Shown piece by piece: positions 1-45,431 of a stretch of 45,431 nucleotides of DNA; positions within the stretch are counted from its first letter, which is position 1; each line of letters starts with the position of its first letter. Made by a program: the position numbers and the translations under genes. The notes beneath the pieces are model-generated. The model was not told the origin of the DNA, did not search any database, and worked only from the letters and a program-made list of their open reading frames with translations. Source of the DNA: Colwellia sp. (lineage in GTDB: Bacteria > Pseudomonadota > Gammaproteobacteria > Enterobacterales > Alteromonadaceae); contig JAESPR010000008.1 in the NCBI GenBank assembly GCA_016765685.1, forward strand, positions 1 through 45,431, given 5' to 3'.

Positions 1-1
1 C

Positions 2-115
2 ATATCTTTAAACCTACTAAAATCAGAAACAGCGCATAAAGTAGGCATTAAAATTAAGCGGCAAATGGCAGGATGGGATAGCGATTACCTACTAAAAATA
101 TTACAAATATTTTAA
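2..115 (+). pseudogene. C-terminal end of an ISAs1-family transposase, cut by the window edge
   Basis: Frame 2 is open from the left edge to a TAA at 113-115 and encodes 37 residues. They include SLNLLKSE, a lysine/arginine-rich stretch, then AGWDSDYLLKIL. ISAs1/H-repeat transposases typically end in this way, with a basic segment followed by a W/D-D-Y-L element close to the stop. The catalytic part would lie to the left of the window, so it cannot be said whether the transposase is intact. It abuts a truncated amino-acid-binding protein gene, which fits an insertion. The family call rests on memory of the C-terminal pattern only. Confidence 0.6.
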
Positions 116-129
116 TGCGATTGCCCTAA
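114..129. repeat. Probable right terminal inverted repeat of the ISAs1-type element
   Basis: TGCGATTGCCCTA follows the transposase stop at once, and ISAs1-family elements commonly end in a TGCG-rich sequence finishing in CCCTG or similar. The matching left end lies outside the window, so neither the boundary nor a target duplication can be confirmed. Confidence 0.4.
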
Positions 130-373
130 TCAGGACAGCACTCCATTGAAAAACTTATCATTAGAGCAACAAATATTCCTTAATTCAGTAAGCGAATTAG
201 CATGGAAGCTTGGTTTGGATTCTCAATGGGGAATTCGGATAGCTTCTACCGTAGGGAGTTATCATACTATCTTTCAAAAAAATTTTGGTAATGAATCAAT
301 TATTCAGTTACCAAGAGGTATGAATGCTCTATGGATAAACGGCGGGCTATTATATTCACCTCCGTTCATATAA
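128..373 (+). pseudogene. C-terminal remnant of an AapJ-like general amino-acid ABC transporter substrate-binding protein
   Basis: The last 75 codons (146-373) encode LGLDSQWGIRI, VGSYHTIFQKNFG and RGMNALWINGGLLYSPPF. This matches the end of AapJ-type periplasmic amino-acid-binding proteins, which run GL..DW..., VGNYGE(I/M)(Y/F)ERN.G and RGLNALW..GG..YAPP. The reading frame stays open leftward through 128 into the insertion-sequence end and stops only at 113, as expected if the IS cut an intact gene. A TTG at 146 could initiate, but about 75 residues is far below the roughly 340 of the family. I therefore call it a broken gene, not a small protein. Its relic next to an amino-acid-processing cluster may be meaningful or chance. 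Confidence 0.65.
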
Positions 374-397
374 TATTTTTTAATTCGCGTATTTCAG

Positions 398-430
398 GCC
401 ACTTCTGTTATAAGTTGTGGCTTTTCTTTT
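398..430 (+). terminator. Rho-independent terminator after the amino-acid-binding protein remnant
   Basis: GCCAC (398-402) pairs with GTGGC (417-421), followed by TTTTCTTTT (422-430). The five-pair stem with a 14-base loop is modest, but the T-tract is good. It would separate the remnant from the biosynthetic cluster. Confidence 0.5.
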
Positions 431-612
431 GTACAAAATTTATTTTTAACTTTGATTTATTTTCTAATTTTATGAGCCACCTACAGATCTAGAGGCGAAC
501 TATTCAAACATAATAGCTGTTTAGTTCTTCTAAATTCAATGTAGAAAGTGTGAATTTCTATTTGCTATGAACTCGCTATCCTTAAACCACTTATTAAAAG
601 TCAGAGGTTATT
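431..612 (+). promoter_or_regulatory. Leader region of the accessory cluster with an imperfect dyad
   Basis: This AT-rich stretch must hold the promoter of the plus-strand cluster, but I cannot place the -35 and -10 elements with confidence. GAACTA at 497-502 and TAGTTC at 522-527 form a dyad separated by 19 bases. It could be an operator for the LysR-type regulator at the far end of the cluster or simply a hairpin. An AGAGG Shine-Dalgarno sits just before the ATG at 613. Confidence 0.25.
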
Positions 613-1515
613 ATGGAACAGGAAAGTAAAGGAAAAATTGAACTTATTATTGCTATGATTTTATCGGGCACTATCGGTGTGTTCGTGCTTGAATCAGGGC
701 AACCTAGTTATAATGCAGTGTTCTTCCGATGTTTATTTGGTGCTATTTGCCTTATCGGTTTTTGTTGGCATAAAGGATATTTAAACTTTAGCCAACTCTC
801 TAAGAAATCATTTGTATTAATACTTGTGGGTGGTGTTGCTATTGTACTTAATTGGGTTTTGCTTTTCGAGTCATATAGTCATGCTTCAATCTCTATCAGT
901 ACAGTCGCATATCATACGCAACCCATGTTTGTTGTTATTTTTGCTGCTTTTTTCTTGGGAGAAAAACTCTTAGCACATAAATTCTTTTGGATTGCATTAG
1001 CATTTTCAGGGGTTATTTTAATTGTTAATCCGACAGATTCAACTGTAAATCAAGAAGGTATGATTTATGGACTTATGTTGGCAATTTCAGCAGCAATTTT
1101 ATATGCAATTGCTACGTTAATCATAAAGCAGTTAAGTGGTATAAAGCCCCATTTTATCGCTGCATTGCAAATATCTTTAGGTGTTTTCCTTTTGTTGCCA
1201 TTTGTTGATATGTCAGCTGTACCCGCGACAGGCAGTCATTGGAATTGGTTAATAGGTCTAGGGGTAATTCATACTTGTATTATGTACATATTGTTGTACT
1301 CATCATTTCAAAAACTTCCCACTTCTTCTATTGCTGTGCTGTCTTATATCTACCCTGTTGTGGCAATTATTTTTGACTACGTGATATATGACCAGAGCCT
1401 TTCGGTCGTGCAGTTTATAGGTATCGCAATGATTATTATCGCAGGGCTAGGAAACAATATGAATATCAATGTTTTTGCACCATTTATTAGGAATAAACGA
1501 CAACCAAGTATTTAA
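613..1515 (+). CDS. EamA/DMT-family inner-membrane transporter
   Basis: This 300-residue, strongly hydrophobic protein has about ten membrane segments and the internal duplication typical of the drug/metabolite transporter superfamily (two EamA domains, about residues 10-140 and 150-285). Recognisable elements are FFRCLFGA in the first repeat, HTQPMFVVIFAAFFLGEKL at the end of the first half and LSYIYPVVAIIFDYVIYDQ in the second. Relatives such as RhtA and YdeD export amino acids or their derivatives. The gene leads a same-strand cluster of amino-acid-modifying enzymes, with only 28 nt to the next gene, so export of the cluster product (or uptake of its substrate) is the natural inference. 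Start ATG 613 has an AGAGG site. The substrate cannot be read from sequence. Confidence 0.85.
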   Translation: MEQESKGKIELIIAMILSGTIGVFVLESGQPSYNAVFFRCLFGAICLIGFCWHKGYLNFSQLSKKSFVLILVGGVAIVLNWVLLFESYSHASISISTVAYHTQPMFVVIFAAFFLGEKLLAHKFFWIALAFSGVILIVNPTDSTVNQEGMIYGLMLAISAAILYAIATLIIKQLSGIKPHFIAALQISLGVFLLLPFVDMSAVPATGSHWNWLIGLGVIHTCIMYILLYSSFQKLPTSSIAVLSYIYPVVAIIFDYVIYDQSLSVVQFIGIAMIIIAGLGNNMNINVFAPFIRNKRQPSI

Positions 1516-1543
1516 ATTTACCTATAAAGTTGAAGGAATAATT

Positions 1544-1963
1544 ATGAAACAAGTAGTTTTAGCAATGACGGAGAGTGATGCACATGTGGTCGGCAATAAA
1601 CTTCTCGAAGTGTTTTTAGATGAATCAGGATTCAGGGTCAATAATAGAGGAGCCTGTACACCACTCAGAGAAGTTTTTATAGAAGCGGCTAAAGAACCAA
1701 CGTTAGCGATTGTTTTATGCTCTCAAAACGGACATGCACGAGAAGATATTGAAGGCTTAAAAGCACTTAAAGCTGAATATAATGTCAATTGTCCCATTGT
1801 CTTAGGTGGAAACCTATCTGTTGGATCAACTAAAGTAGACAACTTACATGAACAGTTTCGATCTGCCGGCGTAGATTTAATCACCAATGAATTTACAGAA
1901 TTAAAAATTGCCTTAGAAGATATGCTGATGTTATCGACAGAGCAGGAGGTGGCTTATGCTTAA
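1544..1963 (+). CDS. glmS: Glutamate mutase (methylaspartate mutase) B12-binding S subunit homologue
   Basis: The protein has 139 residues, the usual size of GlmS/MutS (about 137). It carries the base-off cobalamin-binding signature D-x-H-x-x-G as SDAHVVGNKLL (D12, H14, G17), where the histidine coordinates cobalt. It also has the GGN-x-x-VG segment (LGGNLSVGS) that cradles the nucleotide tail. With GlmE this subunit forms adenosylcobalamin-dependent glutamate mutase, which interconverts L-glutamate and (2S,3S)-3-methylaspartate. An upstream in-frame start at 1469 exists, but ATG 1544 has a good GAAGGA site and gives family length. The last 8 nt overlap the dehydrogenase gene, implying translational coupling. 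Unlike glutamate-fermentation loci, neither methylaspartate ammonia-lyase nor the reactivase GlmL/MutL is adjacent. The symbol follows mutase usage and is not glucosamine synthase. Confidence 0.9.
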   Translation: MKQVVLAMTESDAHVVGNKLLEVFLDESGFRVNNRGACTPLREVFIEAAKEPTLAIVLCSQNGHAREDIEGLKALKAEYNVNCPIVLGGNLSVGSTKVDNLHEQFRSAGVDLITNEFTELKIALEDMLMLSTEQEVAYA

Positions 1964-2969
1964 GCGTATAGCAATTATAGGCGCTTCAGGCGTTGTCGGA
2001 GAGAGAATGTTTCAGTTGTTGAAAGAGCGAAACTTTCAACATGATAGTCTTGAATTATTCGCTTCTGAAAAAGAAGGGCGGTTCTTAGAATATGAGGGCG
2101 AAAAGTTTCCGATACGACCTGTTAGTACCGCAGATTTTTCTAATATTGATGTGGCGTTATTTACGGCTGGAACTGAACCAAGCGTGCAATATTCACAGGT
2201 AGCTGCTGATGCAGGTTGTTTGGTTATCGACAATACCAATGTATTTAGGATGCGAGATGATGTGCCGCTGATCGTGCCACGAGTAAACCTTAATAGTTTA
2301 ACAGGTATACCAAAGAGTAATATTATCGCTAATCCAAATTGCTCGACGATACCTTTTGCAAGAGCAATTCAACAATTAGATCAGCAGTTTAATCTGAAAG
2401 AGGCAGTGGTTAGTACTTACCAGGCTGTTTCTGGCGCAGGCAAGGCTGGAATTGTTGAATTGGAAAATGAAGCCAAAGCAAAGTTAGATGATGTCGATTA
2501 TATTCCTGAAGTTTTTGAGGAGAAAATAGCTTTTAATTTAATTCCTAGAATAGATGAAGATCTGGCTTCTGGCGCTACGATGGAAGAGCAAAAAATGCGT
2601 CAAGAAACAAGAAAAATACTTGATCGCCCAAGCCTTCCCGTTTTTACAACTTGTGTCAGAGTTCCCGTAGCAAACTGTCATTCAGAAGCAATATGTTTAA
2701 CTTTTGAGAATGAGATATCTTTAACTAAGGTAATAGAGGTGTTAGAAACTGTTCCTGAGTTAACGTTGCATTTAGGTAAAGGACGTGAAAGTTACCCTAC
2801 GCCATTAGAAGTTTCGGGCAGTCACAACATGCATATTGGCAGAGTAAGGGTGGATAAAGAATACCCAAATAAACTACAGTTTTGGTTGGTAGCGGATAAT
2901 TTACTCATTGGTGCAGCATTAAATGCCGTACAAATCGCCGAAGGCATGAGATCAGAAGGTTGGATATAA
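1956..2969 (+). CDS. Aspartate-semialdehyde dehydrogenase homologue, probably acting on a methylaspartyl phosphate
   Basis: The 337-residue protein is full length for ASADH. It has the N-terminal NADP-binding GASGVVG (9-15), the catalytic cysteine in NPNCST (C129), Gln156 in YQAVSG, and the EExKM...ET.KI helix. It ends with the R-x-x-x-x-x-x-H pair, R235 and catalytic H242 in CVRVPVANCHSEA. All residues needed for NADP-dependent reduction of a beta-aspartyl phosphate to the semialdehyde are therefore visible. It overlaps the mutase S gene by 8 nt (AGGAGG upstream of ATG 1956) and the kinase gene by 1 nt. Lying between glutamate mutase subunits, it is more likely a pathway-specialised paralogue reducing 3-methylaspartyl-4-phosphate than the housekeeping enzyme. 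That substrate assignment is inference. One visible difference from common ASADHs is VPRVN where VPEVN is usual. Confidence 0.88.
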   Translation: MLKRIAIIGASGVVGERMFQLLKERNFQHDSLELFASEKEGRFLEYEGEKFPIRPVSTADFSNIDVALFTAGTEPSVQYSQVAADAGCLVIDNTNVFRMRDDVPLIVPRVNLNSLTGIPKSNIIANPNCSTIPFARAIQQLDQQFNLKEAVVSTYQAVSGAGKAGIVELENEAKAKLDDVDYIPEVFEEKIAFNLIPRIDEDLASGATMEEQKMRQETRKILDRPSLPVFTTCVRVPVANCHSEAICLTFENEISLTKVIEVLETVPELTLHLGKGRESYPTPLEVSGSHNMHIGRVRVDKEYPNKLQFWLVADNLLIGAALNAVQIAEGMRSEGWI

Positions 2970-4129
2970 TGGGCTCTTATTCTAACATCTTCGATTTTGA
3001 TAAACCGACTTCATTAGTTGAGTTTCGTAAGTATGGAGGATCGTCGTTTTCGCCTCTAGAAAATACTAAACAAATAGCAATAGATATAAGCACAGCGGTA
3101 AAAAATGGGGTTAAGCAAGTCATTTATTGTAGCGCTCCTAGCAATTTGTCAGAATCACTAAAATCCATGGCTTATGAAATAAACCCGCAGTTAAGAAATT
3201 CAGCGGTTGATAGCTTAGTCACTGGTTCAGATGCGGTAGGGAGCTTTTTATTACAACATTCATTACAAAGTCATAACCTTAAAGTAAAAGTGCTCAATGG
3301 TATGAATAATGGAATATTCACCGATAATGTTGTAGGCGGTGCTAATGTTCTTCAAGTTAAAGCAAATGAAATAACCTCGAATTTAGAACATGTTGATGTG
3401 TTAATTATACCGGGTGGTCAAGGCTCAGATCATAAATCAATAACTTGGTTAGGAAAAAACAGTTCAGATCTTTCATGTATATTACAAACGATTGCTACAC
3501 AGCAAGATCATTGTTCAATATATTCTGATGTTGATAGTGTATTTAACGTTGATCCTAATGTTTATAAAGATGCGACTCCTTATCGTGAATTGGACTATGA
3601 CACTGTAATAACAGCCGCCAAACTTGGTGCAAAGGTACTACATTTTAATGCCGTAGCACTAGCCAAAAATAACGGTGTTGAAATTGTATGTAAGCTTAAT
3701 AAAGCCCCTTTTAATGAAGGTACACGCATTGGAAATTATCGTTCTGGCACTATTATTGTTACCGATAAAAAAGCACAACTGATTGTCGTGAACCATAAAA
3801 ATGTAGTGAAAAATGAAAGCATGGCGAAAAATAAAAGTGTCATTCTTGAATTTTTAGCGAGCAACAATATTTTTGCTGTTAGTGATCAAGCAATAGGTAT
3901 ATTAAAAGATAACCAAATCCTTATTCCTATGGCTTATGTTGATTATATTAGTGAACTCAAAGAGAAGTTTCATGATGAAATTCGTTCAGGGCAGTCAATT
4001 ACCGCACTACATGTAGTTTCAGGTGAAAAAGTGATTAACAGCACTTTTATTGAAGAGCATGAAATGGAAGAGCGTGTAGCTGAGCTTTATCAAGAGCACA
4101 TAAAAAAGGAAGTGAGCGAGTATGTTTAA
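2969..4129 (+). CDS. Divergent aspartokinase homologue, candidate methylaspartate kinase
   Basis: This 386-residue protein has the amino-acid kinase fold of aspartokinase followed by a C-terminal ACT-like region (about 270-385). Aligned by eye, KFGGTS is KYGGSS (21-26), the Y-[TS]-DVDGV...DPR nucleotide segment is YSDVDSVFNVDPN, and the ELDYDTVITAAKLGAKVLH helix is clear. The substrate-recognition motifs differ. GERLS, whose Glu contacts the aspartate amino group in E. coli LysC, reads GSDAV. GRGGSD, whose Arg binds the substrate carboxylate, reads GKNSSD. The likely role is ATP-dependent phosphorylation of the beta-carboxylate of an aspartate analogue. ATG 2969 overlaps the preceding stop (TAATG) and has AGAAGG upstream. 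An upstream TTG at 2960 is less likely. The 3' end overlaps glmE by 8 nt. Confidence 0.75.
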   Translation: MGSYSNIFDFDKPTSLVEFRKYGGSSFSPLENTKQIAIDISTAVKNGVKQVIYCSAPSNLSESLKSMAYEINPQLRNSAVDSLVTGSDAVGSFLLQHSLQSHNLKVKVLNGMNNGIFTDNVVGGANVLQVKANEITSNLEHVDVLIIPGGQGSDHKSITWLGKNSSDLSCILQTIATQQDHCSIYSDVDSVFNVDPNVYKDATPYRELDYDTVITAAKLGAKVLHFNAVALAKNNGVEIVCKLNKAPFNEGTRIGNYRSGTIIVTDKKAQLIVVNHKNVVKNESMAKNKSVILEFLASNNIFAVSDQAIGILKDNQILIPMAYVDYISELKEKFHDEIRSGQSITALHVVSGEKVINSTFIEEHEMEERVAELYQEHIKKEVSEYV

Positions 4130-5471
4130 TCATCTAACTTCCTACTGTTTAGAAAATGCAATGGAACCGCCAGAAGCAGGTGAAGTTGTTGATTTTTTAA
4201 GAAGTGCCCCGAACGTTTACGAAAAATTATCTGAAGCTAAAAGTAGCAACAATATGATGCTACAGCCTCGTTGTGGCGTAGGTCGTCATGAAGAAATGCT
4301 TGATATTCATCGTATAATATATAGTCGAAGCAAACCTGATTTATTGTCTTTAACAATTGATGCACATACACGTCTTTTAAGATTTGACAAAGTTGCTAAA
4401 GTTCTAGAGGGTAATCCTGAAAACATCAATGGTTACCCTTTAATTAACCATGGCTGGAAAAAAGCGCGTGAACTGGTTAAAGCATCTAAAGTCCCTATTG
4501 AAGTAAGGCATGGCTCTCCAGATGGTCGTTTATTATTTGAAACATCTATTGCTGCAGGCTTTACCTCATATGAAGGAGGAGGGATCGGTTATAACTTACC
4601 TTATTGTAGAGATGTTAAACTAGAAGATTCAATTCGATATTGGCAGGAAACAGATGCATTGTGTGGAGATCTTGCTAAGCAAGGCATCATCATAGATCGT
4701 GAGTTTTTTGGAACTATGTCTGGTGTGCTAATGCCCCCTTCTATAAGTATTGTCTGTTCATTGTTAGAGGCTTTACTTGCTGCAGAACAAGGAGTGAAAA
4801 GTTTATCACTGGCAATTTGCCAGAGTGGTAATCCTATTCAAGATATCGCAGCACTCAAAGCATTGACCTATTTAGCAGATAAATATTTACCTGAAAACAC
4901 TTCTCATTTTTCAGTCTTTCATGAATTTATGGGCGTTTTTCCGCAAGAAAGACATAATGCTGATGCATTAATAATGCTTGGAAGTTTTGTTGCAAGGCAT
5001 GGCGGAGCCACTAAAATGATCAGTAAAACCCATCAAGAAGCTCTAGGAATTCCAACAGCATATGCTAATGCGGAAGGGATTCTATCCGCTTCTGCAGCTA
5101 GAAGCCCTATTCTTGATTGCTTGTTACCTGATGCTTCAAAGGAAGAAGAGGAACAGGATTTGATCATTAGAGAAGTTGAAAGCCTATTGGAAGCAGCTCT
5201 AGACTCAAATTCAATTATGCAGGGTGTTGTAAATGCTTTTCATAAGGGATTACTAGATATTCCGTTTAGTGCCTCTAGAAGTGCAAAGTCAGGGGTAATT
5301 CCAATGCGGGATGCTAATGGATTCATACGAATTATGGATTTTGGAAATCTAGCTATGTCAAGCCAGATTAGAGCAATACACAAGAATAAATTAGCGAGCA
5401 CAAAGTTATTGAACGGAAGTAAACACGAAACTATTAAGAAAGATATTTTTTATTTTAGTAGCGGCAATTAA
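4122..5471 (+). CDS. glmE: Glutamate mutase (methylaspartate mutase) catalytic E subunit homologue
   Basis: At 449 residues it is slightly shorter than clostridial GlmE (about 480). It keeps the TIM-barrel active site: R50 in LQPRCG, R84 in DAHTRL, R129 in VRHGSPDGR, E151, Y157 and Y161 in EGGGIGYNLPY. R50-R84 (34 apart), R129-E151 (22 apart) and the Tyr spacing match the arginine claw (Arg66, Arg100, Arg149), Glu171, Tyr177 and Tyr181 of Clostridium cochlearium GlmE. GLLxPPSI- and ALLAAEQGVK-type segments also match. With the S subunit it should catalyse B12-dependent carbon-skeleton rearrangement of glutamate to 3-methylaspartate. ATG 4122 overlaps the kinase gene by 8 nt and has an AGGAAG site. 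The stop is 12 nt before the oxygenase gene. Confidence 0.92.
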   Translation: MFNHLTSYCLENAMEPPEAGEVVDFLRSAPNVYEKLSEAKSSNNMMLQPRCGVGRHEEMLDIHRIIYSRSKPDLLSLTIDAHTRLLRFDKVAKVLEGNPENINGYPLINHGWKKARELVKASKVPIEVRHGSPDGRLLFETSIAAGFTSYEGGGIGYNLPYCRDVKLEDSIRYWQETDALCGDLAKQGIIIDREFFGTMSGVLMPPSISIVCSLLEALLAAEQGVKSLSLAICQSGNPIQDIAALKALTYLADKYLPENTSHFSVFHEFMGVFPQERHNADALIMLGSFVARHGGATKMISKTHQEALGIPTAYANAEGILSASAARSPILDCLLPDASKEEEEQDLIIREVESLLEAALDSNSIMQGVVNAFHKGLLDIPFSASRSAKSGVIPMRDANGFIRIMDFGNLAMSSQIRAIHKNKLASTKLLNGSKHETIKKDIFYFSSGN

Positions 5472-5483
5472 GGAGAATAGATT

Positions 5484-6503
5484 ATGAATTTGCATACCAT
5501 TAAAGAAGAGCTTAGTAATGATATTGTTACGTTAACAGATATTACGAAAAGAAAATTAGAAGGTGAATTAAAAAGTGCCGTGTCACCATATAAAGACGCG
5601 GAAATGAATATGTTACAAGGAACAAAGGCACTCTATAATTGTTTGCCACTAGACATTATAAGTTCGATAAAAAGATTTTCCAATGATCCATCAGCACCGG
5701 GATACTTGGTACTTGATAACTTACCTATTGGCGCTGCTCCTGCTACCCCTATTAATGGTAGTGCAGAGAAAAATAGGCAGGATCATGTTTTAGAATCCAT
5801 TGTTTTAGGTTTAGGCTCAATGCTCGGTCAGCCAATAGGTTATAAATGGGAGAAAGATAACCAACTTGTACATCATGTAGTGCCTCAACCTGGAGGCGAG
5901 TACACTCAATCAAATCAGGGAAGTAAAGTTTTTCTTAATTTTCATAATGATATGGTTTACGCTGATGAATTAGTTTATAACCAATTCAACCCTGACTTTT
6001 TGGTTTTATTTTGCATTCGACCAGATGCTCGCCATCAAGCAGAAACTCGTTATGCTAATGCAAAAGAAATCCTAAAACACCTATCTGAAGAAGAAGTTAA
6101 GAGGCTATATGAGCCAAAATTTAGAATGGCATCACCTTCTAATTACTCTCGTTTCCTTTCCGAAAAAGGCATCAAATGGTCAATCTCACAATCAATTTTA
6201 TCTGGTGATATGAAGTTTCCTGAAATAGCTTTAGGCGCGAATGGGGTAAAAGCAGAAAGAGAAGAAGATCAGGCCTTAATTAATAAGTTATACAGTATTT
6301 GTAATCAACCGAGTGTCTATCGGGGAGTCAAGCTAAAATCTGGACAAGCATTATTGGTCAATAACCGAAAAGGGGTGCACGCGAGAACGCAATTTGAACC
6401 ATCTTGTGATGAAAATGATCGCTGGCTCCTTCGAGCTAATATCAGGCAAAATCTTTGGTCTATTAGACACAAAATGGAAGATAGCTTTAGACGTTATTGT
6501 TAA
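5484..6503 (+). CDS. Fe(II)/2-oxoglutarate-dependent amino-acid oxygenase, VioC/AsnO/clavaminate-synthase-like
   Basis: The 339-residue protein matches the TauD/TfdA-related family that hydroxylates free amino acids (VioC arginine, AsnO asparagine, KDO lysine hydroxylases). Visible are the iron triad H154-N-D156 in NFHNDMVYAD and H299 in NNRKGVHAR, plus the 2-oxoglutarate-binding R313 in DRWLLR. R313 lies exactly 14 residues after H299, as in VioC (H316/R330). The first motif is HxD instead of the HxE of VioC. The family usually hydroxylates C3 or C4 of an amino acid, so the substrate here could be 3-methylaspartate, a derived semialdehyde product, or glutamate before rearrangement. I cannot choose between them. 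AAGGAG precedes ATG 5484, and the gene is tightly linked to glmE. Confidence 0.85.
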   Translation: MNLHTIKEELSNDIVTLTDITKRKLEGELKSAVSPYKDAEMNMLQGTKALYNCLPLDIISSIKRFSNDPSAPGYLVLDNLPIGAAPATPINGSAEKNRQDHVLESIVLGLGSMLGQPIGYKWEKDNQLVHHVVPQPGGEYTQSNQGSKVFLNFHNDMVYADELVYNQFNPDFLVLFCIRPDARHQAETRYANAKEILKHLSEEEVKRLYEPKFRMASPSNYSRFLSEKGIKWSISQSILSGDMKFPEIALGANGVKAEREEDQALINKLYSICNQPSVYRGVKLKSGQALLVNNRKGVHARTQFEPSCDENDRWLLRANIRQNLWSIRHKMEDSFRRYC

Positions 6504-6518
6504 ATCACCACCCTGTTG

Positions 6519-6543
6519 GTTGGTTGAGAAAGCCTCAGCCAAC
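6519..6543 (+). other. Intercistronic hairpin between oxygenase and porin genes
   Basis: GTTGGTTGAG (6519-6528) and CTCAGCCAAC (6534-6543) form a complete 10-bp stem, including one G-U pair, around the 5-base loop AAAGC. No T-tract follows, so it is not a normal terminator. It starts 15 nt after the oxygenase stop and ends 13 nt before the porin start. It may set mRNA stability or the enzyme-to-porin expression ratio. Confidence 0.55.
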
Positions 6544-6556
6544 AACATATGAGAAA

Positions 6557-7474
6557 ATGCTAATGTTAAAATTATATAAATATATTTTTAGTCTGTTTTT
6601 ACTTTTGATACCGCTAGGAACAGCAATAGCAGATGCAAGCTTCTACGGTATATTCGATATTTCGTCACAACAATTTATTAACAGTGAGACCAATAACGAG
6701 TTACACACTAAAAGTAATGGTTCACGTGCTGGTGTAAAAGCCAAGTTTGAAGTCAATGACGATTTATCTTGGTTAATTCAAGTTGAATCAGCTGTTGATT
6801 ACAACTCAGCTTTAGATACACAAACGTATTTTAGTGCGAGAAATACTTTTATTGGACTACAAGGAAGCTGGGGAAGATTAATCATGGGTAAAAATGATTC
6901 CCCATTAAAATTATCGCAAGGAAACATCGATTTATTTACTGATACTGACGTACAGATTTACGCATTACATGAGGGAGATAATAGAATAACGGATACGATT
7001 ATATTTAATTCCAATACTTATAATGGTTTCTCGTTGAATTACGGACTCGTAAAAAATGGGTCTAAAGATCTTACCAGTGTAGGTCATTCAATATCACTTC
7101 AATATCGGTTAGAGCATGCTTACGTTGCTGTTGCTTATGACAATAATGTCCTGAATCAAAATATAGTTCGGTTGGTTAGTGAAGTTGCGTATCAAAAAAT
7201 TAACTTTGGCTTACTTTTACAAAAAGCAAACATTATTAATAAAATAACCTCTTATGGCTTCATGCTTAGTATGCAATATTCGTTGCCTCAATATTTATTG
7301 AAATTTCAATATTCAAATTCCGATGATAAAGTTGAGGGTGGACGAATTTTAACCGCTGGTATAGAGTGGCTTGCCACAGATAACTTAGCAGTATATACCC
7401 TAATGTCAGATAGCTTGGGTGATGAAATAGCATCCGAAAAATTAATTAGTTTAGGTGTAAAGTATCGATTTTAG
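6557..7474 (+). CDS. Outer-membrane general porin
   Basis: A cleavable signal peptide (KLYKYIFSLFLLLIPLGTAIADA, with the likely cut near AIADA) is followed by about 280 residues of alternating beta-strand sequence. It ends in the C-terminal aromatic signature VKYRF, as in trimeric Gram-negative porins of the Porin_4 type. SFYGIFDIS at the mature N-terminus, SRAGVKAKFEVNDDLSWLIQVES and the FIGLQGSWGRLIMGK segment leading to loop 3 are typical. ATG 6557 and ATG 6563 are both possible, and the upstream start at 6497 would add an unlikely prefix that overlaps the oxygenase stop. It lies downstream of the enzyme genes on the same strand and may pass their substrate or product across the outer membrane. 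Convergent with the LysR gene, 19 nt away. Confidence 0.85.
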   Translation: MLMLKLYKYIFSLFLLLIPLGTAIADASFYGIFDISSQQFINSETNNELHTKSNGSRAGVKAKFEVNDDLSWLIQVESAVDYNSALDTQTYFSARNTFIGLQGSWGRLIMGKNDSPLKLSQGNIDLFTDTDVQIYALHEGDNRITDTIIFNSNTYNGFSLNYGLVKNGSKDLTSVGHSISLQYRLEHAYVAVAYDNNVLNQNIVRLVSEVAYQKINFGLLLQKANIINKITSYGFMLSMQYSLPQYLLKFQYSNSDDKVEGGRILTAGIEWLATDNLAVYTLMSDSLGDEIASEKLISLGVKYRF

Positions 7475-7493
7475 TTAACGACAATTATAATTT

Positions 7494-8411
7494 TCAGTTA
7501 GAAAATTGGTTAAGAATCCAATTTTTAAAAGTCCTTGTATGAGGTTTCAAAGGTATATGAGACGAATAGACTATATAGAATGATGCGCCTGATTTTAAAT
7601 AATTATCAGCGAGAGGGACTAAGGTATCATCTAACTTTGGATCGATCATTAACCCTGTTCTGGCAATAAATGCGCCAATATCTTTCTTACCAGCGTTAAT
7701 AACATGATTATAGTCTGTAAAACCAAGAACCTTGTTTTTATTAAACCAGCTTTCTGGATACCAGCTACTCCAATTGGGTTTTACATTCCATAAGGGAGTT
7801 GAAATATCCTCTAATAAGTAGCTATTCTGAATGATACGTTCGATATTTTCGCCTCCAATGTCTTGCACCAGACTTTTGGTTGCACAAGGGAGCAAGTAGT
7901 CGTCTCTGATTTTTTCAAAAACGAGTGAAGTGTCCGTAGTGGTAGCGGTATAACGAATGGATACATCTATATTATTTGTACCAAAATCGACCATATTTAA
8001 TGAGCTGATTATATTGAGTCTGATTGTTGGGTATTTCTTCAAAAAATCGGGAAGAGAATTGATTAAACACAAGGACGCAAAAGAAGGAACGATAGATACG
8101 GTTAATGTAGAAAATTTATCAGATAACCGCAGACCTTCACCTGCAGATTTTATGGTATCTAGAGAGCGGCTGATTTCTTTAAAGTAGTTGATGTACTCAG
8201 GTTTTACAGAAACTTTTCCTTTGACTCGACTAAACAAGGGGATTTTCATCGCCCCTTCTAAAACACGCAATTGCTGACTAATAGCGGAGGGGGTGATATT
8301 CAATTCTTCCGCTGCTTTTGCAACACTTTTATTTCTCACCACTGCTTCTGCTGAGATTAGTGATTTCATTGGAGGGAGGTTACTTAATTTAGCCATTTGA
8401 TTGTTTTTCAT
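7494..8411 (-). CDS. LysR-type transcriptional regulator, GcvA-like
   Basis: This 305-residue protein has an N-terminal winged helix-turn-helix (about 12-70) with the LTTR core SVAKAAEELNITPSAISQQLRVLE. An effector-binding domain (about 95-300) follows. The LPPMKSLISAEAVVRN opening resembles the GcvA subgroup, which often governs amino-acid metabolism genes. It faces the porin tail to tail, so it is at the opposite end of the cluster from the putative promoter before 613. It is the only regulator in the accessory segment and therefore the best candidate to control it, by inference only. ATG 8411 has a weak ribosome site. ATG 8396 is an alternative. Confidence 0.88.
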   Translation of the reverse strand: MKNNQMAKLSNLPPMKSLISAEAVVRNKSVAKAAEELNITPSAISQQLRVLEGAMKIPLFSRVKGKVSVKPEYINYFKEISRSLDTIKSAGEGLRLSDKFSTLTVSIVPSFASLCLINSLPDFLKKYPTIRLNIISSLNMVDFGTNNIDVSIRYTATTTDTSLVFEKIRDDYLLPCATKSLVQDIGGENIERIIQNSYLLEDISTPLWNVKPNWSSWYPESWFNKNKVLGFTDYNHVINAGKKDIGAFIARTGLMIDPKLDDTLVPLADNYLKSGASFYIVYSSHIPLKPHTRTFKNWILNQFSN

Positions 8412-8530
8412 CCGAAAAAAACGTTATTTTGTTGAATAATAATTTTGGAAATTATGAATATACTATACATATTTTCTTTACGTTTAACACAGTAATATTT
8501 TATCTTTTGAATTTGTACAAATTTATTTAA

Positions 8531-8570
8531 CTGAGGTTAATATATTAAGGTTTAAATATATTAACCTCAG
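8531..8570. repeat. Perfect 16-bp inverted repeat
   Basis: CTGAGGTTAATATATT (8531-8546) and its exact reverse complement (8555-8570) flank the 8-base spacer AAGGTTTA. There is no adjacent T-tract of length. It could be a large dyad operator in front of the LysR gene, a cruciform or a mobile-element end. Confidence 0.75.
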
Positions 8571-8709
8571 TTCTGCTTAATAAATGTTTCTCTAGAAGCC
8601 ATTTTTACTTACTTCTGCGTTAAATTCACTTGCAATAGGCAAGCTATTGACGCGTAAATATTTAATATTATATTTCAATTGGTTAACTACCTCTTAAACA
8701 TAGTTGGTT

Positions 8710-8744
8710 AAATAACTAATCACTATAATAGTGCTTAGTTATTT
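8710..8744. repeat. 17-bp-arm palindrome with one mismatch
   Basis: AAATAACTAA-T-CACTAT, a single central A, then ATAGTG-C-TTAGTTATTT read as a near-perfect palindrome across 35 bases. Only T8720/C8734 fail to pair. A CAGTGCTTTTT tract lies a few bases to the right, so it may terminate plus-strand transcription. Confidence 0.65.
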
Positions 8745-8779
8745 CAGTGCTTTTTGCCGTTACATAACTACATTAAGGC

Positions 8780-8984
8780 TTATGTCTCGGTATAATCCTA
8801 TGGCGCTTTGTGCCCCAAACCGAGATATAAAATCATTATTAGACATTTTCTATGAATAAGGCATGCAAAAAAATATTTTCGTACCGAGTGAACGTTAGTT
8901 GAGGAGGAGTCTCTGGAGCTTAAGGTAAGGTACGCCACAGAATGTTCGTCATCCTATAAAATAACACGCTGTTATTGATTTTTT
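8780..8984 (+). ncRNA. Possible structured small RNA with alternative pairings
   Basis: CTCGGT at 8786-8791 can pair with ACCGAG at 8819-8824 (arms extend to TCTCGGT/ACCGAGA) or, as CTCGGTA, with TACCGAG at 8882-8888. CGTACC (8880-8885) can also pair with GGTACG (8929-8934). The stretch ends in a terminator-like hairpin and T-tract on the plus strand, although no plus-strand gene precedes or follows. No promoter is clear and I recognise no known RNA family, so this is a suggestion from structure alone. Confidence 0.25.
8960..8984 (+). terminator. Rho-independent terminator-like hairpin on the plus strand
   Basis: AATAACA (8960-8966), loop CGC and TGTTATT (8970-8976) form a 7-bp stem followed by GATTTTTT. 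On the plus strand it has no annotated gene in front of it. Confidence 0.45.
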
Positions 8985-9028
8985 AATGGCTAATGTTTAC
9001 TAACCCAGTTCACTGGAAATTGACTAAT

Positions 9029-11482
9029 CTACAAACCATGGCTAAATAGTACTTCATGAGTGATATCAATATATTGAATAGTGGCAACCACACTCCAAAT
9101 CTCTTGTTCTATTTGTTTGCTACGATGAATGGCATATGAACTGATATAACTTAGCTCTGCATTTAAGTGCTCGATATTGGGCTCACTGGTGCGTGAAATT
9201 TTTAACTGAAAACAGAAAAACAGACCCTTTTCTAAAGCGTGTTTTATAAAAGACTCTCTTGTTTCAATGGTCTCAAGTTCAGCCGCAAACTTTACCTTAA
9301 CCGATTGTTCAATTTGCTCAACTTTATTAAATAGTGCAATGTACAAAACTTCAGTAATTGACTCTTCATTGACGATTAACTTTTTCAAACATGATTCAAG
9401 AAAATTATCTTTATAGAGTTTTGTCATGATCGGGTAAAAATTATAATAGTTTTTCCGGTCACTCAAGTTTTTCAGTTGTTGTAAAAATTCATGTCCATTA
9501 TCATTACTCACTAACGCTTCTATTTTATAACGACTACCGCTAGTTTGAACAATGAGTGCTGGCACTTGCATTTGTTGAGCATAATGCGTTCGTAATGCTT
9601 CTTCTAAACCGGGCACTAACAAAGTATATTCGTCTGTTATTAGTTTGTCTTTATTCTTATTAATTAATAATTTAAAAAACGACCGCCCCACATGTTGATG
9701 CTCTTTAATAATAACTCGTAAATTAAGCACCGTTTTTTTCTTATTAATTTTCACAACTTCATAAGGCAGTTTTTTCAAGTCGTAAGCTGAAGTGATTTTT
9801 TGTAAGCTTGGAAAAGAAACTTCAATGATCTCACCGACCGCAAGCATAGCATGTTTACCTAACTCAACTTTCAATCCCGAAATAGAAAAATCAACTACAG
9901 TACCTTGCCATTGAACTTTTTTACATTCCAATACAGTTGGCGTGCTATAAATATACCTTGATTCTTGTCGCTGATTTTTATAGGTTACTCCTAATTCCTC
10001 TACGTTTAATTTTTCTTTTAAACGCTTATGACCAAACTTTCTAAGCTTGTTAACATCTATTTCATCATTGGAAAATTTTTGATATTGCTCAATAGCAGTT
10101 TGATGGGTTATGTCACTGGCAACAACCGAAAAAGATAATGAATCAACACTGGCAAGCACTTCTGCTGACGGTGGTAAATTTATATATTGCTTTTTTACAT
10201 CTTGGGTATTTGACAGGGTAAAAGGTGAGTAGGTATTAAGTTTATCTACGTCAAAGTAAGTTAACATCGTAATGGCGAAGGAACTTTTTTTAGCCGCAAA
10301 CGTTAAGAAGCTCTGGAAAAAACTATCATCTTGAGGTAATTGCGCTTCATCTATGGTGTAGAAAAAATCTTTGCCTTGGTTTTGATGAATAAAACTATAA
10401 ACCAATAAAGACTTGCCTTGTTTATATTTTTTCAATAGTCGAACTAACCGCTCTTCATTAAGTAAAAATTGTAAATTAGAGTGGTTTTCTTCGTCTTGCC
10501 AATACTGAAAAACAGGCTGATTATTATTGGTTGTTAAGGCATAACGCGGGAAAACCCCATTTTCAGAATGTTCAAAAAAAATTGGCAGCTCATTTAGTCT
10601 AGGTAACACGTACTGCTCAAAAGTTCTAGCTTGCAACGCTGAAATGGTGTTTTCTAAGTTAACTTTGTATCGACGCTTATTACCTTGAATGTAACCTAAC
10701 AAAAACTTTGCAAAGGCATCATCATCACTAACATCTACTCGTTGACAGCCAATAAGTTGAGTATTAGCATCACTTTGAATATTTTTAACTTGATAGACCA
10801 ATGCATCATCTTTACCAAACTGAAAGTCTTCTTCTATACCTTTAAAGATAATCGTTAGTTGCTGATCTATATATAAAGGTTCTTTATTATTTAACCTAAA
10901 TTTTACCCCTGAAACACTTACATCGATACTGCTAACTGATTTTTTCTGTTTGTTTTCCAAAATAATCACTAATGAAGTAACGAAATTCATTCGCTCTTCT
11001 ACTCTATTTTGGTATTGATTGAGCGGAAAAAGAGTCACCGGATATTGAGTTTTATCCTGTGTTTTTTTAGGGGATTCTGTTATGTCCTGCTCATTTTTAG
11101 ATTTTAACTGGCTAATTTTTTGTTCTTTTTGATAAATTACCCGAAAGTTATTTTCGGTATTTTTTACCGATTCATAAACACCAAAGGTATAGCCCTTGTA
11201 TGCATCAACATTTTGTTCGAACACATCAAGCGCAACCTCATCTAAAAAGTGGCTTTGGCCGCCATATTCAAATAATTTACAGTCGCCATCAACTAAACCT
11301 CGCAAATCAATAGAGCGAGTACAGGCACTAGCTAAACGTTTCAATTCCATTTTTAATAAAAATTTTTCTGTTTTAGCGATCTGTTTAGTGCTTTGAGTAA
11401 ATTTAATATCAAAAGTCGGTTTACTAACCTCACCGCGGAAGTTAGCAATTATTTTTTGATATTTAGAAAAGTCTGTAGTCAT
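9029..11482 (-). CDS. Large cytoplasmic protein with two PilZ (c-di-GMP-binding) domains
   Basis: The 817-residue protein has no signal peptide or membrane segment. A first PilZ signature is R160-VEE-R164 with DVSVSG at 187-192. A second, in the central third (about 480-600), has QRQESR followed by DFSISGLKVE. RxxxR and (D/N)xSxxG together form the cyclic-di-GMP-binding site of PilZ proteins. The rest, including the N-terminal 150 residues and the middle segment, has no motif I recognise. Similar long PilZ proteins are commonly found near radA in Alteromonadales. A role in c-di-GMP-dependent surface behaviour is plausible but unproven. It is divergent from radA with 235 bases between them. 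Confidence 0.8.
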   Translation of the reverse strand: MTTDFSKYQKIIANFRGEVSKPTFDIKFTQSTKQIAKTEKFLLKMELKRLASACTRSIDLRGLVDGDCKLFEYGGQSHFLDEVALDVFEQNVDAYKGYTFGVYESVKNTENNFRVIYQKEQKISQLKSKNEQDITESPKKTQDKTQYPVTLFPLNQYQNRVEERMNFVTSLVIILENKQKKSVSSIDVSVSGVKFRLNNKEPLYIDQQLTIIFKGIEEDFQFGKDDALVYQVKNIQSDANTQLIGCQRVDVSDDDAFAKFLLGYIQGNKRRYKVNLENTISALQARTFEQYVLPRLNELPIFFEHSENGVFPRYALTTNNNQPVFQYWQDEENHSNLQFLLNEERLVRLLKKYKQGKSLLVYSFIHQNQGKDFFYTIDEAQLPQDDSFFQSFLTFAAKKSSFAITMLTYFDVDKLNTYSPFTLSNTQDVKKQYINLPPSAEVLASVDSLSFSVVASDITHQTAIEQYQKFSNDEIDVNKLRKFGHKRLKEKLNVEELGVTYKNQRQESRYIYSTPTVLECKKVQWQGTVVDFSISGLKVELGKHAMLAVGEIIEVSFPSLQKITSAYDLKKLPYEVVKINKKKTVLNLRVIIKEHQHVGRSFFKLLINKNKDKLITDEYTLLVPGLEEALRTHYAQQMQVPALIVQTSGSRYKIEALVSNDNGHEFLQQLKNLSDRKNYYNFYPIMTKLYKDNFLESCLKKLIVNEESITEVLYIALFNKVEQIEQSVKVKFAAELETIETRESFIKHALEKGLFFCFQLKISRTSEPNIEHLNAELSYISSYAIHRSKQIEQEIWSVVATIQYIDITHEVLFSHGL

Positions 11483-11717
11483 GGAATAATATTTTACTTG
11501 CTCTTGTTTTCAAAATTAAAGTTTTCAGAATTAAAGTATTAATGCGATATCAAATAGCATTATAATTTAAACTGTTTAAATTCAGCAACAGTATTTAATA
11601 AATAATTATCTTATTAAATACCTAACGCTCATTGGCAACATTGCATAGCTTAGACTTAGTCACCCCCTAAAAACAAGCAAATTTTGTGCCTAAAAAAAGA
11701 GTAAACCAAGGAAAAAT

Positions 11718-13088
11718 ATGGCAAAAACTAAAACCGCTTATGTTTGTAACGACTGTGGCTCTGAATCTTCACGATGGTTAGGCCAGTGTACTGACTGTAA
11801 AGCATGGAATACTATTTCAGAGTTTAAACAAGCAAAACTGCCTGCCCGTAGCGGAAATTTTGCTGGTTTTGCTGGCACAGCACTCAATAGTGAAGCAAAA
11901 ACTCAAACCCTTGATAGTATCGATTTAACTGATTTACCCCGTTTTTCTGCCGGTTTTTCTGAGTTTGACCGAGTATTAGGCGGCGGTATTGTGCCTGGCA
12001 GCGCTATTTTAATTGGCGGTGAGCCTGGCGCAGGTAAAAGCACCTTATTATTGCAGACTATGTGCTCATTAGCTGCCCACATGTCAGCTTTATATATTAC
12101 TGGGGAAGAGTCACTGCAGCAAGTTGCCATGCGCGCAAAACGTTTAGGCTTACCCACAGATAAATTAAAAATGCTTTCAGAAACGAGTGTTGAGAACATT
12201 TGTCATATTGCCCTTAAAGAACAGCCTAAAATTATAGTGATTGATTCTATTCAAGTTATGCACATGAGTGATGTGCAATCAGCGCCGGGCAGCGTTTCAC
12301 AAGTCAGAGAAAGCGCTGCTTATTTGACACGTTTTGCCAAACAACACCATGTTGCTATTTTACTGGTGGGTCATGTCACTAAAGATGGTTCATTAGCAGG
12401 GCCAAAAGTATTAGAGCATTGTATTGATTGTTCATTAATGCTTGAAGGCAGTAATGACTCACGTTATCGCACCTTACGAGGCAACAAAAATCGTTTTGGC
12501 GCGGTCAATGAATTGGGCGTTTTTGCCATGACAAGCTCCGGCTTAAAGGAAGTAAAAAACCCGTCGGCAATTTTTCTTAGCCGCAGTGAAGAGCAAACTC
12601 CCGGCAGTATTGTGATGGTATTGTGGGAAGGAACTCGCCCTTTATTAGTTGAAATTCAAGCCTTGGTTGATCATTCAGCCTTGGGGAACCCGCGTAGAGT
12701 TGCGGTTGGCGCTGATCAAAACCGCTTGTCGATGTTATTGGCAATTTTGCATCGCCACGGTGGTTTGCAACTGAATGACCAAGACGTTTTTGTTAATGTG
12801 GTTGGTGGTGTTAAAGTAACTGAAACCAGTATTGATTTAGCCTTGATCCTTGCATTAGTTTCTAGCTTTAAAGATAATACTCTACCGCAAGATTTAGTTA
12901 TTTTTGGCGAAGTAGGATTGTCAGGTGAAATTCGCCCGGTTCCTAGTGGTCAAGAACGGCTAAATGAAGCAGCTAAACACGGTTTTACCCGCGCTATTGT
13001 GCCTTTTAATAATATGCCAAAACAGGCAATAGACGGCATGGAAGTTATTGGCGTGAAAAAACTCAGTGAAGCCCTAGAGGTTATTTAA
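11718..13088 (+). CDS. radA: DNA repair protein RadA (Sms)
   Basis: All three RadA parts are visible in 456 residues. There is a four-cysteine zinc finger (C10, C13, C24, C27), a RecA-like ATPase with Walker A GEPGAGKST (101-109) and the RadA-specific KNRFG motif (257-261), and a C-terminal Lon-protease-like domain with GEVGLSGEIRPV. RadA is a branched-DNA helicase that helps RecA process recombination intermediates. ATG 11718 is preceded by AAGGAAAA. Length and motifs match E. coli RadA (460 residues), and nothing looks unusual. It is followed 42 nt later by the peptidase gene on the same strand, though the functions appear unrelated. Confidence 0.97.
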   Translation: MAKTKTAYVCNDCGSESSRWLGQCTDCKAWNTISEFKQAKLPARSGNFAGFAGTALNSEAKTQTLDSIDLTDLPRFSAGFSEFDRVLGGGIVPGSAILIGGEPGAGKSTLLLQTMCSLAAHMSALYITGEESLQQVAMRAKRLGLPTDKLKMLSETSVENICHIALKEQPKIIVIDSIQVMHMSDVQSAPGSVSQVRESAAYLTRFAKQHHVAILLVGHVTKDGSLAGPKVLEHCIDCSLMLEGSNDSRYRTLRGNKNRFGAVNELGVFAMTSSGLKEVKNPSAIFLSRSEEQTPGSIVMVLWEGTRPLLVEIQALVDHSALGNPRRVAVGADQNRLSMLLAILHRHGGLQLNDQDVFVNVVGGVKVTETSIDLALILALVSSFKDNTLPQDLVIFGEVGLSGEIRPVPSGQERLNEAAKHGFTRAIVPFNNMPKQAIDGMEVIGVKKLSEALEVI

Positions 13089-13130
13089 CTAGCCTATTAT
13101 AGATAATAAATAGAGAGTCCATAATTTCCT

Positions 13131-15392
13131 ATGAAAATTTTTTTTACCATCACACTTTTAGTATTGAGTTGTTCTTTATCTTTACTAAGCAATGCTCACA
13201 CAGAGCAATTATCTATTGAACGCATTTATAGTTCGCCATCACTTAATGGTCAAACACCTCAGTCGTTAAAATTTTCTCCTGATGGCTCGCGAGTCACTTA
13301 TTTACAAGGGAAAAGTGACAACCTCAATCGCTACGATTTATGGGAATACAACCTAGCAAGTAAAGAGAACAAGCTATTAGTTGACTCTCAAGTATTGTTT
13401 AGCGGCATAGAAGTACTTTCTAATGAAGAAAAAGCCCGTCGAGAGCGACAACGCGCTTATGGCTTTGGCATCATGGAATATCAATTTTCTAATGACGGCA
13501 GCGCTTTGTTGTTTCCACTTAACGGCGATATTTATTATTACCATTTAGCCAGTAAAACCGCCAAACGTTTAACACAAACCGACGCCTTTGAAACCGATGC
13601 AAAATTTTCTCCCAAAGGTCACTATATTTCTTTTATTCGTGGCCAAAACATCTTTGTCCTAAATATTGAAAGCGGTAAAGAAAAACAATTAACAAAAGAT
13701 GGCGGCAGCAATAATATCAAAAACGGTATGAGCGAATTTGTTGCCCAAGAAGAAATGAACCGAATGACAGGTTACTGGTGGTCACCTAATGAAAAGCACA
13801 TCGCTTTTTTGCGCGTTGACGAAACCCCCGTACAAGTTGTTATTCGTAATGAAATATATGCTGAGAAAATTGAATTAATAGAGCAGCGTTACCCCGCGAC
13901 TGGTACCAACAATGTACATATACAGTTAGCGGTAACCGATATAAAAGGCAAGAAAATTCGTTTTATAGAGCTTGATGAAGCGCAAGGTGACAATAAGAAA
14001 GACTTTTATTTGCCACGGGTACAATGGCTACCTGACAGTAAAAACTTATCTTACCAATGGCAAAGTCGCGATCAAAAAATATTAAAACTAAAAACCTATA
14101 ACTTAAAAAAACGTAAACAAAAAACCTTATTAACAGAGCGATCTAAACATTGGCTAAACTTGCACCACGATTTACATTTTTTAAGTGATAACAAATCTTT
14201 TATTTGGGCTTCAGAGCGTGATGGTTTTAAACATTTATACCACTTTACTAATAAAGGGAAATTGATAAACCAATTGACCAAAGGCAACTGGGTGGTTAAC
14301 TCGATTAAACATATTGATGAAGAAAATGAACTGATATATTTTACTGGCCGCGCTGACACGCCACTTGAGCGTCATTTATATCGCGTACCGCTGAATGGCA
14401 AATCACCTGAGCATGTTGCTCGCTTAAGTAAACGCAACGGTTTTCATGATATTAACTTTAGCCGAGACAGCAATAGTTACATTGATAGTTTTTCTAATAT
14501 CACTACACCAAAACAAGTGAGCTTGCACCAAGCCAATGGCGAACACATTACGTGGTTGGCGCAAAACAAAGTTAACGATACTCACCCTATTAGCCCTTAT
14601 TATGATGATTTAATTCAGCCTAAATTTGGCACCATAACGGCAAATGATGATAAGACCCCTCTTTATTACAAACTATACCAACCTAAAAATATGGCTCCGG
14701 GTAAAAAGTATCCGGTTATTGTTAACGTGTACGGCGGCCCTATCGCTCAGCGAGTGAGAAACATCTGGCAAGGTGCCAACATGACTCAATATATGTTGCA
14801 GCAGGGTTATATTGTTTTTGAATTAGATAACCGTGGCTCAAACTATCGTGGTACCGATTTTGAGTTTCCACTTTATGAAAAGCTAGGCCAAGTAGAAGTT
14901 GACGATCAAATAATGGGCGTTAAATACCTGCACTCACTGCCTTTTGTTGATAAAGAACGCATTGGTATTTTTGGTCATTCATATGGCGGTTATATGGCAC
15001 TGATGGCAATGTTTAAAGCAGGTGATTATTTTAAAGCTGGCGTCAGTGGTGCACCGGTAACCGACTGGTTATTATACGATACTCATTACACTGAACGTTA
15101 TTTAAACCATCCAGAAGTTAATGCAGACGGCTATGAACAATCAAGCGTATTTCCTTACGTGAGTGGTTTAAGTGGCCCCTTGATGGTTTATCATGGCATG
15201 GCCGATGACAACGTATTGTTTACTAATACCACTAAATTAATCAAAACCTTGCAAGATGAAAACAAGCAATTTGAATTAATGACTTACCCAGGCAGCAAAC
15301 ACAGCATGCGCGGTAAAAAAGTTAAAGTGCATTTGAATAATACTATTATGAGTTTCTTTGATAGACACTTTAAGAAAAATTTACCGATGTAG
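13131..15392 (+). CDS. Dipeptidyl-peptidase IV-like S9 serine peptidase, exported
   Basis: A signal peptide (MKIFFTITLLVLSCSLSLLSNAHT) is followed by a beta-propeller (about 40-500) and a C-terminal alpha/beta-hydrolase domain (about 520-750). The catalytic triad is S617 in GHSYGGY, D692 in HGMADDN and H724 in GSKHSM. The 32-residue D-to-H spacing equals that of human DPP4. EFVAQEEMNR carries the double-Glu motif that holds the substrate amino terminus in DPP4, supporting dipeptidyl-peptidase activity on X-Pro or X-Ala peptides. It probably works in the periplasm in peptide scavenging. 753 residues is the normal length for bacterial DPP4. Convergent with metH. Confidence 0.93.
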   Translation: MKIFFTITLLVLSCSLSLLSNAHTEQLSIERIYSSPSLNGQTPQSLKFSPDGSRVTYLQGKSDNLNRYDLWEYNLASKENKLLVDSQVLFSGIEVLSNEEKARRERQRAYGFGIMEYQFSNDGSALLFPLNGDIYYYHLASKTAKRLTQTDAFETDAKFSPKGHYISFIRGQNIFVLNIESGKEKQLTKDGGSNNIKNGMSEFVAQEEMNRMTGYWWSPNEKHIAFLRVDETPVQVVIRNEIYAEKIELIEQRYPATGTNNVHIQLAVTDIKGKKIRFIELDEAQGDNKKDFYLPRVQWLPDSKNLSYQWQSRDQKILKLKTYNLKKRKQKTLLTERSKHWLNLHHDLHFLSDNKSFIWASERDGFKHLYHFTNKGKLINQLTKGNWVVNSIKHIDEENELIYFTGRADTPLERHLYRVPLNGKSPEHVARLSKRNGFHDINFSRDSNSYIDSFSNITTPKQVSLHQANGEHITWLAQNKVNDTHPISPYYDDLIQPKFGTITANDDKTPLYYKLYQPKNMAPGKKYPVIVNVYGGPIAQRVRNIWQGANMTQYMLQQGYIVFELDNRGSNYRGTDFEFPLYEKLGQVEVDDQIMGVKYLHSLPFVDKERIGIFGHSYGGYMALMAMFKAGDYFKAGVSGAPVTDWLLYDTHYTERYLNHPEVNADGYEQSSVFPYVSGLSGPLMVYHGMADDNVLFTNTTKLIKTLQDENKQFELMTYPGSKHSMRGKKVKVHLNNTIMSFFDRHFKKNLPM

Positions 15393-15409
15393 GTAACTCG
15401 ACGCTTTCT

Positions 15410-15522
15410 GTAGGTCGATGCTAACGTGTGTGCACTAATGTCTTGATGCTATCGATGGTAAAGAACGACGGCCTCGACAAAAGCTATTTTTGTCGAGCCT
15501 CGCTTCGCTCGTGTCGACCTAC
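15410..15522. terminator. Bidirectional terminator inside a longer inverted repeat between the peptidase gene and metH
   Basis: CTCGACAAAA (15473-15482) and TTTTGTCGAG (15488-15497) make a perfect 10-bp stem with loop GCTAT. An outer pair, GTAGGTCGA (15410-15418) and TCGACCTAC (15514-15522), encloses it. The convergent flanking genes suggest shared transcription termination. The outer arms and the CCTCGCTTCGCTCG segment look like a repetitive intergenic element. Confidence 0.6.
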
Positions 15523-15523
15523 C

Positions 15524-18500
15524 TTATTCTGGCTCATAATCTAAATTCGCCGATAACCACCGCTCGGCTTGCTCGATAGTGAAACCTTTGCGGGCAGCAT
15601 AATCAAGCACTTGGTCTTTAGCCAGTTTCGCCACGGCAAAGTATTTAGACTCCGGGTGAGCAAAGTACCAACCGCTAACCGCAGCACCCGGCCACATGGC
15701 ATAACTAGACGTCAACTCCATATTAATGTTTTCTTCAACATTAAGTAACTGCCACAACAAGCCCTTTTCGGTGTGTTCAGGGCACGCCGGATAACCAGGG
15801 GCTGGGCGTATGCCTTGATAATTTTCACGAATTAAATCATCGTTACCTAAGTTTTCATCCGCTGCGTAACCCCAATATTCTTTACGTACTTTCTCATGCA
15901 AGTATTCGGCGCTTGCTTCTGCTAACCGGTCGGCAACAGCTTTTAATAATATCGAGTTATAAGCATCGTGATCGCCGTCATACACTTTCACTAATTCGTC
16001 AACACCAAAGCCTGCTGAAACGGCAAAGGCACCAACATAATCATCAATACCTGAGGTTTTATCGGCGACATAATCAGATAAACAGCGGTTGAACTGACCT
16101 GCTGGTTTTTTACTTTGCTGGCGTAGTTGCTGTAACTTCATTAGTGTTTCGTTGCGTGTTTCATCACGATAAAGTATTAAGTCATCTACATCTCGGTGCG
16201 CAGGGAACAAGCCAAAAACTGCTTTAGCGGTAATTTTTTTATTATTGATAACATCGTCAAGCATGGCATTGGCATCATTAAATAAATTGGTCGCTTCTGT
16301 ACCAATAACGTCATGTTTCAAAATCAGTGGATATTTACCTGAGAGTTGCCACGTCATAAAAAATGGCGTCCAGTCGATGTATTTTCGCACTTTATTCAGA
16401 TCTAATTCATCAAGTACTGTAACGCCGAGTTTGTTCGGTTTTTTCGGCGTGTAGCCGTCAAAACTTATCGGGGTAGCATTGGCGCGAGCATTTTCAAGGC
16501 TTATCAAACTTGAACGAGGGCCTTTTTTATAATGACGAACACGCACCCGTTCATATTCTTCTTTAGTGGCACTAAAAAATTTAGCTTTGTGTTCGTATGA
16601 TAATAAATTACTAACCACAGAGACTGCGCGCGAAGCATTAGACACATAAACCACTGGATGATCATATTGTGGTTCTATTTTTACTGCCGTATGGGCTTTC
16701 GAGGTAGTAGCTCCCCCAATAAGCAAGGGTAGCTCAAAACCTTGTCGTTTCATTTCTTTAGCAACATGCACCATTTCATCAAGTGATGGGGTAATTAACC
16801 CTGACAAACCAATAATATCGACTTTTTTCTCTTTGGCCACCCGCAAAATGTCTTCACAAGAAACCATCACGCCAAGGTCAATTATTTCATAGTTATTACA
16901 TTGTAATACCACGCCAACAATGTTCTTGCCGATATCGTGCACATCGCCTTTAACCGTTGCCAGTAATATCTTGCCGTTAGAGCTAGCTTCTAATTTCCCC
17001 TCTTCAATATAGGGATTTAAGTATGCTACGGCTTGTTTCATTACCCGCGCTGATTTAACCACTTGTGGTAAGAACATTTCACCAGCACCAAACAAGTCAC
17101 CTACCGTATTCATGCCAGCCATTAATGGCCCTTCAATAACATCAAGGGGCTTGGTCGCCACAAGGCGTGCTTCTTCGGTATCTTCAACAATAAACTCGTT
17201 GATGCCTTTAACCAATGAATATGACAAACGCTCATTTATCGGTAGTTCGCGCCAACTCAAATCTACTTTTGATGCTTGACCACCCGCTTGACCATGATAT
17301 TGTGTAGCAATATCAAGTAAGCGCTCGGTCGCGCCGTCATCGCTGTTTTGAATAACATCTTCAACCGCACTTTTTAATTTTTCAGGAATGTCAGAATAAA
17401 TAGCCAATTGCCCTGCGTTCACTATGCCCATGTCCATACCATTTTTTATCGCGTGATATAAAAAGACCGCATGAATGGCTTCACGCACGGGGTTATTGCC
17501 CCGAAACGAAAAAGATACGTTGGAAACACCACCAGAGATCATCGCATAAGGCAGGTTTTCTTTAATGTCAGCAACCGCTTCAATAAAATCAACCGCGTAG
17601 TTATTATGCTCTTCAATGCCGGTAGCAACAGCGAAAATGTTAGGGTCAAAAATAATATCTTCGGGTGGAAAGCCTATTTCATCAACCAATATATGATAAG
17701 CCCGATGACATATTTCAACTTTGCGTTTACGTGTATCGGCTTGTCCTTGCTCATCAAATGCCATCACTATCATAGCCGCGCCATAACGGCGTACTAATTC
17801 GGCTTGTTGACGAAAGTTATCTTCACCCTCTTTTAGGCTAATGGAGTTAACAATGCCTTTGCCTTGAATGCATTTTAAACCCGCTTCAATAATATCCCAT
17901 TTAGACGAGTCGATCATAATGGGCACTTTAGCAATATCTGGCTCGCCGGCAATTAAGTTTAAAAAACGCACCATCGCCTCTTTTGACTCCAACATGCCTT
18001 CATCCATGTTGATATCGATAATTTGCGCACCATTTTCAACTTGCTGTAAGGCAACAGCAATCGCTTGATCGTAATTGTCTTCTTTGATCAAGCGCTTGAA
18101 CATGGCTGAACCCGTAACGTTGGTACGCTCACCAACATTTAAGAACAAAGTATCTTCTTGAATAGTTAACGCTTCAAGCCCAGATAAACGACAAGCGATT
18201 TTACGCGCTTCAACTTTGCGTGGTTTTATTCCTTGTTTATGAAGGCTAGCCACTGTATCAGCCATGCCTTTAATATGTTCAGGCGTAGTACCACAACAAC
18301 CACCAATAATGTTTAAAAAGCCTGAACTAGCCCACTCTTGCACGTGGGTATTCATGTCTTCAACAGTGAAATCATATTCACCAAAAGCGTTAGGTAAACC
18401 CGCATTGGGGTGAGCAGAAACCGCAACGTCGCTAATACGGCTTAATTCTTCAACATATTGACGTAGTTCAACTGGGCCTAACGCGCAGTTTAATCCAAAA

Positions 18501-19231
18501 GAAATAGGTTTCGCATGACGTAATGAATTGTAAAATGCCTCGGTGGTTTGCCCAGACAAAGTACGACCTGAAGCATCGGTAATGGTGCCTGAAATCATCA
18601 CCGGTAGGCGAATTTGTAATTGCTCGAATACAGTTTCTACCGCAAAAATAGCCGCTTTAGCATTTAGCGTATCAAAAATTGTTTCGATTAAAATAATGTC
18701 ACTGCCACCTTCAATTAACGCGGTGGTTGACTCAATATAGGCTTCTTTTAATTCATCAAAACTAACATTTCGAAAAGCAGGATCATTCACATCTGGCGAT
18801 ATAGAGCAAGTGCGGTTAGTTGGCCCTAACACTCCGGCAACAAAGCGCGGTTTATGAGGTGTTTTTTTATTGTATTCATCCGCAGCAGCACGAGCAATTT
18901 GCGCAGCCACTAAATTGATTTCCGCGCTATATGCTGCCATGTCGTAATCCGACATAGCGATAGTAGTGGCATTGAAGGTATTCGTTTCTAAAATATCCGC
19001 GCCCGCTTCAAGGTATTCTAAATGAATAGTTTTAATCACCTCAGGTTGGGTGAGCACTAATAAATCATTATTGCCTTTTACATCACTATGCCAGTCAGCA
19101 AAACGATCACCTCGATAGTCTTGTTCTTCAAACTTATACGCTTGAATCATGGTGCCCATAGCACCATCTAAGATTAAAATTCTTTTTGCTAGTTGCTGCT
19201 CAAGTAAGGTAAATGATGACGATTTTTTCAT
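15524..19231 (-). CDS. metH: Cobalamin-dependent methionine synthase
   Basis: This is a 1235-residue four-module MetH, close to the E. coli length of 1227. The homocysteine module carries the zinc cysteines, including the adjacent pair C312-C313 in GGCCGTT. A pterin/methyltetrahydrofolate module (about 350-640) with [10 protein letters not shown] follows. The B12 module has DVHDIGKNI with the cobalt ligand H765, and the C-terminal AdoMet reactivation domain has [15 protein letters not shown]. It transfers the methyl group from methyltetrahydrofolate through methylcobalamin to homocysteine. It lies 87 bases after metA on the same strand, so the two may share the methionine-responsive promoter. 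It is a second B12-dependent enzyme in the window besides glutamate mutase. Confidence 0.98.
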
Positions 19232-19290
19232 AATGATTTCCGATTTTCTAAAGAGTAAACGTGTAAATCAAGAAGCTGAGATAGCCAAAC

Positions 19291-19328
19291 TTAAATGACC
19301 GATCTTAAATGACCTAGCTTAAATAACA
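19291..19328. repeat. Three tandem 14-bp units covering the metA stop codon
   Basis: TTAAATGACC begins at 19291 and 19305, and TTAAATAAC begins at 19319, an exact 14-base period. The third unit contains the metA stop (19319-19321). It looks like a slippage-made duplication at the 3' end of the gene. Confidence 0.7.
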
Positions 19329-20266
19329 GTATCAGGGTGGATTGCTTTTATATTGGAAGCATCCAATTTGTAAGGCGTAATTTGATACACATAATAATTA
19401 AGCCAGTTAGTAAATAATAGACTACCGTGGCTACGCCATGAGCCTGCTGGTGAACTATTTGCATCATCGTTTGGATAATAGTTTTTTGGTAAGGCAACAT
19501 TTTCACTGCGTAAACTGTCGCGCAAGTATTCTTCATGCAAGGTGCTAGTATCGTATTCTGGATGACCGGTTAGGTAAACTTGCTGTTTGTTTTTACTGAC
19601 CGCTAAATATACACCCGCATCAGCCGATTCTGCTAATACTTGTATTTGTGAAATACTTTCATAAGCAACTTTATCAATATAACCATAACGAGAATGTGGC
19701 ACATTAAAGCTTTCATCAAAACCGCGTGTTAATGACTCTTTTTCATCAAGCTTTTTGTGCTGAAACACCCCTGAAAGTTTATTTTTTCTTAGCTGACGAT
19801 TAAGCCCATAATGATGATATAAAGCCGCATGAGCAGCCCAGCAAGAAAACATCGTTGAGGTAACATTTTTTTCAGCCCAATCAAAAACTTCACAAATTTT
19901 GTCCCAAAAGGTTACTTGTGAATAATCCAATAAAGCGAGTGGCGCACCAGTAATAATCAGCCCATCGTATTGCTTGTGTTTAATATCATCAAAAAGACAG
20001 TAGAAGTTTTCTAAATGTTCGGTTGGAGTATTTTTAGATTCATTGGCATGAATACGGATAAACTCAACATTTATTTGCAATGGTGTATTAGAGAGCATCC
20101 GCAAAATCTGCACTTCTGTTTCTATCTTATTTGGCATTAAATTTAGGATTGCGACTTGCATGGGGCGAATTTCTTGAGAAATGGCTCGGTGCTCAGACAT
20201 AACAAAAATATTTTCTTTATCTAAAATCGACAATGCCGGTAATTGATCAGGAATTTTAATGGGCAT
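19319..20266 (-). CDS. metA: Homoserine O-acyltransferase (probably succinyltransferase)
   Basis: The first committed step of methionine synthesis activates homoserine with an acyl-CoA. The 315-residue product begins at MPIKIPDQLPA, the standard MetA opening. The ATG at 20266 is preferred to an upstream start at 20314 because the extra 16 residues are not family-like. The catalytic cysteine is C142 in FSCWAAH, the same number as in E. coli, and the GHPEYD segment supplies the catalytic His and Glu. At residue 111, where Glu marks acetyl-CoA users and Gly succinyl-CoA users, this protein has Ala (GAPLAL), so succinyl specificity is favoured but not certain. It is followed by metH. Confidence 0.95.
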   Translation of the reverse strand: MPIKIPDQLPALSILDKENIFVMSEHRAISQEIRPMQVAILNLMPNKIETEVQILRMLSNTPLQINVEFIRIHANESKNTPTEHLENFYCLFDDIKHKQYDGLIITGAPLALLDYSQVTFWDKICEVFDWAEKNVTSTMFSCWAAHAALYHHYGLNRQLRKNKLSGVFQHKKLDEKESLTRGFDESFNVPHSRYGYIDKVAYESISQIQVLAESADAGVYLAVSKNKQQVYLTGHPEYDTSTLHEEYLRDSLRSENVALPKNYYPNDDANSSPAGSWRSHGSLLFTNWLNYYVYQITPYKLDASNIKAIHPDTVI

Positions 20267-20339
20267 AACACACCTATCACGAATAAAAGTATATAAAAAT
20301 AGTGTCAAAAACAAGAATTATCATATTACTTGGATTGCT

Positions 20340-20371
20340 AGAGATGTCAACATCTAAACGTATAGACGGCT
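20340..20371 (-). promoter_or_regulatory. Probable MetJ operator (four tandem met boxes)
   Basis: Four consecutive 8-mers, AGAGATGT, CAACATCT, AAACGTAT and AGACGGCT, match the met-box consensus AGACGTCT at 5, 5, 6 and 7 of 8 positions. Tandem 8-bp repeats are how MetJ repressor dimers bind. The array lies 74-105 bases upstream of the metA start, as expected for methionine-dependent repression. Confidence 0.6.
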
Positions 20372-20406
20372 AAAAAACCGTAAGAATAACTAGAACAATT
20401 GTAAAC

Positions 20407-20472
20407 GTCAGGGAATCGCACGTTGATTTATTTAATATAAATAGTTGCAATGTTAATTTTTGATCCCCTGAC
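20407..20472. repeat. Long dyad between the S41 peptidase gene and metA
   Basis: GTCAGGG (20407-20413) and CCCTGAC (20466-20472) enclose 52 AT-rich bases with an inner palindrome TATTTA-ATA-TAAATA (20429-20443). No T-tract follows on the minus strand. It may be a regulatory or terminator-like structure in the 295-base gap, which otherwise holds only the met boxes. Confidence 0.4.
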
Positions 20473-20561
20473 CTTAATGATGTTGGCAACAACACAGGGC
20501 AGAACTTTATTTGTAAGTTTATCAGAGACAGTTACCCCATAAAAATTATTCAAAGGGGATG

Positions 20562-22403
20562 CTACTCTTCATCCTCCAATTGCTGCTGTAGATACTCAAC
20601 CGCTTTATTCAACTGAATATCTTCACCCTGAACTATCGATTCAATTGTTACAGCAACATGAATATTGGGAATAATGCCCACCCCGCGCAATGGGCTACCG
20701 TCATGTTGGTTCACTTTCATACTAGTAAAGGCAACTGTTAATCCGCCATTATCTGTTCCCCCTAACATATGTAGGTAAGTGACGTTGCCATTAATTCCAT
20801 AAGTTGCCTCCCCTAAAATGGGCAAGCCCGCATGTTGCACATAACCCAGTGCATGTTCGTTTTGGCTAATACTGTAACGGGACGCAAGTACAATGATAGG
20901 AATATCAATAAAAGGTTGTCGATTCACAAAACTCTGCGCGTTTAAGAGTTCATTTGGAGCCTGCTGGTTAGGCAGGAGTTGGTAAAATGTGTACATCGGC
21001 AAGGCTTCGATTGGATAATCGGCAAAATGCGGTAAAAAGCGCGTCCAACCATTCCAATTAGGGTAGTTTCTCAAATCTAAAACCACTGCTTTAGCTTCGG
21101 CAACTTTTTCAATCATCTGTTCAACATCGCCATCAACTAAAGCACTTAAATTGACATAATGGATTTGATTTTCTAATAACAAATGTTTAGCGGTCTTGTT
21201 ACCGGTCATTGTTCTATAAATTGCGTATTTAATATCTTGAGCATATTCAGTTCGGTTAGTCGATAGTTGATACTCTTCACCATTACTTGTTATTAGTGTC
21301 AGTTCAACTGCCTGGTTTTCTTGGCCTCTTAATAGTTCGTAGGTTATTAATTGGCTATTTTTTTTATTATCAGCCCTTAGCGAGTATGGTTGCTTCGCTA
21401 GTAACAAAGTATCTATATCGATGCCATCTATTGCAATCAACTGATCACCAATTACGGCAACACTATCAGTGTTTTTGGCATAAACTAACATCGCCTTTTC
21501 TTCTAACCAAGCAAAGCCAAAAGGGGGGGAGTAAGCGCCAAGCGTAGTATCTTTAGATGAGAGAAAATTATGATTATCACCCGTTTTAGTGAGTAGTTTT
21601 CTCATACCTAAGCCACATTCACTAACTGATTCTATACATAGGGTTAATAAGGGGGTTAGTTCATTAGACCAAACAAGATCTAATTCATTCAAATAAGGAT
21701 AATAATGCTGCATAACCGCCCATAATTTTCCGGCGGCATTTAAACGGGCATAAATATTACTAAATTGAATATCAATATCATAATCAACTGTCAGTCTGGC
21801 ACTGTCTGGAAATGTTTTACCGTTAACCACAGCCTGAACTAAGGGTAAATCTATTGTTATTCCAAATGGTAAAGTTTGTTGGTACCTCGGTGATTTTAAA
21901 AAGCCTAGGCTTTTCAATTTATCAAAACTTTCAATTTTGATAGTCCTACGGTATATAGAAGATGATGTTTCAGCCGCGTCTTTATAACCATAGGAGCTAT
22001 AAACTTGCACACGTTCACTACCCGAAAAATCATCAATATCTACTGCTGCTTGGCCATTTATTTTCAGGCTAGGGGCGATAGTTGCAAATAATTCTTGTAG
22101 CACTGAAACAAACTCAGTTTGATTGCTAGTATTAGCGACACGATATATACCGTATGGGATAAATTTTTCCCAAATGGTGTCACCTACACCATCGCTAGGA
22201 TGAAAAAAGCGAACTTGATTAGCTAGTTCAATAAAAACAGCTACTTGTTCAATTTTATTATCAATAGCAATAATAGGTAAAGCCTGTTTTTGCACTGCAA
22301 CAGGGGTGGGCTCTTGAATAACATTTTTTTCTGGTGCTTTATCTGAGCCGCCACAACTCATTAAGCCAAGTAATAATAGTAAAATTCCTAATTCTTTATA
22401 CAT
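20562..22403 (-). CDS. Lipoprotein S41-family (C-terminal processing-like) peptidase
   Basis: A lipoprotein signal (MYKELGILLLLLGLMSCGG, with the lipidated cysteine in LMSC) anchors this 613-residue protein to the envelope. A PDZ-like region (about 290-390, including VIGDQLIAIDGIDIDTLLLA) precedes an S41 core. Its elements are AVVLDLRNYP, then IIVLASRYSISQNEHALGY, where the catalytic serine of tail-specific proteases is expected, and GEATYGINGNVT. The likely role is proteolysis of unfolded or tagged proteins at the cell envelope. The usual catalytic lysine is not obvious to me, so activity is uncertain. No partner gene is adjacent, and the nuclease gene lies upstream on the same strand behind its own terminator. 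Confidence 0.75.
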   Translation of the reverse strand: MYKELGILLLLLGLMSCGGSDKAPEKNVIQEPTPVAVQKQALPIIAIDNKIEQVAVFIELANQVRFFHPSDGVGDTIWEKFIPYGIYRVANTSNQTEFVSVLQELFATIAPSLKINGQAAVDIDDFSGSERVQVYSSYGYKDAAETSSSIYRRTIKIESFDKLKSLGFLKSPRYQQTLPFGITIDLPLVQAVVNGKTFPDSARLTVDYDIDIQFSNIYARLNAAGKLWAVMQHYYPYLNELDLVWSNELTPLLTLCIESVSECGLGMRKLLTKTGDNHNFLSSKDTTLGAYSPPFGFAWLEEKAMLVYAKNTDSVAVIGDQLIAIDGIDIDTLLLAKQPYSLRADNKKNSQLITYELLRGQENQAVELTLITSNGEEYQLSTNRTEYAQDIKYAIYRTMTGNKTAKHLLLENQIHYVNLSALVDGDVEQMIEKVAEAKAVVLDLRNYPNWNGWTRFLPHFADYPIEALPMYTFYQLLPNQQAPNELLNAQSFVNRQPFIDIPIIVLASRYSISQNEHALGYVQHAGLPILGEATYGINGNVTYLHMLGGTDNGGLTVAFTSMKVNQHDGSPLRGVGIIPNIHVAVTIESIVQGEDIQLNKAVEYLQQQLEDEE

Positions 22404-22662
22404 TTTGATCCCTTTTATTTTTAGTTGTCATTAATAAGACTTTTGACATGGTAAAAAGGTTACAAATAAAATTAAAAAATTTACCTTTGTTTATTACAAT
22501 TACAAGTCAATTGGCCACTTTGTTGATGCTGCTCTTTATAATTTCCATTAATACCAAAGCACGGTTCTAATTTTGGCAATGCGCGCCATTTTAACCAGTG
22601 TTATGACCCCGAGACTGCTTCAATGTCATTTGCCATTAAATAGGGATGCTGTACTCTTCACA

Positions 22663-22695
22663 TTCTATCAGCCTTTCGGGTTTGCCAGCTTCGCT
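22663..22695. repeat. Dispersed intergenic repeat, copy 1 of 2
   Basis: TTCTATCAGCC...GCCAGCTTCGCT is 30/33 identical to 45280-45312 in the same orientation. The core is GTTTGCCAGCTTCGCT. Both copies lie outside genes. Confidence 0.7.
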
Positions 22696-22708
22696 GAGCA
22701 AATAAAAA

Positions 22709-22739
22709 AAGGTCATCAAAACAATGTTTTGATGACCTT
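22709..22739 (-). terminator. Strong rho-independent terminator of the nuclease gene
   Basis: AAGGTCATCAAAAC (22709-22722) pairs perfectly over 14 bp with 22726-22739 around loop AAT. On the minus strand the stem is followed by a run of T, 59 bases after the nuclease stop. Confidence 0.9.
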
Positions 22740-22797
22740 AAATTGACTTAACTACTGAGTTTGTGACTTTAAGAAAGCCCTTTATCAGACTAATTTA

Positions 22798-25700
22798 TCA
22801 AGCTTGTTTTTTGCTTCGTAAGTTGATCAAAGGCAAAAGTAATAACAACAACCAACCAAATGAACCACCTACTCCACCTGAGCTTTTATCTTCAACCACT
22901 AAACTGAAAGTTTCAGTCACTTCAAATTCACCATCGGTAATGGTTAATTGAAATTTAATCGGGGTATCAGAACTCACTTCAGGAGCAGTGAAAGTTAAGG
23001 TTTCTACGTCAAATTCAAAATAAATTAGTTCGCGGCTCAACTGAACCCATTGATAAGACAGTGAATCACCATCTGGATCAAAACTACCACTAGCACTAAT
23101 TGATACTACCGAGTTTTCACTAACAATAGTAGGGCCTTCAATATTGATTACTGGCGGGGTATGTGGACGACAAGCTTCACCAAAAATATCATTTCCCCAC
23201 TCGGGGTTATCAATAAACGGATTACGGTTCCCTTGGTATTCGTAAACAACGTTATTGCGAGACATTTCACGGCTATCAACCGGATCGGCATTGTGCCATT
23301 CCCACAAAGAACAAAGTTTACCAAAAGTCGCTTTTCCATCAACGGTTGCTGTTGAAGTACCGGTTTGATCAACTAAAACCAAATCAGGTGTTCTGTCACT
23401 ACTAGCACCGTTATAACGGGTAGCCATGTAGAACATCATCCGAGCAACATCACCTTTCACTTCATTACGAGGTTCCCAAGAGTCACCGTCTTTGAAGTTT
23501 TCAGGACTTTCTTCAACCGGATCACCACCGTTATCAAAATCAAGATTACTACGCAAAGTATTCATCGACCAATCAGCAGGACGCAAATGATGAGCGTCGG
23601 TATAACCTAATTGATACGTTTCAGGAAAACCATGACTTTTCGCCCAAACATGTTCACGGTTCCATGAGTCTTGATTATTAGCATTTGCACCACTACCATT
23701 ACCTGATTTAGCAATAGAGTTACCCGTATAAAGCTCGATAACATTGTCTGAATTATTAGGATCTTCATCAGAGAAAGTTAAGACACTCCATACTTGGGAG
23801 TAAGTTAATGGCACATGTTTAGCACTAATTAGTTCATTAAGCACATTAGCTAAATCAGCAGGTGCCGCGGCAAAAGCCGTTTCATAATAGCTTGCTTCAT
23901 TAAAAACATCTGCATTAGCTACTTTACTAATTTCAGGACAATTAATACAAGTACCAATAGTAACGCCACCACCAACACTGGCAATAGGTTGAGGTTCAGC
24001 ACCAGTACAGCTTGTTTCACTCATACAACCCAAGCCATCTGCCGTATCAATATCAAAAGATAACCATTCATTTACTGCACCAGGGAAGGCATTGTTAGCG
24101 ATATGATCACCTACAGTCACTGAAGCTTTACGACGAAGGGTTTTATTTTGCGTACCAAAGTTTGGATCGTTCGGATCTGTCCATTGTTGGTTTGGTCTAA
24201 AGCCTACTTGACCAATGCTATCAACAATAGTGCCATTAAGTGTTAACACAATAGCATCATCACCATTGAAGAAGGTAATGTTAGAACCAATGCCCGCAGG
24301 GGCTTCTTTAGTAAATTGAGCTTCAGCGTCACGGTTATAAATAACAATACTCGAACCGGGTACCAATATCCCAAATAAATTCAAACTGTTTGAAACGAAA
24401 TTAAAACCATTATTATAAGCGGCAAGTCGATAACCCATTTCGAATAAATCGACATCAGCACTACCAATGTTTGACAATTCAATCGCTTTGTTACTGGCAC
24501 TACCTTCAACATATTCAGTAATAAGAACAAAGTTCTCTACTGGCTCTGGTGCAGGTCCAGTATCACAAGCACCTTCGCCCGGACAACCTAAACCATCAGC
24601 AGTATTGGCTGCAAAAGCTAACCATGGATTAACCGCGCCAGGAAAGGCATCATCGGCAACCATATCACCAGTAGTGATTGATGCTTTACGACGTAGCGTT
24701 TTTTCTTTTGAAGCAAAACTTGCATCATTTGGGTCTAACCAACCGTCGCTACCCGGATCTTCGCCAATACGGCCAAAGCTATCAATAATAACGCCATTGG
24801 CTGACAAAACGATGGTGTCGTTACCATTAAAGAAAGTTAATTCTGACGGTGCACCTTGTTCTGGAAATTGAAATTCTGGAGCGGCATTTGCGTTATAAAC
24901 AACAAAGCTAGCACCTACTTCCAATATGCCAGTCAGCTCAATTTTACGGGTTTCATGTTCGACCGTACTACCATTTGAGAACATCGCTAACTTATAGCCT
25001 TTCGCGCCCATATCTACAGGCTCAGTGCCCATGTTAGATATTTCAATCGCTTTGTTATTACTGCTACCTTCAACATATTCTGTGATAAAAATGTTTTCAG
25101 CTGAAGTTTCACCACCAGTACTGCCACAAGCACTTTCACCTGGACAACCTAGTCCGTCAGCAGTATTGATATCAAATGCTAACCATTGGTTAGGTGAGCC
25201 AGGAAAAGCGTCATTGTTAATAGCATCACCACTAGCAACGGTAGACATACGACGTAAAGTTTTATCTTTAGTACTCCAGTCAGCATTATTTGGATCGGTC
25301 CACTCACTACCAGGATCTTCACCAACGCGACCAAAGCTATCTATTACAACACCATCACGAGTTAATACAATAGCATCATCGCCGTTAAAGAAAGTTAACT
25401 CTGAAGGCGCCCCTTGATCAGGAAATTGAAATTCAGCATCCGCACTTTCGTTATAAACAACAAAACTTTGTCCGGCCTCTAAAGTACCGGTAAATAATAT
25501 TTTACGGGTTTCATGCTCAACTTCACTGCCATTACCAAATAATGCTAGCTTATAGTTGCCCGCTCCTAAATCAACCGCGGCACTGCCCATATTGGAGATT
25601 TCAACGGCTTTATTTGAGCCGCTGCCTTCAACATATTCAGTGATCATGATATTTTCAGTATTAGTTTCGCCACCGCCGTTATCAGAGCCGCAAGCAACTT

Positions 25701-26853
25701 CGCCAGAGCAACCTAAACCGTCAGCAGTATTAATATCAAAGACTAACCATTGATTAACCGCGCCGGGAAACTCATCATCGGCAACAGCATCACCTTCAGT
25801 GACCGAATCCATACGGCGTAGAGTTTTATCTTTAGTGCTCCAGTCAGCGTTATTAACATCTGTCCAAGCACTACCGGGATCTTCACCAATGCGCCCTAGA
25901 CTATCAACAATAACGCCATCTTTAACTAAAACGATAACATCGTCACCATTAAAAAAGGTTACTGTTGAAATAGCACCACTGTCTGGAAATTGAAACTGTG
26001 CCTCGGCATTTTCGTTATAAACCACATAACTTGCACCTGCGGCAAGTATACCGGTGAGTTCAATTTTACGATCTGCATGTTCTATATCGCTGCCATTAGA
26101 ATACATTGCTAATTTATAAACACCTGCTCCCATGTCAACATCTGTACTGCCAATATTGGTGATTTCGATAGCTTTGTTATTACTACTACCTTCTACATAT
26201 TCAGTGATCAACAAGGTATTGTCACTACCTGTATCACCGCCACCAGTATCTCCACAAGCTGCTTCGCCTGAGCATCCTAATCCATCAGCAGTATTTTGAT
26301 CAAATACAGCCCATTCGTTGTTATCTCCAGGAAAGGCATCATCGGCTACAGCATCACCCGTAGTAATACTATTTAAACGTCGCAGCGTTTTTTCTTTAGT
26401 ACTAAAATCAGCATTGTTAGGATCAGTCCAAGCACTGCCAGGATCTTCACCAATGCGACCAAGGCTATCGACGATAATGCCATTTTTAACCAAAACAATA
26501 ACATCGTCGCCATTAAAAAAAGTCACTGTTGATTCAGCGCCACTATCTGGAAATTGAAATTGAGCTTCAGCGTTGGCGTTATAAACCACATAACTTGCGC
26601 CTGCGGCTAAAATGCCAGTCAAGTCAATTTTGCGATCGGGATGTTCAGTATCACTACCATTAGAATACATTGCCAATTTATAAACTTCCGCGCCCATATC
26701 CACATCGGCAGAGCCTAAATTGGTAATTTCTAATGCCTTGTTATTGCTACTACCTTCTACATATTCTGTAATAATGATCTCTGCCATCGCCGAAGCGGGC
26801 AGTAAACAGGCTAAAGTACCTGCAAGAAGTGCCTTACTAAAAGGTGCTTTCAT
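22798..26853 (-). CDS. Secreted nuclease: five lamin-tail domains, endonuclease I-type domain and GlyGly-CTERM anchor
   Basis: Counting from ATG 26853 (AGGAATA site; an upstream TTG at 26871 would add six residues), the 1351-residue protein has a signal peptide ending ASAMA. Five lamin-tail (LTD) repeats start near 26, 214, 401, 588 and 776. Each has ITEYVEGS.SNKA.E, FFNGDD.IVL, (K/N)KTLRR and NTADGLGC. A nuclease domain (about 970-1230) has the His-Me-finger-like NREHVWAKSHGFP and TDAHHLRPADWSMN, as in endonuclease I/ExeS-type DNases and RNases. An Ig/PKD-like segment precedes GGSFGWLLLLLLPLIN-LRSKK, a GlyGly-CTERM signal processed by rhombosortase after type II secretion. A likely function is scavenging extracellular DNA for phosphate or carbon. 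Five LTDs is unusually many. Confidence 0.85.
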   Translation of the reverse strand: MKAPFSKALLAGTLACLLPASAMAEIIITEYVEGSSNNKALEITNLGSADVDMGAEVYKLAMYSNGSDTEHPDRKIDLTGILAAGASYVVYNANAEAQFQFPDSGAESTVTFFNGDDVIVLVKNGIIVDSLGRIGEDPGSAWTDPNNADFSTKEKTLRRLNSITTGDAVADDAFPGDNNEWAVFDQNTADGLGCSGEAACGDTGGGDTGSDNTLLITEYVEGSSNNKAIEITNIGSTDVDMGAGVYKLAMYSNGSDIEHADRKIELTGILAAGASYVVYNENAEAQFQFPDSGAISTVTFFNGDDVIVLVKDGVIVDSLGRIGEDPGSAWTDVNNADWSTKDKTLRRMDSVTEGDAVADDEFPGAVNQWLVFDINTADGLGCSGEVACGSDNGGGETNTENIMITEYVEGSGSNKAVEISNMGSAAVDLGAGNYKLALFGNGSEVEHETRKILFTGTLEAGQSFVVYNESADAEFQFPDQGAPSELTFFNGDDAIVLTRDGVVIDSFGRVGEDPGSEWTDPNNADWSTKDKTLRRMSTVASGDAINNDAFPGSPNQWLAFDINTADGLGCPGESACGSTGGETSAENIFITEYVEGSSNNKAIEISNMGTEPVDMGAKGYKLAMFSNGSTVEHETRKIELTGILEVGASFVVYNANAAPEFQFPEQGAPSELTFFNGNDTIVLSANGVIIDSFGRIGEDPGSDGWLDPNDASFASKEKTLRRKASITTGDMVADDAFPGAVNPWLAFAANTADGLGCPGEGACDTGPAPEPVENFVLITEYVEGSASNKAIELSNIGSADVDLFEMGYRLAAYNNGFNFVSNSLNLFGILVPGSSIVIYNRDAEAQFTKEAPAGIGSNITFFNGDDAIVLTLNGTIVDSIGQVGFRPNQQWTDPNDPNFGTQNKTLRRKASVTVGDHIANNAFPGAVNEWLSFDIDTADGLGCMSETSCTGAEPQPIASVGGGVTIGTCINCPEISKVANADVFNEASYYETAFAAAPADLANVLNELISAKHVPLTYSQVWSVLTFSDEDPNNSDNVIELYTGNSIAKSGNGSGANANNQDSWNREHVWAKSHGFPETYQLGYTDAHHLRPADWSMNTLRSNLDFDNGGDPVEESPENFKDGDSWEPRNEVKGDVARMMFYMATRYNGASSDRTPDLVLVDQTGTSTATVDGKATFGKLCSLWEWHNADPVDSREMSRNNVVYEYQGNRNPFIDNPEWGNDIFGEACRPHTPPVINIEGPTIVSENSVVSISASGSFDPDGDSLSYQWVQLSRELIYFEFDVETLTFTAPEVSSDTPIKFQLTITDGEFEVTETFSLVVEDKSSGGVGGSFGWLLLLLLPLINLRSKKQA

Positions 26854-26967
26854 AATAATTATTCCTATCAATGAGCATTTTGCTCAGGTCTATTTATTTT
26901 TAATTTTATCGTTGAAACTGCCTTACTTGATACCAAATAAGACAGTAACAGTGAGCTTTATCAGTAA

Positions 26968-29900
26968 TTAGAAGCTGTATCTAACCCCTACTTTGATCTG
27001 CCAAGTTGACGAAGACTCTATACCTGCATAGTTACGTACATCGTAACCTCTAAAGCTACGCTGTAGCTGGTATTTACCATCGTCAGATAAACCAGCAAAG
27101 TCATAAATAGCTTTAGGATAACGAGCATTACGCTCTTCGCCCCAATCGCTATTTAATAAATTCGCTAAGTTGTCTATGGTGAAATATAACTGCCCTTTAT
27201 GGCCTTTACTAAAACCTGGGATTTCTTGTTTAATACTTAAATCTAATTCAGTAACCCAAGGTTGAGTTGCCGCGCCTCTATCTAAGATACAACCACAAGC
27301 ATCAATGCCTGCTTGGCCTAAAATAGTAGATAATTCATCCCAACTCACCGCACCGTTTGCGGTCCAATCAACATTAGGATCGTCGGCTCCGCTAGGTATG
27401 TAAGGTAAATAAGGGCTGAAGGTGTTAAATGAAGGTTGATCACCTAAATCGCTGTCTCTAAAGAAGCCCATTAACCAACTCAAAGGTCGACCAGAACGGC
27501 GCTCAAAATATAAGTTGATGTTGGTATCATAACCTTCAAATAATTCCGTTTTATAAGCTAGATTAACTTTAAAACTATGCTCAATTTCATAATAACCTCT
27601 GCCAACTTGAGTTTGGTTACGATTGACGGTAATGGTATTTGAGTAGTTACTGCTGTTACGAGAGTTGGTACCACCGGTATTTTCGGTAACATCTTGGTAA
27701 GCATAACTGGCAGACATGCTAATGCCGTTATCCCAAATTTTAGATAATGATGTTGTTAAAAGAATACTGCGGCCATCGTTATCGGCATTGGTTAATTCAA
27801 TATCATAATTATCTTCAAAATCAGTACCTGCATAAATACTACTTTGAATGATGCGTTGACCATCAGCAGCATAATTGATACTGCCATTTTCATCTAAAGG
27901 ATTTCTTGAACTGTCTTTCCAAACCGGTTCGTTTTGTTTCTTCTTGTAAGTTAACTCGGTAGTCCAAGCAAAATTATCACCTAACACTGGAATGTTGAAA
28001 ATGTAATCCGCAGCTATTTGCATACGCCAATCTGAAGGCAAAATAAAATCAGGGTCAATATAGCTTGTGCTGCCAGCGCCAGGTATCAATGAGTCCTGAA
28101 TTGATTGTGGTACTTGAGTAAAGTCGACCGAAGTGCCATTGGCATAATAATCGTTTATAACACTCGATTGCGCTGAAACATAAGTAATGCCATCCGCAGT
28201 GAATGGCCCATTAAACCATACGTTTGGAATACCACCAGAGAAACGGCCAATACCACCACGCACGGTTAATTGACTATTGGCATACCACTTCAAACTAATT
28301 CTTGGCATAAAAATGTCTAAACCATCGAGATTTTCTTGATTAGAAAAACCATAGGTGTCAAGAAAATTAGTATTTAAAGTCGGCTTATCATCCGTATTAA
28401 TACGCTCATAACGTATACCTGCACTAACTTCTATATCGTCGGTCAGGTAAAAAGTATCTTCTGCGTATAAAACTGTGGTGTAACGTACATTATCATAAGC
28501 GGTATCAGCAGAATTATTGGTATACGCGTTGCCATAGCTGAAATCATAATTACCTATGTTGCGATTTTTAAACATCTCAAAGTTGTCAAAATTCCATGAC
28601 CCCTGAGAATTTGGCGCAAATAAGTTGTAAAGATTTAAACGCTCAATTTCAAAACCAAAGTTGATATCATGCTCACCGTATAAATAAGAGGCATCAAAAT
28701 TGATTTTAAGGTTTTTATTTTGAGACTCATTGGCTTGACGAAATGAGTCTGTACCAAAGTCTATCGACGGTGAGCGGCTACCAGCGGTATTCACACTAAC
28801 ACTACCAAAGTCTGAATTGGTATCTGAGGTACTTTTAACATCTTTTAATGCCATACCAAATTCAGTGGTAAAATTATCACTCCAATCTGAATAAAGTTTA
28901 AAGGAAATGTTACTGGTTTTGGTACGATAGGTATAAACACTTGAGGCTAAATTAAGGGAACGGCCACCAGCACTAAAATTACGAACATCTTTATTGTCTT
29001 GGTTCTGATAAGTAAAAGCTAAGCGATGGTTATCATTAATATTCCAATCAAGTTTGAGCAACCATTTAGTATCCGCGTCTTTAGGATTACCAAACAAAGA
29101 ATCGGTAATACCATAGGTATCAGTTAAAATTTGGTTAAACTCATCAAACTCAGCTTGAGTAATATCATATTCGTTACCGGCACCACTGCCTTCAAAGCCT
29201 TGATCAAATTTAAGCTCTTCACCCCAATCTTCGTAATTTACAAAGAAAAACAGTTTATCTTTGATAATTGGACCACCAACGGAAAGACCAAAGCTGCTAC
29301 TTGAAGTAATAGAGTCTGCTTCATTGATTTCATAGGTACGGTTAAAGTCGTCATCAAGTACAGGGCTACCATCTGCAAATACTTGAGAGATATTTTTCCC
29401 TTTACCCGCGAGACTGGGGTCAGTCATTTCATAAAACGTTGTACCATGAAATTCATTAGTACCCGATTTAGTCACCGCGTTGATTGAACCGCCATCAAAG
29501 CCGCCTTTTTTTACTGAAAAAGGCACCACAGAAACGGAAATTTGTGCAATGGAGTCTAACGAAATAGGTGGTTGAGAAGTTGGGTACCCGCCGTAGTTAA
29601 GACCAAAATCATCATTTTGACCAATACCATCAACGGTAATACTGTTACTTCTAGGGTTACTACCCGCAAAGGTAAGGTTACCATTACCACTTAAATTTGC
29701 TAATGGATTAAGACGAGCAATATCTTTCATATCACGGTTAAGACTGGGCATATTATCAATCATATCTTGCCCAAATGTACTCGTTGAGCCAGTTGCTTCA
29801 AGAAACCGTCGACCAGTGACTGAAATACGTTCAATATCGACTTGTTCTAATTGGCGTACTAAACGAAAAGTATCACCTAATTGTAGAAAGATATTATTAA

Positions 29901-30183
29901 GTTGCGCATCTTGAAATTGGTCTGAGTCGATAACAACTTGATAAGGCCCACCTACTCGTAGACCTTTACCAATAAAGGTACCGGTTGAGTTAGTGATAAA
30001 TTCATTAACAGTACCACTAGGCATATGTTTAACAAGAATTTTTACATTTTCAGCAGGATTTCCTTCCGGACCGGTGATCTTTCCTCGTATCGCTGAAGAT
30101 GTATCAGCAGCATAAGTGCTACTTATAGCACTAAGCGATATCAATACCGCTGCAGCTACACGTTTAAGTTTATAGTTTTTCAT
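26968..30183 (-). CDS. Oar-like TonB-dependent outer-membrane receptor
   Basis: A signal peptide (cut after STYAA) is followed by a carboxypeptidase-regulatory-like beta-sandwich (about 27-110; IRGKITGPEGNPAENVKI). A plug domain then carries ISVTGRRF and ARLNPLANLSGNG.LTFAGSNPRSNSITVDGIGQND. A beta-barrel runs to the terminal phenylalanine (KVGVRYSF). The 1071-residue length and the regulatory-like domain fit the Oar group of TonB-dependent receptors, which bring in large substrates such as peptides or glycans with TonB-ExbBD energy. No substrate-specific partner is adjacent. The secreted nuclease gene follows 114 bases downstream on the same strand, so uptake of nuclease products is a possible but unsupported link. 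Confidence 0.88.
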   Translation of the reverse strand: MKNYKLKRVAAAVLISLSAISSTYAADTSSAIRGKITGPEGNPAENVKILVKHMPSGTVNEFITNSTGTFIGKGLRVGGPYQVVIDSDQFQDAQLNNIFLQLGDTFRLVRQLEQVDIERISVTGRRFLEATGSTSTFGQDMIDNMPSLNRDMKDIARLNPLANLSGNGNLTFAGSNPRSNSITVDGIGQNDDFGLNYGGYPTSQPPISLDSIAQISVSVVPFSVKKGGFDGGSINAVTKSGTNEFHGTTFYEMTDPSLAGKGKNISQVFADGSPVLDDDFNRTYEINEADSITSSSSFGLSVGGPIIKDKLFFFVNYEDWGEELKFDQGFEGSGAGNEYDITQAEFDEFNQILTDTYGITDSLFGNPKDADTKWLLKLDWNINDNHRLAFTYQNQDNKDVRNFSAGGRSLNLASSVYTYRTKTSNISFKLYSDWSDNFTTEFGMALKDVKSTSDTNSDFGSVSVNTAGSRSPSIDFGTDSFRQANESQNKNLKINFDASYLYGEHDINFGFEIERLNLYNLFAPNSQGSWNFDNFEMFKNRNIGNYDFSYGNAYTNNSADTAYDNVRYTTVLYAEDTFYLTDDIEVSAGIRYERINTDDKPTLNTNFLDTYGFSNQENLDGLDIFMPRISLKWYANSQLTVRGGIGRFSGGIPNVWFNGPFTADGITYVSAQSSVINDYYANGTSVDFTQVPQSIQDSLIPGAGSTSYIDPDFILPSDWRMQIAADYIFNIPVLGDNFAWTTELTYKKKQNEPVWKDSSRNPLDENGSINYAADGQRIIQSSIYAGTDFEDNYDIELTNADNDGRSILLTTSLSKIWDNGISMSASYAYQDVTENTGGTNSRNSSNYSNTITVNRNQTQVGRGYYEIEHSFKVNLAYKTELFEGYDTNINLYFERRSGRPLSWLMGFFRDSDLGDQPSFNTFSPYLPYIPSGADDPNVDWTANGAVSWDELSTILGQAGIDACGCILDRGAATQPWVTELDLSIKQEIPGFSKGHKGQLYFTIDNLANLLNSDWGEERNARYPKAIYDFAGLSDDGKYQLQRSFRGYDVRNYAGIESSSTWQIKVGVRYSF

Positions 30184-30828
30184 CCAAGTACCTTTATATT
30201 CACAAAATTATAGTGACTTAACAGTATTTTCTGTTTTCTACCGTAAACGATTCTAAATACGAGCTTTAGCGCCTTTGGTTAAAAAGCCATTCGTATTTAA
30301 AATCGAAAATAATTTGATTTTTTATTTTTATATGATCATTAATTAAAAGTAATATTGACGAGATATAAGTGATGATTACCATCACCAAAATTATTCTTTG
30401 GCAACTCAATAACCACAACTTCCCATCAAAAAATCAAGGTAACAATATCATGACCATTTAGTCAGGAAATTGCAAGACATAATAACCAAATGAAATCAAT
30501 AGGATAGAATTAATTTATTTAATTTTTCTATATAAACACGAAATACGGCCTATACCAACGAATAAAGTTAGTAATTAGCCAAATCAAAAACGAAACATCA
30601 CATTAACAATAATAAGCGATAGAAAATTAGTATAAACACATAAAAATTAATGTGTTACATTAAATAAAGCGTATACGAAGGATAAATAAAAATATTGCGC
30701 TGCTTGCGAGTTTACATTCTAAATCACCATATACCTAACCAAATAGTCATATTTACCTCGTGATGATTTTGTTTTTAATAACTGATTTCTTATTCTATCC
30801 ATACGAGATTTAGACTTTTCATCTATCC
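30184..30828. other. Long AT-rich upstream region of the TonB receptor gene
   Basis: Over 600 bases without a gene. Two dyads are visible: AAATACGA (30255-30262) with TCGTATTT (30291-30298) in the probable leader, and GTGATG-ATTAC-CATCAC at 30369-30385. Either could be a regulator site or leader structure. I see no protein or RNA gene that I can support in the rest. Confidence 0.45.
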
Positions 30829-30864
30829 AAAAAAAAAGGCCTTTGTCGTTTAACAAAAGCCTTT
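30829..30864 (-). terminator. Rho-independent terminator serving recA
   Basis: AAAGGC (30835-30840) pairs with GCCTTT (30859-30864), with a further TTTGT/ACAAA stem inside. On the minus strand nine T follow the stem. It lies about 340 bases after the recA stop because a miniature element is inserted between them. Confidence 0.85.
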
Positions 30865-30884
30865 ATTATTTCGATAAATCACAT

Positions 30885-31200
30885 ATATACCCAAGCGACT
30901 TCAAAATGCTTGTTCAGGACTGCTGAGCAATTAATAATCAAGGCGCATCTTTTTATTAATGGTTGTTCAGGACAATATGCTCCTGCATTGTCCATATAAG
31001 TCACATCCATGTGACGTCCTTAAAAACAGATGCAACGACGAGTATGATTTACTCAGAAGTCCTCTACGGGTTGGTTTAGAAACGTTTTATGCTACGTTAT
31101 TGATTTTGACAAGGGAATAACCATTCTCTACAATCAATGCCTTGCCTAATACGTTTCTAATTCCAACTGAATCATGCAGTTTGAAGTGGTTTGGGTATAT
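30885..31200. mobile_element. Miniature inverted-repeat element (about 316 bp) between recA and its terminator
   Basis: The left end ATATACCCAAGCGACTTCA... (30885-30909) and the right end (31176-31200) are inverted repeats matching at 22 of 25 positions. No ORF for a transposase lies between. TATACCCAA/CTTCAA ends are, from memory, frequent in non-autonomous elements of Alteromonadales and Vibrionales. The right end stops 1 base before the recA stop codon. A TA target duplication is possible but not provable here. The interior includes one copy of the two-hairpin repeat. Confidence 0.75.
30970..31015. repeat. Two-hairpin dispersed repeat, copy A (inside the miniature element)
   Basis: Hairpin 1 is GGACAAT (30970-30976) with ATTGTCC (30987-30993), loop containing GCTCCTGC. 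Hairpin 2 is GTCACA (31000-31005), loop TCCA, TGTGAC (31010-31015). The link ends in ATAA, as in copies B and C. Confidence 0.7.
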
Positions 31201-31201
31201 C

Positions 31202-32230
31202 TTATACTGATGTTTCTACTTCTTTCTCTTTCACAACATCTTCTTTGCTTAAAAACATTGTACGCAATTTAGTATCTACATCCTTAGCCATTTCCGGATG
31301 CTCTTCTAAGTATTTTGCTGCATTCGCTTTACCTTGACCAATACGTTCACCATTACAGCTATACCAAGCACCGGCTTTTTCAACAAAACCATTTTTAACG
31401 CCTAAGTCAATTAATTCGCCTAAATTATTGATACCTTGGCCGTAAAGAATTTGGAATTCAGCTTGTTTAAAAGGTGGCGCTATTTTGTTTTTAACTACTT
31501 TTACTCGGGTTTCATTGCCAATAATTTCATCGCCATTTTTTACAGCGCCAATACGACGAATATCTAATCTAACTGAGGCATAAAATTTTAAGGCATTACC
31601 ACCCGTGGTGGTTTCTGGATTACCAAACATTACCCCAATTTTCATCCGTATTTGGTTAATGAAAATTAACATAGTGTTGGATTTTTTTAAGTTGCCTGTC
31701 ATTTTGCGCATTGCTTGACTCATCATACGGGCAGCTAAACCCATATGAGAATCTCCAATATCCCCTTCTATCTCAGCTTTTGGGGTTAAGGCAGCGACAG
31801 AGTCGACAACAATAACATCTACGGCACCAGATCTTGTTAACATGTCACAAATCTCTAATGCTTGTTCACCTGTATCGGGTTGTGAAATTAATAGTTCATT
31901 AATATTTACTCCCAATTTTTCTGCATAAACTGGATCAAGCGCGTGCTCTGCATCTATAAAGGCACATGTTTTTCCATTGCGTTGTGCTTCAGCAATAACT
32001 TCAAGTGTTAAGGTGGTTTTTCCACTAGACTCTGGACCATAGACTTCAACAATACGCCCCAGTGGTAATCCACCTGCTCCTAACGCAATATCTAAACCTA
32101 AAGATCCTGTCGAAATAGTTTCTATGTCCATAGTATTATTATCGCCAAGCTTCATTATTGAACCTTTACCAAATTGACGTTCTATTTGGCTTAACGCTGC
32201 TGCTAGTGCTTTTTCTTTATCATCTTTCAT
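31202..32230 (-). CDS. recA: Recombinase RecA
   Basis: A canonical 342-residue RecA beginning [29 protein letters not shown]. It has Walker [10 protein letters not shown], the VDSVAAL Walker B region and the DNA-binding loop with [30 protein letters not shown] 32230 has GGAG seven bases upstream and is chosen over a GTG at 32242. It forms the strand-exchange filament and triggers LexA self-cleavage. The promoter has an embedded SOS box, so it is DNA-damage induced. Downstream recX is not present. A miniature element and terminator follow instead. Confidence 0.99.
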
Positions 32231-32276
32231 TACTTGCTCCACGAATATTTAGGGGTTATTTCGTTTTGATAAAGCA

Positions 32277-32304
32277 AGTATACTGTATAGTCGTACAGTA
32301 TCAA
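32277..32304 (-). promoter_or_regulatory. recA promoter with embedded LexA (SOS) box
   Basis: On the minus strand TTGATA (32299-32304) and TATACT (32277-32282) are separated by 16 bases. Between and overlapping them, 32281-32300 reads TACTGTA...TACAGTA, the CTGT-N8-ACAG LexA site with both extended ends matching consensus. The -10 element lies 46 bases from the ATG. LexA binding would block RNA polymerase directly. Confidence 0.92.
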
Positions 32305-32424
32305 GGTTTTTTATAATATTTTTTATCTTATGAAGAAAACCTAACAGGTGATACTTTTTATTGGTTGATATTAAATAAGTTTTTACTATTTGATAACTTA
32401 AATAAAAACACTACAAAAAAGTTA

Positions 32425-34647
32425 TCAATCAATGTTCAAGGTAATATCGAGAGGTTTTCCGACTGTAGATTCAAGCCAAGGCTCAGGTTTGTGAATATAA
32501 TAACCTTGGCCATAATCAACGCCCATTTCAGTAAGCATTATCTCAATTTCAGCACTTTCTACAAACTCAGCAACTACTTTTTTCTTCATCGCCGTCGCAG
32601 TACGTTTAATATTTTCGACAAAGATCCTATTGACCTCATTAGTATCCATATCTCGAACAAACACACCATCTATTTTAATAAAAGCCACGGGTAACTGCTG
32701 TAAATATCTAAAAGACGATAAACCACTACCAAAATCATCTAATGAAAAGCAACAACCAAATTCCCGCATTTGGTTCATAAAATGTAGTGCTGATTTTAAA
32801 TGGCTAATCGCATATGTTTCCGTCACTTCAAAACATATGCGCTCAGGAGCTATTTTATATCGCTCAAACAAAACCACAACTTGATCATAAATATCACGAT
32901 CCGCAATGGTTAAACCTGACAAGTTAATACTGTAAATTGTTTCGTTGTCATAGTGTTCTAATGACATTAACTGAAAAGTTTTTTCAATAACCCAACAATC
33001 AATTTGTTTGATCTGGCTGTATTTCTCAGCTGCTGGAATAAAATTATTAGGAGAAATAATGTTTCCTTGTTTAGATTTTATTCTCACTAAAACTTCATAA
33101 TGAGAATATTTTTCTCCGGTTAATGACTTTATTTTTTGCCTGTACAAAAGGAATCTATCTTCTTTAAACGCTTGAGTAATATCGTGCAGCACTTCCATTT
33201 CGTTAGCATGCTGAATAAGCTGCTCATCATCACTTTGATATATTTGCACGCGGTTACGCCCTTTTTCTTTTGCTAACCGAACGGCTCGCCCTAAAGAAAG
33301 AAAGACCTGAGCGGTATCAAAAATTGATAAATCAAGACTAACAACCCCAATGCTTACCGTAATATTGTGCTCTTGTTTAAGCTCTCCCAGCTGTATTTTT
33401 TGGAATAAAAGACGAATTTCATGTGCAACTTCTTTGGCTTCATTAAAAGCCAAAGAAGACAATAATACCGCAAACTCATCATTGCCTAAACGGCTAACAA
33501 TCGCATCATCAGGTAAAAAATCTTTCAAATCTATGGACGCTATATTTAAAAACCTATCTCCTACAGCGTAACCAAAACTATTGTTAATCACTTGAAATTT
33601 ATCAATATCAATATGAAAGGCAACGCCAACGTTTATTTTATTATTACCACGAATATGCTCACTTAGTTTCCTATCGAAATACGCCCTATTGGCTAGGCCT
33701 GTGAGTTGATCATGATTATCAACATAAGCCAGTGCTTGCTTCATTTGTAAATGCCTAAAATATCTTAACTTTTGACTTCGATAGAAAACATAAATAATTA
33801 AGCTCAGCAGCAACCAAATGACCACAGCCTTTATTAAGCCCTGTTGGTATAAATTACGACTATATTTTGGCTCTAACCTTATTGCTAATTGCCATCGTGT
33901 ATTAGGCAATGTTTTAATAAAGCTAAGACTAGCAAGTTCTTCATCATTTAATAGCATTGAAGAATATTTTAAATTGCCATGCTCTGTGGTTAGCTCAACT
34001 TCACCCACATGATCAGAGCGCATTAAGAATAGTTGCTGATGGGGTAATTGAAATTTTTCAAGTAAATTGATCAACACATCAGGGTTAAAAGCGACAAAAA
34101 AATAACTACCATCGCTATTGTTTGTTGATAAAGGTTGTAACAAATCAAAATGCAGACCTTTTTCACTTCGGTGTAGGAATAATTGTTTTTGCAAACCTAA
34201 TGTTACTGTTGACGCTATTTCTACTTCACAGTCGGGTAAAAAATCACCGGTAATGTGTTTTAAACTCCCAACGCCATGTTTATCAATAAGCGCAAATAAT
34301 CGAGTATTATCAATATTCTCTCGTAAGTCATTGAGTATTTGCATATATGCGTTAACGGAAGCTTTACTGCCCGATTTGTGTAATATCTCTAATTCCTTTA
34401 GATGTTTTTGCTGAAACAAATCTATTTCTAAACGAAGCTGAGAAAAATACTCTTGGAAATCTGAAATAATTCGCTCGGTAACTGAATCCATTAACGATTC
34501 TTGGTAGCGTTGATGAATTTTACTTGCAGAAAAACTTTGCCACATAAGTAATGCCAAAATCAGGAAGCTAGTGAGAATAACGACGCTTTTTAATGCGTAC
34601 AGCGTTCTACGGCTAGGCTGTGTAATGAGAGCGTTATTTAGATTCAA
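32425..34647 (-). CDS. Membrane-bound GGDEF-EAL cyclic-di-GMP signalling protein
   Basis: The 740-residue protein has a membrane segment (about 19-40), a periplasmic sensor region (about 40-265), a second membrane segment (VVIWLLLSLIIYVFYR), a GGDEF domain (about 305-470) and an EAL domain (about 485-735). The GGDEF motif reads GNDEF and no RxxD inhibitory site is visible, so diguanylate cyclase activity is doubtful. EAL reads EVL, but the metal and substrate residues in INLSG, FEVTETYA, LDDFGSG, IKIDG and VAEFVES are kept, so phosphodiesterase function is likely. CsrD-type regulators share this layout. The start is a TTG at 34647 overlapping the stop of a short leader ORF, with no Shine-Dalgarno of its own, suggesting translational coupling. 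Confidence 0.85.
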   Translation of the reverse strand: MNLNNALITQPSRRTLYALKSVVILTSFLILALLMWQSFSASKIHQRYQESLMDSVTERIISDFQEYFSQLRLEIDLFQQKHLKELEILHKSGSKASVNAYMQILNDLRENIDNTRLFALIDKHGVGSLKHITGDFLPDCEVEIASTVTLGLQKQLFLHRSEKGLHFDLLQPLSTNNSDGSYFFVAFNPDVLINLLEKFQLPHQQLFLMRSDHVGEVELTTEHGNLKYSSMLLNDEELASLSFIKTLPNTRWQLAIRLEPKYSRNLYQQGLIKAVVIWLLLSLIIYVFYRSQKLRYFRHLQMKQALAYVDNHDQLTGLANRAYFDRKLSEHIRGNNKINVGVAFHIDIDKFQVINNSFGYAVGDRFLNIASIDLKDFLPDDAIVSRLGNDEFAVLLSSLAFNEAKEVAHEIRLLFQKIQLGELKQEHNITVSIGVVSLDLSIFDTAQVFLSLGRAVRLAKEKGRNRVQIYQSDDEQLIQHANEMEVLHDITQAFKEDRFLLYRQKIKSLTGEKYSHYEVLVRIKSKQGNIISPNNFIPAAEKYSQIKQIDCWVIEKTFQLMSLEHYDNETIYSINLSGLTIADRDIYDQVVVLFERYKIAPERICFEVTETYAISHLKSALHFMNQMREFGCCFSLDDFGSGLSSFRYLQQLPVAFIKIDGVFVRDMDTNEVNRIFVENIKRTATAMKKKVVAEFVESAEIEIMLTEMGVDYGQGYYIHKPEPWLESTVGKPLDITLNID

Positions 34648-34754
34648 TCAACATCCGCAAAATTTTTATTGTCACTAAAGTGTAGCAGTAGTTGCTTATT
34701 TAGCCATGAATAATATTGTGAAAAAGTAAGATTTGAACTTCTTCCTTGTGGCAT
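34644..34754 (-). CDS. Short leader ORF (36 codons) coupled to the GGDEF-EAL gene
   Basis: ATG 34754 is preceded by AAGGTG at good spacing and opens a 36-residue hydrophilic peptide ([20 protein letters not shown] and onwards, ending NFADVD). Its TGA overlaps the TTG start of the GGDEF-EAL gene. It resembles no protein I know. It may exist only to couple translation, or may be the true N-terminus if a sequencing frameshift is present. It lies in the 50 bases before the divergent mutS start. Confidence 0.45.
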
Positions 34755-34803
34755 AATCACCTTAGCATGCACAATAAATAACAATAAGATTTTTAGTACC
34801 TCA

Positions 34804-37395
34804 ATGACTGATTCAACAAAAGATTTATCACACCATACGCCAATGATGCGCCAGTACCTCACCATTAAAGCCGAATTCCCCCATATTTTAATTTTTTACC
34901 GTATGGGTGATTTTTATGAACTATTTTTTGATGATGCTAAAAAAGCCTCGGATTTACTCGATATTTCGCTAACGGCTAGAGGGAAAACCGGTGGTAATGC
35001 TATTCCCATGGCGGGAGTACCCTATCACGCGGTAGAAAATTACTTAGCTAAGTTAGTTAAGCTAGGTGAGTCTGTCGCTATTTGTGAACAAATTGGCGAT
35101 CCTGCCACCAGCAAAGGGCCTGTGGAACGAAAAGTGGTGCGGATAATAACGCCGGGCACGGTGAGTGATGAGGCACTGTTAACCGATCGGCAAGATAATT
35201 TAATTGTCGCTATTGCTGAAAACAACTCTCGATCTAAAAAATCATCAGACCCCGATTTTGGCTTGGCCTACCTTGATATGACCAGTGGAAGATTTGTCAT
35301 AACTGAGCCACAAACCAGTGAACAGTTACAAGCAGAGTTGCAACGTCTTGCGCCAGCCGAATTACTTTACAGTGAAACCTTATCTACGCTACAACATGTA
35401 GAGCAGTATAAAGGGTTACGTCGCCGTCCTGAGTGGGAGTTTGACCTTGAAACATCTTTATCTTTACTAAATAAGCAATTTGGTACTAAAGAACTAACCG
35501 GTTTTGGCGTTAATGATAAGCTACTGGGCTTATCCGCTGCTGGTTGTTTATTTCAATATGTAAAAGATACTCAGCGCACCGCGCTTCCGCATATTCGCGC
35601 GATAGTAGTTGAGTCTGCAAATTCAGGTGTAGTACTTGATGCCGCAACTAGACGAAATTTAGAATTAACTCTGAACTTACAAGGCGGTAGTGATAATACC
35701 TTAGCGTCAATTCTGGATAAGTCTGTCACCCCGATGGGATCACGCTTGTTAAAACGCTGGTTACACTTTCCATTGCGTGATTTAACTATACTGAACAATA
35801 GACATAATGCCATTGAGCAAATAATAACCACAGATTTACATCTTGATGTTCAGCCTCTTTTAAAAGGTTTAGGTGATGTAGAGCGTATTGTCGCTCGTAT
35901 TGCCTTAGGCTCAGCAAGGCCGCGCGATTTTGCTCGTTTGCGCCATACTTTGCAATCACTGCCAGAATTGCAAAGCTGTTTGTCTGCTTGTAAAACAGAT
36001 TATGTTCATACACTGGCGCAATTAATAGCGCCAATGCCAAGTTTGCAAAATTTACTTGAGCAAGCCATTGTAGATAACCCGCCAGTGCTTATTCGTGATG
36101 GTGGCGTGATTGCGCCAGGTTACAACCAAGAACTTGATGTATTACGAGATTTAAGTGATGGCGCTACCCAATTTTTAGCTCAATTAGAAAAAAGAGAAAA
36201 AGAACGTACTGGCATTCACTCGTTAAAAGTTGGCTATAACAAAGTGCATGGTTTTTTCATTGAAATGAGCCGAACCGCTGCCGCCAATGTGCCTGATGAT
36301 TATATTCGCCGGCAGACATTAAAAAATAATGAGCGTTTTATCACGGAAGAGTTAAAGGAGCATGAGTATAAAGTACTAAGCGCACAAAGTAAGTTTTTGG
36401 CATTAGAGAAACGCCTCTATCAAGAATTGTTCGCGCAGGTATTACCTGAATTAGTACAATTGCAAACACTAAGCCAAGCCATTGCCGAGCTTGATGTGTT
36501 AACAAACTTTGCTGAACGAGCTATCAGTTTACACTATGTAAAACCTGAGTTAGTAGTAATACCCGGCATCAATATAGATGCTGGCCGACATGCTGTGGTT
36601 GAACAAATGACCAGTGATGCCTTTATTGCTAACCCCATTTTATTAACTGAGCAGCGTAAAATGTTGATCATCACTGGACCTAATATGGGTGGTAAATCTA
36701 CCTATATGCGCCAAACCGCATTAATAGTATTACTGGCGCATATCGGTTGCTTCGTTCCTGCTGAAGCTGCCAAAATTGGGCTTGTAGATAGAATTTTCAC
36801 CCGTATTGGTGCCTCTGACGATTTAGCTAGCGGCCGTTCGACCTTTATGGTGGAAATGACTGAAACCGCCAACATACTTCATAATGCTACCGACAGAAGT
36901 TTAGTGTTACTTGATGAAATTGGCCGTGGTACAAGTACCTACGATGGCCTTTCGTTAGCGTGGGCTTGTGCTGAAATGTTAGCCCTTAAAACACAGGCTT
37001 TTACTTTGTTTGCCACTCATTATTTTGAATTAACCATGCTTGCCCAAGAAATTCCCACCTTAGCAAATGTGCATTTAGATGCCATGGAGCATGACGATAA
37101 CATTATATTTATGCATGCTGTGCAAGAAGGCGCTGCCAGTAAAAGTTTTGGCTTACAAGTAGCACAACTCGCCGGCGTGCCTAAAACGGTAATTAATCGC
37201 GCTAAACAACGTTTATTAGAATTAGAAAATAATCAAGCACCGTCAATTTTACCCAAGCAATCTGATCATTTTCAGCAATTATCATTAGTTGCTGACGATC
37301 ATCCAGCACTTGATACCTTGCGTGCTATTGATGTGAATGATTTATCGCCTAAGCAAGCATTAGATTTACTGTATGAATTGAAAACACAGCTGTAA
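34804..37395 (+). CDS. mutS: DNA mismatch recognition protein MutS
   Basis: Full-length MutS of 863 residues. The mismatch-reading Phe-x-Glu motif is F37-Y-E39 in GDFYELF. The connector, lever and clamp domains follow in order, and the C-terminal ABC-type ATPase has [14 protein letters not shown] (Walker A), [14 protein letters not shown] (Walker B and signature region) and FATHYFELT. It binds mismatches and recruits MutL. The start ATG 34804 lacks a clear Shine-Dalgarno, but [17 protein letters not shown] is the normal N-terminal block. Divergent from the GGDEF-EAL gene and convergent with rpoS, a mutS-rpoS neighbourhood that recurs in many gammaproteobacteria. Confidence 0.99.
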
Positions 37396-37404
37396 TGTTA
37401 AAAC

Positions 37405-37556
37405 GTACACGCTCTTTGCTATCAGGATAATGTGCATCCTACATTTTCTTATAAGTCACATCCTTGTGACTTCATGGCACCGCGACATACGATCGCCATG
37501 GATGGCAGAAGTACCGTTTTTGCAAGAGCAAAAAACTGTCCGTTCATCCTGAACAT
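37405..37556. repeat. Two-hairpin dispersed repeat, copy B, with internal insertion
   Basis: Starts with ACACGCTCTTTGC and ends CCGTTCATCCTGAACAT, like the copy at 45321. Hairpin 1 is GATAATGT/ACATTTTC (37426-37448). Hairpin 2 is GTCACA-TCCT-TGTGAC (37455-37470). About 50 extra bases, including an inner GTTTTTGC/GCAAAAA hairpin, interrupt the 3' half compared with copy C. Confidence 0.75.
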
Positions 37557-37591
37557 AAAAAGGCGGTAAAGTTAAACTTTACCGCCTTTTT
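37557..37591. terminator. Bidirectional terminator between mutS and rpoS
   Basis: AAAAAGGCGGTAAAG (37557-37571) and its exact complement (37577-37591) form a 15-bp stem with loop TTAAA, giving T-tracts in both directions. It serves the convergent mutS and rpoS genes. Confidence 0.92.
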
Positions 37592-37609
37592 ATATTAAAG
37601 CCTTAAGCT

Positions 37610-38503
37610 TTAATTGGCTTCAAATAACGCTTCAATTGATAAGTTTTGTTGACTTAATATATCGCGAAGTCGTTTTAATCCTTCCACTTGAATTTGACGA
37701 ACACGTTCGCGCGTCAATCCGATTTCATGGCCAACATTTTCTAATGTTTCCGCTTCATAGCCCATTAAACCAAAACGTCTAGCTAATACTTCTCTTTGTT
37801 TAGAGTTTAACTCATTAAGCCAGTTAACAATATTATTACTCATATCTTCTGATTGTAAATGACCTTCTGGACCATCACTTTTTTCATCCGCAATAACGTC
37901 GAGTAAAACTTTATCTGAATCACCAGCAAAGGGGGTGTCTACCGAAGCAATACGTTCATTTAAACGCAGCATCTTATTAACATCCGCAACCGGCCGGTCT
38001 AACGAATTAGCAATATCTTCAGCGGTAGGTTCATGATCAAGTTTTTGAACAAGTTCGCGAGAAGCGCGTAAATAAATATTTAATTCTTTAACTACATGAA
38101 TGGGTAAACGAATAGTGCGAGTTTGATTCATTATCGCTCGTTCGATAGTTTGACGAATCCACCAAGTGGCATAAGTCGAAAAGCGGAAGCCTCGCTCTGG
38201 GTCAAACTTCTCTACAGCACGGATTAAACCTAAATTACCTTCTTCAATTAAATCGAGTAAAGGTAAGCCACGATTATTATATCGTCTGGCAATTTTAACC
38301 ACTAAACGTAAATTACTTTCAATCATACGTTTACGTGATGGGGCGTCGCCTTTGAGGGCAAGCCGTGAAAAATAAACTTCTTCTTCTGCACTTAATAATG
38401 GTGAAAAACCAATTTCACTTAAATAAATTTGAGTTGCATCTAAACTTGATGAACTTCCTTCTTTATCCTTCAGTACTCTGTTTTGTTTTTTTTCTTCTAC
38501 CAT
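37610..38503 (-). CDS. rpoS: Stationary-phase sigma factor RpoS (sigma-38)
   Basis: A group 2 sigma factor of 297 residues with regions 1.2 to 4. Seen are [11 protein letters not shown], the -10 recognition helix [12 protein letters not shown]...[34 protein letters not shown], and the C-terminal [29 protein letters not shown] for -35 binding. RpoS-typical features are the short N-terminus and the [10 protein letters not shown] opening, distinguishing it from RpoD (which has a long region 1.1). It is shorter than E. coli RpoS (330) because of a reduced N-terminus and C-terminus. It directs stationary-phase and general stress transcription. It lies downstream of nlpD as is usual in gammaproteobacteria, with 136 bases between. 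Confidence 0.97.
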
Positions 38504-38639
38504 GCTGTTCTCCCGTATCTAGCAAAGTTGACTTAAGACTTAAATATTCACACTAACTCCAGTTTTATAAATTTAATTGATTGGTATTCTTATGCTTGGC
38601 TTATGTTTTGTATACACATGTGCTCAAGCGGAATAACGC

Positions 38640-39518
38640 TTATTGTTTTTTCGGTAAATACTTCAAAGGATCGACTGATTTTCCGCGAAAGCGAACTTCA
38701 AAATGAAGCATAACTCTTTGCGCGTCGGTGTCACCCATTTTAGCTACGATATCGCCAGCTTTTACTTGTTGCTGTTCTTTTACTAAGATGGTGTCGTTAT
38801 GGGCATAAGCACTAAGATAATCATCATTGTGTTTAATAATAACTAACTTGCCGTAACCTCTTAACGCACTACCTGTGTATACTACTTTGCCGCTTGCCGT
38901 TGCCCTAATTTTAGTGCCGCGACTTCCTGCGATATCTAATCCTTTATTACCTTGTGCTTTGGAAGAAAAACGTGCAATAACTTTTCCTTTAACGGGCCAT
39001 AACCATTGACTAATTTTTTGAGAAAAATTCGCTTTCGGTAAGCTCTTTGGTAAGTCACTTGGTACCCTTTTCTTCTTACTTACATTTTTACCATACGCCT
39101 GCTTTTTCGAAGATGCAATAGTCTTTTTTACCGCTTTGCTACTGGTCAGATTAGAGCTTTTAGTCTGCTTTTCACTGGAGTGCTTATTACTGCTAGGTTT
39201 AGCACTTTTTCCTTTGTTTTTAGCAACTAAAATTAATTTTTGATTTGGATAAATATTATAAGGAGCTGAAATATTATTCAATTTAGCTATTTGGCGAACG
39301 TCTGAATTAGCCCGCCAAGCAATCGAATATAAAGTTTCTCCCGCCTTAACCGTATATTCACTTGCATTGATAGCCGTTTTCACCTGTTGATTTAAAGACG
39401 TACTTCCATAAACAGTCACCACTGGGGCTGGTTTTTCGCGAGAGGTACAAGCCAAAAGGCTATGAATTAAAAAAATGTAACAAAATATTTTAAAAAATGA
39501 AGAAGCACAACGTTTCAT
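38640..39518 (-). CDS. nlpD: NlpD: LysM and M23-type murein hydrolase activator lipoprotein
   Basis: A lipoprotein signal (FCYIFLIHSLLACTS, with the lipidated Cys in LLAC) is followed by a LysM domain (YTVKAGETLYSIAWRANSDVRQIAKLNNI...IYPNQKLIL). A basic Ser/Lys linker and a C-terminal LytM/M23 domain (GLDIAGSRGTKIRATASGKVVYTGSALRGYGKLVIIKHNDDYLSAYAH...VMLHFEVRF) follow. As in E. coli NlpD, the peptidase metal site appears degenerate, fitting an activator of the amidase AmiC at division sites. I chose ATG 39518, which begins directly with the signal peptide. Upstream starts up to 39632 would overlap the yqaA gene. The nlpD-rpoS neighbourhood is classical, and rpoS promoters often lie within nlpD. 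Confidence 0.93.
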   Translation of the reverse strand: MKRCASSFFKIFCYIFLIHSLLACTSREKPAPVVTVYGSTSLNQQVKTAINASEYTVKAGETLYSIAWRANSDVRQIAKLNNISAPYNIYPNQKLILVAKNKGKSAKPSSNKHSSEKQTKSSNLTSSKAVKKTIASSKKQAYGKNVSKKKRVPSDLPKSLPKANFSQKISQWLWPVKGKVIARFSSKAQGNKGLDIAGSRGTKIRATASGKVVYTGSALRGYGKLVIIKHNDDYLSAYAHNDTILVKEQQQVKAGDIVAKMGDTDAQRVMLHFEVRFRGKSVDPLKYLPKKQ

Positions 39519-39583
39519 CTCACGGATAAGATTACTTTTTTTATATTGCATAAATATCGCTGTGCTAGACATCATAAAAAGCG

Positions 39584-40162
39584 TTATTTTAACATTAAAT
39601 AAGCGATAACGATCAAAATAACTGAACCCCAACCAAGCACATCAACCCATTTTCGTAAGTTTTTTTCCATGGCACTGCCACCCCAGCGAATCAAACCAGC
39701 AACAAGAAAGAAACGCATACCACGCCCAACAGCGGAAGCAAGTAAAAAAGGTAAAAAAGCCATCTGTAAAAAACCGGCACTCACCGTAAACAATTTATAA
39801 GGTATGGGTGAAAAACCGGCAATAAACACTACCCACACGCCCCACTCACTAAACCAGTTCATCGCGACATCAAAACGGTGTTGATAACCAAATTCAGTGA
39901 TCAGTGGCTGTATCCAAGGTTCAAACATCAAATAACCAAGGATATAACCAACCACACCGCCCAAAATGGAAGCAACCGTGGTTAAACTGGCTAAATACCA
40001 GGCTTTTTCTGGCTTAGCTAATACCATAGGTGCTAGTAATACATCGGGAGGAATAGGAAAAAAAATTGATTCCGCAAAAGTTAGTAGCGCAAGAATTCTT
40101 GGCGCGAATTTGTGTTCAGCCCACTTTATTGTCCAGTTGTATATTGCTGTGAATATCTTCAT
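39584..40162 (-). CDS. yqaA: YqaA/DedA-family membrane protein
   Basis: A 192-residue integral membrane protein with about four to five membrane segments. It has the SNARE-associated/DedA-type motifs FAESIFFPIPPDVLLAP near the start and the later GFSPIPYKLFTVSAGFLQMAFLPFLLASAVGRGMRFF. DedA relatives help flip undecaprenyl phosphate or phospholipids and support membrane homeostasis, but YqaA itself has no firm assigned reaction. Its ATG is the complement of 40160-40162, overlapping the last base of pcm (stop ends at 40162), so the two are tightly coupled. Position between pcm and nlpD is common in Alteromonadales. Confidence 0.87.
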   Translation of the reverse strand: MKIFTAIYNWTIKWAEHKFAPRILALLTFAESIFFPIPPDVLLAPMVLAKPEKAWYLASLTTVASILGGVVGYILGYLMFEPWIQPLITEFGYQHRFDVAMNWFSEWGVWVVFIAGFSPIPYKLFTVSAGFLQMAFLPFLLASAVGRGMRFFLVAGLIRWGGSAMEKNLRKWVDVLGWGSVILIVIAYLMLK

Positions 40163-40839
40163 TACAACAATTCTCCCGGTACTAATGGCACAAAACGCAC
40201 CGCTTCAACTTGTTGTTCATTAAAACACTCTCCGTTTCGGGTAATAATTTTAAGTATTTGAGTTTGCTCACCAACCGGAATAACCAAACGACCACCATCA
40301 ACCAGTTGTGCTAACAAAGCTTGCGGTACACTGGCAGCGCCTGCCGTAACAATAATGGCATCAAAGGGCGCTTTACTTGCCCAGCCTTGCCAACCATCGC
40401 CATGTTTCATTGATATATTATGAAGATCCATCGCTTTTAAGCAGCGCTTTGCTTGAAACTGTAGTGACTTAATACGTTCAACCGAAAAAACTTTGTCGGC
40501 TATTTGCGCTAAAATAGAAGTTTGATAACCTGAGCCGGTACCAATTTCTAAAATGCTTTTAGGTTTGCCCCGATCTTTAATATCTGCTAGCAACAGCTCT
40601 GACATTTTTGCGACAATATAAGGCTGGGAAATAGTTTGTCCTTGCCCGATAGGCAAAGCGGTATTGTCATAGGCTTTGTGCGCTAATATTTCAGGTATAA
40701 AAATATGACGAGGCGAATTGGCAATAGCCTGTAACACTTGCTCGTTAGTAATCCCCTCTGCTTGTAATTTTTGCGCCAGTATTTCGCCACTGCGTTTTGA
40801 TTTTCCGCTAACTCGGCTATTTTTTGCATAAGTCATCAT
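40162..40839 (-). CDS. pcm: Protein-L-isoaspartate O-methyltransferase
   Basis: This 225-residue enzyme repairs isoaspartyl residues in aged proteins using S-adenosylmethionine. Visible motifs are the PCMT substrate loop [19 protein letters not shown], the SAM-binding [10 protein letters not shown] (motif I), DKVFSVERI and the [21 protein letters not shown] block near the end. Two adjacent ATG codons (40839 and 40836) sit on the surE stop in an ATGATGA overlap, so translation is coupled to surE. Length matches E. coli Pcm (208) with a slightly longer N-terminus rich in Lys and Ser. Confidence 0.97.
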
Positions 40840-41588
40840 AACGTTACTTCACTCATCCATTCTTTCATGTTTTTTATACTACTATGTGCTGTCATATCAA
40901 CAGTTAACGGCGTTACCGATACATAATTATTGGCTACAGCATGAAAATCAGTACCTTCACCACCGTCAAGCTCTTGCCCTAGTGTGCCATACCAATAAAT
41001 GTCTCGTTGCCATGGGTCTTGCATTTTTTTCATCATTTCAGCTTTATGTCGATGCCCAAGGCGCGTGACCTTGATACCTCTTATCTCAGCCAATGCGATA
41101 TCAGGCACATTAATGTTGAGTATTTGATCGAGTGCTAACGGGTGTTTTTGTATGCGTTTGATTATATTGGCGGTAATCACGGCCGCCGTTTGATAATACT
41201 GTTCATGTTTACCCAGTAGTGATACCGCAATGGCTGGTATACCCATATGTCGGCCTTCAGTGGCCGCAGCAACCGTGCCAGAGTATAAAGTATCATTACC
41301 TAAATTGGGGCCTTTATTAATGCCAGCTACCACTAAGTCAGGCGCTGATGAAATCAACTGGCTAACCCCTAAATGTACAGAGTCTGTCGGGGTGCCATTA
41401 ACCGAAATGAAGCCATTATCAAGGGTTTGTGCTCTAAGCGGGTTAAGCAAGGTTAACGAGTTGCTAGCGCCACTACAGTTTCTATCGGGCGCAACTACGG
41501 TTACTTGAAAATGCTTTATTAACTCTTGTTGCAGCACTTTAATGCCTAAAGCATGCACGCCATCATCATTACTTAATAAAATATTCAT
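40836..41588 (-). CDS. surE: 5'/3'-nucleotidase SurE
   Basis: A 250-residue metal-dependent phosphatase of stationary-phase survival. The N-terminal metal motif [10 protein letters not shown] (N7, D8, D9) is followed by [14 protein letters not shown] and the [10 protein letters not shown] and [19 protein letters not shown] active-site segments. Its start codon overlaps the truD stop by one base (TAATG type) and its stop overlaps the pcm start, forming the usual truD-surE-pcm cluster upstream of nlpD and rpoS. Confidence 0.98.
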
Positions 41589-42688
41589 TACGTTACTTGC
41601 TTAGAGCTTTGCTCAGTGTTTTGCTCGTTGGTAATACTCGTTTTAGGAACCACTCTTTGGGTGCAATCTTGGTAATTAATTAACTCACGTAGCACCGTGG
41701 TCGCGTACGATCCAGAGGCTAATGTAAAGCTAATTTTTACCGTGGGCAACACATCAATAGACAAAACTTCTATATCCGTGTTATCAATAACTAATCGAAT
41801 GCGGCGACGCTCTTGCTTTAAACCAAAACGCGGTAAACCTTGAGAAAACTCACTGTGCCTATCGGCTATTAGTTGTTCTAAATTTTTTGGCTCGGCGTTG
41901 GTCATTAGCTCACCTGCCCCCCACATACTTGCGGTAATATCGACATCTTTGTCGATAAAACGTTGTGTTATGCTGTCATCAACTTCATCAAGATGAAACA
42001 CTGATTGTGTGCCTGCTAACATCAGCACATCACCCATTTGTATTGTAGAAAAAATCTTATTGTTGATACGTTCATTGATAATATTATTGAAAATACATGA
42101 TCTTGCCGCCGATAAATACATGCCGCGCTTTTTCTTATCTTTTATTTTAGCGCCGGCAAACAAAGCTAAAGCACGGTCAATATTACCACCATCAATACCA
42201 AAACGTTGTTCTCCAAAGTAATTAGGCACCCCTTGCTCAACAATTTTTTGCCAACGTTCTTGCAGCGCTTTTAGCTCAGTAACATCACGTAAAATCAGTT
42301 CAAAGCGATTACCCGTTAAGGCGCCGGTACGTAATTTTTTATTGTGTCTTTGGTAACTCAGTACTTCAACACCTTCAATAACAAGGTTGCTTAAATCATA
42401 TACTTTCTTACCCGGTACATGCACACCAAACCATTGTTCAGTTATCGCAAATCGGTCTTTTAAACCCGCATAAGAAACTAACGGCTCTTTTACCTTAAAA
42501 TACTTGGCTAATTCACGTGCGACAAAAACCGTGTTAGCGCCGGTTTTTCTGATATGAATGTATAAGTGCTCACCCTCACCACAAGGTGAAAAAGGCAACT
42601 GTTCAAATACTTTAAAATCACTTATTTGCTGACGAAGTAAACCGCTAGATTGTGGTTTGCCATGGTAAAAACTAAGTTCTGGTAACAT
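41588..42688 (-). CDS. truD: tRNA pseudouridine(13) synthase TruD
   Basis: The 366-residue enzyme isomerises U13 of tRNA-Glu. Visible are [31 protein letters not shown] at the N-terminus, the catalytic block [21 protein letters not shown] (catalytic aspartate D78, Asp80 in E. coli), [15 protein letters not shown] and the C-terminal [19 protein letters not shown]. The length is near E. coli TruD (349), and the extra C-terminal residues are polar and poorly conserved. It begins 56 bases after ispF ends and is coupled to surE. Confidence 0.97.
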
Positions 42689-42744
42689 TTTTCTCTCTTA
42701 AGTATTCGTGCTTAAATATTTGTGGTCGAGTTATGCTCAGGTAA

Positions 42745-43257
42745 TCACTCGCTCTGTATATCCTGCATCGGCAGCATTACTTGCGTAATAGGCGTTAATA
42801 ACACCACACAATGTACCGCAACCCCTTCTTTTCTACCGGTATAGCCCAATTTTTCTGTGGTAGTCGCTTTAACATTAATTTGTTCAATATCGCAGTTTAA
42901 ATCTGCACTTAAGCACGTTCGCATGGCGGTTAAGTGCGGTGAAATTTTCGGCGCTTGCGCCACTATAGTGATATCACCATTACCGATTTGATAACCTTTT
43001 TCAGTCATCAAAACAATTACATGACGCAATAGTATGCGGCTAGAAATATTCTCATACTGACCGTCAGTATCTGGGAAATGATTGCCAATATCGCCCAAAC
43101 AAAGCGCGCCAAGAATAGCATCGCAAAGTGCATGAATAGCGACATCACCATCAGAATGAGCAATAAAGCCTTGCTCAAATGGTACCGCAACGCCAGCAAG
43201 CATTAATGGCCCTTGGCCGCCAAATTTGTGTACATCAAAACCATGGCCTATGCGCAT
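42745..43257 (-). CDS. ispF: 2-C-methyl-D-erythritol 2,4-cyclodiphosphate synthase
   Basis: A 170-residue enzyme of the MEP isoprenoid pathway. The metal site is D8 and H10 in [11 protein letters not shown], and H42 in [31 protein letters not shown] and the C-terminal [16 protein letters not shown] are the standard motifs. It converts CDP-ME 2-phosphate to the cyclodiphosphate. Its start overlaps the end of ispD by 10 nt. An ispDF pair is standard in gammaproteobacteria. Confidence 0.98.
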
Positions 43258-44027
43258 GTTTTATCCTTTGTATTGTTCTGTGCTAACGCTTGTTGTGCTA
43301 AGTAAAAACTCGCTAAGGTTAGGTCTTCTGGACGCGTTATTTTTATGTTATCTCTGCGCCCTGAAATAACTAAACTGGGCAAACCCGCGTATTCAATAGC
43401 AGAAGATTCATCCGTTATGATTAAACCTTTCGCTTGTGCTTGTTCAATGGCTTGCTTGAGTTCCTTAGCTTTAAACATTTGCGGTGTGAAGGCATGCCAT
43501 AAACGACTGCGGTCAACTGTTTTACTAACAGCCGTAGCTTTATTGTTAGTAATTTCATTGACATCAACTTCATTTTCGGTGGCAAGTTTCATGGTATCAG
43601 TAACCGGTGCAGCCAAAATTCCGCCACTATTGCTAGCAAGACATTGCACGATAAGTTTGTCTATATCACCATGAGTTACACAAGGACGCACCGCATCGTG
43701 CACTAATACCCAGTGATTTTCATCAATAGCTTTCAAACCACTTAGTACTGAATCAACCCGTTCTGTACCGCCAGTTACTCGGATAACATTGGGGTTATCG
43801 GCTAATGTTGTTTGTGCAAAATAACCATCGTCATCACTTAACACTAACACTACTTTGGTTATATTTTTATGGCTTAACAAACGATTGACGGTGTGACTTA
43901 AAATACTCTGATTATTGATGGTTAGATATTGTTTAGGCTGCGATGCCAGCATGCGTTTGCCAATACCTGCTGCAGGAACGATAACAACAAACTGTTGATT
44001 TGCTAATGAACATGAAGAGTTACTCAC
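43248..44027 (-). CDS. ispD: 2-C-methyl-D-erythritol 4-phosphate cytidylyltransferase
   Basis: This 259-residue enzyme adds CMP to MEP in isoprenoid synthesis. [10 protein letters not shown] is the CTP-binding glycine loop, [12 protein letters not shown] and AAPVTDTMK are the MEP-binding blocks, and [14 protein letters not shown] and [11 protein letters not shown] complete the family pattern. The N-terminal dozen residues ([12 protein letters not shown]) are a non-conserved extension. The ATG overlaps the ftsB stop (ATGA type) and the 3' end overlaps ispF. Confidence 0.97.
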
Positions 44028-44344
44028 AACTGAAGGAAATCCTTGTTAAGACGGTTTTTGGCTGAACCATTTTTATTAGGAATAATTCGAAAAAAAGTCT
44101 CATTTTCTTTAATCATACCTAGCTCGTTTCTCGCACGCTCTTCAATGGCTTCTGTACCTAATTTAAGATCGTCTGTATCGGCATAAAGCAATTTATTACG
44201 CTGTTTAAGTTTTTCATTAACGAACTGTTGTCGGCTCACGTCTTCTTGTAAAGCAAGATAATCAGGCACACTATTCTTTCCAAACCACAGGCGGTATTGT
44301 AATAAAGTGAATAGGATCAGCAAAAGTACTGTGAATGCCCGCAT
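44024..44344 (-). CDS. ftsB: Cell division protein FtsB
   Basis: The 106-residue bitopic protein has a short cytoplasmic start, one membrane helix (FTVLLLILFTLLQYRLWFG) and a periplasmic coiled coil rich in Gln, Lys, Glu and Leu. The conserved ERARNELGMIKENETFFRII tail follows. FtsB joins FtsL and FtsQ to activate septal peptidoglycan synthesis. It leads the ispDF pair as in E. coli. 92 bases separate it from the unrecognised gene upstream. Confidence 0.95.
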   Translation of the reverse strand: MRAFTVLLLILFTLLQYRLWFGKNSVPDYLALQEDVSRQQFVNEKLKQRNKLLYADTDDLKLGTEAIEERARNELGMIKENETFFRIIPNKNGSAKNRLNKDFLQL

Positions 44345-44436
44345 AAAGACCTGAAAAAAATATCAATAAAACGCTGTAAATTGCCACCATTATATAAAGG
44401 TGACGGCAGGTGTAAATGTTTATGTGTGTTTATTGA

Positions 44437-45099
44437 TTATAAGGTTAAAGGCTGCTTAAAATTTTGCCAATTAATAGCGCAAGAAAGTAACAGTTCACGT
44501 AGGCTAGGAATAATAGGTCTTAATTTATTTTTACAAGTACTAGTTTGCCAACGATGTCCAGCACACGCGGCTAGCATGACTTTTTTATTTGGTTTTAATA
44601 AACGCCTATTATCAACCTTTTTGTTAGTTTTTTCTCTGACAGGTATTAATGAGAACCAACCAAAAACATTGGTTCTCAGGCGTTTATTATCAACATCAAT
44701 TCTATCAATACAGTCCAAAACAATATGATCTATTACCAGTACGGGCACAACCAACCCAAGTAACGATATATTGGGTTGAGCAAGTAAATCTAAGTACCAT
44801 GAAAATATAGCACTATCTTCTTCACCCACTAAAGGTAACTGCCTTGCTTGTTGCGTTGACCAAGTGGCATTTTGCACATCCAATGTTAATGGCGTGTGCC
44901 CCTGTTCATTTAACTGCGCCATTAAATTTGCACTTTTGTTGATATAGTGAGGTAGGCTTTTCAAACGTCCCTGCACCCCTTGAATACTGCTTATTTCTGC
45001 ATGAGCAAGCCCGCGCAATTCTCGCTCATAAAGCGCATTGCACATTTCTGCAAAATTGTTGTTTTGCAAATTGGTTTGCCAAAGAGAAGATTGTGTCAT
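44437..45099 (-). CDS. Hypothetical protein of unknown family
   Basis: A 220-residue ORF whose product I do not recognise. The N-terminal 100 residues are polar and rich in Gln, Asn and Leu. A hydrophobic stretch (ISLLGLVVPVLVIDHIVLDCIDRI, about 113-136) follows, then a basic segment and a tail with LAACAGHRWQT and RPIIPSLRELLLSC. No signal peptide or complete domain signature is visible. Codon use is similar to the neighbouring core genes and there is no overlapping alternative frame of similar quality, so it is probably real. It is on the same strand as, and 92 bases upstream of, ftsB, with a repeat-rich gap before its start. Confidence 0.6.
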   Translation of the reverse strand: MTQSSLWQTNLQNNNFAEMCNALYERELRGLAHAEISSIQGVQGRLKSLPHYINKSANLMAQLNEQGHTPLTLDVQNATWSTQQARQLPLVGEEDSAIFSWYLDLLAQPNISLLGLVVPVLVIDHIVLDCIDRIDVDNKRLRTNVFGWFSLIPVREKTNKKVDNRRLLKPNKKVMLAACAGHRWQTSTCKNKLRPIIPSLRELLLSCAINWQNFKQPLTL

Positions 45100-45279
45100 G
45101 GGGTCTTAAAAATCAACAGCTTGGTATTAGCCTAAAATATAAACTAAGCATACTCGATTAACGTGAAAAGATAAAATTTCTCAATCGAGTAAAGTGAGAC
45201 TTTTGCCTCACCCCTCTCTCAGGCACAGGGCACTACATACGTCAGCTACGGTAGCTGTTTACCTTTAACTTCCTATGGC

Positions 45280-45312
45280 TTCTTTCAGCCTATCGAGTTT
45301 GCCAGCTTCGCT
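45280..45312. repeat. Dispersed intergenic repeat, copy 2 of 2
   Basis: 30/33 identical to 22663-22695. Here it directly precedes a two-hairpin repeat, unlike at 22663, where the next structure is a terminator. Confidence 0.7.
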
Positions 45313-45320
45313 AGGTAAAC

Positions 45321-45420
45321 ATACCCGCTCTTTGCCATCAGGAGAATGTGCATCCTGCATTCTCTAATAAGCTGCGTCCATGCAGCGTCATGGCACCGCG
45401 ATATACCGTTCATCCTGAAC
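45321..45420. repeat. Two-hairpin dispersed repeat, copy C, start of a possible 100-bp tandem array
   Basis: ATACCCGCTCT at 45321 and ATACACGCTCT at 45421 are exactly 100 bases apart, so a second unit begins at the edge. Hairpin 1 is GAGAATGT (45342-45349), loop GCATCCT, GCATTCTC (45357-45364). Hairpin 2 is GCTGCG (45371-45376), loop TCCA, TGCAGC (45381-45386). Confidence 0.75.
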
Positions 45421-45431
45421 ATACACGCTCT

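Follow-up and report, generated by a model that had tools for sequence, protein, structure and literature searches.

The window, a 45,431-nucleotide stretch of a Colwellia sp. contig, carries between positions 613 and 8411 a compact set of genes in which both subunits of a glutamate mutase are combined with an aspartate-semialdehyde dehydrogenase (ASADH) homologue, an aspartokinase-like kinase and an Fe(II)/2-oxoglutarate oxygenase. Catalytic residues of the mutase, the ASADH homologue and the oxygenase are conserved, the genes are conserved as a unit in other genomes, and further ASADH and aspartokinase copies are encoded elsewhere in the same genome. Comparative sequence evidence supports the view that the set is a real and recurrent module. 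We infer, with confidence about evenly balanced against doubt, that a small amino acid of non-standard type is produced and exported by the operon and that the oxygenase acts before the kinase; the substrates, position of hydroxylation, order of steps, product and role given below are the predicted ones.

The operon opens with an EamA/DMT exporter (613..1515, plus strand; PF00892, E=1.3e-36), followed on the same strand by GlmS, the cobalamin-binding subunit of glutamate mutase (1544..1963; PF02310, 2.2e-8, and methylaspartate mutase S, 8.5e-25, below cut-off), the ASADH homologue (1956..2969; Semialdhyde_dh and Semialdhyde_dhC, with PRK14874 at 378.5 bits against a cut-off of 223), the kinase with a GKNSSD motif (2969..4129; PF00696, 2.7e-25), GlmE, the catalytic subunit of the mutase (4122..5471; PF06368 or Met_asp_mut_E, 3.2e-123), and an AsnO/clavaminate-synthase-like oxygenase (5484..6503; TauD, 2.6e-14). 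These six genes are tightly packed: GlmS, ending at 1963, overlaps the ASADH gene starting at 1956, the ASADH gene ends on the base (2969) at which the kinase ATG begins, the kinase, ending at 4129, overlaps GlmE starting at 4122, and 12 bases separate GlmE from the oxygenase. The kinase frame is open from a TTG at 2960. Downstream lie an outer-membrane porin (6557..7474, plus; PF13609, 2.3e-18), whose frame is open from a TTG at 6497 and whose signal-peptide-like start at 6557 was chosen by eye, and a convergent LysR regulator (7494..8411, minus; PF00126 and PF03466) with GcvA as its best NCBIfam match, below cut-off. Open reading frames and Pfam matches thus agree with the sequence-only reading on the place and strand of every gene that it named. 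A promoter and terminator scan returned 36 promoter-like sites against 32.8 expected, and 3 terminator-like sites against 4.8 expected.

The window GlmE keeps all nine residues that we take to form the substrate site of the Clostridium enzyme (R66, R100, R149, E171, Y177, Y181, K322, K326 and E330), which bears out the earlier statement that the catalytic residues of the mutase are conserved; eight of them are invariant over 39 cluster rows, and K322 is K in 3 rows and R in 36. GlmS contains SDAHVVG, a match to DxHxxG, the motif of the cobalamin subunit. GlmE (TIGR01503, 374.6 vs 390.1) and GlmS (TIGR01501, 74.6 vs 135.8) score under their NCBIfam equivalog cut-offs, and the kinase lies far below its own (best 161.4 vs 376); all three are therefore divergent. 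A CobA/BtuR adenosyltransferase encoded in the same genome makes adenosylcobalamin plausible as the cofactor. The active site of the ASADH homologue, earlier described as intact, indeed retains the catalytic Cys, Gln, Arg, His, Glu and Lys, and the protein passes its NCBIfam cut-off. The window ASADH and kinase are extra copies, since another ASADH (39% identity) and three further aspartokinase-like proteins are found elsewhere in the genome. The oxygenase, likewise, has the ligands attributed to it: the HxD (154, 156) and the distal His299 are intact, and Arg313 and Arg317 are invariant, one or the other of these C-terminal arginines being the predicted 2-oxoglutarate ligand.

Co-occurrence of the five enzyme genes in other genomes had been set beforehand as a test, and the complete set was recovered in 34 of 58 loci selected by the oxygenase, namely 30 of 52 from a scan and four of six plasmid loci picked by hand from the top seven among 98 plasmid records. 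Kinase-seeded searches of 295 genomes gave 17 Streptomyces loci, 14 of them with all five genes. The set is found in two phyla; its core gene order is identical in a Rubrivivax MAG, and Streptomyces cattleya carries it on a megaplasmid. Streptomyces anandii (L055) is another strain with the complete set. The kinase, ASADH and oxygenase occur as a trio without GlmES in 3 of the 58 loci, so none of the three depends on the methyl group, and the downstream enzymes can serve another substrate, probably aspartate. LeuC/LeuD genes lie near the set in five Streptomyces loci. ORF-family clustering of the flanks gave output too noisy to use.

In the pathway that we favor, GlmS and GlmE would convert L-glutamate to (2S,3S)-3-methylaspartate with adenosylcobalamin. 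The AsnO-like oxygenase would then hydroxylate free 3-methylaspartate, most likely at C3, to give 3-hydroxy-3-methylaspartate, whose side-chain carboxylate would be phosphorylated by the specialised aspartokinase-like enzyme, and the ASADH homologue would reduce the resulting acyl phosphate to a hydroxylated 3-methylaspartate semialdehyde. EamA would export this compound or a simple derivative of it, or else the semialdehyde would be built further; the exporter shares 49% identity with its S. cattleya cluster counterpart, and an EamA is present in 25 of the 33 full sets from actinobacteria. The product would likely act as a competitive antimetabolite of the aspartate, homoserine or branched-chain families.

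It is possible, albeit doubtful, that this compound is a building block that enzymes encoded elsewhere in the genome join into a dipeptide or transaminate to a diamino acid. A dipeptide-ligase-like ATP-grasp protein and an MFS exporter adjoin the set in Rubrivivax, and an EctB transaminase occurs with ATP-grasps in Mesorhizobium sp. AR07 and Nonomuraea. Against this, 29 of the 33 actinobacterial full sets have no match to the ATP-grasp queries used or to the ATP-grasp-like L022 protein, 32 of 33 have none to the EctB queries used, and the transaminases found in the window's own genome (77% complete) reach no more than 34% identity to that of AR07. The earlier remark that the last step is not encoded is right for the operon, which has neither a transaminase nor a peptide ligase, although in some relatives the last step looks like one of these.

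As for the order of steps, the sequence-only reading had 3-methylaspartate phosphorylated and reduced first, with hydroxylation coming afterwards, on the semialdehyde or on an amino acid further along. The comparative evidence fits a chain of mutase, kinase and reductase that yields a methylated semialdehyde and includes one hydroxylation; phosphorylation ahead of hydroxylation, however, we regard as unlikely. That order draws on the position of the oxygenase gene, which comes last of the five here and in each of the 34 full sets, and on the AR07 plasmid, where GlmES, kinase and ASADH have no oxygenase match beside them in the 19 kb covered. Conversely, 4 of the 58 loci have the oxygenase with GlmES but match neither the kinase nor the ASADH; the genes are tight in L043 and L048, whose genomes gave only a GRGGSD-type aspartokinase in the kinase search, and 6-8 kb apart in L047 and L066. 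Further, Glu74 and Arg151 (C. glutamicum numbering), which we take to be substrate-site residues of aspartokinase, are replaced by Asp and Lys in the window kinase and in 38/38 scored kinases beside an oxygenase, against E/R in 7/7 others. Hence, 3-methylaspartate is probably hydroxylated before it is phosphorylated, given the occurrence of the oxygenase with GlmES where no dedicated kinase was found and the D/K pair in every scored kinase beside it. The AR07 set, whose kinase keeps E/R, counts in favor of this order too. The D/K kinases form one clade, implying a single evolutionary event; a truncated kinase, L140, with no oxygenase near by, also has D/K. At a threshold of E <= 0.001, an ACT-domain scan run without a canonical aspartokinase as positive control gave no match for the kinase of the window, L024 or L027.

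The same enzymes might instead oxidise the new methyl group, to a hydroxymethyl or methylene, and yield 3-hydroxymethyl- or 3-methylene-aspartate semialdehyde, a route that we think improbable. C3 of 3-methylaspartate is tertiary, which speaks for this route, and a tertiary C3-H would be an unusual target for the AsnO-like family, which weighs against our favored pathway. VioC hydroxylates its free amino acid at C3, which speaks against methyl oxidation. The best solved relative of the window oxygenase by sequence is AsnO (2og5), the asparagine 3-hydroxylase of Streptomyces coelicolor, with which it shares the Fe/2OG core; AsnO, however, has HxE in place of HxD. The AsnO literature gives its product as a 3-hydroxylated free amino acid, again an argument against methyl oxidation, and states that D241 sets its substrate, D241N accepting aspartate. 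This position, by which AsnO recognises asparagine, is Gly in the window; of 64 oxygenase rows, 62 have G/A/S and two are without data there. Ala-Asn-Gly follows the replaced residue. The pocket thus differs from that of AsnO, a change that we count in favor of the pathway above and also of attack on the methyl. The trio without GlmES also argues against this route, as no methyl group is expected there. The window oxygenase scores below the cut-offs of three NCBIfam equivalogs (VioC 72.4 vs 418.6; clavaminate synthase 130.4 vs 450; GntD 118.2 vs 345), and a VioC-like arginine hydroxylase is rejected on its distance from the cut-off. The dipeptide antibiotic alahopcin contains a hydroxymethyl unit of this kind, and an alahopcin-like hydroxymethyl product was considered. 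The literature describes alahopcin as a cyclic hydroxamic acid.

That two unrelated functions lie side by side here, a glutamate mutase of catabolism next to an operon for aspartate semialdehyde, is very improbable: fermentation of glutamate is the best-known setting of the mutase and other GlmE occur in the same bacterial family, but the genes overlap, the operon genes include no methylaspartate ammonia-lyase, the set recurs in two phyla, and the window GlmE groups (100/100) with those of Rubrivivax, Sulfitobacter and AR07 and apart from the remaining GlmE of the family. Chance adjacency is rejected by the recurrence of the set.

Upstream of EamA, and missed by the earlier reading, tblastn detected an 85-codon C-terminal remnant of an SBP_bac_3 (AapJ/BztA-like) solute-binding protein (116..373, plus strand), the rest of which is lost to a stop codon in frame and to the end of the contig; it matches Rubrivivax L028 at 44% over 64 aa (E=4e-14 in 700 bases, 1e-9 genome-wide). 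A solute-binding-like protein is present in all 34 other full sets, and its reduction to a remnant here means that a step of the pathway may be missing from the window. Among solved structures, the sequence of the solute-binding-like protein comes closest to 4z9n, a periplasmic amino-acid-binding protein (2.3e-85), with ancestral dehydratases second (1.2e-19); an enzyme resembling cyclohexadienyl dehydratase was considered. A 31% match elsewhere in the same genome (C57) is a possible replacement.

The set had been called undescribed, and a full-text search covering few subscription journals, judged by titles, abstract openings and passages, found no description of it, nor did the papers listed for rhizolotine or diaminomethylbutanoate contain one. 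If our proposal is true, the operon would open a new way from glutamate to branched compounds of the aspartate family, coupling a B12 radical mutase to a carboxylate-activation and reduction pair borrowed from lysine and threonine biosynthesis and to a free-amino-acid oxygenase. More speculatively, and with considerable reserve, the module, common to Streptomyces and rare proteobacteria, might define a widespread undescribed antimetabolite class, 3-hydroxy-3-methylaspartate 4-semialdehyde or an immediate derivative, sometimes ligated into dipeptides; the nearby LeuC/LeuD would then be in keeping with a second version of a leucine-pathway target that is resistant. Many Streptomyces have the set, S. 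cattleya on its megaplasmid, so that culturable strains are at hand in which to look for the product, and the D/K change of the kinase offers a direct test of step order.

Among known systems, the macrolactam pathways (vicenistatin VinH/VinI; sceliphrolactam SceL/SceM) similarly use a GlmES-type mutase to supply (2S,3S)-3-methylaspartate for secondary metabolism, but there it is loaded on a carrier protein and decarboxylated, and the available parts of those reports do not mention a kinase, ASADH or oxygenase. The ectoine-type route of aspartokinase, ASADH and EctB shares the kinase and reductase that make a semialdehyde; the window adds the mutase and oxygenase, and this route is rejected here as the operon is without EctB. 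The methylaspartate pathway of glutamate fermentation shares GlmES; it is rejected because the operon genes include no ammonia-lyase (cf. Gemmobacter L020) and GlmE belongs to a different clade. 2,4-Diamino-3-methylbutanoic acid occurs in Lotus nodules; the literature search gave no paper on it. The AR07 plasmid set (GlmES, kinase, ASADH, EctB-type transaminase and ATP-grasp) differs from the window in having the transaminase, in its E/R kinase and in giving no oxygenase match over the 19 kb covered, and resembles it in joining GlmES to a dedicated kinase and ASADH, with a GlmE of the same clade.

The enzymes that the sequence-only reading had named are all encoded in a single plus-strand run at 613-6503, which comprises EamA, GlmS (the cobalamin-binding subunit of glutamate mutase, GlmES), ASADH, an aspartokinase-like kinase, GlmE (the catalytic subunit) and an Fe/2OG oxygenase, with a porin and then a convergent LysR gene downstream. 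EamA is separated from GlmS by 28 bases, and from GlmS onward each gene of the run either overlaps the next or ends 12 bases before it. An alignment showed that GlmE retains nine of nine residues of the Clostridium glutamate mutase that we take to be its substrate-site positions. The catalytic set of the ASADH is complete (41-row alignment, with the Cys in 40 rows and a gap in one), and the oxygenase keeps the HxD motif and distal His together with two arginines, Arg313 and Arg317, either of which may bind 2-oxoglutarate. The genome (estimated completeness 77%) also encodes a CobA/BtuR adenosyltransferase. Outside the operon it has one more ASADH and three more aspartokinase-like proteins; hence, the operon ASADH and kinase are additional copies. 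Elsewhere in the window, 15524-20314 holds a B12-dependent methionine synthase-like gene (by eye) beside homoserine O-succinyltransferase, near the B12-dependent operon, and the product of 9029-11482 (817 residues) matches the PilZ domain twice, its gene being divergent from a RadA-like gene (by eye).

The set recurs in other genomes. A profile of six oxygenases searched against genome contigs recovered 52 loci, to which we added six plasmid loci from the best 7 of 98 oxygenase-matching plasmid records (the seventh being a duplicate). The full set of GlmS, GlmE, ASADH, kinase and oxygenase was present in 34 of these 58 loci (30/52 from the scan and 4/6 plasmid), 33 of them actinobacterial and mostly from Streptomyces. 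The remainder contained the oxygenase alone (15), with GlmS and GlmE (4), with ASADH and kinase (3), with GlmS (1) or with the kinase (1), though these absences are soft, given flanks of 10-14 kb and contigs that in some cases stop short. Since this sample was selected by the oxygenase, we repeated the scan across Streptomyces with the kinase of Streptomyces sp. NBC_01003 as the seed (E <= 1e-60; about 9 kb either side where the contig allows). Matches were found in 17 of 295 genomes, including the centre genome G1029, picked for having the set, and 14 of the 17 loci carried the full set, 10 being the same DNA as oxygenase-scan loci and 4 new. One other locus was of an ASADH-kinase-oxygenase-EctB type, and two lacked the oxygenase: in one a truncated kinase lies beside EamA and LysR, and in the other the kinase motif is broken. 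A gene for a solute-binding-like protein (SBP) accompanies all 34 full sets other than that of the window, and the actinobacterial sets contain SBP in 33/33, LysR in 33/33 and EamA in 25/33.

In the lineage of the window, GlmE matches occur in 12/295 genomes of the family (apart from its own, at <=39% identity) and 6/369 of the class (all but its own at 27-37%), and oxygenase matches in 9/398 of the phylum (all but its own at 23-32%); the operon is thus a rare unit that was probably acquired. The closest relative is a Rubrivivax MAG contig (L028) whose core gene order matches that of the window: SBP, GlmS, ASADH, kinase, GlmE and oxygenase come first, and beyond this core lie a dipeptide-ligase-like ATP-grasp and then an MFS exporter. 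The window GlmE groups with those of Mesorhizobium AR07, Rubrivivax and a Sulfitobacter MAG (100/100) rather than with the remaining GlmE of its family, in a region of the tree whose details are unsure because long branches meet there; its oxygenase groups with those of Rubrivivax and Sulfitobacter (100/99), also on long branches. At the left contig edge, 116-373 holds the last 85 codons of an SBP-like gene (44% to the Rubrivivax protein over 64 residues); upstream of these, the gene is interrupted by a stop codon in frame and by the end of the contig. The Rubrivivax SBP has only one further match in this genome, on another contig (31%, with a higher score than the remnant). Given this remnant, a step or a sensor may be missing from the operon of the window.

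The best solved relative of the oxygenase by sequence is AsnO. For the comparison we took residue numbers of chain 2og5 and of AsnO to differ by 24, as inferred from the Fe ligand H155. Asp241 sets the substrate of AsnO, and a table in PMC9968057 gives aspartate as a substrate of the D241N variant. With this offset, the window has Gly in place of Asp241, and 62 of 64 rows have Gly, Ala or Ser (no data in the other two), always followed by Ala-Asn-Gly, which rules out an AsnO-type asparagine hydroxylase and fits aspartate or 3-methylaspartate as the predicted substrate.

The sequence-only reading had written the kinase and ASADH steps directly after the mutase, with hydroxylation of one of the amino acids. 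We find this interpretation supported in part: its pathway frame is strong, and two observations favour a revised order, with the oxygenase before the kinase. First, the four GlmES-oxygenase loci contain no kinase or ASADH match; these genes are adjacent or almost so in L043 (a MAG) and L048, and 6-8 kb apart in L047 and L066. For L043 and L048, a search of the whole genome gave a GRGGSD-type aspartokinase (32-34% identity) as the sole kinase match. Second, relative to C. glutamicum aspartokinase, Glu74 is Asp and Arg151 is Lys in all 38 oxygenase-neighbour kinases scored (three from clusters without GlmES; the L050 fragment gave no data). Both residues are kept in the seven other kinases scored (AR07, two rhizobia, the C. 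glutamicum stretch and three housekeeping-type own-genome copies). Two points count against this second observation. All 38 fall in a single clade (97/92), and the change is thus a single event. The Asp/Lys pair also occurs in 16 of 17 kinase-seeded loci, including one without oxygenase (L140), L141 having Asp/Pro. We read these features as a kinase refitted for the hydroxylated acid, such that glutamate would be converted to 3-methylaspartate, then hydroxylated 3-methylaspartate, its acyl phosphate and the semialdehyde. Hydroxylated 3-methylaspartate semialdehyde is the most likely product predicted from these sequences.

The exporter scores nearest general amino-acid/carboxylate exporters, every one below cut-off. 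Most SBP relatives have no evident signal peptide (by eye), and no ABC transporter permease or ATPase lies beside the gene in the annotated sets L022, L023 and L027; hence, this protein may be an enzyme or sensor. LeuC/LeuD (isopropylmalate isomerase) occur near the set in five Streptomyces loci (L027, at 13171-15193, with LeuC above its cut-off, L064, L072, L125 and L127), and could represent a self-resistance copy or chance.

Several clusters use parts of this set. L024, L026 and L060 lack glutamate mutase but have the kinase, ASADH and oxygenase beside a cupin and two ATP-grasps (EctB also in L024 and L026; in the second-copy oxygenase of L026 the first Fe-ligand His is gone), and probably represent an aspartate-based sister pathway. 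In Nonomuraea (L048:1800-12248) GlmES and oxygenase are accompanied by EctB, an ATP-grasp and an AurF-like N-oxygenase. Inspection by eye adds a P450, another ATP-grasp and a protein with an adenylation domain, in what would be a larger cluster acting on the same amino acid. A Mesorhizobium sp. AR07 plasmid (L007:1158-10353) groups GlmES, kinase and ASADH with an EctB-type transaminase and an ATP-grasp, for which the predicted product is 2,4-diamino-3-methylbutanoate, a compound known from Lotus nodules. On rhizobial plasmids of R. sullae (L085, with ASADH) and R. etli (L086, about 3 kb from nifH) a related kinase, annotated as uridylate or aspartate/glutamate/uridylate kinase, lies near ectB. 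No paper on a rhizobial route to diaminomethylbutanoate was found in the full-text literature, which excludes most subscription journals, and passages of PMC3538637 and PMC7825764 have no bearing on it. A search of the same kind, with subscription journals mostly outside its scope, found no description of the five-gene set, which is weak evidence of novelty. The supply of 3-methylaspartate by glutamate mutase is, by contrast, already described for macrolactams (PMC11284099 and PMC5785472).
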